64,000 nt of DNA, taken from IMG/VR virus record IMGVR_UViG_3300012209_000006, positions 1 to 64,000 of that record; one strand, written 5' to 3'. Shown piece by piece: positions 1-64,000 of this stretch (positions within the stretch are counted from its first letter, which is position 1; each line of letters opens with the position of its first letter). The notes beneath the pieces were generated by a model. That model was not told where the DNA came from, searched no databases, and saw only the letters and a list, made by a program, of their open reading frames with translations. Source of the stretch: a virus. Made by a program: the position numbers and the translations under genes.

Positions 1-1
1 A

Positions 2-48
2 TGTAACAAAATTACCCCGACACTTTTTGTCTGTTTCATTTTGTTACA
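2..48. repeat. 11-bp perfect inverted repeat, TGTAACAAAAT
   Basis: TGTAACAAAAT at 2-12 is exactly complementary to ATTTTGTTACA at 38-48, with 25 nt between. Variants of the motif recur at 308-317, 821-830 and, inverted, at 37367-37378. This could be an operator for a phage repressor or a structured RNA. The role is unknown. Confidence 0.6.
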
Positions 49-298
49 AACGGGTGCAAGTCCTTTATTTTCTTACGCGTGCGCGGGTGACCAAAAATGC
101 GGCCATTTGTGACAGTTTTTGGCTGTTTGAGACCGTGTGGGAACGTAGTGGGACGAAACAGGAAAAACTTGGGATAGTGTTCGATAATGGGACGAATGTT
201 CGGTTATGGGAAAGCATAGTGACCAAATATGGGCAGATGCCAAGATATAGGCAGATGGCTGAGGGGAGGCTGGCTCTTGTCTGACGCATGCTAGAAAC

Positions 299-331
299 GC
301 GAACGGATGTAACAAAAGGTTACATTCGCGT
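299..331. repeat. Hairpin containing TGTAAC/GTTACA
   Basis: GCGAA and TGTAAC on the left pair with GTTACA and TTCGC on the right around a short AAAAG loop. No run of T follows, so a terminator is not supported. The core is the same motif as at 2-48. Confidence 0.5.
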
Positions 332-414
332 GCAAAGTCTTTGCAATCAACGGCTTGCGAGCATTTTGCTTATCATATATGCACGAAAATTTTCGCGTGA
401 CGATATGCTATAGA

Positions 415-440
415 CTATCATCACACGCGCGTGATGATAG
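415..440. repeat. 10-bp perfect hairpin
   Basis: CTATCATCAC pairs with GTGATGATAG around the loop ACGCGC. The sequence reads similarly on both strands, which suits either a dimeric protein-binding site or an RNA stem. Confidence 0.55.
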
Positions 441-907
441 AGGAGAGTAGAGTCTAAGTCTTTTCTTTTGTTATACTTATAGATAGGTAGCTTCATCTAG
501 GGTAGGGGGACAGGGTCTCCTACTTTTCGCGATCTGGTACCGGTGACCGGACGTTTCTTCAATAAAATTTGTATTAATGTGTACCCTACGAAAAAATATA
601 AAAAATAAAAATTCCTAGGGTGGGCGGGGGAGTGTTGTCCGTTTGGGTCCCCGCGGGTGCCGCGCGTGGGGCGCGCGTACACGCTTCTGCGAGCCCGCTG
701 CTGTACGCTGCGCGGATCCTGGGGCTCTGCGTCGAAGAAAACGTTGAGGACCTCCTATGGGCTGTATAAACCAATACAAGTTTATTCTGCTGTACGACTA
801 CAAGCTTTCGTTGCTGTTTGCGTAACAAAACCTCGGAGGATATGAACAAAGTCCGAGGAGTTGATCCGGGATGTTTGAGGGCGCCGGGTGCCCCCACAAA
901 ATAAATG

Positions 908-937
908 TTGACATTTATTACCGCCGTATGATAAGGT
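908..937 (+). promoter_or_regulatory. Sigma70-type promoter
   Basis: TTGACA at 908-913 and TAAGGT at 932-937 are separated by 18 nt. The start codon at 968 lies about 30 nt downstream behind a strong AGGAGG site. The perfect -35 box and the position ahead of the first gene support the call. Confidence 0.6.
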
Positions 938-967
938 AATAAATAGAAGCTTAGGAGGCCTCTATAA

Positions 968-1309
968 ATGACAGAAGAGCAGATTATAGACACGCTTGCT
1001 GATGGAAAATTTTTGATCCATCTCTTTAAAAACAATTTCATATCAAAGAACATAATCCGAAACGCCGTTCGAAGAACCCTTGGATTAGAACTTAGACCGT
1101 ACAGAGAAGTCACAACCGAAAGAATGGTGTCTTTTTTAAAATCTAGAGGAACGGTGAAGTACTGGCAGATCGGCAGAAAGTTCAGATCTGAATTTGAATC
1201 AATTTTGCGCCCGTTAATCGACTCCGGGCAGGTGATAGAAAAAAGAGAAAATCGACGCGCGAAAGGGCGACACGGAATGCTGTACACTTGGGTTGAATCG
1301 TCGAATTAA
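968..1309 (+). CDS. Hypothetical protein, 113 aa
   Basis: I do not recognise this protein. It is basic and mostly helical in appearance. The end (residues about 65-110) has a pattern of short helices followed by a Gly-Arg turn and a beta-like stretch (GRHGMLYTW), which would fit a winged-helix DNA-binding fold, but this is only suggestive. The ATG follows a strong AGGAGG site and a TTGACA promoter at 908, so it is probably expressed early by the host polymerase. It is the first clear gene in the window and is followed by a large inverted repeat at 1324-1400. Confidence 0.7.
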   Translation: MTEEQIIDTLADGKFLIHLFKNNFISKNIIRNAVRRTLGLELRPYREVTTERMVSFLKSRGTVKYWQIGRKFRSEFESILRPLIDSGQVIEKRENRRAKGRHGMLYTWVESSN

Positions 1310-1323
1310 TTCGTCAAAAGCTC

Positions 1324-1400
1324 TTGGTTAAGAATTCAGGTTAAATATCAGCCCGGCCGCTCGAAGCCATCTACGCCGGGCAAAATGAATTCTTAACCAA
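1324..1400. repeat. 15-bp perfect inverted repeat with an inner hairpin
   Basis: TTGGTTAAGAATTCA at 1324-1338 is exactly complementary to TGAATTCTTAACCAA at 1386-1400. Between them GCCCGG (1351-1356) pairs with CCGGGC (1376-1381). The 77-nt unit would form a long two-part stem in RNA or a cruciform in DNA. No T-run follows, so it is not a standard terminator. Confidence 0.75.
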
Positions 1401-1481
1401 TTCTTGCCCGAGCTTATTATTCTTGTAAGTTATTGAAAATACGTAAATGTAGGAATTACTGCCCCAAAGCCCTTAATGTGT

Positions 1482-1527
1482 GTGAAGAAAGAGAAGATAG
1501 GAATAATATCCTATCTCTTCTTTTCAC
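1482..1527 (+). terminator. Long A/T-rich hairpin, possible terminator
   Basis: A purine-rich left arm ending GATAGGA (to 1502) pairs, with a few mismatches, with a right arm starting TCCTATC (from 1509) and ending in TTTTCAC. It sits between the end of the first gene and the next promoter at 1652, as expected for a transcription stop. The T tract lies inside the arm rather than after it, so efficiency is uncertain. Confidence 0.45.
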
Positions 1528-1651
1528 GATATCACACTGGGTCAACATTCGAACAGGGTCGACCTCTAACGCTGAACTTGGGTAAACGGGGCTCCCTGCG
1601 CCGCCCAATTTTAGGCCCGGCTTCAAAGCGATTCCAAGACGAATTTTGTTG

Positions 1652-1680
1652 TTGACAAACCAAAACTCGTATGATAGATT
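1652..1680 (+). promoter_or_regulatory. Sigma70-type promoter
   Basis: TTGACA at 1652-1657 is followed after 17 nt by TAGATT at 1675-1680. A TATGAT at 1670-1675 is too close to be the usual -10 box. The next gene starts at 1699 behind GGAGG. Confidence 0.55.
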
Positions 1681-1698
1681 CAAACACTGGAGGCCTCC

Positions 1699-2055
1699 AT
1701 GACACTGCTCGTACCTATGTCGTTGCTCGGCACCCCGGAGTTGTGCACAAGGTGTCTTAAGCCTTTGCCTGAGATCGCCGGCGGAATATGGCGCAGCCCC
1801 CTGCCGCGGCCGACTGTGCACGCTGGATACTGCAAAGCCGTGTGTTGCTGGTCCTGCGGCGCTCAGCTCACCGTTGCCAACACCTCTCCAAGTATTCTCA
1901 AACAACGGAAAGGCCGGTGCCGGGCCTGCGACAAGGCATACCAGAAGAGCCCTGCGAGGCGCGCTGCCGTCTTGAAGAATCAGCGGGATAGGTATCAGGC
2001 CAAGAAAGCCGCGGCGTCAACCGAGAAACCCGAGCGGGAACATTCGGCGTCCTGA
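1699..2055 (+). CDS. Zinc-ribbon-like hypothetical protein, 118 aa
   Basis: No family recognised. The sequence holds three Cys pairs: CTRC at about residues 16-19, CCWSC at about 49-53 and CRAC at about 73-76. That is enough for one or two zinc-ribbon modules, followed by a very basic Lys/Arg-rich tail. This looks like a small nucleic-acid-binding protein. The ATG is preceded by a GGAGG site and by its own TTGACA promoter at 1652. An open frame on the opposite strand across this region is its shadow. Confidence 0.65.
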   Translation: MTLLVPMSLLGTPELCTRCLKPLPEIAGGIWRSPLPRPTVHAGYCKAVCCWSCGAQLTVANTSPSILKQRKGRCRACDKAYQKSPARRAAVLKNQRDRYQAKKAAASTEKPEREHSAS

Positions 2056-2138
2056 CTGCCCAAAGAGACATATACGTACCCGTACGGGAATATGTCGGCG
2101 CCTTGGTTGTCGAATGTAACATTTTTACCCATCCGAGT

Positions 2139-2169
2139 CGTGACGTAGTTTTAAAGACATAATGGAGGG
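2139..2169 (+). promoter_or_regulatory. 31-bp conserved element, copy 1 of 4
   Basis: The element starts CGTGACGTAG, continues TTTTAAAGAC and ends ATAATGGAGGG. It is identical at 2139, 16366, 34564 and 37391. Here it is followed by a structured 159-nt leader and then a gene at 2329. It contains CATAAT, a near -10 box, but no matching -35 box at the right distance, so a plain sigma70 promoter does not explain the full conservation. A phage-specific promoter is inferred. Confidence 0.7.
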
Positions 2170-2328
2170 TGTCTCGTTAGCTGCTCTCCGCGGGAGCCTC
2201 CATTAATTGGTCCAGATGCCGGGCTCGTAACCTGTCACTGGAAAAAAGGCCTCCACCGCTCGCGTCGCGGCAAACGGGAGGGTCAGGTCAAGCTAACTGT
2301 CTGGCCCTCTTCGTTTTCAAGGAACAAG
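2170..2328 (+). promoter_or_regulatory. Structured leader downstream of the 31-bp element
   Basis: TAATGGAGG at the end of the repeat (2160-2168) pairs perfectly with CCTCCATTA at 2197-2205. A second CCTCCA lies at 2250-2255 and could compete for the same partner. The leader ends in a terminator-like hairpin at 2278-2309 just before the ATG at 2329. The arrangement resembles an attenuated or riboswitch-like 5' UTR, which is inference. Confidence 0.5.
2278..2317 (+). terminator. Rho-independent terminator or attenuator
   Basis: GAGGGTCAG (2278-2286) pairs with CTGGCCCTC (2301-2309) over nine positions, including one G-U pair, and is followed by TTCGTTTT. It lies only 12 nt before the ATG at 2329, so it may attenuate that gene rather than end the previous one. 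Confidence 0.6.
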
Positions 2329-2619
2329 ATGAACTGGTATCTCAGCGGAGCAACATCTCGAGACACAGCGGCGCAGATCAAAGACGCCGCGATGTTGGCT
2401 GAGATCGCCCTGACAACGTGGCTCGATAATGACCGCGAGATGTGCTATGTTCAACCGGAGAGCAATGAGTTCGTAGAGTTTCCTCCGATGATCGGGCCCA
2501 CGGTTCAAAAGGATTTGTATTGGCCGGTCCGGCACAGGTTTCGATTTCGAACATATTTTGGAGGCAAGTGTTTGGGCCCGCGGGAGTATTATATCGAAGT
2601 TGAAGAAAGGCTGATGTGA
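2329..2619 (+). CDS. Hypothetical protein, 96 aa
   Basis: Not recognised. It is a small, slightly acidic, probably alpha/beta protein with no Cys pairs, signal peptide or membrane segment. The ATG follows AAGGAACAAG. Its stop overlaps the GTG of the next gene, so the two are likely translated together. It is the first gene after the structured leader of repeat copy 1. Confidence 0.6.
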   Translation: MNWYLSGATSRDTAAQIKDAAMLAEIALTTWLDNDREMCYVQPESNEFVEFPPMIGPTVQKDLYWPVRHRFRFRTYFGGKCLGPREYYIEVEERLM

Positions 2620-2810
2620 AGACGTGTCCTATCGAATCGATTGATCACAACGCTTGCCCAAACAACATGGCGTGCATCGCGGATCCTGCAGCTACGATGC
2701 CGGGTCATAAGGTGTTTGTCACGACCACGGTCTGCGGCGATGCAGTAGAAGAAGGTGAATATCTCTGCCCAACGCATATAGAGTTTTTTGACAAAGCAGG
2801 AGCTCTTTGA
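2616..2810 (+). CDS. Small Cys-rich hypothetical protein, 64 aa
   Basis: The GTG start at 2616 overlaps the upstream stop. Four or more Cys residues (near residues 4, 14, 20, 40 and 50) and a CPTH motif near the end suggest a zinc-binding treble-clef or ribbon-like fold. The protein is acidic. No family is recognised. It ends overlapping the ATG of the next gene at 2810. Confidence 0.55.
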   Translation: MKTCPIESIDHNACPNNMACIADPAATMPGHKVFVTTTVCGDAVEEGEYLCPTHIEFFDKAGAL

Positions 2811-3106
2811 TGTCTGAAATCACAGTGACGGGAGAAGGCGTGAAACCAACTTCGATCCCGGCAATTCAATTCTTTCGATACGCTAAGCTTTTCGATCGGA
2901 TCGCCGGAGCAGACGCCGAAGTCTGGGTCCGCAATCAGGTCAACACCGCGATCCGCATGGCGCTCGCCGTGAAGAAAGAAGTTTTGGTTCGCGCCGACAG
3001 CACAATCTACGATGCAGCTATCTTTGGCATCGCCGACGGCGCGGCTGTAGAGATTCTCAAGATCCTCGGGTTCGACATCGATCGGCTCGAGAACCTAGGA
3101 AAATAA
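2810..3106 (+). CDS. Hypothetical protein, 98 aa
   Basis: No recognisable domain. Pattern and length suggest a small helical soluble protein. The ATG at 2810 overlaps the previous stop, making it the third gene of a coupled trio starting at 2329. A new promoter follows immediately at 3110, so the operon probably ends here. Confidence 0.6.
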   Translation: MSEITVTGEGVKPTSIPAIQFFRYAKLFDRIAGADAEVWVRNQVNTAIRMALAVKKEVLVRADSTIYDAAIFGIADGAAVEILKILGFDIDRLENLGK

Positions 3107-3109
3107 TGT

Positions 3110-3138
3110 TTGACAAAACCAAAAACTTAGTGTACCTT
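3110..3138 (+). promoter_or_regulatory. Sigma70-type promoter
   Basis: TTGACA at 3110-3115 and TACCTT at 3133-3138 are separated by 17 nt. It lies between two genes and 25 nt ahead of the GTG at 3163. Confidence 0.6.
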
Positions 3139-3162
3139 AGTTAAAGCGAGGAACATCAAACT

Positions 3163-3597
3163 GTGACAACAAAACGTAAAACCCAAATCGTAATTCTCGC
3201 CCTTTCGTTAGGGCTCTCTATTCCTTTCAGTGGGAATCTGTTTGGCGGAAACTCTGGTCTAAGGTTATCTGCCCTACAGGCTTTTTATCAAGAGTACAAC
3301 CAAGATTATTTCGGCAACGCCCTGCCGCAGGATACCATCATCACCGTGGGATCCCTGGGCGACAACATGGGAATGACAGTTCTAGACTCTAGAAACCGTT
3401 GGCACATAACGATCGACAAATACTCAAACCCTATCGAGAAGCAGGCAGAGATGACGCTGGCGCATGAAATGTGTCACGTTAAGTTGAAAGGAACACAATC
3501 CTTAACAACAGACGGAGTCCTCGACGATCACGGAGAGGCGTTCCAGAGCTGCATGCTGAATTTAGCGAAACGCGGAGCCTTTAAAGATCTGTGGTAA
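3163..3597 (+). CDS. Membrane-anchored or exported SprT-like zinc metallopeptidase, 144 aa
   Basis: Residues 1-25 form a basic start followed by a hydrophobic stretch (QIVILALSLGLSIPF), fitting a signal peptide or anchor. Residues 101-105 are HEMCH, the HExxH zinc site of the SprT family, and a later DDHGEAF could supply the third ligand. The body (FYQEYNQDYFGNALP) is typical of SprT-like N-terminal regions. The start is GTG with a GCGAGG site behind the 3110 promoter. A cytosolic paralogue lies at 4314. An exported member is unusual for this family, so its target is open. Confidence 0.7.
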   Translation: MTTKRKTQIVILALSLGLSIPFSGNLFGGNSGLRLSALQAFYQEYNQDYFGNALPQDTIITVGSLGDNMGMTVLDSRNRWHITIDKYSNPIEKQAEMTLAHEMCHVKLKGTQSLTTDGVLDDHGEAFQSCMLNLAKRGAFKDLW

Positions 3598-3601
3598 TGT
3601 A

Positions 3602-3740
3602 GATCGCCCCGGCGACTCAAGGCGGTGCGTACCTGAAACACTGTTGGCCGTGAACCTATCAGACCGGCCAAAGCATAGTAGGGTGCAACATCCAGCTTCC
3701 GCCTGATAGCGAGGCCTGCTCTTGAGTCCCCCGGGCGGTC
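3602..3740 (+). ncRNA. Strongly structured RNA, about 139 nt, unknown family
   Basis: The two 20-nt ends pair along their whole length with only isolated C-C mismatches. Key pieces are CGCCC (3605-3609) with GGGCG (3733-3737) and GACTCAAG (3614-3621) with CTTGAGTC (3721-3728). Inside, GCGG (3622-3625) pairs with CCGC (3699-3702), and TTGGCCG (3644-3650) pairs exactly with CGGCCAA (3665-3671). It fills the whole gap between two genes and ends 15 nt before an ATG with a GAGGA site, so it could be a cis-acting leader or a separate RNA. I do not recognise the family. Confidence 0.65.
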
Positions 3741-3754
3741 TACGAAGAGGAAAA

Positions 3755-3976
3755 ATGAAACTTAACAGAAACAAAAAGAAAGCGATCATAATCGGATATG
3801 TAGGGTCCGCGGTGGGTGCTTCGGATTTATTTCGTTTCGGTAAAGTAGACAGATTCGACGGCGACGTTTGTGGGTTTAAGGGGCTCAAATCCCGCATGTC
3901 GATTATGAAGACACGCGACAATCCTGCGTGGAGAAAAATACAAATCACGATCGATGTTTTGGACGACGGCGTTTAA
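3755..3976 (+). CDS. Hypothetical protein, 73 aa
   Basis: A small basic protein with no recognised domain. The ATG at 3755 is chosen over upstream starts because it follows GAAGAGGAAAA, and because the upstream sequence belongs to the structured RNA at 3602-3740. Its expression may be controlled by that RNA. Confidence 0.6.
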   Translation: MKLNRNKKKAIIIGYVGSAVGASDLFRFGKVDRFDGDVCGFKGLKSRMSIMKTRDNPAWRKIQITIDVLDDGV

Positions 3977-3977
3977 T

Positions 3978-4112
3978 ATGATTCATTGGTGCCAAGACGA
4001 AACCAATGCAGTTGTTTGCGCTGTGTCTCTCTTCGTGGGGTTCTGGCGTATGATCGTAAGCTATTTGTACAAAGGGGCTAGCTATGTTCTTCATTTGCGT
4101 CTGTGGCGATAA
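3978..4112 (+). CDS. Possible small membrane protein, 44 aa
   Basis: An ATG two bases after the previous stop opens a short frame with one hydrophobic segment (AVVCAVSLFVGFW). It overlaps the next gene by 29 nt. There is no clear ribosome-binding site, so the call is tentative. Confidence 0.3.
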   Translation: MIHWCQDETNAVVCAVSLFVGFWRMIVSYLYKGASYVLHLRLWR

Positions 4113-4314
4113 GTTCAACGAGGATCAAGAAGGCGCTGTCGAGCACATCCTAGAGCAGCATCTGGACCTCGTCGAAACGCGCTTCGACGAACTTTTGGAC
4201 GAAGCTGAAAGCGACGGTCAAGAGGTTGGATACGGAGATCTCGACGACGCCCTCTATGACGAGGCTATCGAAGATACCCTGGACGATCTTTTGGATTTGG
4301 TCCCGGAGGCGTGA
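4084..4314 (+). CDS. Very acidic hypothetical protein, 76 aa
   Basis: The start has a CVCG Cys pair. After a His-containing helix (VEHILEQHLD), nearly a third of residues are Asp or Glu. The combination of a C2H2-like beginning and an acidic tail could mimic nucleic acid or bind a basic partner. No function can be assigned. Its TGA overlaps the ATG of the SprT-like gene at 4314. Confidence 0.6.
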   Translation: MFFICVCGDKFNEDQEGAVEHILEQHLDLVETRFDELLDEAESDGQEVGYGDLDDALYDEAIEDTLDDLLDLVPEA

Positions 4315-4685
4315 TGGCTAAATTTAAAAAACTTAAGATCGACAACGATTGGCTACTCAAAGAATTCAAGATGCTTAATGAGCGTTTCTTTGGGTGGGCC
4401 CTTCATCATATGGACGTTGGGTTCGCCGACCTCCCTAAAACCGAGAAAGGAACAAAAATCAACGGCCGATGGAATCCTACTCGGCGTACTATTGAGATAA
4501 GCAAAGAATTCATTCCGCTTGGCACCGACTGCATCACGATAACGCTGCTGCATGAAATGGCGCACGCTCACCTAGAACAGCACCGAGAATATAGGGGCTA
4601 TCCATGCGACGGCGGGCACGGGACCTTGTTCCAGGGAGAGATCTGCCGACTGATGAAGGCCGGCGCATACGACGGGCTGCTATGA
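4314..4685 (+). CDS. SprT-like zinc metallopeptidase, 123 aa
   Basis: Residues 80-84 are HEMAH within LLHEMAHAHLEQH, and a GGHG motif follows near residue 100. Together they form the zinc site expected of SprT/SprT-like proteins. The order (WLLKEFKMLNERFFG, then a beta-rich stretch, then the HExxH helix) matches the family. There is no signal peptide, so it is cytosolic, unlike the paralogue at 3163. Cellular SprT-like proteins act on DNA-protein crosslinks; a similar role here is inference. It is coupled by ATG overlaps to both neighbours. Confidence 0.75.
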   Translation: MAKFKKLKIDNDWLLKEFKMLNERFFGWALHHMDVGFADLPKTEKGTKINGRWNPTRRTIEISKEFIPLGTDCITITLLHEMAHAHLEQHREYRGYPCDGGHGTLFQGEICRLMKAGAYDGLL

Positions 4686-4927
4686 CGTTGAGCGACGCAC
4701 TCATGGTTGCAGAGATTGCGCTGCTCGTCGCGGTCGTTATCCAAGGTGAGTACATTCGATTCTATGAACGCGAAGTACACCGCATTCAGTCCGACCGCGA
4801 AAAGGAAAGAACAACATGGCGAGAACAGAAACGGAAGCAACAAACAAAAAAGCTAGAGTCGAATTCTGGCTCGGCCTCATCCGCACAATCTGTGCCATCA
4901 TCAGTGTCGGTGCCGCATGAAGTTTAA
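4682..4927 (+). CDS. Small single-pass membrane protein with a charged coiled coil, 81 aa
   Basis: The start at 4682 overlaps the previous stop (ATGA). Residues about 6-25 are a hydrophobic segment (ALMVAEIALLVAVVIQG) followed by a long charged region rich in Arg, Glu and Lys and a Ser-rich tail. The plan resembles inner-membrane spanin-type or other bitopic phage proteins, but there is no lysis cassette here. The end overlaps the glycosyltransferase at 4917. No specific function is claimed. Confidence 0.55.
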   Translation: MTLSDALMVAEIALLVAVVIQGEYIRFYEREVHRIQSDREKERTTWREQKRKQQTKKLESNSGSASSAQSVPSSVSVPHEV

Positions 4928-5873
4928 CATTTGCACGAATCTGGATAACGGTGTCGGTCTCGAAAAAGATTATTGGGTGTTGCGCCGGCTCCTCGAGTCT
5001 TGGGGTCACCAAGTTACAGGCGTGCATTACAAAAAGCAGAATCAAATAGAAGAGGCGCCTAAGGTAGATGTCAATATTTTTCTAGAAGTAATTCAGTACG
5101 ATGTTGTGAAAAAAGCCGCCAAGAACTGGCTTATACCGAACCCTGAGTGGTTCGCCAAAGAAGACCATCAGAACGATCTCAGACCGATCACTAAAATTTT
5201 GTGCAAGACCAGAGACGCGGCCAAGCTTTTTTCTGATCTATATAGTACAGTCGAAGTGCAGTATATGGGATTCGAGTCAGAGGATTTGTACGATGAGAGT
5301 GTTCCTCGTCTGCGTAAGTTCCTACACGTCGCCGGCCAATCTCGATACAAGAACTCCCAGGCCGTAGCATACGCCTTCGCCAAGTTCTTTGACGATCCTT
5401 CGGACAAGGATATTCACAAGGAGCTCGTATTCATTGGCGCCTATCCCGAGGAAGTCCAGCTCGCGCGCGACCATAAAAACGTCACGTACATCCAGCACGC
5501 CGCGCCACTCCAGCTGAAGAAGCTGATGAACGAGTGTCTGTTTCATATAATTCCTAGCGGTGCAGAAGGTTGGGGTCACGTTATACACGAAGGGCTGGGC
5601 GTCGGCAACGTGGTGATGACCACAAACTTCCCGCCGATGAATGAGTTCTCTGGTGTGGATCCGGAGCTCCTGATTCCTTATCAGCGTAGCACGCCCGAGC
5701 TCGCAGCCCAACGCGCGTTCGTGGGCGCCATGGAAGTCAAGGCGATGATCGAGAAAGTTTGGGCCTTGACACCAGACCGAATTCATGGTATACAATTAAA
5801 GGCGCGGGAATACTTCCTGCAGCAGCGAGAAGACTTTAGGGCCAAGTTCAAAGCCGTCGTGGAGGCAGCATGA
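4917..5873 (+). CDS. Glycosyltransferase, GT-B (family 1/4-like), 318 aa
   Basis: The C-terminal half has the donor-binding signature of GT-B enzymes: a Ser-Gly-Ala-Glu-Gly-Trp-Gly motif followed by HVIHEGLGVG, equivalent to the E-x7-E region. A VAGQSRYKNS segment matches the inter-domain start of such enzymes. No membrane segment is present. It opens the glycan island and overlaps genes on both sides (4682 gene and the MazG-like gene at 5870). It transfers an activated sugar, but donor and acceptor are unknown. Confidence 0.7.
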   Translation: MKFNICTNLDNGVGLEKDYWVLRRLLESWGHQVTGVHYKKQNQIEEAPKVDVNIFLEVIQYDVVKKAAKNWLIPNPEWFAKEDHQNDLRPITKILCKTRDAAKLFSDLYSTVEVQYMGFESEDLYDESVPRLRKFLHVAGQSRYKNSQAVAYAFAKFFDDPSDKDIHKELVFIGAYPEEVQLARDHKNVTYIQHAAPLQLKKLMNECLFHIIPSGAEGWGHVIHEGLGVGNVVMTTNFPPMNEFSGVDPELLIPYQRSTPELAAQRAFVGAMEVKAMIEKVWALTPDRIHGIQLKAREYFLQQREDFRAKFKAVVEAA

Positions 5874-6262
5874 ATAATCATATTGAATTTTTTCAATATA
5901 GTACAGTCTCGTCTGTAGAGGATCCCGAAAAACAAACGTTCGTTGCGGAGTTTAAATCGCTGCAAGATGCTGCCGGCAAGTGCGAAGAGGCTCACGGCTT
6001 TCGTGAAGGCGTACCCAACTTCGGCGAAAAGCTTGCACTGATGCACGCGGAATTGTCAGAGGCACTGGAATATTTTCGTAAGGGCGACGGTCCCAGTGAT
6101 CACATCCCGGAGTTTAGCGGCGTCGAAGAAGAATTCGCCGACGTGATCATTCGAATGATGAGTTGGGCAGATTACAAACATTTGCGAGTCGCGGAAGCGG
6201 TCGTCGCGAAGATGGCCTTCAACGAATCCAGGCCTTATCGCCACGGCGGGAAGAAATTCTAA
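5870..6262 (+). CDS. MazG-like nucleotide pyrophosphohydrolase, 130 aa
   Basis: The pattern HAELSEALE (residues about 59-67) followed by GVEEEFADVIIRM (about 84-96) is the paired metal-binding ExxE and ExxD signature of the all-alpha NTP pyrophosphatase superfamily. Such enzymes hydrolyse dNTPs or (p)ppGpp-type nucleotides. The gene is translationally coupled to glycosyltransferases on both sides (ATGA and TAATG), which could point to nucleotide-sugar or modified-nucleotide chemistry, though that is inference. Confidence 0.7.
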   Translation: MNNHIEFFQYSTVSSVEDPEKQTFVAEFKSLQDAAGKCEEAHGFREGVPNFGEKLALMHAELSEALEYFRKGDGPSDHIPEFSGVEEEFADVIIRMMSWADYKHLRVAEAVVAKMAFNESRPYRHGGKKF

Positions 6263-7197
6263 TGAGCACAATCGCCGTCCTAGGTAATCATGAGGTTGCC
6301 TTCGCAACCGAACGGGAGTTAGACTGGACACTTGAAGAGAAGCTTGGTCACAACGTGATCCGCCTCCAGGAGAATAAAGTCAGCGCTCTCGATGTTGTGC
6401 AGACTTGCCGAGAACGCGGCGCAAAGCTTTTAATTTTTGTGCATACCCATGGTTGGGATGTACAAGGTGATTTATTCTGGATGCTTAATCAACTTCGTGC
6501 CTCCGGAATCAAAACCGCTTCATTTCATCTCGATAGATTTTGGGGATTAAACAAGGCGGACGGTCGCGAAGATCGCATAGGCGACCACGCTTTCTTTCGA
6601 ACTGATAAATTCTTTTCAGCTGATGGCGGCAATGATGAGAAGTGGGCGTCCCGCGGAATTAACCACGTATGGCTAAAAGCAGGAGTAGTGGAACGCGACT
6701 GTGTTCCGGGAAAACCAAATTTGAAGTTCAACTGCCCTGTAGCTTTCTTTGGGGCTGATGGCTATCATTCCGAGTACAGTTTTCGCGGGATGATGGTTAA
6801 CAGGCTTCGAGAAATTTACGGAACCAATTTCAGGGTATATCAGGGGATCCGTCAGCAGGAACTGAACGACGCCTACGCGACTGTGAAGGTGATCGTGGGA
6901 GACCATTGTTTCGCTGGTCAACCTAGATATTGTTCAGACCGATTGTACGAAACCACAGGCCGGGGCGGATTCTTGATCTATCCCGAGACAGAAGGAATAA
7001 CAGATGAAATTCCAGGATTGGTTACTTACAAACCTCAAGATCTCAATGATCTCATCTCAAAAATTAACTACTGGCTGGACGACGACCACCAATCTGAACG
7101 TATTCGCCGACGCAATGAAGCGCACGAATACGTCAAACGAAATTGTACGTATACCCAGAGAATGATTGAGCTTTTGCGGGCATGTGGTATATCATGA
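6262..7197 (+). CDS. CgeB-like GT-B glycosyltransferase, 311 aa
   Basis: The signature RLYETTGRGGFLIYPETEG near residues 225-245 is typical of the CgeB/Glyco_trans_1_2 group, followed by a Tyr-Lys-Pro-x-Asp-Leu segment that closes the C-terminal domain. The ATG at 6262 overlaps the upstream TAA; longer starts inside the MazG-like gene are unlikely. Its stop overlaps the HNH gene at 7194. The donor is unknown. Confidence 0.65.
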   Translation: MSTIAVLGNHEVAFATERELDWTLEEKLGHNVIRLQENKVSALDVVQTCRERGAKLLIFVHTHGWDVQGDLFWMLNQLRASGIKTASFHLDRFWGLNKADGREDRIGDHAFFRTDKFFSADGGNDEKWASRGINHVWLKAGVVERDCVPGKPNLKFNCPVAFFGADGYHSEYSFRGMMVNRLREIYGTNFRVYQGIRQQELNDAYATVKVIVGDHCFAGQPRYCSDRLYETTGRGGFLIYPETEGITDEIPGLVTYKPQDLNDLISKINYWLDDDHQSERIRRRNEAHEYVKRNCTYTQRMIELLRACGIS

Positions 7198-7790
7198 AGT
7201 TTATAGACTTAAAAGGAAAAACCTTCTCTCGATTAACTGTAATTAAACGACGAGGAGCGTATAAAAATCACGCGTACAAGGATTTCAAATGGTTATGTAA
7301 ATGCGTCTGCGGAAAATTAGTCGTCGCTAGAGGCTCTAGACTTCGTGGCGGTTTAAAAAGATCCTGCGGATGTCTGCATCATGAGTGGGCAAAAACATTA
7401 GGAAAAAACACAAAACCAGGAGTGCCTATCAGAGCTTTATTCACTAGATATAAATACGCGGCGACAAAACGTAAATTATCGTTTGTGCTATCTTTTGAGC
7501 AGTTTTTGCAGATAATTAAAAGGCCTTGTTTTTACTGCGGTGCCGAAAATAGTAATCATTTTCATACTCCCGAGGGCCCCGAAGAATTACGATATAATGG
7601 AATAGACCGAATGAATAATAGAGAAGGATATACGTATTTAAATAGTGTTCCATGCTGCGGCGTGTGTAACAGGATGAAATCTGCATTTACAGTAGCGCAA
7701 TTCTTTAGTTTCATTGAACGAATTTATGGAACGTTGTTGGCCAAAACGAAAATAGACAATCTTACCGTGGCCGGACATTGCTGCAAATAA
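7194..7790 (+). CDS. HNH homing endonuclease with N-terminal zinc-ribbon DNA-binding domain, 198 aa
   Basis: The first 60 residues (GKTFSRLTVIKR, then WLCKCVCGK, then a basic segment ending SCGCL) match the N-terminal DNA-binding domain common to phage HNH proteins. The HNH core carries CFYCG, a GIDRMNN metal-site strand and PCCGVCNRMKS. The ATG overlaps the previous stop (ATGA). The base composition is clearly richer in A and T than the neighbouring glycosyltransferases, consistent with a recent insertion. A decayed relative of its C-terminal part lies at 46118. Confidence 0.8.
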   Translation: MKFIDLKGKTFSRLTVIKRRGAYKNHAYKDFKWLCKCVCGKLVVARGSRLRGGLKRSCGCLHHEWAKTLGKNTKPGVPIRALFTRYKYAATKRKLSFVLSFEQFLQIIKRPCFYCGAENSNHFHTPEGPEELRYNGIDRMNNREGYTYLNSVPCCGVCNRMKSAFTVAQFFSFIERIYGTLLAKTKIDNLTVAGHCCK

Positions 7791-7800
7791 TGGAGGTAAA

Positions 7801-7932
7801 ATGAGCACAACAATTTACACAGAATGTGAAAAGCATCCTAACACTCTTGTCCAAGAAGGAGAGCTTTGTCCTAACTGTGCGCATGAGCGCGCGCACGAGA
7901 CCACGCGTTTCCCAGAGGGCGCCGAACTGTAA
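7801..7932 (+). CDS. Small zinc-ribbon-like protein, 43 aa
   Basis: A short frame starting at 7801 behind a TGGAGG site and ending in a TAATG overlap with the next gene. It contains a TECEKH and a CPNCAHERAH segment, a plausible Cys/His zinc site. No family is recognised, but coupling and the strong ribosome-binding site make it credible. Confidence 0.6.
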   Translation: MSTTIYTECEKHPNTLVQEGELCPNCAHERAHETTRFPEGAEL

Positions 7933-8828
7933 TGCGTGATATCGTTCTAATTCCCACTTATTTGAGGCCTGAGTATTTGCAACTATGCCTCGAGCGTATC
8001 GCCAACGCAAAAGCAACCCCGACGCCGAAAGAGTTTTGGATCTGCGCAGACCGCCGGCCCAATGATGAGCATCGAAATAAAATGGTCATTGAGTGGCAGT
8101 TCGATGTTCTTAACGCCTGGAAGGGCGCGCTGCCGTTGAAATATTTTCAAGTACCCGAGCACAATTTCAACGGAAATAGTTTCAATGTCCTCGAGTCCTA
8201 CAAGAGAGCCTACAATGAACCTGATGTTCGTTACATCTATCTTATCGAAGACGACGTCCTGGTTACGCCGGACTTTTTCAAGTGGCACGAAGCTATCGCC
8301 GAATCCGAACCCGACGCCATGTGTTCCATCGCCTACCGCTGTTCTCGAAATCATGAGGCGCGAACAGACGTTACCGAGCCTGGAGCTTATTTCACTAGCT
8401 CTCGTGACTATGCGTCGATCGGAGTTCGTTGGTCTCGCGCCTTCCTCGAGCCCTTACTTTTACATGCGCGGCTGCCCTATTACTCAAACCAAGAAGAGTA
8501 CGTCCGAACCACTTTTCCGGGCAACAGATTCGCCGGAGACTTCTCTGAGCAAGACGGCCTTATCATGCGCGTCATGTGGGAGCAGAAGTGGTTCACCACA
8601 TGGCCTTACGTGCCGCGTTGCTACCACATGGGTTGGTACGGTTATCACCGCCCCAACGGTAAAAGACCTGACGGATTTCTCGAACATAAGGTGGACGGAT
8701 TACGAAACACAATTTCGAACGCCGAAAGATTGAAGCAAGTGGCGCCGGACTTTGGGGACATCGAACCTTATCCTACTGAGCCCATGCCACCGTACGACAA
8801 GCTTGAGAAATTGCAGCACTTCGAATAG
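7932..8828 (+). CDS. GT-A (family 2-like) glycosyltransferase, 298 aa
   Basis: The start DIVLIPTYLRPEYLQLCL is the nucleotide-binding beginning of GT-A enzymes. YLIEDDVLVTPDFF near residues 95-110 carries the acidic DxD-type motif for the metal-bound sugar nucleotide. A WPYVPRCYHMGWYGYHR segment is shared with the paralogue at 14860 and in part with the frameshifted copy at 13094. It has no membrane helices. It sits in the middle of the glycan operon. Confidence 0.75.
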   Translation: MRDIVLIPTYLRPEYLQLCLERIANAKATPTPKEFWICADRRPNDEHRNKMVIEWQFDVLNAWKGALPLKYFQVPEHNFNGNSFNVLESYKRAYNEPDVRYIYLIEDDVLVTPDFFKWHEAIAESEPDAMCSIAYRCSRNHEARTDVTEPGAYFTSSRDYASIGVRWSRAFLEPLLLHARLPYYSNQEEYVRTTFPGNRFAGDFSEQDGLIMRVMWEQKWFTTWPYVPRCYHMGWYGYHRPNGKRPDGFLEHKVDGLRNTISNAERLKQVAPDFGDIEPYPTEPMPPYDKLEKLQHFE

Positions 8829-8836
8829 GAGAAGAC

Positions 8837-9817
8837 ATGAGAATTCTGATTACAGGCAGCGAAGGCGTTCTAGGAAGCACCCTCAAGAAAGAACTACGCC
8901 TGCGCGGTCACAGCGTCTATGGCTGCGACCTAGTTCATGCGTCTGACGATAAGGTGATGCGTACAGACATCGCGGAGCGCCGCCAGATTGATCGCATATT
9001 CGAGTGGAGCCGTCCAGACGTGGTCTATCACTTCGCTGCGGAGTTCGGCCGCATGAACGGTCAGGATTACTATGAGCAGTTGTGGAAGACCAACTGCATT
9101 GGCACCCGCAACGTGATCGAGGCCTGCATCAAGAGTAAAGCCAAGATGGTCTTCGCATCTTCGTCCGAGGCCTACGGTATGGCCGACGACTACGCCCCCA
9201 AGGGGGAAGACTTCCAGGAGTCTTGGCTGGACAAGTACGCCCCTCAGTTCCACAACGAGTACGCCCTCACCAAATACACGAACGAACGCCAGATAACGAT
9301 GGCCGCGCGCAACGAAAATCTGGATGCCATCATCCTGCGCTTCTTCAATGCCTACGGCCCCGGTGAGCATTACAGCCCGTACCGTAGCGTGGTGTGTTTA
9401 TTCACGTATCGCCTGCTCAAAGGCTTGCCGATCACGGTGTACAAGAACTACTACCGTACCCACATGTTCATCAACGATTGGTGCCAAGGGGTTGCCAACG
9501 TGGCGGATCAGGAAACACTGAATACGCTGGCGTTCAATAGGTACTGGCAAGGCGGTGGCGGGACGCCGTGGGTGCCAGTGTTTAACATTGGCGGTGAAGA
9601 ATACGAATCCGTCGAGGCCCTCAAAGATAAGATCGTTGCACTGATCGGTGGAACCAAATCTGAGATCACATACCTCGAGGCCGAGAAGGCCAACGTGATT
9701 TCGAAAAAGCCCAACAACAGTTTGGCCAAGGCGTGGTTGGGCCACAATCCGACTACGAAGCTGGACCAGGGGCTCCCGCCAACGATTGAGTGGATACGCG
9801 AGGAATACGGTTTGTGA
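8837..9817 (+). CDS. NAD-dependent epimerase/dehydratase of the extended SDR type, 326 aa
   Basis: The protein begins with a Rossmann GxxGxxG motif (TGSEGVLGS), has the FASSSEAYG substrate segment and a YALTK catalytic Tyr-Lys pair, and then RFFNAYGPGE, all hallmarks of UDP-sugar 4-epimerase and 4,6-dehydratase enzymes. It likely remodels a nucleotide sugar for the adjacent transferases. Exact substrate cannot be read from sequence. Its stop overlaps the GTG of the next transferase. Confidence 0.8.
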   Translation: MRILITGSEGVLGSTLKKELRLRGHSVYGCDLVHASDDKVMRTDIAERRQIDRIFEWSRPDVVYHFAAEFGRMNGQDYYEQLWKTNCIGTRNVIEACIKSKAKMVFASSSEAYGMADDYAPKGEDFQESWLDKYAPQFHNEYALTKYTNERQITMAARNENLDAIILRFFNAYGPGEHYSPYRSVVCLFTYRLLKGLPITVYKNYYRTHMFINDWCQGVANVADQETLNTLAFNRYWQGGGGTPWVPVFNIGGEEYESVEALKDKIVALIGGTKSEITYLEAEKANVISKKPNNSLAKAWLGHNPTTKLDQGLPPTIEWIREEYGL

Positions 9818-10569
9818 AGCCAACCATCAGCATCGTAATGACTGCATACAAACGCCACCTGCTTCTCCAGAACACGCTGCGCTCCATCAAGATGCAGACG
9901 CGGCAGCCGGACGAGATCATCGTGGTCGAAGACGGCTTCGATTACGGACTGACGCAGAAGGTGTGCATGGACGCCATCAACGACGAGAAGTTGCCGGTCA
10001 AATATTTGTGCCGTAGGAACAGACCGAACCTGGGTTACTCGAACCCCGCGATTCCCAAGAACGTTGGGATCAAACGCGCCACAGGGGACATTCTGATCAT
10101 CCAGTGCGCCGAGGTCATGTACACAAAGCCAGACGACATCGCCAACCTAGTTCGCCCACTAGAGGAGACCACAAACGTTTCCTCGATCGCAACCGTCTCC
10201 GCGCGCGATGCGAACGGGGATTTCCAGGAGTGGTACGCGGGCCCCAAGCGTGCGCCTCTGTGGTTCCTGGACTTTTGTCAGGCTGTCCGCCGACAAGACG
10301 TCCTGGTGATCGGCGGATTCGACGAGCAGTACGAGGGCTACGGTTTCGACGATGATGACTTTGCGCTGCGACTACAGGCCAGTGGCGTTCAGTACCGTTG
10401 GGCCCTGGACGTAGAGTGCCACCACCAGTGGCACACGATTTACGACAAGGATACGACACTCAGTGTATTCGGTCGGCGTAGATACGACAAGATGAAGGAA
10501 GAAGTGGACGCGGGCAAGAGGCCCCCGGTCGTAAATGCAGGACGGCCGTGGGGCGAAATAGATTCGTAG
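9814..10569 (+). CDS. GT-A (family 2) glycosyltransferase, 251 aa
   Basis: SIVMTAYKRHLLLQNTLRS starts a classic GT2 fold. IIVVEDGFD and a later GGFDEQYEGYGFDDDDFALR segment, the galactosyltransferase-type C-terminal motif, complete it. The GTG at 9814 overlaps the previous TGA and is preferred over an upstream in-frame ATG that would lie within the epimerase gene. It is a paralogue of the gene at 12221. Confidence 0.75.
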   Translation: MKPTISIVMTAYKRHLLLQNTLRSIKMQTRQPDEIIVVEDGFDYGLTQKVCMDAINDEKLPVKYLCRRNRPNLGYSNPAIPKNVGIKRATGDILIIQCAEVMYTKPDDIANLVRPLEETTNVSSIATVSARDANGDFQEWYAGPKRAPLWFLDFCQAVRRQDVLVIGGFDEQYEGYGFDDDDFALRLQASGVQYRWALDVECHHQWHTIYDKDTTLSVFGRRRYDKMKEEVDAGKRPPVVNAGRPWGEIDS

Positions 10570-10598
10570 TTGACACTGATCGTAGTTTTTGATATGCT
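10570..10598 (+). promoter_or_regulatory. Sigma70-type promoter
   Basis: TTGACA at 10570-10575 and TATGCT at 10593-10598 are 17 nt apart. They sit right at the stop of the transferase and ahead of the collagen-like gene at 10630. A degenerate duplicate of this promoter and leader lies at 12950. Confidence 0.65.
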
Positions 10599-10629
10599 TT
10601 CGTAGTAGTCAAACTATTTCGGAGGAAAA

Positions 10630-11598
10630 ATGAAAAAATTCTTTCTTGGTTTGATGCTCGGTTTGTTGTTTTGTGCATCGGGGTTCTCGGCGGTTGCGCC
10701 GACAATCGTTAGTGCGTCTGCGAATTCGTCCCTAACGCAGCTGACGGTCAACGGATCAGGCTTCAGTCCTAATAATACGACACCCACTGTCGTGCTTGGC
10801 GGCATAACTCTTTCAATTGTTTCTGCGTCCGATACTACGGTCGTTGCGGCCTTGCCGGCAAACGAACCATCCGGCAGCTACGCACTGTCCGTAACCGAAA
10901 CGTCCACCGGATCAAAGACCACAACGTTTGGTGTAACCATCGGTGCGGTTGGGCCGCAGGGGCCTGCAGGTCCACAAGGAAACACAGGACCGACCGGACC
11001 ACAAGGGCCAAGCGTGTTTGCAGGCACTTGGAGTAGTTCAGGCGTTTATAGCGTCGGCCAAGAAGTTTTGCGGCCTTCGGACGGCGGAAGCCCTGGTCCA
11101 TTCTTTAATCTGACAGGCAGCAATAGCGGAGATCCAGTTACGGACACAACGAATTGGATCTATTGTTGCGGTATAGCACACCCGGTAACGCAGGTGTTTC
11201 CTATACTTAATGCGGCTTTCGGATTGTCGGTTTCAACTACGCATCAGTGCATTTCTGTGATTCCTAATTCAAGCATAGAAGTTGTGACGGTTCTTGGAGC
11301 CTGTCCAGCGGCTATGAACTTCTTGAGTGGAAACACTGGTTACACAAAACTGAGCGTAGAAATGAGTGATGTAGGAGCCGCGACCGTCGAAATCATTTTG
11401 GTGGATGTAAAGCCTAATAGCCCTACGCAAGCTTCCGGAAGTTGCCTCATCACCGCGCCAGCTGACAGTTGTTCCATTAATCTGGGTATAACAATCTCTA
11501 GCGGTGATTGGCTTGAATTAACTTTCTCTTTACCAACACCGCAAAATTTGCCTGGATCCACCTTGTCTGTACCTTTCGTTGTTTGGGAAATACAATGA
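10630..11598 (+). CDS. Secreted collagen-like protein with an IPT/TIG-type domain, 322 aa
   Basis: Residues 1-20 are a signal peptide (MKKFFLGLMLGLLF and then ASGFSA). An immunoglobulin-like IPT/TIG pattern follows (PTIVSASANSS, VNGSGFSPNN, SGSYALSV), and then a short Gly-x-y run (GPQGPAGPQGNTGPTGPQGP) near residues 112-131. The remaining 190 residues are Ser/Thr/Gly-rich and resemble a surface-exposed or adhesin head. It has its own promoter and lies inside the glycosyltransferase island, so it may be a glycan-carrying protein; that link is inference. Confidence 0.65.
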   Translation: MKKFFLGLMLGLLFCASGFSAVAPTIVSASANSSLTQLTVNGSGFSPNNTTPTVVLGGITLSIVSASDTTVVAALPANEPSGSYALSVTETSTGSKTTTFGVTIGAVGPQGPAGPQGNTGPTGPQGPSVFAGTWSSSGVYSVGQEVLRPSDGGSPGPFFNLTGSNSGDPVTDTTNWIYCCGIAHPVTQVFPILNAAFGLSVSTTHQCISVIPNSSIEVVTVLGACPAAMNFLSGNTGYTKLSVEMSDVGAATVEIILVDVKPNSPTQASGSCLITAPADSCSINLGITISSGDWLELTFSLPTPQNLPGSTLSVPFVVWEIQ

Positions 11599-12224
11599 GT
11601 CAACTAACCTGGAAGTGGAACGGTATCGAGGGGGCGTCGTTACAAGACGCCCTCGTCTTTGCTGCTACGCATAAAAAGAATGATCTGGAGTTCCCCCTCC
11701 ACGCTTACCTTGAGATAGGGGTAGATGGCGGCGAGTCTTTGAAAACTGTTCTCGACATCGCCCGGCCTACCCACGTCGCGTTAGTCGATATTTGGGATCC
11801 TAGATACTGTAATCACGGTTACGGAGACGAAAGGCATATTAGGCGAATTTTTTCTGAACGTGGACTCGATCCCGGCATTGCTCAGTTTGTTAACGGTGAT
11901 TCTCACATTACCATTAAGACACAACTACGCGGAAGAGCGTTTGAACTCATAACGGTCGATGGGGACCACACCGACGCAGGTTTGCTCGCAGATTTAACGG
12001 ACAGTTGGCCACTACTCCGCGCAAAAGGTTTGATGGTCGTTGATGACATAGGGCACATAGAATACCCAGGATTAAAAGGCGTTTTTGATAGATGGTTGGC
12101 GTCAACACCGGAAGCGGAGCTTATTCCAGAAATAGATAACGGGGTGGAGATTACACCTAATCCACCAGGAGGCAAGTGGTTACCAGGCTACGCCGCAACC
12201 ACTAGAGTGGTACGAAGGAAATGA
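11595..12224 (+). CDS. Class I SAM-dependent methyltransferase (Methyltransf_24-like), 209 aa
   Basis: YLEIGVDGGES is the SAM-binding glycine loop; VALVDIWDPR follows as the acidic strand 2, and ITVDGDHTDAGLLADL plus VVDDIGHIEYPG match the Methyltransf_24 group often seen in carbohydrate clusters. The ATG overlaps the collagen-like gene's stop and the end overlaps the next transferase, so this is one operon. It probably methylates a sugar or glycan intermediate. Confidence 0.7.
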   Translation: MSQLTWKWNGIEGASLQDALVFAATHKKNDLEFPLHAYLEIGVDGGESLKTVLDIARPTHVALVDIWDPRYCNHGYGDERHIRRIFSERGLDPGIAQFVNGDSHITIKTQLRGRAFELITVDGDHTDAGLLADLTDSWPLLRAKGLMVVDDIGHIEYPGLKGVFDRWLASTPEAELIPEIDNGVEITPNPPGGKWLPGYAATTRVVRRK

Positions 12225-12949
12225 TCCCAGACGTCTCCATCATTCTCTCCTGCTACAAACGCGGCAGACAACTGCGTAAGACCCTTGAGAGCATCGAGTC
12301 GCAAGACATGAAACCCGAGATCATTGTCGTAGAAGACGGCGACGACGGGATCACGCAGACGATCGCGCGGGAGTTCGGTGCCAAGTTCTTTCGCAAGAAG
12401 CGTGCGGACCTGCCTGCATTCCAGAACCCGTCGCGCGTCCACAACATTGGGATTAGACAAGCCACAGGAAATGTGGTAATCTTACAGGGTGGGGAAGTCA
12501 AATATGAAACGAAGACTAAAGCAGTTTCAAGACTGGTGGAGATGGCTGCTTCCGGGCCATATTACGTTTCCCCGTTGGTGGCTTCCCGGGACCGCGAAGG
12601 AAAGTTTCTAGAGTGGTATTCGCACCCGTCTGACGGGTCGCGCGCAGGCTGGATCATAAATTTCTGCCTCGCCGTACAGCGAAAGTATCTTATGGCAATT
12701 GGTGGATTTGAGGAGTCGTACACCGGCTACGGGTTTGAAGACAGTCAACTCATGTTCTGTCTTGAGCAATCCAAGCTTAAAGCCAAATACGATGAGACCA
12801 TTGTGGCTACGCACCAGTGGCACAGCCGAGACAATTACAATTTTACGTATCCGGAAGGGCAGGCTCAGTTCGACACGTTCGTTGCCAACGTAATCGCCGG
12901 CCGGATTCCGCCGCAGTCTAATCTCGGAAAAGAATGGGGGAGGCTGTAG
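12221..12949 (+). CDS. GT-A (family 2) glycosyltransferase, 242 aa
   Basis: The beginning DVSIILSCYKRGRQLRKTLE and EIIVVEDGDDG match GT2 enzymes, and GGFEESYTGYGFEDSQLMF matches the C-terminal galactosyltransferase-type motif. It is clearly paralogous to the enzyme at 9814 along its whole length. It is coupled by ATGA to the methyltransferase. Confidence 0.75.
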   Translation: MIPDVSIILSCYKRGRQLRKTLESIESQDMKPEIIVVEDGDDGITQTIAREFGAKFFRKKRADLPAFQNPSRVHNIGIRQATGNVVILQGGEVKYETKTKAVSRLVEMAASGPYYVSPLVASRDREGKFLEWYSHPSDGSRAGWIINFCLAVQRKYLMAIGGFEESYTGYGFEDSQLMFCLEQSKLKAKYDETIVATHQWHSRDNYNFTYPEGQAQFDTFVANVIAGRIPPQSNLGKEWGRL

Positions 12950-13082
12950 TTGACATCGGGTACGTTTTGTGAGATCATGAATTAGGTAGTCAAATTCTTT
13001 CGGAGGAAAAATGAAAAAATTCTTTCTCGGTTTGATGCTTAGCCCAAGTCCTGGACTTGGTGTATTTATTTTGTCGTTTTGA
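12950..13082 (+). pseudogene. Decayed duplicate of the 10570-10660 promoter, leader and signal peptide
   Basis: TTGACA at 12950, a TAGTCAAA segment, TTTCGGAGGAAAAATG and the first nine codons (MKKFFLGLM) repeat the start of the collagen-like gene at 10630. After residue 10 the frame diverges and stops at 13082 after 23 codons. The -10 box is eroded (GATCAT). This looks like a partial segmental duplication whose coding part was replaced by the following transferase. Confidence 0.7.
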
Positions 13083-13093
13083 AGCAGCTAAAA

Positions 13094-13920
13094 ATGGATC
13101 TCCTTCTTGTCCCAACGTACAATCGTCCAGAGTTCCTGCATCTGTGCCTGGAGCGGATTCTTTCCGCTCCTGGCTCAGACACTAAAGACCTATGGATCGC
13201 AGAAGATAGGCATCTGTCTGATCGATTTCATGTGGACACTGCTGTTCAGCGCGAGACCGCGGAAGTCGTCGCGCGGGTAAAAGCGCAACGAAACGTTCGG
13301 CACATACAGCGCATCCCGCACAATCATTTCAATAATAGTTTTAACGTTCTAGAAGGATACAAAGAGGCACTCGTACACGGTTACGAGTACGTATACCTGA
13401 TTGAAGATGATGTAATGGTTTTGCCTGATTTTTTTTTTTTGAATGGCACAACTGCGCTCAAAAAGAATCTGTGTTTGTGTCGTGCGCCGGCAATTACAAT
13501 CAATCACTTGATGTTGTTGACCTGTTGGATATAAATGCTAAGGATTCGAAGAAACTCGTATTTTCAGATTCTGCCTATTCATCGGCCGCAGGTGTTTGTT
13601 TTTCACGCGCGTCTATAGAACTGATTGTTCAAAAAGTAGCTACGCGTGCAGTTCTTGAGTGGATTGATCGTGATCACCACTCCCAACAGGACAAAGAGAT
13701 TCAACGACTTATGACGGCGGTTGGCGGCAGATCCGTTTGGCCAGTTGTTCCGCGGAGCCATCACGAAGGTTGGTATGGAGCGGGGTGTACAATCGCAACG
13801 CCGCCTAAAGGATCTTTGAGTGAACGGATAGAATATATCCGAGAAGTTTTAAACGGCAAGCGGCAGATAAAGTGCGAACCGAAGTGGGGCCACGACATAA
13901 CGGTGATTGGAGAACTGTAA
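13094..13920 (+). pseudogene. GT-A glycosyltransferase split by a frameshift in a 12-T run
   Basis: The first frame (13094 to 13534, with a possible TTG start at 13079) reads LLVPTYNRPEFLHLCLERI and YLIEDDVMVLPDFF, matching 7932 and 14860. The second frame (from about 13441 to 13920) reads EWHN, then VFVSCAGNYNQSLD and WPVVPRSHHEGWYGAG, the rest of the same family. The break falls exactly at T 13429-13440. One added or two removed T would restore a full enzyme of about 275 aa. It may be truly broken, slippage-controlled, or a read error. Confidence 0.75.
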
Positions 13921-14609
13921 TGGGAATGAAACACGATCCAAAAGCATACGAACCACAGGTCTTCGAGCATCTGGCCAAGATTCTGAAGCCAGGGGATTTG
14001 ACGTACGACGTCGGAGCCTATGACGGCATAACGTCGGTGCGGCTCGCGCAAATAGTGGGCGGCGAGAACGTCGTGCTCATCGAGTCCGGCGAAATGAACT
14101 GGGCCACGATTCGGGCCTACTGGCACTCCTTTGGTCTTCATACGCCGCGCCTGACCTATTCTGGGTTTGTGAGCGATGAAGATCGCTTGGGCGCGTTCCC
14201 GGCCGGTTTGATGAATCTTGGCGGATGGCCACACGAGGCTGATGAGTTTCCGATCGCGCAGTACGAGGAAGGCCTTAATTTCAGGAATTTGGACGCGCGC
14301 CATTTGGCGGCCGAGATCATGGCTCGCCCCTGGTTCACTCTGGATACCGTGGCTCGGTTCGCGGGCGACCCCAAGGGGATCATCATGGACATTGAGGGCG
14401 CCGAACTGCTGGCACTCCGCGGCGCGGAACAGACGCTTCGTCGCAGCCATCCGTTCGTCTGGGTTAGTATCCACGCGCAACTATTGAAAAATTTCTGTCA
14501 TCACGAGGATATGGTTCGCAAATATATGCAGTGGGTAGGATACGAGGGAACGTTGCTATACGAAGATCAAGAGCAGCATTGGTTCTTTTCACCCGCGGGA
14601 AAAGAATGA
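13920..14609 (+). CDS. FkbM-family methyltransferase, 229 aa
   Basis: LTYDVGAYDGITSVRLAQIV gives the SAM-binding loop near residues 27-45, with VVLIES as strand 2. IIMDIEGAELLALRGAEQTL is the hallmark FkbM segment (DIEGxE). FkbM enzymes O-methylate sugars and related metabolites and are common in polysaccharide clusters. The ATG at 13920 overlaps the previous TAA, and the stop overlaps the next gene. Confidence 0.75.
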   Translation: MGMKHDPKAYEPQVFEHLAKILKPGDLTYDVGAYDGITSVRLAQIVGGENVVLIESGEMNWATIRAYWHSFGLHTPRLTYSGFVSDEDRLGAFPAGLMNLGGWPHEADEFPIAQYEEGLNFRNLDARHLAAEIMARPWFTLDTVARFAGDPKGIIMDIEGAELLALRGAEQTLRRSHPFVWVSIHAQLLKNFCHHEDMVRKYMQWVGYEGTLLYEDQEQHWFFSPAGKE

Positions 14610-14863
14610 AACCGGGGATCTACGCAGTTACATCTTGGAATGGAAAAGATGGAGTTCTTCTACGAGCAGATGGAGAATTCTTGGCTGTGACTAAGACTGA
14701 TCTTCCAGACATTTTTAGAGGCACTCTCCGCGTGGGCGAGAAAGTGGCAATCAAAACAATAATTGTTATGGAGCCTTTAGAAAGAATGATGTCTGCAAAA
14801 CAGCGAAATTTCATTGATGCCGAGAACGCGCGTCGAAGAATCTACGGAGCGAAATCACTATGA
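14606..14863 (+). CDS. Hypothetical protein, 85 aa
   Basis: A small basic protein, beta-rich in its first half (GIYAVTSWNGKDGVLLR) with a helical tail. It is ATGA-coupled to the FkbM gene and overlaps the next transferase by 4 nt. Not recognised; its place suggests a part in the glycan operon. Confidence 0.55.
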   Translation: MKPGIYAVTSWNGKDGVLLRADGEFLAVTKTDLPDIFRGTLRVGEKVAIKTIIVMEPLERMMSAKQRNFIDAENARRRIYGAKSL

Positions 14864-15717
14864 GGGACATTGTAATTATTCCTACTTTCGATCGACCAGA
14901 ATTTTTATGGGTTTGTCTGGAAAATTTAAGTAAAGCTCGCGGCATAGAGTCTAAAGAGATCTGGCTTCGCGAAGACGTGCACGCCGACAAACCGAAGCCA
15001 TTCACGATTGAGATGGAGTTTTTGGCCACCATACGGGAAGCAGAAAGGGTTTTTAGGAATCAGGTATTCTACGCAGCCCGTGCGCCTCATACCACGTACG
15101 GAAACAGTTACAATGTTTTGTCCGCCCTTTCCGAGGCGTCTATGACGGACGCGAATCTCGTCTATCTGATTGAAGACGATGTTCTAATAACAGAAGATTT
15201 CTTTGAATGGAACGAAGCTGTCCATAACACTTTCCGCCCGTGGGTGTCCTGCGCCGGCCGTCTGAATCGTAGCCTGAACTTTGCTATGAATGGTCCCGAA
15301 GCAATCGATGAGTCCATCAAAGATACGAATGCGTGTCACGCATCTATCACAGCCTACAACTCGTGGGCCACATGTTTCTCTCGCACCGCTTTGAACGACA
15401 TAGCCGATGTGTATCGTTTCGATAAATTCGGTCCCGGCCTCGAGCAAGACATTCTGATTCAGAATATCATTCGTCGCGAGAAGATGACAACGATCTGGCC
15501 TTACGTACCACGAGCCTACCACATGGGTTGGTACAGCTATCATCGTGAAGGCATGCGATTCTACGGAACGTTGGAAGAGAAAGTCAAAGAGCTTCGTGCT
15601 ACGGTTACGAATCCTGAAAAGATAAAAACGATGGCCAGCATCCAACAGATTGATCCGTTTCCTAAGAAACAGCATGAGTCGGCCGCAGAGTTATATTTGA
15701 GGACTAAATGCCAGTAA
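14860..15717 (+). CDS. GT-A (family 2-like) glycosyltransferase, 285 aa
   Basis: DIVIIPTFDRPEFLWVCLEN and YLIEDDVLITEDFFEWNEA correspond closely to the gene at 7932. WPYVPRAYHMGWYSYHREG is nearly the same as in 7932. The intact EDFFEWNEA here shows what the frameshifted copy at 13094 should encode. It is the last transferase of the island; an HNH gene overlaps its final codons. Confidence 0.75.
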   Translation: MRDIVIIPTFDRPEFLWVCLENLSKARGIESKEIWLREDVHADKPKPFTIEMEFLATIREAERVFRNQVFYAARAPHTTYGNSYNVLSALSEASMTDANLVYLIEDDVLITEDFFEWNEAVHNTFRPWVSCAGRLNRSLNFAMNGPEAIDESIKDTNACHASITAYNSWATCFSRTALNDIADVYRFDKFGPGLEQDILIQNIIRREKMTTIWPYVPRAYHMGWYSYHREGMRFYGTLEEKVKELRATVTNPEKIKTMASIQQIDPFPKKQHESAAELYLRTKCQ

Positions 15718-16274
15718 AATTTCACAGTATAGAAACAAAACAAAAGTTGAGTAAAATACACGCGGATAGACGAGCGCTTCTGTTGTCGGCGGGCGCACGC
15801 GCGTGTGTTAAGTGTGGTATAATTAAAACTTTCGAGGAGTTTCCGGCCGGTAGGAAAACGCGTGATGGCGGTTTAAGATATGCCTATTGTAAGATGTGTC
15901 ATTCTAATTATCAGAGAGAACAGAGGCTTCGTAATTTTTTCCTTATGACGGTCGAAGACGCTGATAAAATTATTGTTTTTCAAAACAATGTATGTGCTAT
16001 ATGCAAAAAACCAGCTTTCGGGAGCAAGCGTTTAGCGATAGATCATCGTCACAGTGACGGTCTTGTTCGTGGAAATTTGTGTAATTGGTGCAATAGAGGC
16101 ATCGCGAGATTCAGAGACAATATAGTTGAGCTTAGGGCCGCAGCAGATTATCTAGAAAACCCTCCGGCCGTACAGGCTTTAGGCAGAGAGCATTATGCTA
16201 GACCGGGGAGAATAGGCACCAAAAAACAACGTATGGCTATACGTAAAGAGAAGCTTAGAAAGGCTGGGTTTTAA
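15708..16274 (+). CDS. HNH endonuclease, recombination endonuclease VII-like, 188 aa
   Basis: An N-terminal zinc motif (CVKCG ... YCKMCH) is followed by CAICKKPAFG, then LAIDHRHSDG and VRGNLCNWCNRGI. This is the EndoVII/HNH pattern with its four Cys and the D-H-x-H catalytic strand. The C-terminal GRIGTKKQR segment recurs in a remnant just downstream. The ATG lies within the last codons of the glycosyltransferase. It is rich in A and T compared with neighbours. Confidence 0.8.
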   Translation: MPVKFHSIETKQKLSKIHADRRALLLSAGARACVKCGIIKTFEEFPAGRKTRDGGLRYAYCKMCHSNYQREQRLRNFFLMTVEDADKIIVFQNNVCAICKKPAFGSKRLAIDHRHSDGLVRGNLCNWCNRGIARFRDNIVELRAAADYLENPPAVQALGREHYARPGRIGTKKQRMAIRKEKLRKAGF

Positions 16275-16375
16275 CTACGTATAAATCATTGAATCATATA
16301 CACTTAGGCTATGAAGGGCGAATCGGCACCAAGAAGCACCGGAAAATGTTGCGAAAACTGAAGAACGTGACGTAG
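16275..16375 (+). pseudogene. C-terminal fragment of another EndoVII-like HNH gene
   Basis: In one frame the sequence reads HLGYEGRIGTKKHRKMLRKL before a TAG at 16373. This matches the end of the HNH protein directly upstream (GRIGTKKQRMAIRK). It has no start and no catalytic core. It suggests successive insertions at one site. The first bases of the 31-bp element overlap its stop codon. Confidence 0.6.
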
Positions 16376-16396
16376 TTTTAAAGACATAATGGAGGG
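16366..16396 (+). promoter_or_regulatory. 31-bp conserved element, copy 2 of 4
   Basis: Identical to the copies at 2139, 34564 and 37391. Here the terminal TGGAGGG directly serves as the ribosome-binding site for the ATG at 16401. The element therefore supplies both the presumed transcription signal and the translation signal. Confidence 0.75.
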
Positions 16397-16400
16397 GAAC

Positions 16401-17141
16401 ATGCCTATTTCCTTGAACTTGCCGACTCCCGAGACCATCAAAAAAGACATCTTGTGGTTCGCCCACCACCTGATTTTGACAGGCATCCTGGTCGCAGTTC
16501 TGTTCGGCGGCGTTTGGGGCGTACAGAACCTAATTGAGAAGCACGACGAAAAGAAAGCTCAGCAAGCCCACGAAGAGCTGGCCATCGTCGTTGATCAAGT
16601 CAAACGGTTGGAAACGACTCAAGCGCAGCACGACGCAGAATCGGCCCAACGCGACGCCGCACGCGACGCTCTACTCCAAGTCTTGGTGGCCACCATTCAG
16701 AAGCGCGACGCAGCTCTCGATGACCAAATCAAAAAGAACGCCTCACTCACGGCACTCCAGGCCGCGGCCAGATTGACCGATCAATACAAAGCAGCCCCGG
16801 GCGAAATTGTAGCCAGCGGTGACACCGTTGTTTCTAACCTCCCCATCTCTCGCAAATTCGTAAACACTTTTGATTCGCTAATTGCGTGCAAGGCTGACCT
16901 CACAGATACCAAGACTCAAGTTGCCGTCGAACAAGCGCGCGTCACAGACCTTAAGGTTCAGGTTTCTGATCGCGACAATACCATCGCCGGTAAAGATCTA
17001 GAACTAGTCAAGCAGAAAGAAGCAGACGCCACCGATAAGAAAATCGCTGTCGACAAGGAAAAGAAGAAGCACAAGTGGTATGCTGTCGGAGGAATTGTCT
17101 TGGTAGAAACGATCAAGTTCTATTTCACCGGCAAACTCTAA
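16401..17141 (+). CDS. Membrane protein with central coiled coil and two end helices, 246 aa
   Basis: Residues about 25-45 (LILTGILVAVLFGGVWGV) form a membrane segment. Residues about 50-125 are an Ala/Gln/Asp-rich coiled coil, and a second coiled region (KADLTDTKTQVAVEQARV ...) follows. A short hydrophobic stretch lies near the end (WYAVGGIVLVETIKFYF). The plan resembles spanin-like or envelope-associated phage proteins, but the location away from the endolysin leaves that open. It is first in the unit headed by repeat copy 2. Confidence 0.6.
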   Translation: MPISLNLPTPETIKKDILWFAHHLILTGILVAVLFGGVWGVQNLIEKHDEKKAQQAHEELAIVVDQVKRLETTQAQHDAESAQRDAARDALLQVLVATIQKRDAALDDQIKKNASLTALQAAARLTDQYKAAPGEIVASGDTVVSNLPISRKFVNTFDSLIACKADLTDTKTQVAVEQARVTDLKVQVSDRDNTIAGKDLELVKQKEADATDKKIAVDKEKKKHKWYAVGGIVLVETIKFYFTGKL

Positions 17142-17153
17142 CTTGGAGAGAAA

Positions 17154-18797
17154 ATGTCACAAGACAAGATTACGCAGACGGTCGAAGTCTTTGAGAAGCG
17201 TGGCGGCAATATTAGAGCCACTGCGGCAGAGCTAGGAGTTTCGCGCAGCACTGTTCGTCGGCGCCTGACTCCCCTCGGAAAGATGGAGAAACCTCTCGCT
17301 GGCGGAACTGTCGGCGGCACGCCTACCGTCGTAAGGGCGCTCCCGAAGAAGGGTCAAATCAAGCGTTACATTCTTACTTCTGCGCAGAATAACACGTACG
17401 TTCATGACGGAGTTCTGGCGAACCTCGAGGCTTTGGCGAAGCACTACTCGGCCGAGATCATCGTCGGAAGCTACACGTACAATCAAAACAATTATGGCAA
17501 GTTGAGCGTGAAACGCGGAAAAGACAAAGACGCACAGAAGCAACTGTGGTACGATTCTAAGATCGAAAACTACATCAAGGACAATCGCATTCAATTGGCC
17601 GACGGCCTCGTGTGGTGTGGCGAGTACAACGCTCTCCCGACCAACGTTAATCCTCTGGCTGGTCTAGAGGCCTATACCGGCCGGAAGTCGTCGATCTTCC
17701 CCCACGCCAAGTTGGCAATGCGCAGTATCCCAACCATGCAAGGTGAAGGCGTCAAACTGAATTACACCACTGGTACAGTGACTCAGCGCAACTACATTCA
17801 GAAACGTGAAGGTGTGATCGCAGAGTTTCATCACATTTACGGAGCCCTTCTGGTTGAAGTCAACTCCGACGGTAACTGGTGGGTTCGTCAACTGAATCAA
17901 GACGAAGGTACCGGAACCCTGCAAGATCTCAACGTGTTGGTTAAGGCTGGTGAAGTAGTCTCCACCGTCGAGCGCGTCGAGGCTATTACTCACGGCGACC
18001 TTCACGGCACTTTCGCAGACCCAGACGTGGTTAAGACGTCCTTGAATATGGTGGATGATTTACAGCCTAAGTATCAGTTCCTTCACGATGTAATGGAAGG
18101 CGCGGCGGTAAATCCTCATCAGCGCAAGTATCAGACGGCGCACGAGAAGTTTCACACTTGGCTTCGAGGATACCACAAGCTGGACAACGAATTGATCGAC
18201 ACCGCAAAGTTACTCGAAGCATACGATCGTCCGTTCGCCCAGACGGTAATCGTAGACGCCAATCATGACGACGTGTGGCTGAAACGGTGGCTCCGCGAGT
18301 ATGACTACAGAAAAGATCCGCCGAACACCGAAGTCTTTTTGAAATTGCAGACGTATCTGTATAATCAGATTCGCAACGGAGTTACCGACGAGCAATCGCG
18401 GGCTCGCAAAGCTAACCCCAAGATGGTCCGCGATATCGGCGTACTTGAATACGCATTCCGAGAAGTGGCTGGCTACAAGGCCCCCGCAAAGTTTCTTCTA
18501 GCGGATGAGTCGTTCAAAACGTGCGATGGTAAAATCGAGAACGGCATGCACGGTCATTTCGGGCCCAACGGAAGGTTCGGCACTCCTGAGAACCTTTCCA
18601 AGATGGCGCGCAAGGCCAACACAGCACATACGCATAGCACAGGCATTTGGAACGGGCTCTACGTTGCGGGCACCAGCAGCAAGCTTCGGTGGGATTACGC
18701 TAAAGGTCCAAGCGCTTGGAGCCACAGCCACGTTGTTACATACCCGAACGGGAAGAGATCGATCATCACAATCTACGCAGGAAAATGGAGAGCATAA
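17154..18797 (+). CDS. Possible T5 A1-like host-takeover protein with an N-terminal HTH, 547 aa
   Basis: Residues 1-40 are a Fis/HTH_8-like helix-turn-helix (GGNIRATAAELGVSRSTVRR). The rest has metallophosphoesterase-like elements: ITHGDLHGTFADPD near residue 280, VIVDANHDDVWLKRWL near 365, and a late His-rich MHGHFGPNGR and TAHTHSTG. HTH plus calcineurin-like phosphoesterase is the plan of phage T5 A1-type proteins, which act in host DNA degradation and shut-off. The assignment rests on remembered motif order, not a search. It follows the membrane protein by 12 nt behind GGAGAG. Confidence 0.5.
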   Translation: MSQDKITQTVEVFEKRGGNIRATAAELGVSRSTVRRRLTPLGKMEKPLAGGTVGGTPTVVRALPKKGQIKRYILTSAQNNTYVHDGVLANLEALAKHYSAEIIVGSYTYNQNNYGKLSVKRGKDKDAQKQLWYDSKIENYIKDNRIQLADGLVWCGEYNALPTNVNPLAGLEAYTGRKSSIFPHAKLAMRSIPTMQGEGVKLNYTTGTVTQRNYIQKREGVIAEFHHIYGALLVEVNSDGNWWVRQLNQDEGTGTLQDLNVLVKAGEVVSTVERVEAITHGDLHGTFADPDVVKTSLNMVDDLQPKYQFLHDVMEGAAVNPHQRKYQTAHEKFHTWLRGYHKLDNELIDTAKLLEAYDRPFAQTVIVDANHDDVWLKRWLREYDYRKDPPNTEVFLKLQTYLYNQIRNGVTDEQSRARKANPKMVRDIGVLEYAFREVAGYKAPAKFLLADESFKTCDGKIENGMHGHFGPNGRFGTPENLSKMARKANTAHTHSTGIWNGLYVAGTSSKLRWDYAKGPSAWSHSHVVTYPNGKRSIITIYAGKWRA

Positions 18798-18994
18798 TGA
18801 CAAAACCAAAGAAACAAACGTTTGACGTCTATGTTCGTCGCAATCACTTTTTTACAGCGACAATCGAAGCGGCCACGTTAGATCAAGCTCTCGAAATCGC
18901 AAACAACATGACGGAGGACGATCTTTTGGACGCTCCGGGGGACACTCTTGAAAGCGTTTTTGATATCGAAGGCGCGCTTAAAAATAGTGATTGA
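18797..18994 (+). CDS. Hypothetical protein, 65 aa
   Basis: A small protein with a basic start and acidic end; FDVYVRRNHFFTATIEAATL suggests a beta-hairpin and helix fold as in small DUF-type phage proteins. The ATG at 18797 overlaps the previous TAA. Longer starts fall inside the upstream gene. The next promoter begins at its stop. Confidence 0.6.
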   Translation: MTKPKKQTFDVYVRRNHFFTATIEAATLDQALEIANNMTEDDLLDAPGDTLESVFDIEGALKNSD

Positions 18995-19019
18995 CATCCG
19001 CTAGAACTTGTAGTATAGT
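18991..19019 (+). promoter_or_regulatory. Strong sigma70-type promoter
   Basis: TTGACA at 18991-18996 and TATAGT at 19014-19019 have a 17-nt spacer. The next gene starts at 19043 behind GGAGAGG. This is among the best matches in the window. Confidence 0.7.
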
Positions 19020-19042
19020 CTTTAGTAGGAGAGGACCGAACG

Positions 19043-19468
19043 ATGGCTGATTTCAATAGAGACCGCGTATTCGAAAGCGGCGCTGATCGCAGTTCGGACG
19101 CAGGCAAATCGCACCCTGATCGCGCTCTATCGCCTTTGGTGCTTGAGCGCTTCGCGAAATACATGCTTGATCACAACAGCACAGCGAACCCACCCCGTCG
19201 TGAAGATCAGTGGCAGTTAGGATTCCCTCAAGATTCATTCATGGAATCCGGATGGCGCCACGTCCATGCGTGGTGGTCTTTGCACCGCGGCCTACCCGTT
19301 AAAAACGAAAAAGGCCAGCCGGTTACGGATATCCAAGAAGTTCTGTGTGCGGTGTTCTTCAACGTGCAAGGTTATTTGCACAATCTTTTGGTTGAAGAGT
19401 TTAAGACGGAAAACCCAGAGGCCTACAATCGAATGATGGGTGAACTGAAAAAGAGGGTTGCCAAGTGA
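19043..19468 (+). CDS. DUF5664-like (dATP/dGTP diphosphohydrolase-type) protein, 141 aa
   Basis: The region SPLVLERFAKYMLDHN, then DQWQLGFPQDSFMESGWRHV and AWWSLHRG, then a late QEVLCAVFFNVQGYLHNLL, follows the order seen in phage DUF5664 proteins, which are annotated as dATP/dGTP diphosphohydrolases. Strict catalytic residues cannot be confirmed by eye. It is the first gene behind the 18991 promoter and may act on nucleotides with the downstream deoxyribosyltransferase-like domain. Confidence 0.5.
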   Translation: MADFNRDRVFESGADRSSDAGKSHPDRALSPLVLERFAKYMLDHNSTANPPRREDQWQLGFPQDSFMESGWRHVHAWWSLHRGLPVKNEKGQPVTDIQEVLCAVFFNVQGYLHNLLVEEFKTENPEAYNRMMGELKKRVAK

Positions 19469-19869
19469 GCGAGACCAACGACAAAGGTTTGACGCCGCAT
19501 GGTACGGGCCGATTCATTGCACCTTTGTACCAGGAGTATTTGAAGCGTCCGTACATTTCGCTCAACCGGCCGTTCTCCTATCACGACCTTCGGGATCTGA
19601 TTACGCAGTGTGCCATATTCCTTATCCGCGATCGGTCCAAGACGATGTTGAATTACAACGAGGCTTTCGAGAAGTTTTCTGAGATGATCGCAGAGAGGAA
19701 CGCTTTCGGAGAGAAGAAGTACGGCGAAGGCCTTAGGGCTGATAACGGTTACGAGGCAGCGCTGTTGGCTCTCGAAGAGCTAGCAGATGCTGGGATGTAC
19801 TGCACGATGAAGATCGAAGAAAACGATTCAAAAGGAATGAAAGTAGATAATTACAGGAAACCAAAATGA
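19465..19869 (+). CDS. Hypothetical protein, 134 aa
   Basis: GTG start overlapping the previous stop (GTGA). The C-terminal half (FGEKKYGEGLRADNGYEAALLALEELADAGMYC) resembles helical all-alpha NTP-pyrophosphatase or DUF5664-type folds, in which Lys-Tyr-Gly and an ExxD pair recur. The family is not certain. The stop overlaps the ATG of the HNH fusion gene. Confidence 0.55.
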   Translation: MSETNDKGLTPHGTGRFIAPLYQEYLKRPYISLNRPFSYHDLRDLITQCAIFLIRDRSKTMLNYNEAFEKFSEMIAERNAFGEKKYGEGLRADNGYEAALLALEELADAGMYCTMKIEENDSKGMKVDNYRKPK

Positions 19870-20660
19870 CTGATTCATGGAACACAGCGCATCCAGAGAA
19901 GATGGCAGAAGCGACTAAGAGGTATAGGGTTGCCCATCCAGAAAAAATACGCGCAGCAAACAAGAAACGAAATAGGCGATTTCTTAGATACGGAATTACC
20001 TATGAAGAATTTGTTCGTATGCTTGATAGACAACACAGAAAGTGTATGTGTTGTTTGGAGGATATCAACGAAAAAACAGCTAATGTTGATCATCGTCACG
20101 ATGATTCCAAGTTTGTTCGTGGCCTCCTTTGCAGAAATTGTAACTGGGCTTTAGGCAACGTAAAAGATAACACCATGACGTTAAGAAGGCTTATGGCTTA
20201 TGTCGATTACGATCGCACAAAAACACATATTTATTTGGCCGGTTCTTTGAGGAACCCGCGCATTCCGGAGATCGGAAATTTGTTGCGCTCGGCGGGTTTC
20301 GATGTGATGGATGAATGGTGTACTCCGGGTGAGCTGGCGGATGACAATTGGCAGAAGTATGAGAAACTTCGCGGCAGGAGTTACGCCGAAGCCTTGCGAG
20401 GACGCGGCCCTCAAAATATTTTTTCTTTTGATCGTGCGTATCTTGATTTTTCTGACATAGTTATAGCAGCTGCTCCGTTTGGAAAATCCGCGATGATCGA
20501 GTTAGGTTACGCCAAGGGTAGAGGTAAGAGAGTTTACATCTTTCTGGATGGCAATGAGCCGGAGCGATTCGAAGTTATGCCGAATTTCGTGGATAAGCTT
20601 TTTTCTTCGGAAGAAGAAATGCTTAAAGAATTACAACTTTTAAAGGAGAACTATCAATGA
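19866..20660 (+). CDS. Fusion: HNH (EndoVII-like) endonuclease plus nucleoside 2-deoxyribosyltransferase-like domain, 264 aa
   Basis: Residues 1-115 are an EndoVII-type HNH protein: repeated AHPEK motifs, CMCCLEDI, NVDHRHDD and VRGLLCRNCNWALGN. From about residue 120 (THIYLAGSLRNPRIPEIGNL) to the end it is a DUF4406/nucleoside 2-deoxyribosyltransferase-like fold, with DIVIAAAPFGKSAMIELGYA as the conserved C-terminal strand and helix. No stop or start separates them. The likely origin is insertion of the HNH gene at the start codon of a nucleotide-metabolism gene. Whether the two domains work together is unknown. Confidence 0.75.
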   Translation: MTDSWNTAHPEKMAEATKRYRVAHPEKIRAANKKRNRRFLRYGITYEEFVRMLDRQHRKCMCCLEDINEKTANVDHRHDDSKFVRGLLCRNCNWALGNVKDNTMTLRRLMAYVDYDRTKTHIYLAGSLRNPRIPEIGNLLRSAGFDVMDEWCTPGELADDNWQKYEKLRGRSYAEALRGRGPQNIFSFDRAYLDFSDIVIAAAPFGKSAMIELGYAKGRGKRVYIFLDGNEPERFEVMPNFVDKLFSSEEEMLKELQLLKENYQ

Positions 20661-20995
20661 TTCAAGACAAAGTTAGCCGTACCATTTCGTGTGACAACAA
20701 AGGCTGCGATAAGACCGTGACCTTTGCCCCCGACAATCAAGAAGAGATCGCAGCCCTCCCTGAGTGGCTTCGAACGTTTCGAAACGTGAACCTAGGAAAC
20801 GGCGCCAAGTTTGGCTACTGCTCCGACGTTTGCGAAGTCGAAGGCGCGACCACTGGTCAGCATAACGTTCCGGAACCTCCCAAAGTCCTGGCAGCTAACG
20901 CTGGCGACGTTAAGAGGGCCGTTGTTGAAGCCAAGATCGCGGAAGCAATGAAGACGCAACCCGGTGATGGCGCAGGTAAAGTAACTCTGTCGTAA
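20657..20995 (+). CDS. Small protein with a CxxxxC zinc-like motif, 112 aa
   Basis: ISCDNKGCDKTVTF at the start and FGYCSDVC near residues 52-60 give four Cys for a zinc site of treble-clef or ribbon type. The tail is Ala-rich. The ATG overlaps the previous stop (ATGA) behind AAAGGAG. No function assigned. Confidence 0.6.
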   Translation: MIQDKVSRTISCDNKGCDKTVTFAPDNQEEIAALPEWLRTFRNVNLGNGAKFGYCSDVCEVEGATTGQHNVPEPPKVLAANAGDVKRAVVEAKIAEAMKTQPGDGAGKVTLS

Positions 20996-21005
20996 GAGAG
21001 GGACC

Positions 21006-21317
21006 ATGGATGTTTTTATTCACATTAGGGGATTCCTTCGCGTGCCGATCGGGGAAGCGACTTTCAAATCGCACAAGTTCTCTGTTCGGCACGACGACTC
21101 CGAAAAAATCGCGGAGTTCATCAACGACGCGATGATGGAGATCGTTAACATGAAAGGTATGATCACCCCCAAAGATGAAAACAAATCGACCAAGGGAATC
21201 GAAGGCTTCAACAACATAAAGTTCTGGCATATAGATAACTTCGCTCATTTCGAGATCGAGACGAAGATTCTAACGGCTCAGATTCCCGACCCCAAGAGAG
21301 TGGAGCTACTGCAATGA
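21006..21317 (+). CDS. Hypothetical protein, 103 aa
   Basis: A small alpha/beta protein without recognised motifs. The ATG follows GAGAGGGACC. Its stop overlaps the ATG of the ClpP-like gene by 4 nt, so they are probably made together. Confidence 0.6.
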   Translation: MDVFIHIRGFLRVPIGEATFKSHKFSVRHDDSEKIAEFINDAMMEIVNMKGMITPKDENKSTKGIEGFNNIKFWHIDNFAHFEIETKILTAQIPDPKRVELLQ

Positions 21318-21814
21318 TCGAACCATTTGTCATCACAGGCGAGATCGACGCCAAGATCGCCAATAACTTCTTCACGTTGGCCGGCGCGGGTCTCATCACG
21401 GATGTTGTGATAAGCTCCGTGGGCGGAGACATTGGCCTGACGTTCGGTATGTTCGACGTGATCCGAATGCTAAGCATCAACACGCATGTCGTGGGTATCG
21501 CGCAGTCTGCGGCCGCCGTATTGCTACAGGCGGGCAAGCTACGCACCATGACGGACGCCAGCCTACTCCAGTTCCACGCGCCGGAAGAGCACGTCACTGA
21601 CGCGCAGTTTCGGCTCTATACTCAGCTTGTCGAGATGGTCGCGCAGCGTACTGGTTTGCACATAACCGAAGCTCACGATCTGTTCGACAACAAGTTCATC
21701 ACCGCCAACAAGGCCCAAGAGTTGGGCCTTATTGACGAGATTGCAACTCCGGCTCCTACGGACCCGAGAGATACTGACATCATAAGGTGGGTGAGAAATG
21801 GGCGAAGTAATTAG
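21314..21814 (+). CDS. ClpP/SppA-like serine protease, 166 aa
   Basis: VISSVGGDIGLTFGMFDVIR near residues 32-51 is the ClpP oxyanion segment. GIAQSAAAVLLQAG places the nucleophile Ser65, and SLLQFHAPEE places the general base His88; AQELGLIDEI near the end corresponds to the family's terminal helix. It is shorter than bacterial ClpP (about 200 aa). It is not next to the capsid genes, which argues against a prohead protease. A Clp-type AAA+ protein at 35464 is a possible partner. Confidence 0.7.
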   Translation: MIEPFVITGEIDAKIANNFFTLAGAGLITDVVISSVGGDIGLTFGMFDVIRMLSINTHVVGIAQSAAAVLLQAGKLRTMTDASLLQFHAPEEHVTDAQFRLYTQLVEMVAQRTGLHITEAHDLFDNKFITANKAQELGLIDEIATPAPTDPRDTDIIRWVRNGRSN

Positions 21815-22091
21815 CATGGACGCAAAGAAAGACAAGCTTAAGGACGCCGTCGCGGCGTTCACGTTCTCGCGCTTGCCGCGGGAGCAGCGCATTGCTCAAA
21901 TTATGTATGGAATTCTTTCTCACGAGACTACGGGGTTAGAGAATGATTCTATTCACGATAATGGAGCAATTGTTCTTAAAATCACCGACAGTGAAGGACT
22001 AATCGAACTGGCTTCTATGCTCGAGCCATATGCATTAAAAGATTTTGCAGTCCGTTACGGACACTTGGGAGACGGCGTTGCCAAGGCGTAA
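21798..22091 (+). CDS. Hypothetical protein, 97 aa
   Basis: Overlaps the protease gene by 17 nt and starts at an ATG after GGTGAGAA. It is a mixed-charge small protein with a central FSRLPREQRIAQIMYG helix. Not recognised. Confidence 0.5.
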   Translation: MGEVISMDAKKDKLKDAVAAFTFSRLPREQRIAQIMYGILSHETTGLENDSIHDNGAIVLKITDSEGLIELASMLEPYALKDFAVRYGHLGDGVAKA

Positions 22092-22452
22092 AGTATCAGA
22101 CAATCGCGCAGAGGAAGTAGAATATCGTCTGCTTTCTATGATTCAACGAAGAGAGGCATATGGCGGTCCGGAAATTCGGGTCCGCCTTACTGCGATTCTT
22201 TTGTTGGCAAAGCTGTGGAAAGTCGATATGGCGGGAATCGCCGTCGAGCATTGGCTCGATATGGCCGGAGTGACGGACAAGAACACTAGAATGGCTATGT
22301 CTGGCGTTTTGGATTTCTCTGTCCTGAAAGAAGTAGGAACAGGTGTGCCTCCTGCGTTTGTTCCCAATCCCAAGGATCCTAAACTTGTTGAAGAAAAGCC
22401 CTTGACTTCTGCTCCGACCCGTAGTATCCTTGAAGAGTTTGGAGAAAAATGA
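22078..22452 (+). CDS. Hypothetical protein, 124 aa
   Basis: The likely start is TTG at 22078, because GGGAGA lies 6-8 nt upstream; an earlier TTG at 22045 is less well placed. The middle (RLTAILLLAKLWKVDMAGIAVEHWLDMAG) is helical. It ends in a TGATG-type overlap with the next gene. No family known. Confidence 0.5.
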   Translation: MPRRKVSDNRAEEVEYRLLSMIQRREAYGGPEIRVRLTAILLLAKLWKVDMAGIAVEHWLDMAGVTDKNTRMAMSGVLDFSVLKEVGTGVPPAFVPNPKDPKLVEEKPLTSAPTRSILEEFGEK

Positions 22453-22829
22453 TGGCGATCAAATACATTCCAGCATTCGAAGACAAAATGATTCCAGGTG
22501 ACTGGCGTGTCGAGGCGATGAACGAACATACCGGCGAAGTTTACATAGCTATTTTTACCGGAGTCGAAGCTGAACGTCGAGCTGCCGAATACGCTGCTTT
22601 CAAGATGGGTAAACTACCGGCGCCTAAGTCGGCAGTAGCGACGGCAGCCCCGGCCCCTGTGTTCGGCGCAACCCCAGAGTTCGTCATCAAAACGGACAAT
22701 GGTCACGAACTTCTGATTCGGCCAGACGGCCTAATATGGACTTACGACAAGAAACGTGAAAAGATTTCTGCTTGGCCCAAGGGGCCGATCGAACTTCTAA
22801 GCACTAATAAAACGAAAGAAGGAAAATAA
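22449..22829 (+). CDS. Hypothetical protein, 126 aa
   Basis: Two adjacent ATG codons (22449 and 22452) follow GGAGAAAA. The first 55 residues resemble a small beta-rich domain (WRVEAMNEHTGEVYIAIF), followed by a Pro/Ala linker and a second beta-rich part. Its stop overlaps the exonuclease start. No function recognised; context is replication. Confidence 0.55.
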   Translation: MMAIKYIPAFEDKMIPGDWRVEAMNEHTGEVYIAIFTGVEAERRAAEYAAFKMGKLPAPKSAVATAAPAPVFGATPEFVIKTDNGHELLIRPDGLIWTYDKKREKISAWPKGPIELLSTNKTKEGK

Positions 22830-23536
22830 TGTTACTCGCATCATTCGACTTGGAAACAACAAGTTTGGATCTCAACCAAGCGCGCGTGATTGAGGTTGGT
22901 GCGCTTCTCTACACGACCACTTTCAAACGTGTCGTTATGGCGGAGAGTTTTCTAGTCGACAACGAAGAGCCGATTGGAAAAGAAAGCTCGGACCTCACCA
23001 AAATCAACACGGCTATGGTAGGCAAGTTTGGTCTGACGCCGTCCGACGCTCTGTCCCGTTTGCAGAATTATTTTGACATGGCAGACACTGTGGTTGGTAT
23101 GAATATACTTGATTACGATTTGCCGGTCTATAAAAACTGGTGTCTTCGTGAAACTCAAGAGCCCATCGAACGTCCCACGATCGATATCATGACGGATCTT
23201 CCTGGGGTGGAATCTAAGAAGTTGGCGTACATGGCGGCAGACGCAGGTTTCCTGAACCCGTCCCCCCACGCTGCCCTAGCCGATGCATGGACTGCGCTTC
23301 GTTTGATCGAGAGTCAGCCGGATTTTGCGAAAGTCGTCGAGCGGTCGAAGTCGCCCCGGGTTTATTTGAAAGCGCTGGTTACGTTCGACACGAACTATCT
23401 AGCCAAGGAGCGGAAGTTCAAATGGGATCCCGCCACTAAGACGTGGTATAAGGTCGTCAAAGAAATGGATGTTGACCAAGAAGCCAAAGAGTGCCAGTTC
23501 GATTTGAAGCGCATCCAACCAATCATTTCTCAATAA
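22829..23536 (+). CDS. DnaQ-like 3'-5' exonuclease, 235 aa
   Basis: Exo I: ASFDLETTSL with Asp7 and Glu9. Exo II: VVGMNILDYDLP near residues 90-100. Exo III: HAALADAWTALRL near 148-160, with the His and Asp of the DEDDh type. A C-terminal extension (FKWDPATKTWYKVVKEMD) resembles the DUF3820-like part of phage exonucleases. It probably proofreads or trims DNA ends. It is coupled to the SSB-like gene region. Confidence 0.8.
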   Translation: MLLASFDLETTSLDLNQARVIEVGALLYTTTFKRVVMAESFLVDNEEPIGKESSDLTKINTAMVGKFGLTPSDALSRLQNYFDMADTVVGMNILDYDLPVYKNWCLRETQEPIERPTIDIMTDLPGVESKKLAYMAADAGFLNPSPHAALADAWTALRLIESQPDFAKVVERSKSPRVYLKALVTFDTNYLAKERKFKWDPATKTWYKVVKEMDVDQEAKECQFDLKRIQPIISQ

Positions 23537-23592
23537 GAGTTTTGGGCGCAAGCCTGAATGCATCTAAACCGAAAAACAAAGGAAATCAAAAA

Positions 23593-24174
23593 ATGGGAAT
23601 CGTAGTCGATGATAAACCAGCAGGACCACCGAAGGTATATCCAGTCGCATCCGAGGGCGTCGCTCTAGTCGTTCTAGCCGACGTTGAAGATCTCGGAGTT
23701 CAGCAGAATCAGTTTTACGGAGCCAGGAGAGAAGTTCGTCTCACCTGGGTCGTAAACGAAAAGGATCCCGAAGGCAACTATTTCGTGATCTCGCGTAAAT
23801 ACACCGCGTCTCTCCACGAGAAGTCGAATCTTTTCGGAGACGTGAAAGACATGATTGGTCGCACGCCCCCGACGTCTCTTGACATCGAAACCTTGATCGG
23901 CACCGTCAATTCCGGCGTCATCAAACAAGTCGATGGCAAGGATAAGAATGAAGGCAAGAAATTTGCAAATATCAAGGCGTTCTTGGCTCCTCGCGCAGGC
24001 GAGATGTTCGCGATCCCCAAGGATTTCGTTCGTGGCAAGGACGGCGGCAAGTTCGGTCGCGCGCAGCAACAGCGCGGCAGCAGCACTCAAACTCGTACGG
24101 CAGCTAACGTTCAGACCGCGGCAACGCGTCAGGCGCCGGCCCAAGAAGTGGCCGACGAAGATATTCCTTTTTAA
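23593..24174 (+). CDS. Single-stranded DNA-binding-like protein, 193 aa
   Basis: The body has an OB-fold-like beta pattern (VALVVLADVEDLG, VRLTWVVNEKDPEGNYFVISR, then an F-A-N-I-K-A-F-L strand). A Gln/Thr/Ala-rich linker leads to DEDIPF at the very end, the acidic tip by which SSB proteins recruit partners. The ATG at 23593 is chosen because the upstream in-frame part overlaps the exonuclease and lacks SSB features. Its place between the exonuclease and primase fits. Confidence 0.7.
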   Translation: MGIVVDDKPAGPPKVYPVASEGVALVVLADVEDLGVQQNQFYGARREVRLTWVVNEKDPEGNYFVISRKYTASLHEKSNLFGDVKDMIGRTPPTSLDIETLIGTVNSGVIKQVDGKDKNEGKKFANIKAFLAPRAGEMFAIPKDFVRGKDGGKFGRAQQQRGSSTQTRTAANVQTAATRQAPAQEVADEDIPF

Positions 24175-24207
24175 GGAATCGATGTTGTGCAGCCATTCTG
24201 CACTGAT

Positions 24208-24291
24208 CTGGTGGTAGGGGAGATCGCGGCTAGCTCGTTACCGAGCACAGACGACCAATCGTGTCGCACTCCCCGATCCTGGTAGCACCAG
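24208..24291 (+). ncRNA. Nested-helix RNA element upstream of the broken HNH gene
   Basis: CTGGTG (24208-24213) pairs with CACCAG (24286-24291). Inside it GGGGAG (24217-24222) pairs with CTCCCC (24269-24274), and within that GCTCG (24233-24237) pairs with CGAGC (24242-24246) around TTAC. The nesting over 84 nt suggests a folded RNA. It follows the SSB stop and precedes an inserted HNH gene, so it may belong to the mobile element. Confidence 0.5.
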
Positions 24292-24321
24292 CAAGAATGC
24301 CAAAAATCCAGGACCAATTTT

Positions 24322-24894
24322 ATGAGCCGATATAACAGAATCAAAGTCTGTAAGAAAAACATCCATAAGATGACGCCGGAAAATACCGGCAAGAAAGGGG
24401 TTTGTATAGCCTGCAAAAACGCATACAAACGCCAATGGAGATTAGATCACCCGGGATACGGGCTAGCTTATCAACGAGCACACAAATAGCAGATAAACAA
24501 AAATCACAAAGAAAGACGGAAGCAAAACCCAGAAAAAGCAAAACAGTATTATCGGTTATTTACGTACAACTTATCCGAAGAAAGGTATCAAGAGTTTTTA
24601 CGCGAGCAAAGCGGAGTTTGCGTTTGCGGATTTCCTTTCGATAGCGCGCAACATAGTCCATGCATTGATCACGATCATACGTGTTGTTCTGGAGATCGAT
24701 CGTGTGGAAAATGCATACGTGGAATTTTAGGTAAGTCTTGTAACATAATTCTGGGACTCGCGCAGGACAACAATACAGGCGTTCTTTCTAGGCTATCTGA
24801 GTACACAAGGATATGGGGAAAAAACAATGAGTTTCAAAGATCTGGCACTCCCTCTGGCGATGCGAAATGTGCCGGTCGTAAGATTGCAACCTAA
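24322..24894 (+). pseudogene. EndoVII-like HNH endonuclease interrupted by an in-frame TAG
   Basis: From the ATG at 24322 the frame reads a zinc-ribbon start (VCIACKNAYKRQW), stops at TAG 24487-24489, and then continues in the same frame with NPEKAKQYYR, GVCVCGFPF, CIDHDHTCCS and RGILGKSCNIILGLAQ, to TAA at 24892. Only the single nonsense codon breaks it. Other genes in this window end in TAG, so the codon is a true stop here. The tail overlaps the primase start at 24827. Confidence 0.75.
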
Positions 24895-26917
24895 AAGCAA
24901 GGTAGCAATGGACAGGTCGTGGCAGACTATTTGTACGACCAACGTTGATACCATATTAGCCTGGGACTCGGAGACCCCGAATGCGGGATGCGCGAGTGTG
25001 GCTAAGGATTCCGGAGTTTGTTTCTTAGAGACCGATGAGCCGGGGGTGATTGAGCGTTACGAGAAAGAAACAGGTCACTCATTCAAGACGTTTACCGTTC
25101 AGTCGCGCAAAGATAGATATCACTTCTATCTAGGCCAGACAGACGACACCAGAAGAGTGGGATCCATTACTCAAGGCGAACTTAAGTTCGGATCATTTCG
25201 TCAAAATAATGCCTATTGCGTTTCGCCTGGATCGGTTCACCCTATCACCGGCCTGCCATACACAATTCATGATTCTTCCCCAATCATACCGGCGCCTAAA
25301 GCTCTCATTGATTGGTTGGTTTCTCAAGTCTCCAAAACTCAGTCTGCAGCTGCGGCAACAGCGCTCGGTGGAGAACTTATTCCTCACGGCGCAATTCATG
25401 CAGCCCTAGTCAGCGAAGCTGGTCGTCTGCGCAAGTTTGGGCACGAAGTGTCTGTGATCGAAACAGCGTTAATCAGTTGGGCTCACGCTCACTGCGCGCC
25501 CCCCATTGATATATCTAAAGTGCAACAAATCGCCAAATCCATGGCGAACTATAAGCAAGAAGATCCTCGCTTAGAAGATCTAGTCAAATCTTTCAAGAAT
25601 GCAGACGTGGAATTGATTCCGACTGGGAGCGAAACCGTAGAGAAGGAAATCGTCAGCAACGAATTGGAATATCCGTACTGGGCTTGGAACGGCACACTGT
25701 ACGAAGACTTCGCATCTCTGTGTGGCGAGAATAATAAAGTTCCGAAAGAGTATTTCATCGAATCCATCAAGACAGTCGTAGGAGCTATATGCGGCCATCG
25801 TATTACACCGTTCAAGGCGCAGAGTCAGGAAGCTCGATTCTATACAGTTATGATTGGACCCGGCGGATGCGGCAAATCATCTGCGACAAAATGGTCCCGG
25901 GATCTCTTCATTGGCACCGGCTTGATGTACGAGCTTTCACAAACTGGTGCGTTCATGAACATTGGATGCGCGCAGGGCAATTTTGCTTCGTCCTCCGGCC
26001 TGATCAAGAACGGATTTTCGAAACACGACAGAATTCTGCAGGTCTACGACGAGGCAACAACGTTGATCGAGAAGTTTGGCATAACAGGCTCCGGCGACTC
26101 ATTCTTGGACGCGATTAACCAGATCTTCGAATCCGGAACCATGCCTCAACTGACGACCAAGGAAAGCAAAGACGTCTTGACAAAGATGGTCCACAATAGT
26201 ATACTTGGTTGCACAACGAAAGAGAAGTGGGCCTCGGCTTTCGTGAAGACAAACTCAGAGAGCTCCGGGTTCTTTCAGCGCCTTAACATCATCACCAATG
26301 ACTCTGACGAGCGCGTGGCGAATTGGTTGGAGCCTGATTTGTCTGCATTGCGCGAACGGTTTGTGCGCAAGATTCAGCCGTTGGAGTTTCAGGAAGTGGT
26401 CGTAAACAAAACTCCCGAGGCCGTCGACATTCTCGAAAAGTGGTATGCCGAAAGGCGCGCGGAGTGGAAGGAATTGCCGACGGATATCACGGGTCGAATC
26501 CAAGTTATGATTCATCGCAATGCCTCGCATCTCGCGTGGCTTATGAGCGGCGCTGATGTATTGCCTAATGCAGAGAAGGCGTCTGAGCCTATCGAAGTGC
26601 TCTGTGATGAAGATATCATGGAGCGTTCGATCGCGCTGGCAGAGTATGAGCTAGCGGCCCGTACGGCCCATCAGCCAGCTCCAGGGCGCAACGATTACGC
26701 CGTCATGGAGAGTTTGATCAAGACCTCGGTGAAGCGCCGTGGGCTCCTGGAAAGATCTAAGCTATACCGTGAAGTTCGCGGGGACCATTTTGGAACTCAG
26801 ATTTTCGATAAGTGTATTCAGAATCTTGTGCATGAAGGCATCCTTAAGATCGGCCAGCGTGAAGGAGAAATAAGGCGCGGCAGAAAGGCGCAAATCGTGA
26901 TGTGGGTCAACGATTAA
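24827..26917 (+). CDS. Primase-helicase with N-terminal PrimPol domain, 696 aa
   Basis: Residues 1-165 are a bifunctional primase-polymerase (archaeo-eukaryotic primase) domain, with CFLETDEPG near 65-73 for the acidic metal site and YCVSPGSVHPITG later. The second half is a P-loop helicase of the DUF3987/SF3-like kind. GPGGCGKSS near 345-353 is Walker A, and LQVYDEATTL is Walker B. A winged-helix-like C-terminus follows. It would prime and unwind DNA for the polymerase directly downstream, to which it is TAATG-coupled. Confidence 0.8.
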   Translation: MSFKDLALPLAMRNVPVVRLQPKSKVAMDRSWQTICTTNVDTILAWDSETPNAGCASVAKDSGVCFLETDEPGVIERYEKETGHSFKTFTVQSRKDRYHFYLGQTDDTRRVGSITQGELKFGSFRQNNAYCVSPGSVHPITGLPYTIHDSSPIIPAPKALIDWLVSQVSKTQSAAAATALGGELIPHGAIHAALVSEAGRLRKFGHEVSVIETALISWAHAHCAPPIDISKVQQIAKSMANYKQEDPRLEDLVKSFKNADVELIPTGSETVEKEIVSNELEYPYWAWNGTLYEDFASLCGENNKVPKEYFIESIKTVVGAICGHRITPFKAQSQEARFYTVMIGPGGCGKSSATKWSRDLFIGTGLMYELSQTGAFMNIGCAQGNFASSSGLIKNGFSKHDRILQVYDEATTLIEKFGITGSGDSFLDAINQIFESGTMPQLTTKESKDVLTKMVHNSILGCTTKEKWASAFVKTNSESSGFFQRLNIITNDSDERVANWLEPDLSALRERFVRKIQPLEFQEVVVNKTPEAVDILEKWYAERRAEWKELPTDITGRIQVMIHRNASHLAWLMSGADVLPNAEKASEPIEVLCDEDIMERSIALAEYELAARTAHQPAPGRNDYAVMESLIKTSVKRRGLLERSKLYREVRGDHFGTQIFDKCIQNLVHEGILKIGQREGEIRRGRKAQIVMWVND

Positions 26918-29076
26918 TGAGTCGCGAACTACATTTCGATTTTGAAACGCGCAGCCCCCTCGACTTGAGCGAGGTCGGGGTTCATCGATATTTCGAACAC
27001 CCCCAAACGCAGATCTTGATGGCAGCCTATGCCTTCGGCGACGGCGAAGTAGACGTGTGGGAGTGTCACAAAGAATCGATACCGGCCCGGTTTGAGAAGG
27101 CTCTGCGCGACCCCAATACTAAGAAGGTGGCGTGGAACATCGGCTTCGAGCACACGGCTACGCATAAGAGATTAGGAATTTTTATTCCGTTCGAAGAGAC
27201 GAAAGACCCGTCAGTCGGCGCGCGCCATCTATCCATTCCCGGCAAGCTGGCAAACGTGGGTCGCGCTCTGGACTTGCCCCTAGAAGTCTACAAGAACGAA
27301 CCGCGCGGCGCTGTTCTGCGTAAGCTGTTCACTGAGCCGGTACCGGTAAAGAAGCGCAAACAAGCCGAAGACAAAAACGTTCTGTTCGACATATCGCCTA
27401 TAGAGGAACAAGAAGTAGAGCGCGAGTACGTCTTTAACGATCACAAGTCCCACCCTAAAGAGTGGGAGGAGTTTGTTGAATACTGCCGGCAGGACGTAGT
27501 AGCCGAGCGCGCAGTGGAGAAGTGCACAGACATTTTCCCTTTGACTGAGAAAGAACAGAAGATGTGGTACCTCGATCAGAAGATCAACCTGACCGGTATT
27601 GCGTCCAACAAAGACTTCGCTAAGAAGTGTTTCGATATGGCGAAGAAAAACAGAAATGAATACACCGACAAGATTCGCGCCATCACCGGTCTGGAGAACC
27701 CCAACTCTAACCAGCAGATGCTCGCGTGGGTAAGTAAACGCGGCTATCCCTACAACTCCTTGCGTAAGGAGCCAGTTCGCGCGGCCCTCACAGATGAACA
27801 AGTCAAGATGACGGACGACTGCCGTTCGGCTCTTGACATTCTCAAATACTCCAAGAAAACCTCTTACACGAAACTGGAAGCAATGATCAACGCTCGTAGC
27901 GCTGACGGCCGCCTGCGAGATCAATTCATGTTCCTGGGCTCGCCTCGCGCGGGCCGGTGGACGGGACGAGATGTGCAGCTGCAAAATATGGCGCGTCCGA
28001 TCAAGGCGATCGAAAAGAAGGGTGCGCTTGAGAAGGCGATCGGTCTAATCTTCGCCAACGATTACGAAGGGTTGAAACAAGCTTTCCCGAAGGATCCCCT
28101 CATTGAAGTGCTGACGTCGTGCATTCGTTCTGCCCTAGTTGCGGAGCCCGGCAATCGGCTCGACGTTTGTGACTTGAACGCGATTGAAAATCGAGTCCTG
28201 GGATGGGTCTCTGGCGAGGAAGCCATTCTGGATGTGTTCCGCGACGGCAAGTGCCCGTACCTGGACTTCGCTTCGTTCTGGTTCAACATTCCGTATGCTG
28301 TGATTGAAGCCGCGTACAACAACGACGACCCCGACGCCAAGTTCAAACGACAGATTTCAAAGCCCGCGGTTTTGGGCTGCGGCTACCGGCAGGCTGGTGG
28401 TGATTGGGGAAAGAACAAGTACGGCGACCGCGTCAAGACCGGTCTATGGAAATACGCCGAAGATATGTTCTGCCCGATGTCGAAAGATCAGGCACATGAA
28501 GCCGTAGCTATCTTCCGCGGCCGATTCAAGAAAGTTGTTCAGTTCTGGTACGATTCAGAGCGCGCGGTTATGCGCTGCATAAAGACAGGCGCACCAGAGT
28601 GGCTCGGGCCAACGAATCTTATTTGGTGTGATCGCCGTAAGAGGAAAAACGGGCAATACATTCTTCGCATTCATCTTCCGTCCGGTCGTTGCTTGCATTA
28701 TCTGAACGTTCATACCGAAGACCGTGAGCTCTCTGGTCGCGACGGAACTACCTACATGAAAGAGACGATCATCTATGATGGCGTTGATCAGACCACTAAG
28801 ATGTGGGGTCCGATCACCACGCACGGCGGAAAGCTGACCGAGAACATCGTGCAGGCTATCGCTCGAGATCTTCTGGTCGAAGGGCTGCTTAGGGCCGACG
28901 AGATAGGTATGAGAGTAGTTGCTCACGTTCATGACGAAATTATTTGTGAACAAGAAGATTCAGAACTCGCGCTGGGTTTAGACGACCTAATGTGGTGCAT
29001 GTCGGCGCCTGTAGATTGGGCTCCTGGACTTCCCCTTAAAGCAGGAGGATGGAGTGGAAAATATTACAAAAAGTAG
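26917..29076 (+). CDS. polA-like: Family A DNA polymerase with 3'-5' exonuclease domain, 719 aa
   Basis: The N-terminal exonuclease shows DFETRSPLDL (Exo I) and a later YCRQDVVAER (Exo III-like). Polymerase motif A is DLNAIENRVLGW, motif B is the KRQISKPAVLGCGYRQ helix, and motif C is HVHDEI. This is the lineage in which motif A reads D-x-x-x-I-E-x-R. The length of about 720 aa is normal for phage Pol A. An earlier start at 26902 lies inside the primase gene; the ATG at 26917 overlaps its TAA. An HNH gene overlaps the final codons. Confidence 0.9.
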   Translation: MSRELHFDFETRSPLDLSEVGVHRYFEHPQTQILMAAYAFGDGEVDVWECHKESIPARFEKALRDPNTKKVAWNIGFEHTATHKRLGIFIPFEETKDPSVGARHLSIPGKLANVGRALDLPLEVYKNEPRGAVLRKLFTEPVPVKKRKQAEDKNVLFDISPIEEQEVEREYVFNDHKSHPKEWEEFVEYCRQDVVAERAVEKCTDIFPLTEKEQKMWYLDQKINLTGIASNKDFAKKCFDMAKKNRNEYTDKIRAITGLENPNSNQQMLAWVSKRGYPYNSLRKEPVRAALTDEQVKMTDDCRSALDILKYSKKTSYTKLEAMINARSADGRLRDQFMFLGSPRAGRWTGRDVQLQNMARPIKAIEKKGALEKAIGLIFANDYEGLKQAFPKDPLIEVLTSCIRSALVAEPGNRLDVCDLNAIENRVLGWVSGEEAILDVFRDGKCPYLDFASFWFNIPYAVIEAAYNNDDPDAKFKRQISKPAVLGCGYRQAGGDWGKNKYGDRVKTGLWKYAEDMFCPMSKDQAHEAVAIFRGRFKKVVQFWYDSERAVMRCIKTGAPEWLGPTNLIWCDRRKRKNGQYILRIHLPSGRCLHYLNVHTEDRELSGRDGTTYMKETIIYDGVDQTTKMWGPITTHGGKLTENIVQAIARDLLVEGLLRADEIGMRVVAHVHDEIICEQEDSELALGLDDLMWCMSAPVDWAPGLPLKAGGWSGKYYKK

Positions 29077-29473
29077 CGCTGAAAAAGCGAAATTGTGGAG
29101 GCAGGCAAACCCAGAAAAAGCTAGAGAAATTCATCGCAGACATGTAGAAAGAAATAGAGATAAAATTAACGCTAGAAACAGAGCCAGATACACTACCGAC
29201 GGCCGTTGGGAAAAACAGCTTAGAGATCGTTTTGATATGACGGCTGAGCAGTATTGGAATCTACACAACAAGCAAAATGGATTGTGTGCAATCTGCGGTA
29301 AGCCTCAGTGCGTAGGAACCAAATTAGACGTCGATCACGACCACGTAACTGGAAAAGTCAGGGGTCTACTTTGTAGGCATTGTAACGCAGGAATAGGGAT
29401 GCTAAAAGATAGCGTAGGTTTATTACTGCAGGCTTTAAGATATTTGCTTGACAGCGGCTCTTCGTTGTGGTAA
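29054..29473 (+). CDS. EndoVII-like HNH endonuclease, 139 aa
   Basis: The GTG start lies 23 nt inside the polymerase gene behind AGGAGG. NPEKAREIHRRHVERNRDK is the usual basic start. CAICGKPQCVG, DVDHDHVTGK and VRGLLCRHCNAGIGMLKD give the full HNH/EndoVII core. Composition is A/T-rich. A promoter for the next gene is embedded in its last codons. Confidence 0.8.
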   Translation: MENITKSSAEKAKLWRQANPEKAREIHRRHVERNRDKINARNRARYTTDGRWEKQLRDRFDMTAEQYWNLHNKQNGLCAICGKPQCVGTKLDVDHDHVTGKVRGLLCRHCNAGIGMLKDSVGLLLQALRYLLDSGSSLW

Positions 29474-29476
29474 AGT
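29448..29476 (+). promoter_or_regulatory. Sigma70-type promoter inside the end of the HNH gene
   Basis: TTGACA at 29448-29453 and TAAAGT at 29471-29476 with a 17-nt spacer. It restores transcription to the next gene at 29494 after the inserted HNH gene. Confidence 0.65.
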
Positions 29477-29493
29477 CTCAAGAGTGAGGAAAC

Positions 29494-30507
29494 ATGACAA
29501 AGCTTGATCCAGTAGTCGTAACCGGAGATTTGATCCTGCTCGACCCAGAGCAGCGCGTCCAGTTCTATATCCAGACGTGCGAGTCTATGGGTCTGAATCC
29601 TCTGACGCGTCCTCTCCAGTATTTCGAGCAAATCGATCGCAACGGAAAACGTAATCTGATCCTGTACGCGCTCCGCGGCGCCTCGACGCAGCTGAGCAAG
29701 AAACACAATCTCAGTTCTACGATCGCGAATCAGAACACCACGTTTTCGGGCGAAGTCGCGGTATTCGAAGCCACAGTCAAAGATCCGTCAGGGCGAACTG
29801 AATCCGCGATCGGTGTCGTATCCCTTAAAGGTTTGGTCGGCAAAGAATACGCAGACGCCATTATGGCAGCCCAGACGAAAGCAAAGCGTCGCGCAGTGCT
29901 GGACTTCGTTGGCTCCGGTCTTCTGGATGAAACGGAAGTAGAAGGCATGCGTGGAGCCGTAGTCGAAGTTATGGATGCGGCCCTTGTGGGATATGTGCCC
30001 ATTCCATCGGCACCGACAGTTAGCAACGCGCCGGCTACGGAGGTTATTTCAGCGCCGAATATCGATCCAAAAATAATCGAAGCCGGAAACGCGCTCACCA
30101 ATCGCGCGGTTGAACAGCTTCAAGAGATGTTGAAAATAGCGGATCAGGTTTCAGGTTCGGCCCCCACGACGTCAATTACTCCGAAGTGTTTGACGATAGA
30201 TTCTAAAATGGTCGGCGATTCATCACAGCCGATCGAACCTTTTGTGCTGGAAGCACCTCCCTCAAAAGCAGACATGGACAAGATTACCGCGCGCCTTAAC
30301 GTGTATCGTAGAGACGTCTTGCAACGCGGCGGTATGCGGCCTTCGAAGGGCTTCGGTATTGCGGCGAAGTGGGAGAAGTTCATGAGGAAGAAGGCTCCCA
30401 ACAAATCAGTCGAAGAGTATAATACATTGCTCACGCTCCTGGACGACACTCTCAAACAGGCGGGTGAAGGCGCTGTAGTGCACTTCATCGAACAGGATAT
30501 CACTTGA
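29494..30507 (+). CDS. Putative recombination or ssDNA-annealing-associated protein, 337 aa
   Basis: Residues 15-140 (LLDPEQRVQFYIQTCESMGLNP, LILYALRGASTQLSKKHNL, EYADAIMAAQTKAKRRAVLDF and SGLLDETEV) form a pattern seen in a widespread phage family next to recombination genes; the closing TKAKRRAxLD...GLLDE resembles that of RecT/Bet-like annealing proteins. The C-terminal half is a low-complexity linker plus a helical domain. The family call is from memory and moderate. Its neighbours, a UvrD helicase and a PD-(D/E)XK nuclease, support recombination. Confidence 0.45.
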   Translation: MTKLDPVVVTGDLILLDPEQRVQFYIQTCESMGLNPLTRPLQYFEQIDRNGKRNLILYALRGASTQLSKKHNLSSTIANQNTTFSGEVAVFEATVKDPSGRTESAIGVVSLKGLVGKEYADAIMAAQTKAKRRAVLDFVGSGLLDETEVEGMRGAVVEVMDAALVGYVPIPSAPTVSNAPATEVISAPNIDPKIIEAGNALTNRAVEQLQEMLKIADQVSGSAPTTSITPKCLTIDSKMVGDSSQPIEPFVLEAPPSKADMDKITARLNVYRRDVLQRGGMRPSKGFGIAAKWEKFMRKKAPNKSVEEYNTLLTLLDDTLKQAGEGAVVHFIEQDIT

Positions 30508-32396
30508 GTTTCCCGCTCAACCCCGAACAGCTTGAGGCCGTAAACTTTCGCGAAGGCTATGCTGTGGTTCAGTCCGGCCCCGGCTCAGGGAAAACGCGCA
30601 CGACAGTAGAGCGCGTCCATTCCATCCTCGAAGAGGGCTATCCGCCAGACAATATTCTGGCACTGACCTTCACGCGCGAGGCCGCGCTCGAGATGGCCAA
30701 ACGCGCAAAGCTTCCGGAGGACCAGAAAATATTTCGAACGTTCCACAGCTTCTGCCTCGAACTCGTGCACCGAGAGCGGGACAAGCTTCCGTTCCAGCTT
30801 CTGCACGCACCGCCGGAGCCGGGACAGCAGCGAAAGCTTATCGGTACGCTGTGTCGCGAGAACCGTTTGGACTTCAAGGGTTTGGTTAGCTACATCTCGG
30901 CGATGAAGCGCAAAGGCTTGTCTACCGATGAAGCTATGGAAGAAGCTTTGGGCGCCAAGGGGCTTCATCTAGCGGTTGCGTACAAGAAGTATGAACTCAA
31001 GTGCCGCGAAGAAGGCTGGCTGGATTTCGATTCGATGCTGGTAGAGAGCGTCAAGCTGCTGGAAAACAATCCAGAAGTTTTGTCGCGTTGGCAATACAAG
31101 TTCGTGCTTGTGGACGAAGCCCAGGACACAGACGACATTCAGTGGAAATTGGTTGAGCTACTTTCGAAGGAGAACAAAAATGTATTCGCTGTTGGAGACG
31201 AAGAACAACTAATCTACGCTTGGCGGGGGGCACAGCCCAACGGACTTTCTAAGTTTGGCGAGCGCTTTCCTGGAAGCAGAACCATCTTTCTTTTCCGCAA
31301 TTACCGTTCTACTAGGCAGATCGTGGAGTTTTGCAAGAAGTTTGCGCCTAAGAAAAGCGAGCTCATTGATCGTATGGTATCCGAAGTCGGTGATGGACCA
31401 GTTCCGGTTGTGCGCCTGTTTGGGTCCGACTCAGACGAAGCTTCAAAGATTCTTTCGTCCGTCGTGGAGCCCGAACGAACCGCAATTCTCACGCGCACGA
31501 ACCGTCAGCTCTCGCGCTTCGAGAATGCGTGCATTGATCGGGGAATTAAGTATAACCTGTTGGGGCGAAGTGGGTTTTGGGTTCAGCCAGAAGTAAAGTA
31601 TCTTTTGGCATATGCCCAAGCTACAGAGTTTCCGTCCGACGCCGCGGTCAAGTCTATCATTCAATCTCCATACCGGGAGACGAAATATCTCAAGAAGAAA
31701 GACTTAATTTCTGCCCTGGACACTCACGCGAAGAGCGAGAAGGTTGTCACAGGTAAGTCTACGCCCTACATAAAGCTTATGACGGATCCGGCTATCTTGA
31801 GGCAGTTCACAGATCAGCAGTGTGACAACATCAAACGGGCGGCACAGTTCATTCGATCGTTCAGGCAGCCCGGCGTCACTCCTACGGCGGCGTTACAGAA
31901 TACGCTTGACAGAGCAGACGTGAAGGTGTACTATGAAACTGAGGAGGAAAGCGACGGAGACAACGACGCTATAGAAAACATCAATGAGCTTAGTAAAATT
32001 GCAACAAGATACAAAACAGTTCCAGAGTTCCTCGACTTCGCGAGAAAAGCTATTGCTGCCTCCCGTAAATCTAAGCAACCACGACTCACATTGTCCACTG
32101 TGCATCGGTCAAAAGGGAGAGAGTTCGACTTCGTTTTTGTTACAGGCATTAATGAAGGTATGTTCCCTCATAAAAAAGGTGATATAAACGAAGAGAAACG
32201 AATTTTTTATGTCGCTTGTACGAGGGCGGCAAAACGATTAACCGTTTCTTGTTTTGGGAAACCTTCCTGTTTTTTGGAGACGCTTTTAAATGAGAAAGAA
32301 AACAAGATTTGCGAGATTGTATCGGGCGAGAAACAAAGCGAAGGGCCTGTGTGGGTGCGGTCGCAAGCCCTTCTTGGATTTGAAAACTTGTCCTAA
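30504..32396 (+). CDS. UvrD/Rep-family superfamily 1 DNA helicase, 630 aa
   Basis: Motif I SGPGSGKT at residues 24-31, motif Ia ALTFTREAALEM, motif II VLVDEAQDTDD, motif III AVGDEEQLIYAWRGA, motif IV FRNYRST, motif V STVHRSKGREFDFVFV and motif VI YVACTRAAKRL are all present, so it should be active. The start is TTG at 30504, overlapping the upstream stop. It probably unwinds DNA during recombination or repair. The last 107 nt overlap an HNH gene in another frame. Confidence 0.9.
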   Translation: MSFPLNPEQLEAVNFREGYAVVQSGPGSGKTRTTVERVHSILEEGYPPDNILALTFTREAALEMAKRAKLPEDQKIFRTFHSFCLELVHRERDKLPFQLLHAPPEPGQQRKLIGTLCRENRLDFKGLVSYISAMKRKGLSTDEAMEEALGAKGLHLAVAYKKYELKCREEGWLDFDSMLVESVKLLENNPEVLSRWQYKFVLVDEAQDTDDIQWKLVELLSKENKNVFAVGDEEQLIYAWRGAQPNGLSKFGERFPGSRTIFLFRNYRSTRQIVEFCKKFAPKKSELIDRMVSEVGDGPVPVVRLFGSDSDEASKILSSVVEPERTAILTRTNRQLSRFENACIDRGIKYNLLGRSGFWVQPEVKYLLAYAQATEFPSDAAVKSIIQSPYRETKYLKKKDLISALDTHAKSEKVVTGKSTPYIKLMTDPAILRQFTDQQCDNIKRAAQFIRSFRQPGVTPTAALQNTLDRADVKVYYETEEESDGDNDAIENINELSKIATRYKTVPEFLDFARKAIAASRKSKQPRLTLSTVHRSKGREFDFVFVTGINEGMFPHKKGDINEEKRIFYVACTRAAKRLTVSCFGKPSCFLETLLNEKENKICEIVSGEKQSEGPVWVRSQALLGFENLS

Positions 32397-32799
32397 GTGC
32401 CTCGAATTTAATAAGGATCTCCGACGCAGATACAGAAAAGCCGGACTATGCTGGTGTAGTAGACCTATAGATATTCCCGGATTTAAACATTGCTCGGTGT
32501 GCAGGGCAGCTGTTAACGCTATTACGCGGCAGATGAAACTGGATGTCATAAAAGCTTATGGGGGTAAATGCAAATGTCCTGGAGGCTGTTCAGTTACGGA
32601 GATTGATTGGCTTACTATAGATCACATCGATGGCGGGGGCATTCGGCACAGGAAAGAGTTGAAAATGTTAGGACAAAGTTTCTATCGTTGGTTAAGAGAT
32701 CATGGATTTCCTAAGAAAGAGTTTCGTTTGTTGTGTTATAATTGTAATATGTCTCGAGGACATTTAGGAAAATGCCCTCACGAAAGAGGTATTCACTAA
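32290..32799 (+). CDS. HNH endonuclease with repeated Cys motifs, 169 aa
   Basis: The N-terminus has CGCG and CPKC, then CWCS and CSVC pairs, suggesting two zinc knuckles. The core has CKCPGGC, LTIDHIDGGG and LLCYNCNMSRG. The spacing DHIDGGG differs from the EndoVII type at 29054, so it is a different HNH lineage. It starts well inside the helicase gene (107-nt overlap), meaning the helicase end evolved over or was replaced by the insert. The stop couples to the next gene. Confidence 0.75.
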   Translation: MRKKTRFARLYRARNKAKGLCGCGRKPFLDLKTCPKCLEFNKDLRRRYRKAGLCWCSRPIDIPGFKHCSVCRAAVNAITRQMKLDVIKAYGGKCKCPGGCSVTEIDWLTIDHIDGGGIRHRKELKMLGQSFYRWLRDHGFPKKEFRLLCYNCNMSRGHLGKCPHERGIH

Positions 32800-34010
32800 T
32801 GGCCTTTCTTTATATAGACTCGTCTGGCGAAGAGCGTAACCGACACTCTTACAGTGCTGGTCTAGAGTTCGATCATTCCCCATTGAAATATTGGCTTCAC
32901 CGCGTTATGGGTTGGCGCCAGAAGGATACCAACGCCGCGCTTCTGTTTGGTCGTGCCCTCGAAGACGCCATTCAGTTTTACCATGAGACGAATCGTAGAT
33001 CAGGTGAAGACGAGTTCATTCGCCTGTGGACGTTGGCGAAAGACAAGACTTTGGTTTACACGAAGAAGGAGGTGAGTTGGGAAAGTCTTCTTCGCGCGGG
33101 CCGGGAAATGATGCGCCTTTACGCGATACGGCAGCCATCTCTTCCGATTCCGATCGACACCATTTTTCAACGTGCGTTCGCCAAAGAGATCTTTCCAGGC
33201 AACGAGAAGTACGGCGGCATCGAGTTCTACGCCAAGTTAGATATGATTGCCTATGCGCCGCCAGATCATCCAATGCTCCCCAAGATGGAGTGGAAAGAAT
33301 CCTACGGCTTGCTTCGGCCCGTGATCGTGGACATCAAAACGAGCGGCATCGATCTAGACGACACGTTCGGGATCGTCGGTCACGACCTGCAGCTGCGTAC
33401 TTATGCTTGGGTGAAAGGCTCTTACGACGTCGCATTCCTGTGGTTTAAGAAGTGCGGGCACAAACTCAAGAAGGGCTGTAGCGTAACGCTGTTGGTTGAT
33501 TCGGATCGATTCCTGGCCGGAGACGAGGCCGTGATTGCGTCCGTAGAAGGTGACAGTGCGTATCTCGTCGGCAACGACGATATGATTGAGGAAATGAGAA
33601 AGGCGCAGGGGTTCAGAGAAGGAACCAACTCTCTAGATACCACCAAGGCCGCCAAAGCCCGCGCCGCTGCGTGGCGTGAAGCCAACGCTGTGCTGGTGAA
33701 GGGTGAGAATATCACCCGGCAGCGGATGCAGTTCAGCGCTGCCCGCGTAGACCCTAAGAGCGCGGACGATGCAGGACAAATCGCGGCAGATCAGATCGTT
33801 CGTATCGTCAACGCCTGGGAAGCCAATCGGTGGACCAATACCTTCGGAGTGCGGTTCCCGCATGACGATCGTAAGGATCCTTATTTCAAAGCTTTTGTCT
33901 TGCGCGACAACGTATTTCGTGATAGTATGTTTGAGCAGAAAGCAGAAGAAGATTTGAACGATTATTTTGACGAGCCGGACGAGCTCAATGAGCCTGAGGA
34001 GGCTGAATAA
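32799..34010 (+). CDS. PD-(D/E)XK nuclease of the RecB/Cas4 type, 403 aa
   Basis: The order GRALEDAIQFYH (His region), YAKLDMIA with Asp148, VIVDIKTSG with Asp178 and Lys180, and DLQLRTYAW with Gln198-x3-Tyr202 is the RecB-family nuclease signature. It lacks the clustered Cys residues of true Cas4. It is TAATG-coupled to the HNH gene and follows the helicase, so it may act with the helicase as a two-protein AddAB/RecBCD-like end-processing unit; this pairing is inference. Confidence 0.75.
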   Translation: MAFLYIDSSGEERNRHSYSAGLEFDHSPLKYWLHRVMGWRQKDTNAALLFGRALEDAIQFYHETNRRSGEDEFIRLWTLAKDKTLVYTKKEVSWESLLRAGREMMRLYAIRQPSLPIPIDTIFQRAFAKEIFPGNEKYGGIEFYAKLDMIAYAPPDHPMLPKMEWKESYGLLRPVIVDIKTSGIDLDDTFGIVGHDLQLRTYAWVKGSYDVAFLWFKKCGHKLKKGCSVTLLVDSDRFLAGDEAVIASVEGDSAYLVGNDDMIEEMRKAQGFREGTNSLDTTKAAKARAAAWREANAVLVKGENITRQRMQFSAARVDPKSADDAGQIAADQIVRIVNAWEANRWTNTFGVRFPHDDRKDPYFKAFVLRDNVFRDSMFEQKAEEDLNDYFDEPDELNEPEEAE

Positions 34011-34573
34011 TGTTGGTTCGATGCAAGACTCAAGATTGCCCCCACGCAATAACTTTACCCGATGATCGGGCATCAAAAAGTTCTGTTTATGTTTGCTCGG
34101 AATGTTCTCGAATTGATTCCTCCGAGGATCTTCTTCATTTTCAGAATTATGCATTTGATCCGGAGCTAGGAACGCGCAAAACCCCTCGGCGAGGAGAAGT
34201 AGAAGCGCACAACGCCATAAACGGAAAAGGATCTCATTTTAGTCGGAAGAGCTCGGGTTTTTCTGTCATACAAGTAAAGAAAGAAAATAGAACAACGCCA
34301 ACACCCGAATGGGCCAAAACGAATGAAGGCATTCAAAAAATTTTATTAACAGCTTTTCCGAAACTTCATGTTAACGCTTTGCAACGAAAACGGGCCGGTA
34401 GATGGGCACAAATCATTCAATTGTATTTTCGCGAAGGTTTGGTTTTTTCGGTGGTTGCCGAGGAATTGTTAGAGAAACCAAGAGCAATAGAGATGGTAAT
34501 TCGTAGCATAATCTGGACATCAAAAGGTATGCGGGCTAACGGATCAGGGCCAAGAACCAGAATCGTGACGTAG
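34010..34573 (+). CDS. Zinc-finger plus helix-turn-helix protein, candidate regulator, 187 aa
   Basis: Residues 1-35 hold CKTQDCPH and VCSECSR, a zinc ribbon. Residues about 125-175 (AGRWAQIIQLYFREGLVFSVVAEELL then RAIEMVIRSIIWTSKG) look like a sigma region 4-type or other helix-turn-helix. Codon use is A/T-rich relative to neighbours. The 31-bp element copy 3 begins over its last codons. A role in reading that element is an attractive guess without direct evidence. Confidence 0.5.
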   Translation: MLVRCKTQDCPHAITLPDDRASKSSVYVCSECSRIDSSEDLLHFQNYAFDPELGTRKTPRRGEVEAHNAINGKGSHFSRKSSGFSVIQVKKENRTTPTPEWAKTNEGIQKILLTAFPKLHVNALQRKRAGRWAQIIQLYFREGLVFSVVAEELLEKPRAIEMVIRSIIWTSKGMRANGSGPRTRIVT

Positions 34574-34594
34574 TTTTAAAGACATAATGGAGGG
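34564..34594 (+). promoter_or_regulatory. 31-bp conserved element, copy 3 of 4
   Basis: Identical to the other three copies. The first 10 bases contain the stop codon of the preceding gene. The element is followed by a compact RNA fold and then the gene at 34676. Confidence 0.75.
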
Positions 34595-34659
34595 CAGGAA
34601 TAGAGCCCTAAAGGAACCCACAAGCCGGCGTAGTTTAAGGTGCCGGGTTCCGCCCTCCA
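34588..34659 (+). ncRNA. 72-nt structured leader or small RNA
   Basis: TGGAGGGC (34588-34595), the end of the repeat, pairs exactly with GCCCTCCA (34652-34659). Within it GGAAC pairs with GTTCC and CCGGC with GCCGG as a stacked hairpin. An alternative AGGGC/GCCCT hairpin at the 5' end would compete. The size and closed ends recall a tRNA, but no T-arm or anticodon arm can be built. It precedes a gene by 16 nt. Confidence 0.5.
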
Positions 34660-34675
34660 ACGTTTTAAGGAAAAC

Positions 34676-35116
34676 ATGTCGAAAGTCTTAGTCCATACAT
34701 GCTATTCCATAGAGGCAGGCGACCCGAAGCCGACGATATGTGCTTGTAGGAAGTTTGTTTCCAGCGCTGTATCAAAGAAGCTGTTGGCCGAGGGTTTGGC
34801 AGAGTACGTGCTTAAGTACGATCGCAAAGTACCTTACCACTCTGGAACCGAAGTTTGCTTGGTGAACAGAAAGAAATCGACGCCCAGAGCCGCCACAATC
34901 GAAAAGGCTCACATTCTGAGAGCATATGTTGCAGGCGATTTGGAAGAGCAAGAGCGAATAAATGAGTACGGTCGAATGGCCAAAGATTTGAGAAATGGGA
35001 TTACCAAACTTTACGACGACGCAGAACACCGCGCGGCCGAGAAGAAGTACCGCGGTCGGGACTACTCGATAGTCGACGGCGGAGATATGTTAAGGCCCCT
35101 GGAGGCTAAGCAATGA
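34676..35116 (+). CDS. Hypothetical protein, 146 aa
   Basis: ATG at 34676 after TTTTAAGGAAAAC. The N-terminus contains CYSIEAGDPKPTICACRKF, possibly a metal site, and a long helical, charged C-terminal half. It is the first gene behind repeat copy 3 and overlaps the next gene. Not recognised. Confidence 0.55.
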   Translation: MSKVLVHTCYSIEAGDPKPTICACRKFVSSAVSKKLLAEGLAEYVLKYDRKVPYHSGTEVCLVNRKKSTPRAATIEKAHILRAYVAGDLEEQERINEYGRMAKDLRNGITKLYDDAEHRAAEKKYRGRDYSIVDGGDMLRPLEAKQ

Positions 35117-35448
35117 TCAAGATCAACGTATTGTCGCCGGCGCAGAAGGCCGTCGCGGCCGCGGTATTGAAGTTCCAAGAGGAATTCTATAATCGATCTT
35201 TCTCTGGTCGCAACCCAGAGCTCGGCAAGATGATCAAGTGTGCGCAATGTGGACGGCGCCATAGGGATGCGGTCAAGCATGAGCTCATCAAGTATGCCGA
35301 CAAGCCCGGGACACCAGAAGGCCAGAGCAACCCTATGGTCGCGGAGCCGAAGCATTTTCACGGCGTCGCCAACCCGTTCTGGCGTGCGAAGCCCGGAAAA
35401 AACATGTGGATTCCTGAGTTGAAAAAGTACGTCAATCTCACCCGATAG
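35113..35448 (+). CDS. Hypothetical protein with a CxxC motif, 111 aa
   Basis: A basic protein with MIKCAQCGRRHRDAVKHE in the middle, a possible single zinc knuckle using Cys and His. It is coupled to the previous gene (ATGA) and followed by the AAA+ gene behind GGAAAGAGG. No family identified. Confidence 0.55.
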   Translation: MIKINVLSPAQKAVAAAVLKFQEEFYNRSFSGRNPELGKMIKCAQCGRRHRDAVKHELIKYADKPGTPEGQSNPMVAEPKHFHGVANPFWRAKPGKNMWIPELKKYVNLTR

Positions 35449-35463
35449 GAAAGAGGAAACTCG

Positions 35464-36702
35464 ATGGGCCTGTTCAGCAAGACCAAACCTGTTACGAAGA
35501 GAATGGATGATACTCTCGTTTCGCCGGAAATTCAGAAGCTGGAGAATGAGCTTCTATCCCGCGTGATCGGGCAGGAAAGGGCGGTCAAACAGTTTGTTCG
35601 AATCCACGAGACCTATCTGTCTGGTCTTCGGCCCACAACCAAACCCATGCAGGTTCTTCTGTTCGTTGGGCCCACCGGCAGCGGTAAGACCCACGTTGCA
35701 GAAGTCTTCGCTGAATTAATGAACGTTACGTTAATCAAAGTGGACTGCGGTGAGTTTCAACAATCCCACGAAGTCGCGAAACTTCTGGGCTCCCCTCCAG
35801 GATACGTAGGGGCTGAAACAAAACCCAAGATCAATAAGAGTGTGGTTGAAGCCAAGTGGGGCAAAGGCGGCCCAGAGTACACTATAATTCTTTTTGATGA
35901 GATTGAGAAGGCCGACCCAGATTTTCATCAGTTGCTTCTGGGCATTATGGATCGCGGAATTCTGACGACCGGAAAGAATGAGACCGTCGATCTGACAAAA
36001 ACTATCGTGATCATGACGTCGAACCTCGGTTCGCGAGAAGTGAAGAAGCTTTTGAAAGATCACGGCGGCTACGGGTTCGGAACAGCGAGCGAGAAAGACG
36101 ACACAATTCTGGATGAAGATATTTATCACGCATCGAAAGGTGCCGTGTCCAGGTTCTTTTCACCGGAGTTCTTCAACCGTATCGATCGCATGATCGTGTT
36201 CAGAACTCTGAACGAAGAGTCTCTTCGAAAAGTTTTGGAATCGGAATTGAAGCTGGTTCAGGATCGCGTTCTGAAAGCCAACAAATTTGTTGGTGTGGAA
36301 GTATCCGATCGCGGAAAGACTTTCTTGGTCGAAGAAGGGACAAGCAAAGAGTTTGGTGCTCGCGAGCTCAAGCGTACCATTGAGCGATTCTTGGTCTCGA
36401 AAATAACGAGAGCCCTTGTAACAGGGCAAGTAAAGAACGGAGATATCGTTATGGCGGACAAAGAGCCCGGGTCCAACGAAATGGTTTTGGACATCATTAA
36501 AGCTGTTTTGGAGATTCCGAAACCGAAAACAGAGGCTTTTACAGTCAGGCAGCCTGCGCGAGTCACAGTGGAGCCAGAACATCCCGGGTCTCGTAGACCG
36601 TATGAAGGTGTAATCAATGCAGGATATTGCGCGCGATGCGGATGGCGTTGGTATGATAAACATCTGTGTTTCGATCTGCTAGATTCCGGCAATATCCTGT
36701 GA
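35464..36702 (+). CDS. Clp/Hsp100-type AAA+ unfoldase, single ATPase domain, 412 aa
   Basis: RVIGQERAVKQF starts a ClpA/ClpB D2-type module. GPTGSGKT at residues 69-76 is Walker A, GSPPGYVGAE is the substrate pore loop region, IILFDEIEKADPDF is Walker B, and TSNLGS and ARELKRTIERFLV give sensor 1 and sensor 2. There is only one ATPase domain and no Clp-N domain. A C-terminal CARCGWRWYDKHLC adds a possible zinc knuckle. It could serve the ClpP-like protease at 21314 or the host ClpP. Confidence 0.85.
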   Translation: MGLFSKTKPVTKRMDDTLVSPEIQKLENELLSRVIGQERAVKQFVRIHETYLSGLRPTTKPMQVLLFVGPTGSGKTHVAEVFAELMNVTLIKVDCGEFQQSHEVAKLLGSPPGYVGAETKPKINKSVVEAKWGKGGPEYTIILFDEIEKADPDFHQLLLGIMDRGILTTGKNETVDLTKTIVIMTSNLGSREVKKLLKDHGGYGFGTASEKDDTILDEDIYHASKGAVSRFFSPEFFNRIDRMIVFRTLNEESLRKVLESELKLVQDRVLKANKFVGVEVSDRGKTFLVEEGTSKEFGARELKRTIERFLVSKITRALVTGQVKNGDIVMADKEPGSNEMVLDIIKAVLEIPKPKTEAFTVRQPARVTVEPEHPGSRRPYEGVINAGYCARCGWRWYDKHLCFDLLDSGNIL

Positions 36703-36707
36703 TTAGA

Positions 36708-36845
36708 ATGTTCGTATTGCTTGTGATTCTTCATGTTGGGTTTTGGGTTAGAGTTTATAGGAAGGTGATTTGTGGCAAATTTCGGAGACGTAGTAAACTG
36801 GGTTCTTCGTTTAGAAGACCGGACTCTGGCGGGAAAAACAGTTAA
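36708..36845 (+). CDS. Possible small membrane peptide overlapping the endolysin, 45 aa
   Basis: A short frame with a hydrophobic start (MFVLLVILHVGFWV) and a very basic tail overlaps the endolysin gene by 74 nt. Its position just upstream of the endolysin would suit a holin-like or pinholin-like peptide, but there is no clear ribosome-binding site. Confidence 0.25.
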   Translation: MFVLLVILHVGFWVRVYRKVICGKFRRRSKLGSSFRRPDSGGKNS

Positions 36846-37311
36846 CCTTGGTGACGGCGCCGGATGGACGCGCTTTGGTGTGACGTCGAAGAACAACCCT
36901 CAATTGCCCCCAACATTTTGGTGGGAAGCCCTTGGGCAAGCGCGAATGGCCAACGATGCCGCGCTTGAGGTTGCCAAGCGGTTCTATCACGAAAAGTACT
37001 GGATGCCCCTACACGGCACTCAGATCGTCACAGACGAGTTGGCAGCTACTCTGATGTCTTTCGCCGTGAACGACGGCCTGAGCGGCGCTGTGAAGCTTCT
37101 ACAAGGCATCCTAGGGCTCACAGTCGACGGTTCCCTTGGGCCAAAAACCCTATCTGAACTACTAGCCAATGACACGCCCGAGACGGCCGCAAAGCTTCGT
37201 GACGCCCAAGAAAGCTTTTACGAACTAGTCGTTGCGAGAGACCAGAGCAAGCAGAGGTTCTTGGATGGCTGGCGATCTAGGGCCCAAGTTGTCTATCCGG
37301 ATTTGCCGTAA
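36772..37311 (+). CDS. Endolysin: GH108-type N-acetylmuramidase with peptidoglycan-binding domain, 179 aa
   Basis: The N-terminal RLEDRT (Glu15 as the likely catalytic acid) and WTRFGVTS match the glycosyl hydrolase 108 muramidase family. FAVNDGLSGAVKLLQGILGLTVDGSLGPKT is the peptidoglycan-binding (PG_binding_3) part. There is no signal peptide, so release depends on a holin. The start is GTG behind AGGAAGGTGA. Expected activity is hydrolysis of the glycan strand of the host wall at lysis. Confidence 0.85.
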   Translation: MANFGDVVNWVLRLEDRTLAGKTVNLGDGAGWTRFGVTSKNNPQLPPTFWWEALGQARMANDAALEVAKRFYHEKYWMPLHGTQIVTDELAATLMSFAVNDGLSGAVKLLQGILGLTVDGSLGPKTLSELLANDTPETAAKLRDAQESFYELVVARDQSKQRFLDGWRSRAQVVYPDLP

Positions 37312-37390
37312 GTAATATTATACGGTAAACCTCTTGTTTTTATTAGGTTAGGCTGTAGGATGTTACTTTTTGTTACATAAAATTTGCCCG

Positions 37391-37421
37391 CGTGACGTAG
37401 TTTTAAAGACATAATGGAGGG
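37391..37421 (+). promoter_or_regulatory. 31-bp conserved element, copy 4 of 4
   Basis: Identical to the other copies. As in copy 2, the terminal TGGAGGG is the ribosome-binding site, here for a GTG start at 37425. Just upstream lies an inverted TTTTTGTTACAT motif (37367-37378) shared with the left end of the window. Confidence 0.75.
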
Positions 37422-37424
37422 GAA

Positions 37425-37592
37425 GTGCGATACATCTATCGTTGTGCCCAATGTGATGGGTCTGTTTCTAAGCCGTCCGTGTCTTCTGATAAGGAAGGCA
37501 AGTCAACCCATGGTCTCCACGGGTGGAAATGCGCTACCCACGGCCCGACGAAAGTCAAACGCTCTCTCGTCAAAGACGAAGAAAAAACTTAA
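37425..37592 (+). CDS. Small Cys/His-rich protein, 55 aa
   Basis: GTG start 4 nt behind the 31-bp element's GGAGGG. Residues 5-10 contain YRCAQCDG, and later WKCATHG gives further ligands for a small zinc ribbon. The stop couples to the next HNH gene by TAATG. Direct control by a conserved element suggests it matters, but its function is unknown. Confidence 0.65.
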   Translation: MRYIYRCAQCDGSVSKPSVSSDKEGKSTHGLHGWKCATHGPTKVKRSLVKDEEKT

Positions 37593-38134
37593 TGGATCGC
37601 GTTTGTAAAACGTGTGGCTTAGAAAAGCCTGAAGTAAGTTTAACAGCAAAGAAGCGGAGACTTTTGTGTTTTTCGTGTGAATATAAGAGCTCGGACAAAA
37701 AGAAAGCAAAAGCACGAAACAAAATCTGGAGAGACAATCAACCAGGAAGTTTTGATCTTCCAGGAAGATATGGAATAACACAGGACGACTACTTGTATAT
37801 GTTGGAAAAACAAGGAGGAGTTTGTGCTATTTGTGGTAAGAAAAATAAAGCGACTAGCCGAAGAAAAAGACTTCATGTAGATCATGATCATAAAATTGGC
37901 GGCGCGGGAATTCGTGGTTTGTTGTGTAACTTATGTAATGCATGGCTCGGGCGCATTGAAGACAACATCGAAGCCGTTTTGAGAGCTTTTGCTTACCTCA
38001 GGAGAATGCAATGCCCGTATATGAGTACCTTTGTGCATCTTGTGGAAAAAAGTTTGATAGAGTCAAATCTATCAAAATCTCTGATCGGCAGCGGGATTAC
38101 GATATCTGCGCCTGCGGAAAAAGAGCTGAATTAA
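37592..38134 (+). CDS. EndoVII-like HNH endonuclease reading into the next gene, 180 aa
   Basis: CKTCGLEKPEVS gives the N-terminal zinc knuckle. CAICGKKNKATS, LHVDHDHKIGG and IRGLLCNLCNAWLGRIEDN give a complete HNH core. The normal family end comes near AYLRRM, but the frame lacks a stop there and runs 124 nt across the zinc-ribbon gene at 38011 in another frame, adding about 40 unrelated residues. ATG 37592 overlaps the previous stop; an earlier ATG would lie within the upstream gene. Confidence 0.75.
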   Translation: MDRVCKTCGLEKPEVSLTAKKRRLLCFSCEYKSSDKKKAKARNKIWRDNQPGSFDLPGRYGITQDDYLYMLEKQGGVCAICGKKNKATSRRKRLHVDHDHKIGGAGIRGLLCNLCNAWLGRIEDNIEAVLRAFAYLRRMQCPYMSTFVHLVEKSLIESNLSKSLIGSGITISAPAEKELN

Positions 38135-38214
38135 CGGTTTCCCAAACCGGAGCACCAATTCTTGTCGGAGCAGGTTTTCACTGCAACGATTTTGGCGCTC
38201 CAACAAAAGCGTAA
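38011..38214 (+). CDS. FmdB-like zinc-ribbon protein, 67 aa
   Basis: MPVYEYLCASCGKKFDRVKS is the standard start of the FmdB/putative regulatory zinc-ribbon family, and YDICACGKRAEL gives the second Cys pair. It is followed by a good terminator at 38236. Members are small and of uncertain function, sometimes regulatory. Its first 124 nt are also read in another frame by the HNH gene. Confidence 0.75.
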   Translation: MPVYEYLCASCGKKFDRVKSIKISDRQRDYDICACGKRAELTVSQTGAPILVGAGFHCNDFGAPTKA

Positions 38215-38235
38215 TCGCTGATGCAAACCTAATCG

Positions 38236-38265
38236 AAGGGCGGCTGTGCTAGCAGTCGCCCTTTT
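38236..38265 (+). terminator. Rho-independent terminator
   Basis: AAGGGCG pairs with CGCCCTT, extended inward by GCTG with CAGT around a 6-nt loop, and followed by TTTTACTTTT. It closes the transcription unit ending with the FmdB-like gene and precedes the head region. Confidence 0.8.
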
Positions 38266-38283
38266 ACTTTTGGAGTACCCCTC

Positions 38284-38556
38284 ATGGGTTTCTTCTCATC
38301 AATCCACAAACGTTTTCTTGAATTGGTTTGCGCCGATGACGGTAAGTTAAGCTTGTCGCGCGTCAGTCCGTTGGCCTCACTTGTATCTGTTATCGTGTGG
38401 GTCAGTTACGTAATTTACAAAAGCAATCCGCACACGCTTCCAGATCTGACCGGCCCGGCGATCTTCACAGGATCAGGCGCCGCACATTATGGTATAGGGA
38501 AATATTTCAGCGCCAAGAAAGACGACGTAGATCCTGATTCTAGCCCAAAGGTGTGA
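38284..38556 (+). CDS. Small membrane protein, holin-like candidate, 90 aa
   Basis: A segment of about 20 hydrophobic residues (PLASLVSVIVWVSYVIY) follows a short basic start, with a second weaker one (AIFTGSGAAHYGIGKYF). Charged ends suit a holin. It lies about 1 kb after the endolysin, within the lysis-to-packaging boundary. The holin role is inferred from position and topology only. Confidence 0.5.
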   Translation: MGFFSSIHKRFLELVCADDGKLSLSRVSPLASLVSVIVWVSYVIYKSNPHTLPDLTGPAIFTGSGAAHYGIGKYFSAKKDDVDPDSSPKV

Positions 38557-38557
38557 C

Positions 38558-38743
38558 ATGCCCTTCAAATCGCGCGCGCAGCAAGGGTATCTTCACGCCC
38601 ATCCCGAAATTCTTGGTGAAGAAAAATTAGCTGAATTCGACGCATCGTCGAAGGGTAAGAAACTCCCGGCTCGAAAGAAAAAGAGCCCGAAGAAAGAATC
38701 AAAGCCAGAAGTTCCGGTCGTTAGAATGAGACACACGGCTTAG
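38558..38743 (+). CDS. Small basic protein with PFKSRAQ motif, 61 aa
   Basis: MPFKSRAQQGYLHAHPEILG resembles the start of small phage DUF3008-type proteins often found near structural genes. The tail is Lys/Pro-rich and probably disordered. It lies one base after the previous stop and just before the packaging genes. Confidence 0.6.
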   Translation: MPFKSRAQQGYLHAHPEILGEEKLAEFDASSKGKKLPARKKKSPKKESKPEVPVVRMRHTA

Positions 38744-38762
38744 CCGCGTTGAGGACAAGACA

Positions 38763-39467
38763 ATGCCACAGCAAGAAGATCCGGTTAAGAAAGCTCTCGC
38801 GGAGAGCAAAAAGGTTTTAGAAGGCGCTGATAAATTTCAAAAGAGCGCCGGCGGCCCTATGCCCAAACCCCAGCCTAAACCGCAAGCCAAGGCTGTCGAC
38901 GTGAAGCCTGCGAAGAAAGCTCCTTCCAGCGGCCTATTGGGCGAAGCCAGCGATGCCGCGAAAGGCATTGCGGAGAAAGCCAAGCAAGTCGATGAATACA
39001 ATAAAGCCAATCCTGATCAGCCTTTGAAGCCTTACAAAGAAGGCGGAAAAGTCAGCAAGGACGGCCCCGGCATGCTTCACAAAGACGAAGTTGTTCTGCC
39101 CGCCGACGAAAAGAAAGCTGTGAAAGTTTTGAAGAGCAAGGCCAAGAACGTGATGGCCTCGGCGATGGAAGACGAGAAGGACGAGAAAGAAACTCCAGCC
39201 GAAGAGAAGAAAGAAGGAAAGGCCGGCGAAAAGAAAGAAGAGAAGAAGGCCGAGCACAAAGCCAAGAAATCGAAGGGCATCCACATCCGTCACGGCGCAT
39301 CCGGCGGCTTCATCGCGAAGCACGACGCAATGCCTAAGGAAGACGGAAGCATGGGAGACATGGAAGAACACGTTCTCCCGAACAGAGCCGCGGTCCACGC
39401 TCACATTGATGAGCACATGGGCGACGGCGAGGACCTCGCGGCCGCAGAAGGCGCGCCTCAGGAATAA
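38763..39467 (+). CDS. Low-complexity Lys/Glu/Ala-rich protein, 234 aa
   Basis: Three parts are visible: a Lys/Pro/Gln-rich beginning; a middle with YKEGGKVSKDGPGMLHKDEVVLP, a short motif shared with the 56144 protein (GGLIEESGTYEMEKGEVVVP type); and a Glu/Lys-rich coiled stretch with a His-containing end. The motif is common in phage structural-region proteins of unknown function. Possibly a minor head or DNA-associated protein. Confidence 0.6.
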   Translation: MPQQEDPVKKALAESKKVLEGADKFQKSAGGPMPKPQPKPQAKAVDVKPAKKAPSSGLLGEASDAAKGIAEKAKQVDEYNKANPDQPLKPYKEGGKVSKDGPGMLHKDEVVLPADEKKAVKVLKSKAKNVMASAMEDEKDEKETPAEEKKEGKAGEKKEEKKAEHKAKKSKGIHIRHGASGGFIAKHDAMPKEDGSMGDMEEHVLPNRAAVHAHIDEHMGDGEDLAAAEGAPQE

Positions 39468-39517
39468 ATCGAAGCACCAAGAACGGCTCGGATTGAGCTC
39501 TTCGAAGGTCACGAGTC

Positions 39518-41476
39518 ATGCAAGAGCCTACGTGGAATCCAGACTATCTGCTTAAGGAAGCGACTTCCATCGCGCACGCGCGTGGTGAAGTTCTTACCGT
39601 AAAGCATTTCTGGAGAGTGGCGGACCGCGATCTTCCGGGCGAAGCTCCGAAGGAAATGATGGACCTTGTAGCGCGGGCCAAGAATTATGTAGCATTGGAT
39701 TTGGCCTTCACGCGTTACGCAGTTGACAAGACGGACCCCGACGTGGCATCAGCTTTACGTCGCATTGAGATCCTAGGTCAGTGTCCGGACTCAACCAAGA
39801 CCTTGGCGTTTCTGCAGTTCATGTGCAGAACGAACCTTCTGTTTCTTGGTCGAGAACTGTTCAACAAGGCTTTCACGTTTTACACGCACGCTCCTATATG
39901 TAACTTCTTCGTCCAGAAAGATCCGTCAAAGAAACTGGAAGATCAAGACGAAACAAAAGAGCGGCTGCTGCTGTATCCTCGCGGCAGTTTCAAGTCGACC
40001 ATCGACGTAATTGATTGCGTTCAGTGGTTCATAAATTTGCCTAATATCAGAATTCTGATTTTAGCCGCAGAAACTGGGCTGGCCACTTCTTTCATCGGCG
40101 AACTGAAAAACTATTTCTTCGTTCCCAAAGAAGCGGCCCCCACGAATTTTCAGAAATTGTTTCCTGAGTGGACGATTTCGTCCCGCACAGAAGGCGCAGA
40201 AGACCAGTTCATCTGCCCCAAGCGCGCGACAGGCGACGAGAAAAAGAAAGACCCATCAGCTTGGTCGGCCTCAATTCTGTCGAACCTTCCCGGATGGCAC
40301 TGCGATTTGATGAAGGGCGACGATGTCGTCAATGACAAGAACGCCGCGACACCAGCCCTAGTGGCAAAGGTGATTCGGAAGATTAACTTCGCCGAGTCCC
40401 TAGTAGACCCAGGCGGATTTAAAGACCTATTGGGAACTCCATACGCCGGCAATGACCTTTACGGTTTCACGGCGGAGAAAGCGGAGCATCCCGAGGATCT
40501 CAAGAAACTCGCGATACCGGCGCGCTGGCTCAGGCCAGAAGCGATCCACAAAGACGAACGCGATTGCACAGACGCGGATTGGGAACTTCTGTTTGAGTTC
40601 GACAAGACCGGCCGCAAGCGCCTAACAAATGATTTCTTAAACAAGAAAAAGCGGAAGGACATTGGCATCTACCTTTCGCAGTACATGTTGAATTCGTCGG
40701 GAGCCAAGAAAGTAAAGTTTTCGCTGGAGCTTCTAGCGCAGCGAACGATTTCACTCGAGCAGCTTCCGCATCAACTCAGGTATTACATCTTCTGGGATTT
40801 CGCGTACGGCGCGGCCCAGGGCAATGATTACTCCGTCGGCGCCGTCATCGGCCTCGACAATGAGAATCGTGCGTACCTAGTTGAACTTTTCCGTGACCAT
40901 TATCTTGACAGCGAGTTGGCGAGAGAGATCGTCTCTTCGTACCAGAAATATCAGCCTCGTATGGTTCTCATCGAGAACTCAAACGGAGCTCAGTTCCTGG
41001 AACAGACGATCCGTCGATATGCCGAAGAAGTGGGAATCTCTTATATTCCCCTGGACTTCTTCAAAGTCGATCGCTCACCAAACGCGAAGGCATCCCGAGT
41101 TGGGGCCTTACAGCCACTCCTCCTGGGAGGGCAGCTGTTCTTCATGAACACGGTTTCATACTTGGACGATCTCTATAAAGAGTTCAAGGATTTCGGAACC
41201 GCGGTCCACGACGATATTCCAGACGCTATCAGCCATTTCACTCGTGTGCTCCCGTCGGGAACCACGGAACCTGGAGGTCCAGGCGGGAAAGAGCGCCAAG
41301 AGAAATTCAATCGCATGTTGATGGAAAAGGATTTCTACGACATGATCTTTCAGCAAGGCGACTACACACCGGTCGTTCCAGAGGCACCAATAGTTCCGGA
41401 ATTCGGAACAGGTGAATCATCCGACAGCGATCTTTACGATCCCTACGGCATTCCAGGCTTCGGCCCAAAGAGATAA
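39518..41476 (+). CDS. terL: Terminase large subunit, 652 aa
   Basis: The ATPase domain has LYPRGSFKST at residues 153-161, the altered Walker A of terminases. The RNase H-like nuclease starts at YYIFWDFAYG (first Asp) and continues with GNDYSVGAVIGLD and MVLIENSNGAQFL, ending with DDIPDAISHF, which holds the last metal Asp. It cuts and pumps the genome into proheads. No small subunit is evident directly upstream. The portal gene follows 3 nt later. Confidence 0.9.
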   Translation: MQEPTWNPDYLLKEATSIAHARGEVLTVKHFWRVADRDLPGEAPKEMMDLVARAKNYVALDLAFTRYAVDKTDPDVASALRRIEILGQCPDSTKTLAFLQFMCRTNLLFLGRELFNKAFTFYTHAPICNFFVQKDPSKKLEDQDETKERLLLYPRGSFKSTIDVIDCVQWFINLPNIRILILAAETGLATSFIGELKNYFFVPKEAAPTNFQKLFPEWTISSRTEGAEDQFICPKRATGDEKKKDPSAWSASILSNLPGWHCDLMKGDDVVNDKNAATPALVAKVIRKINFAESLVDPGGFKDLLGTPYAGNDLYGFTAEKAEHPEDLKKLAIPARWLRPEAIHKDERDCTDADWELLFEFDKTGRKRLTNDFLNKKKRKDIGIYLSQYMLNSSGAKKVKFSLELLAQRTISLEQLPHQLRYYIFWDFAYGAAQGNDYSVGAVIGLDNENRAYLVELFRDHYLDSELAREIVSSYQKYQPRMVLIENSNGAQFLEQTIRRYAEEVGISYIPLDFFKVDRSPNAKASRVGALQPLLLGGQLFFMNTVSYLDDLYKEFKDFGTAVHDDIPDAISHFTRVLPSGTTEPGGPGGKERQEKFNRMLMEKDFYDMIFQQGDYTPVVPEAPIVPEFGTGESSDSDLYDPYGIPGFGPKR

Positions 41477-41479
41477 AAC

Positions 41480-43621
41480 ATGGCGTTGGTCCAAGAAATA
41501 GCCGGGACATCTACGACTGGCAACATCGCTTTCGCGGATGTCAAGAGCCCGTCAGAAGTCTCCGATGACGCTGCTCTGAAAATCGTTACCAGAGATGCGC
41601 AGTATACTCGTTCCTGGATCGAAAGCCGGTACTTCAATATTCGATGGATCGAGATTGACCTTCTGTATCAATCGCCCCCAACGCTACGCGTTTGGGAAGG
41701 CACTTCGATGCCGAAGGCGAACATCGCCAAGTTCACGGTGGCAACGCACGTTAACGCCATCAACTCAAAATTGATCGGCGGACTTTTCTACGAAGAGCCT
41801 CCATTCAATTTGGTTCAGAAGTCAAGCATCAGCGCGGACACCGCGCGCGCAGTCGAGGAAGTTCTTTCGTACCAACTCGATGAGATGGGTTTCAAACAGG
41901 AAGTCAAGTACGGATTCTTTTCGTGCCTCCTGAACGGGACTGGAATTTGGAAGTGGGGCTGGAAGGATTATCATAGGACTGAGTGGGATTTCCAACCGCT
42001 CGAAGATCCTCAGGAATTTCCTGTAGATAATCCAGAGAAGCCCGGCGCGACAGAATCGGTTCCTACGCAGGATTCCGACCTATTCAAGATGAGCAAGGTC
42101 GATACGCTGGTATCTCATCCATTTTTTGAAAACTGCGACATTCGTACGGTCCTAGTGGATCCCGGCTGCCGCGTTCCCGACATTCGCAAAGCCAAGTTTG
42201 TCATTCATGAATTCCCTGTAACCTTCCGCGATTTGATGCGCATGAAGGACGAAGTTTATTACGACGAGAAGAATAACCCGATCTACCGTTACAATCTTCC
42301 AAGCGAAGACGAAATCAGATCGTGGTTTGAAACACCCGAAGCAACATCACAAAGTATGTCTATCGGTGGTCAGAACATGACCTCCGGTCAGAACAACACT
42401 CAGTTCGTTCAACACGCGGCTCCGTTATTCGTTAAGACAACGGAAGATCCGCTAGATGAGCCTCTCATCATCCAAGAGCGTTGGGATAACGATAAGGTCA
42501 TGACGGTTCTCGCCGGCAAGCGCCTTATTCGAAACGAGCCCAACCCATTCGGTTGCATACCGTTCTATTCGGTCAACTGGTGGATGATTCAGGATTGCTT
42601 CTGGGGTCTCGGCCTCGGAACAGCCCTGGGCGGCGAACAACGCCTCCAGCAAGGTTTCATCAACGCCGTTGCAGATATCGGCACCTTGGCGGCCAACCAA
42701 CCGATCGTTCGGTCGCGCGGCGCCAACATCAACACGCAGCAAGTTCGCGCACGTCTCGGCGGATTCATCGACGTAGACGGCGACGCCACGAAGGCGTTGC
42801 ATCCCATGGACATTCCCAAGATTCAAGGGGAGTTGTTCCAAGTTGTTGCGGCTTCCGAAGCCAGAACAGAATCGACATCCGGCGCGAGCGAAATGCTCAC
42901 GATGGGTTCGTCCAAGCCTAGCGGCCGCGGATCCTCAATGGGTCGCACGGCGACAGGCGCTGGCAACTTGATGCAAGCAGCCGTCGATCGTATCGGCGGA
43001 TTGGTTGAAGATTTCAACCGGCAAGTTTTGCAGCCGTGGTTGTGGCAGATGTATGACCTCAACCGGATGTTCTTGCCCCCTTCAGTCTATCGTGCAATTC
43101 TGAACGATTCTTTGAGCGGAAGCTTGAAGGCAACGTTCCAAGAATTCATGAAGGCGAAAAAGGGAATCAAGACCTTCACAATTTTGGCAGGCAGCCATTT
43201 GGCGGCCCGTCAGCAGATGGCGCAGTCGATGCCACTCATCATGCAGTACTTCACGAATCCTGCTCTTGCAGGACAGATTGCAGACATCAACGGTGAATAC
43301 ATTTCCTACTCGGAATTGCTCCACATGTTGACAGACGTTAGCGGTTGGGGAAGCTCTGCATATTATTCGATCTTCAAAAAACTCACACCGGAAATGAAGG
43401 CACAACGTGCCGCACAAAATCCGGCGGCCGCGAAGATGGCGGCGCAGAAAGCAAACAACGATCAGAAATTCGATCAGAAGTCACAGTTGCAATCGCAGCA
43501 GTGGACAGAGCGCGCGGCGGGAGATATCATCCGTCACTCTCTTGAGCAGGCGGGTTCATCCGAAGCAATACAAGGTACCCCAGGCGGTGCCGGCTTCGGA
43601 AGCGCCGAATTAGCAGGATAA
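41480..43621 (+). CDS. Portal protein, 713 aa
   Basis: The size, the position right after the terminase, and segments such as MPKANIAKFTVATHVNAINS, YGFFSCLLNGTGIWKWGW, PFGCIPFYSVNWW and GLGLGTALGGEQRLQQGFIN (stem-type helix) fit large portal proteins. A Gln-rich C-terminal part may form the barrel. It forms the dodecameric DNA gate at one capsid vertex. Confidence 0.8.
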   Translation: MALVQEIAGTSTTGNIAFADVKSPSEVSDDAALKIVTRDAQYTRSWIESRYFNIRWIEIDLLYQSPPTLRVWEGTSMPKANIAKFTVATHVNAINSKLIGGLFYEEPPFNLVQKSSISADTARAVEEVLSYQLDEMGFKQEVKYGFFSCLLNGTGIWKWGWKDYHRTEWDFQPLEDPQEFPVDNPEKPGATESVPTQDSDLFKMSKVDTLVSHPFFENCDIRTVLVDPGCRVPDIRKAKFVIHEFPVTFRDLMRMKDEVYYDEKNNPIYRYNLPSEDEIRSWFETPEATSQSMSIGGQNMTSGQNNTQFVQHAAPLFVKTTEDPLDEPLIIQERWDNDKVMTVLAGKRLIRNEPNPFGCIPFYSVNWWMIQDCFWGLGLGTALGGEQRLQQGFINAVADIGTLAANQPIVRSRGANINTQQVRARLGGFIDVDGDATKALHPMDIPKIQGELFQVVAASEARTESTSGASEMLTMGSSKPSGRGSSMGRTATGAGNLMQAAVDRIGGLVEDFNRQVLQPWLWQMYDLNRMFLPPSVYRAILNDSLSGSLKATFQEFMKAKKGIKTFTILAGSHLAARQQMAQSMPLIMQYFTNPALAGQIADINGEYISYSELLHMLTDVSGWGSSAYYSIFKKLTPEMKAQRAAQNPAAAKMAAQKANNDQKFDQKSQLQSQQWTERAAGDIIRHSLEQAGSSEAIQGTPGGAGFGSAELAG

Positions 43622-43631
43622 GGAAAAGAAA

Positions 43632-43928
43632 ATGCCCAATCAACTTGCAGGACCCAATTATCAAATTGTTGGCATTATGCCGGTGTCGCTTAAGAACTCA
43701 CAGCCCGGGCTACTTCCGAACCCCGGCGATCGCATCAGGATTTATGAAATCATTTCTACCGCAGCGTCCTTCACGTTGACCGACGGTGCCGCGTCTAACC
43801 CTGTTACTCTTTTGGCTGCGACTGCTGTTGGCTCGTGGTCATTCAATCCACCTCTTGAAGTAGCGGATTTTCAAATGACCGCATTCGCCGTCGCCCCTGG
43901 CGCCGTCGTAGACATTTTTGCAAGGTAA
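43632..43928 (+). CDS. Small structural-region protein, 98 aa
   Basis: A beta-rich, near-neutral protein (IRIYEIISTAASFTLTDGAA, NPVTLLAATAVGSWSF). It is short and lies between portal and the repeat protein at 43943. Could be a small decoration or cement protein; no family is recognised. Confidence 0.55.
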   Translation: MPNQLAGPNYQIVGIMPVSLKNSQPGLLPNPGDRIRIYEIISTAASFTLTDGAASNPVTLLAATAVGSWSFNPPLEVADFQMTAFAVAPGAVVDIFAR

Positions 43929-43942
43929 TTACGGAGAAATAC

Positions 43943-45337
43943 ATGTCGCAACCAACATACGCATCAAGCACTGCCGAAGGTGGAAAGCTAGGAGCTCTCT
44001 TTTCTAGAGGATCTGGCGCCGGGAACTATTCTGTTGCTTCCCAGGCTAACTACACTATTCTTGATCCAGCGAATCTTAATGCGGGACAGAACCTGTTCGT
44101 CCCTGCGGGCTTCTGTGCCATCGTTAGCGCCGGAGGATCCGTGGGCACTCTTACAGCCGCTGTTCAGGCGTCTGTCGGACTGTTTGTCGACGGCGTCCTG
44201 GTGGTCGAACAACAGATCACTGGACCAGGCACTTCGGTTGCCGCGACCTTAGCCAACTATTCTAACTTCGGGCTGAACTGGCTCATCAAGGGCGACAACA
44301 AGTATCACACTGTCACACTCGGCGCGCGCACCGCAAACGCCGCAGATGTGGTCTCCATCCTTAACGATGTGATCACACGCGCTCCGTACCTGATGGTCGA
44401 GATCACCCAGAACAGCTTTTTAGGTGCCAGCACCTTCGCGTCTTCGATGTCTGAGGCGCAAGGCAAGCTCGGGGCCCAGATGGTTTTTGGCTCGGGTGCA
44501 GGCAATTACAGTTCTTCATCCAAGTCCTTCCAGCCGGTTGACGGCGGAGGCGGGCAGCTTACTGTAACGTCTTTGATCCCCAAGGGGTTCGTTCTTTTGA
44601 TCGCTTCCGGCGGCGTTATCGGTTCTACGCATGCCGGTGATTCTGTGGCTGTTGGTCTCTTGGTCGACGGCGTCCTAAAGACCGAGCAGGACATTGTTCC
44701 ACACGGAACATCTCAGCTGTCTCCTTTCGGCCTCAGCTACGCAGTGTTCGGCGACGATAAGATTCACTCCGTCTCTCTAGCGTATCACACGCAGGGAGCC
44801 TCGGCCACGAATGTCACGATTGGAAACAACTCGGCTACTCACGCTCCTTTCATTCTAGCCGAACTCACGCAGTCCAACCTTACTGGACAGAATACAGACG
44901 CCAGTAGCTTGTCTGAAGGCGGAAAACTCGGTTGCACGTTCTTGTCCGGAGCAGGGACAGGAAATTACGTCACCAACAGCCAGTCGTACGTTAACGTTGA
45001 TTCCAACTTGTTGTCTACGAACGTTATAGTTCCTGTTGGATACGTTCTATTAGTTTCCGCGAACGGCGTCGCCGGGACCGCTACTGCGGCCGCGGAAGTT
45101 AGCGTCGGCGTTTCTGTCGATGGAGTTCTTGCAGCTGAATCTATAAATGAAGGCGCAGCTGCTAATAATCTCGTCGGCTTTGACGTTCAATACATGATCG
45201 TCGGAGACGGAAAATCTCACACTGTCGCTATGGTATTTAGAACAAATGCCGCGGCAGATAACGCTGTTATCGGCAACAACATTGCCACCAATGTTCCATC
45301 TATGTTGCTGGAATTGACCCAATCAAATTTGAACTAA
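43943..45337 (+). CDS. Triple tandem-repeat virion protein, 464 aa
   Basis: The protein is three divergent copies of a unit of about 150 residues. Each starts near an ASSxSEGGKLG motif, has GSGAGNY, a VPxGF(V)LL(V/I)ASxGxxG strand, xVGLxVDGVL and a closing (V/L)EITQ or ELTQSN segment at about residues 153, 307 and 463. All-beta character and location suggest a capsid decoration protein or spike. The function of the unit is not known to me. Confidence 0.65.
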   Translation: MSQPTYASSTAEGGKLGALFSRGSGAGNYSVASQANYTILDPANLNAGQNLFVPAGFCAIVSAGGSVGTLTAAVQASVGLFVDGVLVVEQQITGPGTSVAATLANYSNFGLNWLIKGDNKYHTVTLGARTANAADVVSILNDVITRAPYLMVEITQNSFLGASTFASSMSEAQGKLGAQMVFGSGAGNYSSSSKSFQPVDGGGGQLTVTSLIPKGFVLLIASGGVIGSTHAGDSVAVGLLVDGVLKTEQDIVPHGTSQLSPFGLSYAVFGDDKIHSVSLAYHTQGASATNVTIGNNSATHAPFILAELTQSNLTGQNTDASSLSEGGKLGCTFLSGAGTGNYVTNSQSYVNVDSNLLSTNVIVPVGYVLLVSANGVAGTATAAAEVSVGVSVDGVLAAESINEGAAANNLVGFDVQYMIVGDGKSHTVAMVFRTNAAADNAVIGNNIATNVPSMLLELTQSNLN

Positions 45338-45373
45338 CTCTTAGTGAAGCAGTGAACTCTTTGGAGGAATCCT

Positions 45374-45760
45374 ATGAGCGTATTAGAAGAATTCGAAACC
45401 GGGCCGGTGGAAGGGCTTAAGCCCATCGCCTTGCGCGATCCTAGATTTCTGGAGCTCACGCCCCAGGATAAGGTTACGCTGGCCCAGTTTAATAATTCGC
45501 CCGCTCATCAGGTGATGCTTAAATTGATGGCAGGAGAAGTCGAGAAAGCCGAAACGGATCATTTCAAGAAGTGGCAAGACGAGGCGCTCTTTGAGCGTAG
45601 CGGGCTTTTCGCGGTCGCTATGAGAGTTTTCTTGGAAAGACTGCAGGCAGAGATTCAACGCCAAGTCGAAGAATTTGCCGGCGAAGTTGATTTCATCAAG
45701 AAGCAGAAAGAAGTCTTGGAAACCTCTCCAGAAGAGCAGATCCTTCAAGAGTTCAAATAA
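45374..45760 (+). CDS. Helical hypothetical protein of the head region, 128 aa
   Basis: A Glu/Lys/Gln-rich, mainly helical protein (FLERLQAEIQRQVEEFAGEV) with no signal peptide. It lies upstream of the scaffold-like gene. It may be a minor head or assembly protein. The ATG follows TTTGGAGGAATCCT. Confidence 0.55.
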   Translation: MSVLEEFETGPVEGLKPIALRDPRFLELTPQDKVTLAQFNNSPAHQVMLKLMAGEVEKAETDHFKKWQDEALFERSGLFAVAMRVFLERLQAEIQRQVEEFAGEVDFIKKQKEVLETSPEEQILQEFK

Positions 45761-45769
45761 GGAGACAAT

Positions 45770-45937
45770 ATGACATTCGTAATCGCAATTTTTGTTTCGC
45801 TCGTTTTAGGTTTCGGGCTCGGCCGCATAAAAGATGCCGCCAAGCTAGCTACAGTTAAAGCCGAAGTATCCAAGGCTGAGAACGCCGTGTCTGCCGAAGT
45901 CAAGGCTGTCGTGGCAGCTATCAAAGCCAAGCTGTAA
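45770..45937 (+). CDS. Small membrane protein, 55 aa
   Basis: TFVIAIFVSLVLGFGLG is a membrane segment, followed by an Ala/Lys/Glu-rich helix. The ATG has a strong AAGGAGA site 9 nt after the previous gene. Coding is supported by spacing and codon pattern. Function unknown. Confidence 0.55.
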   Translation: MTFVIAIFVSLVLGFGLGRIKDAAKLATVKAEVSKAENAVSAEVKAVVAAIKAKL

Positions 45938-45948
45938 AAGTCGGGTGG

Positions 45949-46075
45949 CTCCCTCAAACCGAAAGGTGTCGTCAAGGCGTACCTTGAGCATCGTATTACA
46001 GGGGGCGAAAGACTAAATAAATTCCTCGGCTTGATCACCGAGGCTTAGACTTGAGGGAGAGCCCATACTCTCCCC
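45949..46075 (+). other. Structured intergenic element with two mutually exclusive folds
   Basis: CTCCCTCAA (45949-45957) pairs with TTGAGGGAG (46051-46059), enclosing hairpin CCTCGG/CCGAGG (46024-46043). The segment GGGAGAG (46055-46061) can instead pair with CTCTCCC (46068-46074). A GACTAAAT stretch recalls group I intron cores, but no P7 partner is found. It lies directly before a decayed HNH gene and may be the RNA part of a dead mobile element. Confidence 0.45.
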
Positions 46076-46117
46076 AGGTCGTTCTTATGGGAGAATCAAA
46101 ATTGTTCTGGCGCGCTG

Positions 46118-46303
46118 GATAACACGGGCCACGGTCTAGACCGAAAAGACAACGGATTAAAGCATCAGTATTTAAACGTGGTTCCGTGTTGCGGTAGATG
46201 CAACAGAATTAAAGGCGCCTATTTTACGTATGAGCAAATGATGTTGCTTGCTCCTCCGCTTCGAAAAATTCAACAATCTATTACGCCTCGGATTGAGGCC
46301 TAA
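46118..46303 (+). pseudogene. C-terminal remnant of an HNH endonuclease gene
   Basis: In one frame the sequence reads GLDRKDNG, NVVPCCGRCNRIKGAYFTY and ends at a TAA at 46301. This matches the second half of the HNH protein at 7194 (GIDRMNN, PCCGVCNRMKSAF). The N-terminal domain and first Cys pair are missing, and no start is present. It is a deletion remnant. Confidence 0.75.
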
Positions 46304-46313
46304 AGGTGGAATC

Positions 46314-47621
46314 ATGATTAACATTCAAGATCTAATTATTTCAGGAAAAGTACCTAGCAGCACCACAGCAGCAGACAACCGCTCGGGATACCCGAATGGT
46401 TGGCCGATTTTCGCGGACATTACGGAGCAGGTTAAGTACGACTGGAACAACCTTCCCTCCGATCGAGTTCGCATGTTGAAGAATGAAGCGACGTACAGGA
46501 CAGCCCTAGAGGCTTTCTTGCTTGGACCAGCGCCCGTTGTATCCGTGGCCCCAGGCCCCGAGGTCACGTTGGCCCCTTCCGTCGAGGAAGAGCTCAACGC
46601 TGAGCCTCCGGTTCCTACGTCTGCGGAAGTCGTAGCAGATGCCGTCGTCGAGGAAGCAGTCGTGGTTCCGACGGAAGAGAACGAAGGGACAATTATTGAT
46701 TATCCTTTCGGTTCGATCACCAAAGTTAAAGGCGGATGGGAAGCGCGCGTCGACAACAAAGATGGCTCCGGCGTCCAGGTTTTCAAAGGCAAGACGAAAG
46801 ATGAATTGATCGGCAAGTTGCTGCAGTCAGCAGCACATGCCTCGGCGAAGATCCGCCAGCAGGAAACAGAACGGCAGCGTCTGATCGCAGACGAGCCGGC
46901 CGATATGGCTGTCGAGCGGAAGCGTTTGGCTCCCCGAAAGCTGACGGCAGATGAGCAGTTTGAGTTCGCCGAAGCGATCACTTCCGGCGATCCAACCAGA
47001 ATTACCAAGGCGATGGCCAAGCGAGACGAGATCGTTCTCGGCGGCTCCGTCGAGGAAGTCATCGGTCAAGTCAACCAGACTCGCGATGAACTAGAATTTG
47101 AATCGTACAAAGCAATCGCCAAAACGTTCATCAAGCAGAACCCTCAAGTTGTTTTCTCCAAGGAATTCGGAGACAAACTCGACGAGGTCATCGCCGAGAA
47201 TAATTGGGCGTATACCGTACGCAATCTGAACAAAGCCCTCGTGATTCTGAAAGAGAAGAACGAGGTTGAATTAAAAGTTTCGACACCGGAAGTTGAGGCG
47301 GAATTACCCGTTCCGACTTCTGTCGCAGTTCCAGCAGTGGCCGCACCGGCTGTAAAGCCGGTTGCAGCGCCTGCTCCAAAGCCAGTGCCGCCTCAGCCTA
47401 CCAAAAAGCAGATTGAGGAAAGGTTACGGCCCGGGTCCGCATCCACAGGGATATCGCCACGTCAAGCCAGTGTCCGGCAAGGCGCGGCGCCCTCTCCAGC
47501 AGTGGGGCTGACCGCCGAGGAATACAATAGAATGTCTGTAAGCGAGACGCGTCGTAAGTACAAAACCGACTTGGGATTCAAGACGGCCGTCGACAAGCTG
47601 ATTGCAGAAGGCAAGATCTAA
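46314..47621 (+). CDS. Scaffolding-like head protein, 435 aa
   Basis: ATG 46314 behind AAAGGTGG is preferred, because the frame further upstream runs through the HNH remnant. The protein is acidic, Pro/Ala/Val-rich, with helical middle (ETERQRLIADEPADMAVERKR) and Pro-rich linkers. That composition and the place directly ahead of the major capsid gene suit a scaffold. It is not recognised by motif; the role is inferred from position. Confidence 0.55.
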   Translation: MINIQDLIISGKVPSSTTAADNRSGYPNGWPIFADITEQVKYDWNNLPSDRVRMLKNEATYRTALEAFLLGPAPVVSVAPGPEVTLAPSVEEELNAEPPVPTSAEVVADAVVEEAVVVPTEENEGTIIDYPFGSITKVKGGWEARVDNKDGSGVQVFKGKTKDELIGKLLQSAAHASAKIRQQETERQRLIADEPADMAVERKRLAPRKLTADEQFEFAEAITSGDPTRITKAMAKRDEIVLGGSVEEVIGQVNQTRDELEFESYKAIAKTFIKQNPQVVFSKEFGDKLDEVIAENNWAYTVRNLNKALVILKEKNEVELKVSTPEVEAELPVPTSVAVPAVAAPAVKPVAAPAPKPVPPQPTKKQIEERLRPGSASTGISPRQASVRQGAAPSPAVGLTAEEYNRMSVSETRRKYKTDLGFKTAVDKLIAEGKI

Positions 47622-47660
47622 CGTAGACCGCGCAGTTTTTCACCAGGAAGTTAAACCTCC

Positions 47661-49552
47661 ATGTCTCTTGGATTTCCTGCTTCAAACGTCACCGGCAATT
47701 TGCCGCAGTCGACGGTCAAGTTCTATGACAAGCAATTCGTCGAGAACTTGAAGGCTGAGACGCCTTTCGTGCGTTGCGCGGAACGGCGTGATCTGCCTCT
47801 AAACAGCGGTAACCAGCTCGTGTTGTTCGAATACAACACGTTCGGTGCCAACACTTCACAAGCGACGGAAGGGACCCCGGGCGCAGGCATCATCGCCTCG
47901 CTCGTTTCCAACACGTCCACGATCGGTGAGTACGCTGACTACGCTTCGTTCTCGAGTCTTGCTTTGGCAACCGCCATCGATGACACTCTTGCCAACGTCG
48001 CGAAGGAATTGTCTTACCGACTGGGCCAGTCTCTTTCGAACCTCGTTCGCTACAGCGTTGACGGCGCGTCCGCCATCGACTCGAACGTTCTCGTGCAGTT
48101 GGCAGCGGCTTCGAGCTCCAGCTTCACCTCCTTGTCCATCGGCACTATCCGCGCCGCGATTCAGTCTCTCGCCGGCCGTTCCGTGAAGCCTTTCATGGAA
48201 GCGAAAAAGCGGTTTGCCGGGATTAACAATTACGCTATCGCGGCGTAACGGTCCCGGATCAACAATTTGACTATATCCGTTAACCTCTGCTATAATGGCA
48301 GACGAGACGGAGGGAAGAACCAATGAAAGTTTCTAATTGGCCGTATCTGGCCGGATTGATTGACGGCGAAGGTTGCCTTTCAATTTCTAAGCAAGTGAAC
48401 AACTATCATAACAAAGGTCGTAATGATTACATTCAATACGGCTTTCGTTTAAGTATAACGAACACTAGTTTAGAGTTGATGAAATATTTGATTGAACATT
48501 TTGGCGGCGTCTACTACACAAAGAGAACCAACAGTGATAACTGGTGGAAAACTTCGTATGAGTGGAGGCCGAAAGGTAAGAACAACAACGAACGAGTTTT
48601 GTTGGCTGTTATTCCTTACATGGTAGTAAAACGAGAGCAAGCTAAACTGGCTTTGCTTTATGTTAGACTTCCGGAACAAGATCCTGATAGCAGAGAAAAG
48701 CTATTTAATCAAATGCGACTCCTCAATCGAAAAGGTTCACCCCCAACGACTAATACGTCAAACGTTTCTACTGAAACGAAGATAGAGTCTGATCTCACGA
48801 GCGATCGTGAGTGTGCCCCTGTAGTGATACAGGACGCCTAAACACAAATACGTACACCCCTTCGCATGGGGCGACGCGATTAACGACACCTCTAACAACA
48901 GCCCGATCGATGTGCTCAAGCACACCTCTGAAGGCCTGATGCGAATGGAAGAGCTGCCTTCTGCCGACCTCACGGAAGTTTTCGAACTCCCGGGAACCGG
49001 CGTTGATTTCTTCCAGACGAATCTCGTCACCCAGACGTCGAACTATAAGACGACTGGCGCGACGGCTCTCCGTACCTACATCTTCGGTCGCGATGGCGTC
49101 ATTGCTATCAACCTCGCGGGCCGCGGAGACACAGCGTACGGCGACGGGAATTACCGCGGAATCAAATGCAACGTAGTCCAGAACGCGCCAATTAGCGTTT
49201 CGGATCCCGAAGGTTTGATCCCAGGATGGACCTCCTTGAAAAAAGCGGCTTGACCGCTTTATGGGGTGCCTCGACGAAAGTCGAATAGCACTAATCTTCT
49301 CTGATTGACTTGAACCCTGAAACGGGAACAAGGGGCAAGCGAAAGCAGCCTGAGAGACTAAGTGAGAAGACGGCCTTAGGGCCGAAGCGATAGTCCGATC
49401 TCATGTAAATAGAAAGCATGAGACGAGAACAGAAATGATTCTCGCAGACGAAAGTCTGGTAACAGTATGATAAAGTCCATTTCACGGTCACCCTTCCTCC
49501 TGATCCCACACAGCGCGTCCGCCTCATCGACGCTCTGTCCGGCATCAGCTAA
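47661..49552 (+). CDS. Major capsid protein, three exons split by two group I introns (348 aa after splicing)
   Basis: Exons are proposed at 47661-48223, 48833-49233 and 49470-49552. The joined frame is open and 1047 nt long. It reads ...KKRFAG-M-TPKHKYVHPFAWGD... at the first junction and ...GLIPGWT-Y-KVHFTVTLPPD... at the second, ending ...RLIDALSGIS. The body (TIGEYADYASFSSLALATAID, LSYRLGQSLSNLVRYSVDGA, TALRTYIFGRDGVIAI) resembles N4-gp56-type capsid proteins. Position after a scaffold-like gene fits. Unspliced RNA would yield only a 195-aa fragment, so splicing should be essential. Confidence 0.8.
48224..48832 (+). other. Group I intron 1, about 609 nt, carrying a LAGLIDADG gene
   Basis: P1: exon CCGGGAT (48217-48223) pairs with the guide GTCCCGG (48251-48257), giving the required U-G at the splice site. 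P7: GACT (48750) with AGTC (48786). P8: CGTTTC (48765) with GAAACG (48775). The S-like segment is GAAGATAGAGTC, and a P9 hairpin CTCACGA/TCGTGAG follows. P10: guide-side GGCGT (48242-48246) with exon ACGCC (48834-48838). The end after G 48832 keeps the frame. The core lies inside the endonuclease gene's 3' part. The 3' boundary is the least certain point. Confidence 0.8.
48267..48296 (+). promoter_or_regulatory. Sigma70-type promoter within intron 1
   Basis: TTGACT at 48267-48272 and a perfect TATAAT at 48291-48296 with an 18-nt spacer. The endonuclease ATG is at 48323 behind GGAGGGAAG. This gives the intron gene its own expression, independent of late transcription. Confidence 0.7.
48323..48841 (+). 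CDS. LAGLIDADG homing endonuclease in intron 1, 172 aa
   Basis: WPYLAGLIDGEGCLSISKQ at residues 6-24 is the single LAGLIDADG motif, so it should act as a dimer or have a degenerate second half. GFRLSITNTSLELMKYLIEHFG and later basic segments fit the family. It should cut intronless capsid alleles to spread intron 1. The last third also encodes the intron's catalytic core, and its stop lies 9 nt into exon 2. It has its own promoter. Confidence 0.85.
   Translation: MKVSNWPYLAGLIDGEGCLSISKQVNNYHNKGRNDYIQYGFRLSITNTSLELMKYLIEHFGGVYYTKRTNSDNWWKTSYEWRPKGKNNNERVLLAVIPYMVVKREQAKLALLYVRLPEQDPDSREKLFNQMRLLNRKGSPPTTNTSNVSTETKIESDLTSDRECAPVVIQDA
49234..49469 (+). other. Group I intron 2, about 236 nt, without an internal gene
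   Basis: P1: exon ACCT (49230-49233) with guide GGGT (49264-49267), U-G at the splice site, extended by AAAGCGG/CCGCTTT. P7: GACT (49356) with AGTC (49392). P8: CGGCC (49371) with GGCCG (49380). The S-like segment is GAAGCGATAGTCC. P9 hairpins CTCATG/CATGAG and AGAC/GTCT follow. P10: CTTTAT (49257-49262) pairs perfectly with exon 3 ATAAAG (49470-49475). Splicing joins GWT-Y-KVHF in frame. This is a small, complete, gene-free intron. Confidence 0.85.
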
Positions 49553-49558
49553 ACCTTC

Positions 49559-49575
49559 GCTCGAGGGAATCGAGC
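49559..49575 (+). terminator. Short GC-rich hairpin after the capsid gene
   Basis: GCTCGA pairs with TCGAGC around GGGAA, seven nt after the capsid stop. No T-run follows, so it may protect RNA ends rather than terminate. The next promoter begins at 49578. Confidence 0.4.
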
Positions 49576-49577
49576 AT

Positions 49578-49606
49578 TGACTTCCGAGAATCAGCGGAGT
49601 ATAATA
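49578..49606 (+). promoter_or_regulatory. Strong sigma70-type promoter
   Basis: TTGACT at 49578-49583 and TATAAT at 49601-49606 with 17 nt between. It drives the HNH gene at 49673, which excludes the more upstream in-frame start at 49577. Confidence 0.75.
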
Positions 49607-49672
49607 CTGATTAAGGGTTGTGGGGCGCGCCTCGAACGCGCCTCACTATCCGAACTCATTCGAGGTGAGTTA

Positions 49673-50290
49673 ATGATTGCACATCCTGAAAATATACGAC
49701 TAGACGTATTAAGGCTGTTGAAAGATGGCAGAGGGTCAAAAGAAATTTCAACGCGCCTAGGTCTATCAGTTGGAGCCATAGAAGATTGGGCAGCAGCGTG
49801 GCGAAAAACTGGCGAGTTGAAAGCGTTTAAACGACCAGGATCTGAATTTACGGCCGAAGCAAAACGGCTATCTAATGGATATTATAAAAGTATTCGCAAA
49901 CGCTATTTGGGCATGAAGTGGTTGGATTACATAGAAAAAAGGCATTTCGGATTTGCTAGCCCAGTAGAAGCAATACATTTTTATTTGGACGAACAAGGAT
50001 CCCCTAGAGCGTGCGCCTATTGTGGGCGCCTTCCAATGAAAGATAAAGTGTGGGGTCTAGATCGTCTGGATTCCTCGATAGGCCACGTGCCTGGGAATTT
50101 GGTTCCGTGTTGTGGAAATCATCCAGAGAACCGGTTCATGTCTTGTCAAGTTAGCAAATCAAAATTCTCTTTATACGGATGGCTAGAAACAAACATTTCC
50201 AGATCATTAGGCCGCCCCGCTACAATCGATGAAACTCAAGCGCGTGTTAATCAAGTCGAAGCGCTGGCTCAAAAGTTTATTCGAGGGTGA
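49673..50290 (+). CDS. Free-standing HNH endonuclease with helix-turn-helix, 205 aa
   Basis: Residues 1-50 contain GSKEISTRLGLSVGAIEDWAAAW, a helix-turn-helix. The HNH core has CAYCGRLPM, GLDRLDSSIGHVPGNLVPCC and NHPENRFMS. The ATG at 49673 behind GAGGTGAG is chosen because it lies downstream of its own promoter. Position immediately after an intron-split capsid gene suggests it may have mobilised the gene-free intron 2. Confidence 0.8.
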   Translation: MIAHPENIRLDVLRLLKDGRGSKEISTRLGLSVGAIEDWAAAWRKTGELKAFKRPGSEFTAEAKRLSNGYYKSIRKRYLGMKWLDYIEKRHFGFASPVEAIHFYLDEQGSPRACAYCGRLPMKDKVWGLDRLDSSIGHVPGNLVPCCGNHPENRFMSCQVSKSKFSLYGWLETNISRSLGRPATIDETQARVNQVEALAQKFIRG

Positions 50291-50347
50291 TTATCTGCCA
50301 TCGTAAACCACTTCGATTCCAAACAAGTTTAGCAGTATAGGAAATAA

Positions 50348-53074
50348 ATGAGCAACCCCTTCACAGGACCGATTCCTCCTATCGCGCTCCCGGAAAACGT
50401 GCATAAAGTCTGGTTGTTTACTCAGAACGCGGACGGCACAATGTCTCCCGGAACTTCTGGCGGCGGTGGGGGAGGCAACGTAAATATAACCGGAATAAAC
50501 GGTTCGGCGCCTGCGTTATCGAACCCTCTTGCTGTAGAGTTATCTGACGGATCCAACGCGTTCGGTACTGTTATTAATCCCCTGAGCGTCAACGTTCTTT
50601 CTGGTGGCGGTTCTAATCCATCAGTAGGAACCACAGGAGCGGCTGCGCCAACGTCTGCTACCGAGATGGGTATCATTGTTGCCGGTCTTTTGCAGGCCGT
50701 ATCAGCTGCGAATCCCCTGCCTATTTCTGCGGCTAGCCTTCCTCTTCCTGCGTTGGCTGCAACCTCGACCAAGCAATCGGACGGAAGCCAGAAAACACAA
50801 GTAGTAGATGGTGCAGGAAACGTAATCGGAAGCACTGGTAACGCCCTAGACGTAAATATCAAGACGGGCATTTCCAACCCTTTGCCCGTATCGGCTACGC
50901 AAACCACTTCTCCTTGGGTTGTAGCAGGCAACAGAACAAACAACAACGCGGCTCCCGACGGCGGGAATGCGGGGGTTCTTCCCTCTGTAGCCAACGCTGC
51001 TCCTCCAGCATACACAGAAGGCAATCTTGTTTTACAGTCTGCGGATTTGCAAGGCAGCACGCGCGTTACGCCCTCAGGTTTTCCTCAAATTGTTCAGAAG
51101 ACTTCTAACACGTCTACTGGTTCCGTCGCCAGTTTGGCGAAAGCTTTTGCCAGCAATGTTTCTCGTAACTCTACTATTATCGTTGTTTGTGGTGTAGGAA
51201 ACGGAACCACACCAACGGTCACCGACTCGGCCGGCAACACATACACGAATGACATCGTTAAGGCCAACGGCGCCGCGTTTAACATGGCAATATTCCACGC
51301 TATTAGCGCCACGGCCGGAGCAAATACCGTAACTGTAAATAACGGCGGAACAGCTGCATCTATTGCGATGGAGATTTATGAAGTCGCCGGGCTGCTGACG
51401 TTAACCAACGTAGTTTTAGATGGCACGAACGGAAACACAGCAACAAGCGCCACGCCATCTACGAACTCGGCATCCGGCGCGTTAAATACAACCTTTCAGC
51501 AGACTCCTTATTGTTACGCCTTTGGCGGAATCGGCGTAGGAACCGCCGCGCAAACAATTACTATCACTGCCGGAACACAAGGCTTCGTAAACGATTCTGG
51601 ACAATTGAATCCAACTACTCCTGCTGGATTATTCAGCTTCGCGGCTGCCTCGGCTTTTTGCGCCATACCGCAACCGGTGACATTGGCTGGAACGATTACA
51701 TCAGAGCCTTGGTCGGCTGTCGTAGCTCTTTATAGGCCCGTGACAATGCCAGTCCAAGGCAATGTTCGGATGATGGTCAAATCTGGAACATCCAGTAGTG
51801 TGGTAGATTTTCCTGTAGCTGGTGTAGGAAACGCTACAGACACGCTGAACGTTTCCTTGGTTGCTAGCAATTCTTCCTCCACCGGAGAAAACGTAAATAT
51901 CAGAGCGCAATCGCCGGGCGGTGCAGGAGGAAACGCTATACCTTCTTTTGCTATGGTTGCGGCAACCGGACCCGTAAGCCCAACAGGCACCACTAGCTCC
52001 GCTGTGATACGCACGCCTAATGTATGGCGTGGTTCTCAGTTTATCGCGGCGGGTCAGAATAATATTTGGGTTCCTCCGGCAACTAAGAAAGTTCGTTTGA
52101 TGAATTATCAAATTGAAGTCGGGGAAGATGCTACTTTATCTGGTGGTCCGTTACCGATCAATTTGTCTTTTTGCGAGAAACTTGGAACTTCAACAGGTGC
52201 GACCTTGGCCTACCCTGGCTTCGGTTATACGCATCGCCTAGTTATTCCTGCCGCAGTATTGGCGACGTCTTATGACGGCTACATTTCTAACTGGATTAAC
52301 CTTGGCAATGGTCAGTTATTGACGACCGCGGGTGCCGCTCTCCAGATGGGAATCATGGTTCCGCAGACAACTGGCGCAGTTAATCCTACGTGGACGATCG
52401 CCTCAAATCAATGGGAAGCTGCAACCGTCGGCTTTAAGACGAACGGCAATACTGGTAATTTCAAATTAATTCAGCAAACAAACGCTGTTGCGTCTGCGGC
52501 TTCAGTTGCTCTACCTGCTGTGCAATCTATTTCCGGTAACGCGATCTACGTAATTATCCGCATCACACGCGCGGTTGGTGGCGGCACACCGACTGTTGTA
52601 GTGACGGATACGGCCGGGAACACATACACCAACTCCGCGTTTACGACCAACGCCACCGACAACGCCAACGGAAGTATAATTTTGATCGCTTCTTCTACAA
52701 ACATCGTCGGCAACGCGGCCAACATAGTTACGGTAACGACTTCGGTGAACGCAGCTACTCAGCTTGAAGCCATCTATCTTGAGTACGCCGGCATGGGTTC
52801 TGTCGGAGTTGATGCCGCTTTGGTTGGTGTAACCGGAAATAGCACGTCGCCTGCGTCAGGTAACTATACACCCGCAACTGCTGGAGACTTAATCTTTAGT
52901 TTCTTCGGAACTTCGGCTTCCATAGCTTCTCAGCCAACTGTTGGCTCTAACTTTAATATTCGCGGATCCCTGTTCAACGCAACGCAAGGATGCCTTGCCG
53001 TAGCCGATAACTTCGGAAACGGATCTTTAACTACCGGCCTCGTGAACGTTGTGGTAGCTGGAACGGAGGAATAG
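50348..53074 (+). CDS. Large beta-rich virion protein, 908 aa
   Basis: Ser/Thr/Ala/Gly-rich with very few charged residues, as in surface or fibre-like structural proteins. A poly-Gly linker lies near residue 38. Two similar beta modules recur: GNGTTPTVTDSAGNTYTND (about 278-296) and GGGTPTVVVTDTAGNTYTN (about 742-760), each followed by a similar ANTVTV and LEAIYLEYAG-type stretch. Likely a head-fibre or tail-spike-associated protein; enzymatic motifs are not seen. Confidence 0.6.
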   Translation: MSNPFTGPIPPIALPENVHKVWLFTQNADGTMSPGTSGGGGGGNVNITGINGSAPALSNPLAVELSDGSNAFGTVINPLSVNVLSGGGSNPSVGTTGAAAPTSATEMGIIVAGLLQAVSAANPLPISAASLPLPALAATSTKQSDGSQKTQVVDGAGNVIGSTGNALDVNIKTGISNPLPVSATQTTSPWVVAGNRTNNNAAPDGGNAGVLPSVANAAPPAYTEGNLVLQSADLQGSTRVTPSGFPQIVQKTSNTSTGSVASLAKAFASNVSRNSTIIVVCGVGNGTTPTVTDSAGNTYTNDIVKANGAAFNMAIFHAISATAGANTVTVNNGGTAASIAMEIYEVAGLLTLTNVVLDGTNGNTATSATPSTNSASGALNTTFQQTPYCYAFGGIGVGTAAQTITITAGTQGFVNDSGQLNPTTPAGLFSFAAASAFCAIPQPVTLAGTITSEPWSAVVALYRPVTMPVQGNVRMMVKSGTSSSVVDFPVAGVGNATDTLNVSLVASNSSSTGENVNIRAQSPGGAGGNAIPSFAMVAATGPVSPTGTTSSAVIRTPNVWRGSQFIAAGQNNIWVPPATKKVRLMNYQIEVGEDATLSGGPLPINLSFCEKLGTSTGATLAYPGFGYTHRLVIPAAVLATSYDGYISNWINLGNGQLLTTAGAALQMGIMVPQTTGAVNPTWTIASNQWEAATVGFKTNGNTGNFKLIQQTNAVASAASVALPAVQSISGNAIYVIIRITRAVGGGTPTVVVTDTAGNTYTNSAFTTNATDNANGSIILIASSTNIVGNAANIVTVTTSVNAATQLEAIYLEYAGMGSVGVDAALVGVTGNSTSPASGNYTPATAGDLIFSFFGTSASIASQPTVGSNFNIRGSLFNATQGCLAVADNFGNGSLTTGLVNVVVAGTEE

Positions 53075-53341
53075 ATGAGTCATGTTTACGTGGTTTCAAG
53101 CGCAACCTATATTCCCGGAGTACCGGGACCCGACCCTCTGGTAACTATTGTAGGAACTGTCGACGGCATTGATGTCATAGTTCAAGTATGGCTGAGCAGC
53201 CTTCAGCAAGCCAAACAACTTGGAGGTCTTACCGCGGTTAAGAATTTAGTAGCGCCGATAATGCTGGCTCAATCAATTGTAAATTCGCCGCCTACACCGA
53301 CGGCGCCAGTTGAACTACCAACGGGAACATTCACACAATAA
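53075..53341 (+). CDS. Hypothetical structural-region protein, 88 aa
   Basis: A small protein with a beta-rich start (TIVGTVDGIDVIVQVWL) and a helical middle, ending Pro/Thr-rich. The ATG follows GGAGGAATAG right after the 908-aa protein, so it may be its partner. Not recognised. Confidence 0.55.
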   Translation: MSHVYVVSSATYIPGVPGPDPLVTIVGTVDGIDVIVQVWLSSLQQAKQLGGLTAVKNLVAPIMLAQSIVNSPPTPTAPVELPTGTFTQ

Positions 53342-53354
53342 GGAAGGAATACCT

Positions 53355-54179
53355 ATGAGCACATACAAAAGCTCTTCGGCACCCGCTTTGTGCGGAACGT
53401 GCAATAAGACAGTTTGTAAGCATTTGTTTCCAGAAAGATTTACAAGTCAAGAAGTCGAGGAAGAGATTATTCCAGAAGTGGTAGAAGAAGATTTTATCCT
53501 CGAAGAAGAACGCGTAGACGAGCCGGCTCCGTATATCCCTGGAATCAGAGACGCTGTTGCTGTAGCTCCTCAACCTAAAGGTCCTTCTATTGTTTACGGC
53601 CCCAAAGGCGACAAAGGAAATACTGGTGCTCCTGGTCCACGTGGTTTAGTGGGTCCTACAGGTCCCCGCGGCGAACGCGGAGAGCGTGGTCAACAAGGTG
53701 AACCCGGTCTTTCTAATATCCCAGGCCCTCAAGGTCCGACAGGTTTTACCGGCCCCAAAGGCGAGAAGGGGGAGAAAGGAGATACAGGGCCCAAAGGTGA
53801 GACTGGTTCGACCGGTCCCCATGGGTTACAAGGTCTTTCAGGGCGAGACGGTTTCAACGGCGAAAAAGGCGATCCTGGCCCCAAAGGCGAGAAAGGCGAT
53901 CGTGGAGAACAAGGTCTTAGAGGTTTTCAAGGCGACCCAGGAAGAGATGGTCGCAACGGCGTAGACGGCAAAGACGGAAAGACGGGAGCTCCCGGACGCG
54001 ACGGCATAAACGGTCGAGACGGAGAACGAGGCTCGACTGGTCCGCAAGGTGAGATAGGGCCTCAAGGCCCTACAGGAGTCAGGGGGCCGGCGGGCCCGAT
54101 CGACGCCGCTATCGACGCGGCTGTCAAGGCTTCAATCACAGCAGTGCTTCAAGTATTGAAAGAAAAAGGAATTGTTTAG
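53355..54179 (+). CDS. Collagen-like protein, 274 aa
   Basis: ATG 53355 behind AGGAAGG. An N-terminal CGTCNKTVCKH Cys/His motif precedes an acidic stretch (EVEEEIIPEVVEEDF). About 160 residues of Gly-x-y triplets follow (GPKGDKGNTGAPGPRG and so on) with many Gly-Glu-Lys and Gly-Pro-Lys units. A short C-terminal helix (AIDAAIDAAVKASITAVLQV) could start trimerisation. A triple-helical fibre on the virion is likely. No signal peptide, unlike the collagen-like protein at 10630. Confidence 0.8.
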   Translation: MSTYKSSSAPALCGTCNKTVCKHLFPERFTSQEVEEEIIPEVVEEDFILEEERVDEPAPYIPGIRDAVAVAPQPKGPSIVYGPKGDKGNTGAPGPRGLVGPTGPRGERGERGQQGEPGLSNIPGPQGPTGFTGPKGEKGEKGDTGPKGETGSTGPHGLQGLSGRDGFNGEKGDPGPKGEKGDRGEQGLRGFQGDPGRDGRNGVDGKDGKTGAPGRDGINGRDGERGSTGPQGEIGPQGPTGVRGPAGPIDAAIDAAVKASITAVLQVLKEKGIV

Positions 54180-54263
54180 AAGTAAACACCGAACAGAGGA
54201 TCCCGCAAGGGAACGGTGCAGCGTACGGTAATGCTCTGGACTGAGCCGTTCGCGGAGAGCAAC

Positions 54264-55013
54264 ATGAAATTTCTTCGCGCATTATTGCTGACATCTCTTT
54301 TCGTTTTAGGGGTGCAACCCTCCGTAGCAGCAAACAAAAAGCATCAAAAAGCAGAGACCGCGACTTTCTTATTATATGGACGTTCGGCATCCGCCAACAG
54401 AGATCATGTTCCTATTTGCACGGCTTTTGTTTATAAGAAAGTTTCCGATGGTTACAATTTGCTGACTGCCGGGCACTGCTTCGTGAATACGGGAGCGCCG
54501 GCAGACGTTCAATACTTCGTAGTGCCTGGGCAAGTGGTAGACGGCTCGTACAAAGGCGAAGACGTTGAGGTTTTAGGCGCGGTGGATGATGGCAAAATGG
54601 ACGTTGCTGAACTTCATCTGAAAACTAATAAAAAGTATTCCGTACTTGAGCTGGACAACAAACTTCCTAAGATTGATGATAAAGTTTTCTTCGTCGGATA
54701 TCCTGCCGTAGTCTCCCAGGTAGTTATGACCGGTCGAGTTGAAAGCGAAGTACTTCGAAGCAACGGTCCTCGCAATGATTGTGGTATTTGCGAAGGTCGA
54801 ATCCTGGTACAAATAGGCGGGGCGGGTGGGGCCAGCGGTTCTCCCGTTATCAGCGAGAAGACAGGAAAAGTAGTTGGCATTCTAGAGGGTCACGCTTTCG
54901 AAAACGGTGTTTTAATTGTCCCGGCGTCCGACGTTCATGTATATTTGTTACGAGCCACTTTACCGAAATACGTACCAGTAAAAAACGAATCAGGCGAGGG
55001 GGATCAGCCATGA
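54264..55013 (+). CDS. Exported trypsin-like serine protease, 249 aa
   Basis: Residues 1-22 are a signal peptide (MKFLRALLLTSLFVLG then VQPSVA). NLLTAGHC places catalytic His71, KMDVAELH places Asp113 and GGASGSPV places Ser193, the chymotrypsin-fold triad. A CGIC pair lies near residue 173. It would act in the periplasm or outside the cell, or be carried by the virion. It lies directly after the collagen-like gene. The ATG 54264 behind CGGAGAGC begins the signal peptide; an upstream in-frame start would spoil it. Confidence 0.8.
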   Translation: MKFLRALLLTSLFVLGVQPSVAANKKHQKAETATFLLYGRSASANRDHVPICTAFVYKKVSDGYNLLTAGHCFVNTGAPADVQYFVVPGQVVDGSYKGEDVEVLGAVDDGKMDVAELHLKTNKKYSVLELDNKLPKIDDKVFFVGYPAVVSQVVMTGRVESEVLRSNGPRNDCGICEGRILVQIGGAGGASGSPVISEKTGKVVGILEGHAFENGVLIVPASDVHVYLLRATLPKYVPVKNESGEGDQP

Positions 55014-55105
55014 TAATGCTGCTTCAATTAGGCTTGTATTTAGTAGTTGGATTTTTGTTTGGACTGGGATTCCACGTCTCAGGTAGATTGATCAATCGTA
55101 AGTAA
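55010..55105 (+). CDS. Small membrane peptide, 31 aa
   Basis: An ATGA overlap with the protease stop opens a frame that is almost all one membrane helix (LLQLGLYLVVGFLFGLGF) with a basic tail. Translational coupling to an exported protease suggests a functional link. No family known. Confidence 0.5.
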   Translation: MIMLLQLGLYLVVGFLFGLGFHVSGRLINRK

Positions 55106-55127
55106 AGCTTCCCCAGGAGGGAATCTC

Positions 55128-55862
55128 ATGGCTGATATCGGCAAAGCAAATATCGTTCGCAAAGCTCTTCCGACCAACGTACCTGACCACGTCAAGCGCA
55201 GGCTGATGGGAACATCGGCTGATTCGCGCGCGCCGTGGGAGACATGGCGGCAGGCTGATCCTCTAGCCAACTGCTCTCCGGAGCTCAAGCAAGAGATCGC
55301 TGAATACTCCCAGAAGCATCACGGGAAAACTTCCTCGTCCAATATCGAGGAACTCTGTCGGCAGAAAGAAATGTCGAAAGAGATGGTGAAGGAATACAAG
55401 TTTTACAATCAGGATGAACTGACGCGCGACGACGCAACGAGAAAGGGTCGCACTCTTCATTGCCTGGAGTTTTTGAAACAGCTGGAGACCATTCGGCCGG
55501 CGTATCTGTCGGCGAACATCCAGAAAGGTCTGACCGGTCTGGCTGTCTATCACCCAAAAGATGTTGTGGGCGAAGACGGCGTGGCTCGGCGCGTTGACTG
55601 GCATTACGTTTGCGGCGTCCAAGTCGGATACATGTACGAATACTCCGTGCTCTATGTCGACGACAAAGGCCTGCCCCTGAACGAGAAGTGGCGCGGGTGG
55701 AGAACCGTTCTTCTCAGGTTGATTCAATTAGGTCATGTAACGGAAGAGCAAGCCCTCAGGGTTTTCGGTGAGCCGACCCCCGCGGGAGCCAAGCGGTATT
55801 TGGAGCAACTCTACTTCTGGCGCAATCGCAACCGCGATGCTGGAGACAAAAAGGACGAGTAA
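55128..55862 (+). CDS. Hypothetical virion-region protein, 244 aa
   Basis: A soluble, charged, mostly helical protein with a middle beta segment (WHYVCGVQVGYMYEYSVLYV). The start follows AGGAGGGAATCTC. I do not recognise a family. Its place between the protease and neck genes suggests a minor structural or assembly role. Confidence 0.55.
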   Translation: MADIGKANIVRKALPTNVPDHVKRRLMGTSADSRAPWETWRQADPLANCSPELKQEIAEYSQKHHGKTSSSNIEELCRQKEMSKEMVKEYKFYNQDELTRDDATRKGRTLHCLEFLKQLETIRPAYLSANIQKGLTGLAVYHPKDVVGEDGVARRVDWHYVCGVQVGYMYEYSVLYVDDKGLPLNEKWRGWRTVLLRLIQLGHVTEEQALRVFGEPTPAGAKRYLEQLYFWRNRNRDAGDKKDE

Positions 55863-55864
55863 TC

Positions 55865-56137
55865 GTGGCTAAACTCACTACAAACAGCGGCACAGTCAAC
55901 TATCCGGCCAGCCATCAGTTGGGGATGAAAGTTCCCAAGGGCGGCGCAAGCTGTGCGTCTTGTAAATTCGTGAGTCAGGATTTGCTTAAGTGTGCGAACA
56001 GGCAGTTCGTCGTTTGGAACGGATCAAAATTCCTTCCGCAGAAAGCCGACGAATATTGTTGTGACCTGTACAAGATTAAACCAGCGGCGAAAGCCTCCGG
56101 CCCTATGTCCGCAGTATTGGCAGAACGCAAAGGATAA
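55865..56137 (+). CDS. Small four-Cys metal-site protein, 90 aa
   Basis: GTG start two bases after the previous stop. CASCKF, LKCANRQFVVW and YCCDLY give Cys ligands spaced as in small iron-sulphur or zinc proteins of the HiPIP-like kind found in phages. The cofactor cannot be told from sequence. Confidence 0.55.
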   Translation: MAKLTTNSGTVNYPASHQLGMKVPKGGASCASCKFVSQDLLKCANRQFVVWNGSKFLPQKADEYCCDLYKIKPAAKASGPMSAVLAERKG

Positions 56138-56143
56138 ATTTGT

Positions 56144-56476
56144 ATGTCATTTAAATCTGTTCAAAAGAAGATCGCAAGCCAAGGCCACAGCATGGAAAGT
56201 GCTGGAGCCATTCTGGCTAGCGCATCCCGCCACGCCAGCGCTGCCGCCAAACGCGCCAACCCCAAACTGAAAAGGGTGAAGGGCAAGATGCATGAAGGCG
56301 GATTGATCGAAGAGTCCGGCACTTACGAGATGGAAAAAGGCGAAGTAGTTGTTCCGGCCAAGGGACATGCCTACGAGCACCAGAACGTCGAAGCAATGCC
56401 CAACGGGCCCGAGGCACCATGTGCCGGACACTGGGAGATCGATGGCGGCTCCGTTAAGTTTGTCAAGAGCGAATAA
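56144..56476 (+). CDS. Small basic/His-containing protein, 110 aa
   Basis: An Ala/Lys-rich helical first half (SAGAILASASRHASAAAKRA) and a second half with MHEGGLIEESGTYEMEKGEVVVP, a motif also seen in the 38763 protein. Both may share a short assembly domain. The stop overlaps the next small gene by TAATG. Confidence 0.55.
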   Translation: MSFKSVQKKIASQGHSMESAGAILASASRHASAAAKRANPKLKRVKGKMHEGGLIEESGTYEMEKGEVVVPAKGHAYEHQNVEAMPNGPEAPCAGHWEIDGGSVKFVKSE

Positions 56477-56586
56477 TGTACACACGATTTCAAGAATGGT
56501 TGGAACGTCATCCTGCGATAGCTAACGTGCTTGGGTTTCCCCTTCTGATTTTGGGATTGATCTTAGATTCGATCAGGAACAAATAA
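56476..56586 (+). CDS. Small membrane peptide, 36 aa
   Basis: TAATG-coupled frame with a soluble start (YTRFQEWLERHP) and one membrane helix (VLGFPLLILGLIL). Short, but coupling supports translation. Function unknown. Confidence 0.45.
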   Translation: MYTRFQEWLERHPAIANVLGFPLLILGLILDSIRNK

Positions 56587-56598
56587 AGGAGAATGCCG

Positions 56599-56952
56599 AT
56601 GTTTGATCCACGAACTCTTCCCGGTGGAGATTTTTATTTCAACTTGGCATGCATGCTATGGTATGCAGCTATGGCGATCGATTGCGTTATAACTCGATGG
56701 GCACTCTGGTATTACGGCGGCCAAGAAAGAAATAAGATCATGCGGTGGTTCACCGACAAAAATCATATATTCAGAACATTTCTTGATGGCGCCGTTCTTA
56801 GGCCGGCGATCATGTTTAGTTTCTTGTCCATATGTCAATGGGGCGGATTTGTGGATAAGGCTCATTCTTATCTGCCTTTCGTGTTGGCAGCAGCTACTTC
56901 TTATTTTCCCATAAAGAATTACTTGGCTATTCGAAAAGCCAGAAAGAAATAA
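56599..56952 (+). CDS. Membrane protein with three or four helices, 117 aa
   Basis: Hydrophobic stretches lie near residues 10-30 (YFNLACMLWYAAMAIDCVI), 60-80 (AVLRPAIMFSFLSICQW) and 90-105 (LPFVLAAATSYFPI). ATG 56599 has an AAAGGAG site at normal distance, whereas the ATG at 56593 is too close to it. Not recognised. It lies immediately before the tRNA gene. Confidence 0.6.
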   Translation: MFDPRTLPGGDFYFNLACMLWYAAMAIDCVITRWALWYYGGQERNKIMRWFTDKNHIFRTFLDGAVLRPAIMFSFLSICQWGGFVDKAHSYLPFVLAAATSYFPIKNYLAIRKARKK

Positions 56953-56956
56953 AATT

Positions 56957-57032
56957 TGGAGCGTGGTCCAATCGGTAGGACGCCTCACTGTTAATGAGGA
57001 CGGTGAAGGTTCGAGTCCTTCCGCTCCAGCCA
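56957..57032 (+). tRNA. tRNA-Asn (anticodon GTT), CCA encoded
   Basis: Acceptor TGGAGCG/CGCTCCA; anticodon stem CCTCA/TGAGG around the loop CTGTTAA with anticodon GTT; T-arm GAAGG-TTCGAGT-CCTTC; discriminator G followed by encoded CCA. All arms are intact over 76 nt. It reads AAC and AAU codons. It is the only tRNA found. Confidence 0.95.
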
Positions 57033-57054
57033 AAATTTGGAGGATCGTTCAACA

Positions 57055-57150
57055 ATGTCAACGTTTAAGAAAGTCGCAAAAATCCTGATTACGATTCTCG
57101 TAGTGGCCGGAGTGATCGCCACAGTCATCGCAAAACTATCAGGTCAATAA
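57055..57150 (+). CDS. Small membrane peptide, 31 aa
   Basis: A short frame behind TTGGAGGA with a basic start and one membrane helix (ILITILVVAGVIATVIA). Similar in plan to the small peptides at 55010 and 56476. Function unknown. Confidence 0.5.
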   Translation: MSTFKKVAKILITILVVAGVIATVIAKLSGQ

Positions 57151-57330
57151 AGTTCGCTTGCAGTCGCGCCGCTGTCCTACTTAACGGGGGCTTTCGGGAC
57201 AAACGGATGGACCGCAGGGGTAAGCTCCCACAAATTTTGATATACAAAAGTATATCAAAGACGCCGAACGATATGTCTTTACATATCGACGCAACGTCAC
57301 CAGCACGTACGCGTGCTAAGGAGAAACACA
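57151..57330 (+). promoter_or_regulatory. Leader with an array of four stem-loops
   Basis: TTTGATATAC/GTATATCAAA (57236-57259, loop AAAA), CGATATGT/ACATATCG (57269-57288, loop CTTT), GACG/CGTC (57288-57298) and AGCACG/CGTGCT (57302-57317, loop TACG) follow one another and end 8 nt before the ATG's ribosome-binding site. A weaker TGTCC/GGACA pairing lies further upstream. The perfect stems argue for selected RNA structure. No T-run follows any of them. Confidence 0.6.
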
Positions 57331-57984
57331 ATGAGCAGCAAAGTTATTGATCCCAATAAGAAAGTAGAAGCGGAATCGAATGATGGCGGACTCTCCGAGA
57401 TCCCCGAAACGAAATCCGTCGAAGAGCTCGTTCCTGCAAAGGCGCGGCTCAAATCGCAGGCCGAGATCGACACAGAAATGACCTTGATCCGTCTGGAGAC
57501 CGAGAAGCTTCGGCTCGAGAAGGAAAAGCTCGAACTCGAAAAATTGCGCAATGATGTCCTTGAGATCCGGCAGCAGCAAGAACAAGCCAGGGTTTCTCGA
57601 GATACCGTACAGGAATCTCTCGACTTCGCGCGTGAGAAGCGAATCTCTGATGAAACGCTCTGCACGCACATGAAGGGTGGCGACTCCGGTTCAATGATGA
57701 ACGGTGGTCCTGCCCAGGGCAACGACGCGTCGAACTACGCCATGTTCCAACACACGCTGACCACGGGAGTCACCTTCCGTTTGTGTTCGCGCTGCGGAAA
57801 AACGTGGTTCCCCAAGGATCCAGATTACCGTTGGGCGATGTCTCGTCCGACTAGAAACAGCCCGAGCTCAGGCAGTCCGTCGCCTGGGCTGGTTAAGAAT
57901 CCTAAATTCGTCCGTGTGGTGTCGGAAGTTCCTCATCGCGCGCGGCCAGTTCAGGAATACAACTACGAACAAGGGCAAGAGTAA
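57331..57984 (+). CDS. Coiled-coil protein with a C-terminal zinc knuckle, 217 aa
   Basis: Residues about 45-90 form a strong coiled coil (TLIRLETEKLRLEKEKLELE then KLRNDVLEIRQQQEQA). The C-terminal half has TLCTHMKGG and RLCSRCGKTWF, four possible zinc ligands. ATG 57331 follows AAGGAGAAACACA. The structure suggests a scaffold or assembly factor; the family is unknown. Confidence 0.6.
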   Translation: MSSKVIDPNKKVEAESNDGGLSEIPETKSVEELVPAKARLKSQAEIDTEMTLIRLETEKLRLEKEKLELEKLRNDVLEIRQQQEQARVSRDTVQESLDFAREKRISDETLCTHMKGGDSGSMMNGGPAQGNDASNYAMFQHTLTTGVTFRLCSRCGKTWFPKDPDYRWAMSRPTRNSPSSGSPSPGLVKNPKFVRVVSEVPHRARPVQEYNYEQGQE

Positions 57985-57993
57985 TTGCTTTAA

Positions 57994-58024
57994 ATTTGGG
58001 GAGGCCTTGTAAACCTCCCCAAAT
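57994..58024 (+). terminator. 11-bp perfect hairpin, probable terminator
   Basis: ATTTGGGGAGG pairs exactly with CCTCCCCAAAT around a 9-nt loop in the gap before the tail-region gene at 58051. The AAAT...ATTT ends give an A/T flank as in bidirectional terminators. Confidence 0.55.
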
Positions 58025-58050
58025 AATTTCAGTAATCTTAGGAAATAACG

Positions 58051-59109
58051 ATGGGAAATTCCACGACAAAATTGCAAGCGATCGTCGATTTTACGAGAAC
58101 GTATCCGGATCTTTCCCCGGTTCTTTCTTCCGGAGGTTTCAGTTTGGAGCCGGCGTTAACAATCGCTAATGACGTCATGATCGCGATGCTTTCCCGGCCA
58201 TTCAATTGGAAGTGGAATCGCACCCGCGTCCCTGTTTTCTACACGAATTCCTGGCAGCAAGACTACGCGTCGCTGACAGTCAATAATCTTTCCTGGCTCG
58301 AGTACGCCATCCTTATCGACATCAATTCGACCTCTGAGCCCAAAGACAAGTATCCTCTCGAAACAAACCGTGATCTGCCCGAAGCCTCCGTTCAATACGG
58401 CCGGCCGGGACAAGTCTGCTGGCTGCCCAACGATCAGCTTATCTATGGCACTTGGGGCGGTTTGAACACTGGCGAGGGCTCTCAGCTCAACCCAGGTCCT
58501 GGAAGCGTCTACGGAGCTCTCCTGGGCGTTGTAGCCCAACCTAAGAACCCGTTACTACAGGTTCAGGATCCCAACGGGAATTTATGGGTTCTGTCAAATG
58601 CCCTGACTACCGGAGCAGTTCTAGGCAACACGCAGCCTGTGTGGCCCACCAACCCTGTATTCCCAACACCCACGAATCCCAATCAAGTCGCGACTACGGT
58701 CACAGACGGCACCGGCATCTGGACCGCCGTCAACCCCAAAGGACAAGGCCTGCGCCTCAATCCTATCCCCTCACAGCAAGGAAAAGTTTGGCAAGCCCGC
58801 GTGTTCGGGCAGATGCGCGCCCCGATGTTCACTTCTTTGAGCCAAACGATCGAACCGATTCCTGACGACTATGCCGCGTATTTCCGCCGCGGGTTCGTCG
58901 CCTATTCTTACATGCACTCGAAGGACAAACAGATCCGCGCGAAGTTCCAAGATCAGCAAGCTCTCTGGGTCGCGTCTTTGCAGAACGCAATTCAGTCCGG
59001 CGATCGCGAGCGCGACAATACCGGACTTTATCCAACCGATGCTATTATGCCGGCGCCCGGCAGCACGTACTTGGGCCCCGCAAATCCGTTTTACCCAGGC
59101 GGCTACTGA
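58051..59109 (+). CDS. Neck/tail adaptor-like protein, 352 aa
   Basis: MLSRPFNWKWNRTRVPVFYT and QDYASLTVNNLSWLEYAILID correspond to VGPPFVWPWNRNTASFLTT and QDYNAAISDFGYLETATIEL in the gene at 59792, so the two are paralogues. A C-terminal PIPDDYAAYFRRGFVAYSY resembles YQVAPTPFAHVSDTWGIPD and following in the partner. Location before a giant tail gene suggests a head-to-tail connector or tail tube adaptor. Family name uncertain. Confidence 0.55.
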   Translation: MGNSTTKLQAIVDFTRTYPDLSPVLSSGGFSLEPALTIANDVMIAMLSRPFNWKWNRTRVPVFYTNSWQQDYASLTVNNLSWLEYAILIDINSTSEPKDKYPLETNRDLPEASVQYGRPGQVCWLPNDQLIYGTWGGLNTGEGSQLNPGPGSVYGALLGVVAQPKNPLLQVQDPNGNLWVLSNALTTGAVLGNTQPVWPTNPVFPTPTNPNQVATTVTDGTGIWTAVNPKGQGLRLNPIPSQQGKVWQARVFGQMRAPMFTSLSQTIEPIPDDYAAYFRRGFVAYSYMHSKDKQIRAKFQDQQALWVASLQNAIQSGDRERDNTGLYPTDAIMPAPGSTYLGPANPFYPGGY

Positions 59110-59117
59110 TGTATAAT
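59090..59117 (+). promoter_or_regulatory. Possible promoter for the phosphatase gene
   Basis: TATAAT at 59112-59117 is perfect; TTTACC at 59090-59095 is a partial -35 match with a 16-nt spacer. It overlaps the end of the adaptor gene. Own-promoter genes inside structural operons are typical morons. Confidence 0.45.
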
Positions 59118-59164
59118 GCCGGATGGGAAAATAGATTCCTAAAAACGGTTGCGTGGGGATAACA

Positions 59165-59782
59165 ATGCGTCGTCCACTTATTTATCTTGTCCGACATGGC
59201 TCCACAACTGATTCACACCTCAAAATCTTTCGAGGCCAGCGCGACTCCGCGTTGGATAAGAAGGGTTTCATCGACGCACATAACCTTCGAGAGTTTTTCG
59301 AGAAAAGAGAATGGCATCGAATTTTCTGCTCTGTCATGACCCGTGCCATTCAAACTGCTACGATCATCTGCGATGATCAGGCTGATTACCAGCCCGAGAC
59401 CGTGGAAGGTCTCGAGCCTTGGAACATTGGAGCACTTACCGGTCTTCCCAAGAACGAAGAGAACATAAAGAAAATAGAATACTTCGATGAGCATATAACT
59501 GAAGCTCCCGAAGGCGGCGAATCGATCGAGCAGTTTCAAGAACGAATCTGGCCGTTGTTGGCAGAATTCATAGAGTTGGGCTGGAAGCAAGGAATTCCTT
59601 GCATCGTTATCGCCCACTCTTCGATCATTCACTCCTTGAATCACCTTCTAGAAGGCAGAGACCACGACGAGATGGCTGTTAAGCCCGGCGGTGTCATAGA
59701 AGTTTATATGGAAGACGGCGAGATAAAACATAGGCCAATATTCAAGGCCGGACTCGACGATTCGTCCTTCCAGAAATCATAA
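59165..59782 (+). CDS. Histidine phosphatase (phosphoglycerate mutase-like), 205 aa
   Basis: LVRHGSTTD gives the catalytic RHG with His11. SVMTRAIQTATII supplies the second Arg, GLEPWNIGALTG and PEGGESIEQF the acid region, and VIAHSSIIHSL the second catalytic His. It should remove phosphate from small molecules, such as sugar phosphates or nucleotides. The ATG at 59165 is preferred; a GTG at 59153 is possible. It is unexpectedly placed between two paralogous adaptor genes. Confidence 0.8.
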   Translation: MRRPLIYLVRHGSTTDSHLKIFRGQRDSALDKKGFIDAHNLREFFEKREWHRIFCSVMTRAIQTATIICDDQADYQPETVEGLEPWNIGALTGLPKNEENIKKIEYFDEHITEAPEGGESIEQFQERIWPLLAEFIELGWKQGIPCIVIAHSSIIHSLNHLLEGRDHDEMAVKPGGVIEVYMEDGEIKHRPIFKAGLDDSSFQKS

Positions 59783-59791
59783 GGACATATC

Positions 59792-60730
59792 ATGGCGGCA
59801 ACTAAAACTTTGCAAAATTCTATCGATTGGATGCGCCCATTCTTAAATTGGGCTAACCTAACTATCGGTACGAATAACGAGCCGGCTTTCACGAGCGCGA
59901 ATCAAGCGCTGCAGACTATCGTAGGCCCCCCATTCGTGTGGCCTTGGAACCGTAACACTGCTTCATTCCTTACCACCGTTGGCAAGCAAGATTATAACGC
60001 GGCAATATCCGACTTCGGCTATTTGGAAACAGCCACGATCGAGCTCTGCGGAACCATCACAAGCGTCGTAACGAGCGGCACTGCGGCAGTCTATCACGCC
60101 ATCAATGGATTCAGCAGCCTTCGCAACGGAGGAGTCGGCGAGGAAGTTGTCGTCACCGGTTGCACCACCTCAGCCCTCAACGGCACGTTCATACTCACCG
60201 CGGTATCTTCCACAACGTTCACGGTTGCGTCTACTGTCTCGGCCGGTACTGAATCGGAATCTGGAGCTCTAGCAGTTGCTGGGCCTTCCGTTCAGCTGGA
60301 ATTGAAGTGGGGATCGCTGTCAGAAGATCGCGCCAAGGATCGCCCGACATACATCGCGACACAGGAGTCTGACGAGAGCGGAACATCTTTCGTGTTTCGT
60401 TTGATGCCCGTCCCTGAACAGAACTATCGCGTCAACCTTACGTATCAGGTTGCGCCTACGCCTTTTGCGCACGTCTCAGACACCTGGGGAATTCCTGATC
60501 AATTGCAGTACATCTACAATTACTTTTTCGCGTTCTTCATGTTCGATTACTTCGATGATCCTAGAGCGCGCGCGTATCGTCAGCTGGCTGTAGCGGCTCT
60601 CCTTGCCCGTCAGTCCGGCCTGAACGCCACTGATCGCAACCTGTTCCTCGGGAACTGGCTGCCGATCATGAGAGAAGAAACAGATAGTCAAGCCGGCGAA
60701 AATCAAGCGATTCAGGGGCGCGGAATCTAA
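59792..60730 (+). CDS. Neck/tail adaptor-like protein, 312 aa
   Basis: Paralogue of the 58051 protein through the PFVWPWNR and QDYN...FGYLETATIEL segments. A Ser/Thr/Gly-rich insert (TSVVTSGTAAVYHAINGF ... TVASTVSAGTESESG) forms an extra beta domain near residues 90-160. The C-terminal FFAFFMFDYFDDPRARAYRQ helix is typical of tail adaptor or tubular A-like proteins. Its stop overlaps the giant tail gene. Confidence 0.55.
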   Translation: MAATKTLQNSIDWMRPFLNWANLTIGTNNEPAFTSANQALQTIVGPPFVWPWNRNTASFLTTVGKQDYNAAISDFGYLETATIELCGTITSVVTSGTAAVYHAINGFSSLRNGGVGEEVVVTGCTTSALNGTFILTAVSSTTFTVASTVSAGTESESGALAVAGPSVQLELKWGSLSEDRAKDRPTYIATQESDESGTSFVFRLMPVPEQNYRVNLTYQVAPTPFAHVSDTWGIPDQLQYIYNYFFAFFMFDYFDDPRARAYRQLAVAALLARQSGLNATDRNLFLGNWLPIMREETDSQAGENQAIQGRGI

Positions 60731-63700
60731 TGAGTCAGAACCTAATTCAAGCACAAGGTGGGGGCCCGCAAAAACCTACTCGCTTCGTTAGCCTGTTCAC
60801 GTCTAGGTTCCTCACTGGACTTTATACGAACCGGTCACTGCTGCGCGGCCCTCTCCAAACCTTGTATTCGGACTTCTATCATCTTGGCGCCACAGATGCG
60901 CTGGCCGATGGATTGAACTCTGAGCTATCGATCAGGCAGACAATGATCCGCCGACCGGGTAATCCGAAATTTTCCACGCAACAGACGGCCGCGGCAGTCG
61001 ATTTCTTCTACGCTTTCCACAAGTCCGACGGCACCATCTCTGTTATCGCGGATAGCGCTACAGATGTCGAAGTCGTTACGCCTACCACAATTACATCCAT
61101 CTTCACTAAGTCGACTGGTGCGGGCCAAGGATATCTTCAAGGCATAAACAAAACTCTCTACATCGCTGATGGTCTCGATCTCGTCAAGTATATTCCTGGT
61201 ACGACCAATCCCGACACAGGCAAGTCTATTTGGAATCTCGGCGGCGCTGCCCCCACAACTGCGCCCACGCTATCAGTCACGCTCACAGGTTCTGCTGGTA
61301 CGCAATGGGCCGCTAACACCGTTTTCACAACGATGGGTTTGATCTACGATAGCGGCACTGATACGATGCAGCAGCTATACACCGTCAATGCCGACGGCAC
61401 GAACCCATCCTCTCAATTCGGCACGTCCGGAAACGGGCAGCCTGTATGGGCACAAAACTATCTTGGCGTGACGGTCGACGGTACAGTTCATTGGACTAAT
61501 TACGGCGAAATTCTTCTCTGGCAACCTAGCCATACCTACGCTGGCGGCGATCCTATTTTCGATCCAGGCACCGGCTGCGTATTCATCGCGTCACACAACT
61601 ACAACGTCCAGTCTGGTTCCGTGTATCCTAGCTTCACGTCCACGCTTGGTATATCCGGAGCGCGCGTCACTGAATCCACCGGAGCCCGCTGGGAAAATAT
61701 CGGGAAAGTTGAAGACTGGACAAATACGAATCCCACTTGCATACGTCTATGGCAGACAAGCAAGACCTATTTGCACTATGATCCTCCCATCAACGGTTCC
61801 GGAGGCGGAGATCCTACAAACATAAACTGCGCCACCGTAGAGCCAAACGGAAATCTTCCTTCCACTCCAGATAGTCCTGTATTTTTGCAAGCAGCAACAA
61901 CGGCCGGCACTACCGCCTCGACGGCTACGGCTCCGTCTTGGGGTACTACAGTCGGCGCTCTAACTCAAGATGGTCAACTTGGCTACGTGAGTTTGGGTAA
62001 AGGAACGTGGGTCGCCAATACAGCGTACGCGGGATGGACTCCTGGTGGGCTGTTCTCAGCGGTTAAGGACGCGAATGGAAACTTCCAAGTCGCTATCGTA
62101 ACTGGTACCAGCGGCGCTCTCGTCCCAGGAACATCTGACGTTCTTACGGCGGCCGGTAATGCTTCTGGCGGACACACCACATACACTGGAACATTCCCCA
62201 TCGCGTTCACTGTGGGAGCTCCCGTCACAATCGCCGGCTTCTCGACCAGCGCGAATAACGGAAAATTCCAAGTCGTATCCTGCAACGCGACCACTCTCGT
62301 AACTACTAACTCCGCCGGAGTCGCAGAGACCCACGCCGGAACTGCGGTTTACAATCCGTGGGGTACTTCCTACGGCGCGCAGATCATTGAAGGAACTGTT
62401 ACCTGGACTTGCGTCGGCGCGGCGTCTCCTAGCTGGTCGGCCGCCACTAAATGGTATCTGCCTGCGATCGGATTCGTTCCTCCTTCTGCGTCTCAACAAT
62501 TTGGCGGCGCGGCAGTCATAGATTCGAACGGTGTCAATCAGTTTGTAATCTCTTCCGGCAAAAGCGGAGGCAGCGCACCGACGTGGCAAGCGATTGGCTC
62601 CAACACCACAGACAATGGCATTACATGGTACGCCGTATCTTCGTTCACTGCTGCAGGATTCTCCTGGACGTCTGGACACGGATGGTGTTACGCGTTCAAA
62701 GCGCGCACAACGACGGACGTGAGCGTTACGGACGCCCCTCCGCTGCAGATTCCCGGCACCAACTCTCCCAACGTGCTTGGGCCCTTAGGGACTCCAACGG
62801 GCTGCGGTGATGGCTCAGTATCAACCGCATCGCCCGTCGCGCAGATCACAGGAGCGAATACTGGCGCTCAGGTTTTGATTTCTGGCCTCGGCTCTTCTGA
62901 TCCTCAGTATGACACGATTATGGTTTTCAGATCTGCCGATGGTTTCGGTGCGAGCGGTCCTTACTTGTTCCTTACGGAACTTGCTATGCCTCCGCGGCTA
63001 GCCAACGGTCAGCCGGGAACTTGGAGCATCATCGACTTCATGCCGGATGACGCGACCAATCTTCTACCAGGATTGGACACCGGAACTACGGCTCCGATCA
63101 ATCATGTGAACGATCCTCCTCCGGGACAATTCGGCTCTACGAATTTCGTTCCTTCTGCTGCGGATCCAACAGTCGCGCTGGCGGACTCGGCTCTCAAAGG
63201 AATCGTTTATCACCAAGGGCGCATGTGGGGTTTCATCGGAAACAACGTGTTTGCTTCCGGCGGTCCGGATACAGATCCAGGCAACGGCTTCACTGCATGG
63301 CCTCCTGCGCAAGCCTTCCCGTTCAGCAGTAATGTTACGCGTTTGATTCCTACGGCGACGGCTCTGCTTGTATTCTTGACCACGGACACTTATTTGATTG
63401 GCGGCGGCCCCGCAATAACCGATTATTACTCACAGCTTCTCGCCCCAGGCGTTGGCCTCCTGTCGTGGAACGCCGTCACGATGGTGCTCGGTCTCCCGTA
63501 TTTGTTTTCATCAGACCGTCAATTTATCAGTATCGATCCTAGCGGTGGCTTCACGCGCATCGGGCATCCTATTGGGGACAAGCTTAGTCAATTCAGTCCA
63601 TTGACTGCATACGTAACGTATCATAGCTTCGGCGACCAAGAACATGCGCTTTTCATTTCAGACGGTTCGACTCAATGGTATCGTTGCGACCCCTACCCGA

Positions 63701-64000
63701 CTCCGGACAGTCAATTAACTGGACCGATATGGAGTCCGAAAGCTACGATCAGCGGCGGATTCAAAGCCATCAATTCGATCGAGACTTCTCCAGGCACAAG
63801 ACAGCTTCTTATTGGGCCCACGTCTGCGGGATTCATCCTAGCGCGCGATTCGACTTTCACGACGTTCGTGGATAACACGAGTCCGTACGAATCAAACTTC
63901 GTGATGGGTAATATCGTCCTGGCGCATTCGGGCCAGATGGCTGAATGCAACTTCATTCAGGCTGACTTCTCGCAAGTCGGAACACAACCTATAGTTTCGG
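60730..64000 (+). CDS. Giant tail protein, partial (runs off the window), over 1090 aa
   Basis: From the ATG at 60730 the frame stays open to base 64000. It begins SQNLIQAQGGGPQKPTRFVS and FTGLYTNRSLLRGPLQTLYS-type residues, continues as a long Gly/Thr/Ser-rich beta protein with many Trp and Asn, and includes DGSTQWYRCDPYPTP near the edge. Size and place after the adaptor pair suggest a tail tubular B-like, hub or baseplate protein. The C-terminus lies outside the window. Confidence 0.65.
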   Translation, partial: MSQNLIQAQGGGPQKPTRFVSLFTSRFLTGLYTNRSLLRGPLQTLYSDFYHLGATDALADGLNSELSIRQTMIRRPGNPKFSTQQTAAAVDFFYAFHKSDGTISVIADSATDVEVVTPTTITSIFTKSTGAGQGYLQGINKTLYIADGLDLVKYIPGTTNPDTGKSIWNLGGAAPTTAPTLSVTLTGSAGTQWAANTVFTTMGLIYDSGTDTMQQLYTVNADGTNPSSQFGTSGNGQPVWAQNYLGVTVDGTVHWTNYGEILLWQPSHTYAGGDPIFDPGTGCVFIASHNYNVQSGSVYPSFTSTLGISGARVTESTGARWENIGKVEDWTNTNPTCIRLWQTSKTYLHYDPPINGSGGGDPTNINCATVEPNGNLPSTPDSPVFLQAATTAGTTASTATAPSWGTTVGALTQDGQLGYVSLGKGTWVANTAYAGWTPGGLFSAVKDANGNFQVAIVTGTSGALVPGTSDVLTAAGNASGGHTTYTGTFPIAFTVGAPVTIAGFSTSANNGKFQVVSCNATTLVTTNSAGVAETHAGTAVYNPWGTSYGAQIIEGTVTWTCVGAASPSWSAATKWYLPAIGFVPPSASQQFGGAAVIDSNGVNQFVISSGKSGGSAPTWQAIGSNTTDNGITWYAVSSFTAAGFSWTSGHGWCYAFKARTTTDVSVTDAPPLQIPGTNSPNVLGPLGTPTGCGDGSVSTASPVAQITGANTGAQVLISGLGSSDPQYDTIMVFRSADGFGASGPYLFLTELAMPPRLANGQPGTWSIIDFMPDDATNLLPGLDTGTTAPINHVNDPPPGQFGSTNFVPSAADPTVALADSALKGIVYHQGRMWGFIGNNVFASGGPDTDPGNGFTAWPPAQAFPFSSNVTRLIPTATALLVFLTTDTYLIGGGPAITDYYSQLLAPGVGLLSWNAVTMVLGLPYLFSSDRQFISIDPSGGFTRIGHPIGDKLSQFSPLTAYVTYHSFGDQEHALFISDGSTQWYRCDPYPTPDSQLTGPIWSPKATISGGFKAINSIETSPGTRQLLIGPTSAGFILARDSTFTTFVDNTSPYESNFVMGNIVLAHSGQMAECNFIQADFSQVGTQPIVS

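Follow-up and report, generated by a model that had tools for sequence, protein, structure and literature searches.

For mycobacteriophages of cluster O, like Corndog, three tandem glycosyltransferase (GT) genes together with an O-methyltransferase have been reported to modify the capsid and the tail tube (Freeman 2023, as cited in PMC11600133), and virion glycosylation has also been reported for mycobacteriophage Che8 (Freeman et al. 2023, as cited in PMC11256854). The chlorovirus PBCV-1 has GT genes of its own as well as one for a GT/O-methyltransferase protein, and it glycosylates its major capsid protein by itself (PMC4691112). Here, a soil-phage locus with a comparable set of genes is described, which lies in a window of 64,000 nucleotides (positions 1 to 64,000) from IMG/VR record IMGVR_UViG_3300012209_000006. 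The record has a length of 92.8 kb and looks complete, since its ends are identical over 123 bp.

The locus, referred to as the island, spans about 11 kb (4917-15717). Its genes all lie on the plus strand, and for most of them the end overlaps the start of the next. Every gene that the earlier note had named in it is present. The note had counted seven GTs, two of the GT-B and five of the GT-A type; the seven genes are present, but a frameshift at a run of twelve T splits the GT-A gene at 13079, so that six intact GTs and one disrupted GT are left. Phage-encoded GTs with a second sugar-modifying enzyme, by which a virion glycosylation system was to be recognized, were found. An HNH/endonuclease-VII-like gene (7182..7790; phrog_374, 3e-18; phrog_1035, 1.2e-14), which lies inside the island and is missing from the gene list of the earlier note, has a low GC content of 38.6% and is probably a mobile gene outside glycan synthesis. 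A second endonuclease VII gene (15708) follows the island.

Compared to Che8 and the cluster O mycobacteriophages, the likeness lies in the phage-encoded GTs and, for cluster O, also in the O-methyltransferase beside tandem GTs. However, the island contains more GTs, an epimerase and two methyltransferases, its middle genes are exchanged between phages, and its virion target is a presumed one. With PBCV-1 it shares virus-encoded GTs accompanied by a methyltransferase, whereas PBCV-1 is a eukaryotic virus with other genes and another glycan. In tblastn searches with two of the island enzymes, GTB1 and GTA_a, no match to the mycobacteriophage GTs with virion targets was obtained, which at the sequence level makes common descent less likely, but not analogy.

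The left border of the island is conserved and is formed by GTB1 (4917..5873; PF13692, GT group 1, 5.9e-6). Its predicted model (pLDDT 91.6) identified PimA (2gej) as the best Foldseek match (E 4.1e-11, TM 0.77), and the NY2A virus GT 3oy2 was among the fold matches. Two glutamates, E217 and E225, are invariant in 15 homologues and form a conserved E-x7-E motif. By this motif and the GT4-like, PimA-like retaining fold of the model, GTB1 is assigned to the GT4-type GT-B enzymes. The second GT-B enzyme, GTB2 (6262..7197; PF13524, Glyco_trans_1_2, 5.2e-10; phrog_28745, 8.7e-32), forms one fused reading frame with GTB1 in the metagenomic loci L041/L043/L044 and L051.

GTA_a (7932..8828) gave a GT2 Pfam match of 0.0016, below the Pfam cut-off, and the single sequence retrieved nothing useful from the PDB. 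A profile of the 7932 family was required, which matched POMGnT1 (4.5e-8) and GnT-I (1e-5) among PDB sequences. On the predicted model (pLDDT 93.6, pTM 0.92), Foldseek ranks 1-11 were all GT13 or GT16 enzymes (GnT-I, POMGnT1 and GnT-II; E 1e-12), at a TM of only 0.48-0.56 and 12-16% identity. Profile and predicted fold thus name the eukaryotic glycoprotein GlcNAc-transferases POMGnT1, GnT-I and GnT-II as the nearest solved relatives of the family; because of the moderate TM, a sister family of GT13 is as likely as membership in GT13. In an alignment of 20 homologues, EDD (E106-D107-D108) and H232xG234 are invariant and EQD (206-208) is near-invariant; the EDD motif presumably corresponds to the metal-binding site. 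The likeness to GT13/GT16, drawn from sequence and predicted fold, therefore comprises profile, fold and a metal-site-like motif, while the phage family differs by low identity, moderate TM and the lack of a membrane anchor. The structure-based search proposed in the earlier note thus yielded fold relatives for 7932 and 4917; the donors are still a matter of inference.

Three GT-A enzymes had been described as related to 7932, and the relationship was seen for both others: 14860 shares 37% and 13079 shares 44% identity, but the latter is the broken gene. GTA_c (14860..15717; Glyco_tranf_2_3, 1.2e-4, below cut-off) forms the conserved right border of the island. In the GT-A tree it groups, with a support of 100/100, with its orthologues, which are the second GT-A enzymes of the two sister phages L032 and L033. 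A scan of metagenomic viral contigs with the single 7932 protein detected nothing and alignments were required, and a 7-row family alignment identified one relative in bacterial genomes. From these searches, the 7932 family appears to be almost only viral.

In L032 and L033, GTA_a and GTA_c are adjacent, so that relative to these two phages a 6-kb block (8829..14859) is inserted between them; the flanking genes are kept and the middle genes are swapped at the same locus. As judged from gene order, the island has a conserved frame, with a GT-B on the left and two GT13-like GT-As on the right, and exchangeable middle genes. The block starts with an NAD-dependent sugar-nucleotide epimerase/dehydratase (8837..9817; PF01370, 8.6e-38), for which the nearest solved structures are 8w3u/9ar1, named 'dTDP-glucose 4,6-dehydratase related protein' (2e-55). 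The two further GT-A enzymes are GTA_b1 (9814..10569; PF00535, 3.7e-10; PF02709, 1.5e-7), which is GT2/galactosyltransferase-7C-like, and its paralogue GTA_b2 (12221..12949; PF00535, GT2, 1.9e-10), with the expected relationship borne out by 37% identity. Two methyltransferases were identified, one of the Methyltransf_24 type (11595..12224; PF13578, 3.4e-13) and one of the FkbM type (13920..14609; PF05050, 2.6e-7; phrog_8156, 3.2e-9). For the 11595 enzyme, no relative was detected in cultured phages. A small protein of 85 amino acids with unassigned function (14606..14863) is encoded by a frame overlapping both neighbours.

The disrupted gene (13079..13920) consists of the frames 13079-13534 and 13471-13920, and the break lies at the T12 run (13429..13440, plus strand), the longest homopolymer of the record. 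It represents a pseudogene, a phase-variable tract or an assembly error. The run is not accepted as proof of phase variation, since its length is just modestly unusual: 0.08 runs of at least 12 were expected, and 12 was reached in 3 of 60 simulated genomes. A recent duplication as the origin of the gene was also rejected, since it is a divergent paralogue on a long branch. The frameshift raises the question whether the island is a decaying set of host-derived sugar genes without coherent function, and gene traffic is suggested by an orphan 54-nt repeat copy, the nuclease genes and the uneven GC content. This is considered very unlikely, however, since the remaining GT genes are unbroken, with end-to-start overlaps and conserved catalytic motifs, and since the pair of GTB1 and GTA_a is shared by many lineages of phages and hardly occurs in bacterial genomes (one relative with the same kind of peptide patterns).

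Within the block, an exported collagen-like protein is predicted, as in the earlier note, by a hydrophobic N-terminus, a TIG domain (2.6e-6) and a weak collagen match (10630..11598). It is preceded on the plus strand by a sigma70-type promoter-like site, TTGACA-N17-TATGCT (10570..10598; 0.01 expected by chance), and its 5' end lies in a 54-nt repeat containing the ribosome-binding site and the signal-peptide start (copy 1, 10605..10658). Copy 2 (12986..13039, plus strand; 94% identical) is an orphan duplicate of this 5' end and opens a short reading frame. A 29-nt repeat considered as a promoter shared by the whole group was unsupported, being absent from the scanned loci of relatives. The position within the island and its own promoter-like site would fit a role of the collagen-like protein as the glycosylated target, or the enzymes might act on small metabolites of infection; such targets outside the virion are given a low probability. 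No relatives of the collagen-like protein were found in metagenomic viral contigs and the sister phages lack its gene at this locus, while the GT pair is conserved.

The earlier note had left virion proteins, DNA and the host surface as targets. For DNA, the GTs would glycosylate a modified phage base and thereby shield the DNA from restriction enzymes, as phage GTs have been described to glycosylate DNA elsewhere (Pyle 2024, as cited in PMC12619734), and a MazG-like nucleotide pyrophosphatase is indeed encoded in the island (5870..6262; phrog_3301, 2.3e-29). The note had seen no base-modifying gene nearby, and this holds for the whole record: neither the thymidylate-synthase/hydroxymethylase family (PF00303) nor C5-cytosine methylases (PF00145) gave a match, with working positive controls. 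Searches of the record for TET/JBP and for a single-subunit RNA polymerase, both run with no positive control, gave no match, which carries no weight here. Since both best-known kinds of modified-base gene are missing and the GT-A family resembles enzymes of protein glycans, DNA is a highly improbable target.

The main rival to a virion target is a modification of the host envelope, in which soluble GTs and methyltransferases would work within the cell on the LPS core or on some other lipid-linked glycan. Receptors would thereby be masked and superinfecting phages kept out, and the collagen-like protein would have its role at the cell surface. The GTs of the LPS core may be soluble enzymes of the cytoplasm. 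The exported protein within the island points to the envelope, which speaks against a virion target, as does the position of the island, which both here and in the two close relatives adjoins an A1-like DNA-transfer gene and lies about 23 kb from the terminase, away from the structural genes. GT clusters of cyanophage jumbo phages have been interpreted in terms of a diversified outer polysaccharide (PMC7824862). However, GtrA, a Wzx-type flippase and lipid-carrier sugar transferases (PF04138, PF01943, PF00953, PF02397) were absent from the record with working controls, and no membrane segments were present in the island GTs, which disfavours a complete host-surface polysaccharide pathway. Because the island is not beside structural genes here and its acceptor is only a presumed one, modification of host glycans keeps some probability, but with the neighbourhood of the pair in other phages, described below, it is regarded as rather unlikely.

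A search for the cluster in related phages, also proposed in the earlier note, identified a conserved pair with varying companions in dozens of other soil phages. Among 50,697 phage records, GTB1 and GTA_a matched the same seven by tblastn, all from Streptomyces phages (Kela, Frankenweenie, JustBecause, Satis, Kradal, EhyElimayoE and Quantum). These contain adjacent homologues of the GT-B and the GT13-like GT-A with 30-32% identity (gp48-gp49 and equivalents); in the records that were read, the major tail protein gene follows a few genes downstream. In contrast to the island, this two-gene core comprises all that is annotated as GT there, under no more specific name than glycosyltransferase, and is not accompanied by an epimerase or a methyltransferase. 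For metagenomic viruses of IMG/VR, GTB1 was present at 23 of 26 GTA_a loci; in two of the three others, the contig breaks off within some 1 kb. Reciprocally, a GTA_a relative was found at 30 of 52 GTB1 loci. When the five weakest GTB1 loci (L106-L110) were set aside and the others reduced to 35 non-redundant lineages, 24 carried GTA_a, 34 contained one or more further enzyme families of the island and 13 had a homologue of the 11595 methyltransferase near GTB1. In control phage loci (294 kb), none of the glycan families was detected. On sequence grounds, a conserved pair with exchanged companions is a system and not an oddity.

In L036-L040, where the 11595 homologue lies between GTB1 and GTA_a, a single gene separates the pair from that of the major tail protein (phrog_807, 7e-59). 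The terminase adjoins the pair homologues in L041-L044 and L048, the portal in L034 and L100, and distal tail and tail fibre genes in L035, and the locus precedes the tape measure in L046. Altogether, as counted on the GT-A tree, five or more separate lineages have homologues of the pair next to tail, portal or terminase genes. L082 and L089 are located near primase/polymerase genes and not near virion genes. Such a neighbourhood is a correlation, and a large share of every phage genome consists of virion genes; this and the one disrupted GT also weigh against a virion target. Because of the neighbourhood in these lineages and the mycobacteriophage precedent, virion proteins are favoured, and it is somewhat probable that the island is a modular phage-encoded glycan-assembly locus, which decorates the phage's own virion proteins with a methylated-sugar oligosaccharide in the host cytoplasm.

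From the genes, we infer the acceptor, donors, order, expression and function of this pathway. The retaining GT-B enzyme GTB1 would place the first sugar, or one of the early ones, either directly on a virion protein or on a sugar that this protein already bears. The chain would then be extended or branched by the GT13-like enzymes 7932 and 14860 and by the GTs 6262, 9814 and 12221, drawing on host sugar nucleotides, one of which the epimerase/dehydratase 8837 may first convert into another form. Sugars of the chain would be methylated by 11595 and 13920, the two methyltransferases. An improbable elaboration of this route follows the eukaryotic one: GTB1 would set a first sugar, possibly mannose, on the virion protein and the GT13-like enzyme would add GlcNAc like POMGnT1 or GnT-I, while the middle genes are traded in the manner of a serotype cassette and one GT is turned on and off by the T12 run, resulting in variable coats.

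Since the core pair is carried by seven cultured Streptomyces phages, laboratory strains are already at hand for a test of the idea. Should virion glycosylation by the island hold true, scattered annotations as 'phage glycosyltransferase' would become a defined system with a two-enzyme core and exchangeable middle genes, and with a GT-A family that is found almost exclusively in viruses and is akin to the eukaryotic glycoprotein GlcNAc-transferases. As sister phages exchange their middle genes, the glycan on display would vary from phage to phage, and such differences, if present on the virions, would bear on host binding, decoy avoidance and antibody recognition.

All genes that the earlier note had named for the glycan island were identified at 4917-15717, on the plus strand and mostly overlapping. 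Two GT-B genes are located at 4917 (GTB1, at the left border) and 6262 (GTB2), an epimerase/dehydratase gene at 8837, two methyltransferase genes at 11595 and 13920, a gene for a MazG-like enzyme at 5870, and one for a TIG/collagen-like protein, predicted to be exported, at 10630. An HNH/endonuclease VII-type nuclease gene (7182) lies inside the island and an endonuclease VII gene (15708) just after it; more endonuclease VII or HNH genes at 19866, 37523, 48323 and 49577 suggest much gene traffic. The five GT-A genes were also found, at 7932 (GTA_a), 9814, 12221, 13079 and 14860 (GTA_c, at the right border), but the one at 13079, which is of the 7932 type, is not intact. It is split over two frames (13079-13534, then 13471-13920), the switch falling at a T12 run (13429-13440), and both halves retain the family motifs. 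The run is the longest homopolymer of the record and only modestly unusual, since 0.08 such runs are expected and a length of 12 was reached in 3 of 60 simulated genomes. Possible explanations are a pseudogene, phase variation at the tract, or an error in the assembly. A 54-nt direct repeat (10605-10658 and 12986-13039) duplicates the 5' end of the collagen-like gene, the second copy being an orphan upstream of the broken gene.

As the earlier note had proposed, the cluster was looked for in related phages, and a pair formed by GTB1 and GTA_a was shown to recur. Out of 50,697 phage records, each matches the same 7, which all belong to Streptomyces phages; in the two records that were read, the genes are adjacent and three genes ahead of the major tail protein. 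GTA_a was identified in 26 IMG/VR loci, 23 of which also contain GTB1, and in two of the remaining 3 the contig is cut close to the gene. An independent search from GTB1 gave 52 loci, 30 with GTA_a. When 47 loci were merged at 80% identity, leaving out the five weakest (L106-L110), 35 lineages resulted; GTA_a is present in 24, and 34 contain at least one of GTA_a, Methyltransf_24, GTB2, FkbM, a 9814-type glycosyltransferase or the epimerase. None of these glycan families was found in 294 kb of control phage loci. Sugar genes cluster in general, so that the specific link between GTB1 and GTA_a is the stronger part of this evidence. GTB1 and GTB2 form a single fused ORF in L041, L043, L044 and L051. 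A comparable search of 84,980 bacterial and archaeal species genomes gave one GTA_a relative, on a Verrucomicrobiia MAG contig (L058:4209-5126), where no GTB1 relative was found. Near the glycosyltransferase module of L034, an exported-looking protein with a TIG-like stretch (18117-19142) resembles the window's collagen-like protein in layout, with no family match.

Two sister phages, L033 (69,279 bp) and L032 (93,931 bp), keep the island borders. Both begin with GTB1, as in the window, and end with GTA_a, GTA_c, the endonuclease VII gene, a protein that looks membrane-anchored, and a gene like T5 A1. The middle of L032 contains two TylF-type methyltransferases, another methyltransferase-like ORF, a GT2, a nuclease and GT32-like genes of the sugar-binding DXD type; that of L033 contains a single GT32-like gene alongside Methyltransf_24 and Methyltransf_23 genes. 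GTA_a adjoins GTA_c in both sisters and is separated from it by a 6-kb block (8829-14859) in the window. A tree pairs 7932 with the sisters' first GT-A (support 97/94) and 14860 with their second (100/100). The kept borders, differing middle and tree pairing point to an old frame whose filling changes. Two SprT-like metalloprotease genes (3163-3597, 4311-4685) also have two relatives in L032.

The structure-based search, which had been proposed for donor specificity, placed the fold. For the GTA_a model (pLDDT 93.6), the top eleven PDB folds are GnT-I, POMGnT1 and GnT-II (E 1e-12 to 2e-9; TM 0.48-0.56, normalised by query length). By sequence, a 20-homologue profile matched POMGnT1 (4.5e-8), chondroitin synthase (1.6e-6), GnT-I (1e-5) and GnT-II (1.8e-5), and E106-D107-D108, H232 and G234 are invariant in the alignment. 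Together, these predictions support a GT13/GT16-like family. The GTB1 model (pLDDT 91.6) is nearest to the GT4 enzyme PimA.

Host surface, virion proteins and DNA had been offered as targets. The pair adjoins the terminase in L041-L044 and L048, the portal in L034 and L100, and in L035 genes for the distal tail and tail fibre; it lies near the major tail protein in L036-L040 and in the Streptomyces phages. L082 and L089 have it near primase/polymerase genes instead; in the window phage and its sisters the island adjoins the A1-like gene, and several neighbours of the pair have no family match. With working positive controls, no thymidylate-synthase/hydroxymethylase or C5 cytosine methylase match was obtained in the whole record, which extends the earlier statement that no hydroxymethylase is nearby; a TET/JBP search gave no match, nor did its control. 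DNA is considered a very improbable target. Likewise, controlled searches of the whole record gave no lipid-carrier transferase, GtrA, Wzx or WecA/MraY match, and the island's glycosyltransferases have no membrane segment; host envelope glycans are considered an unlikely target. Virion glycosylation, which is somewhat favoured, agrees with the conservation of the pair, with the genes around it and with the lack of matches for the alternatives. Speaking against it are where the island lies in the window phage, its gene for a collagen-like protein predicted to be exported, and the absence of a direct product. Precedents include chloroviruses (PMC4691112) and mycobacteriophages (PMC11256854, PMC11600133).

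The full virus record comprises 92,832 bp (GC 50.7%), of which the window covers bases 1-64000, and looks complete because 123 bp are identical at both ends. The closest cultured terminase (30.8% identity) belongs to Tunturiibacter phage Tunturi_3, a podovirus that infects an Acidobacteriota host (PMC11924767) and has no glycosyltransferase island in its annotation; closer relatives are 18 metagenomic loci encoding terminases 63-76% identical. From these terminase relatives, an Acidobacteriota host may be guessed. A tRNA-Asn gene (56957-57032) is likewise present in Tunturi 3 (PMC11924767). The T5 A1-like DNA-transfer protein (17154-18797; phrog_1745, 1.9e-158), with an N-terminal helix-turn-helix, occurs here in a phage whose closest cultured terminase is podoviral. 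Four identical 29-nt copies of GTGACGTAGTTTTAAAGACATAATGGAGG (2140-2168, 16367-16395, 34565-34593, 37392-37420; 0 expected by chance), all on the plus strand ahead of genes, look like a phage-specific promoter with ribosome-binding site, and were not found in the relatives' loci scanned. Other genes include a Clp protease-like gene (21314-21814), a ClpX/AAA-like gene (35464-36702), a collagen-repeat tail-fibre-like protein (53310-54179) followed by a trypsin-like protease (54216-55013), and, at record 68397-69398 (L005:5397-6398), a protein in which the C-terminal stretch running from CVDLGTLILMGDNTEKR to HGYISNG is reminiscent, by eye, of an intein-like Hint domain.

Phage-encoded virion glycosylation is already known. 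A limited search of open-access text found no published description of the GTB1-GTA_a pair. As far as the tools show, what is new is the conserved GT-B/GT13-like pair and its wide occurrence in soil phages, together with the swapping of the middle genes at a single locus and the link of a viral GT-A family to GT13/GT16.
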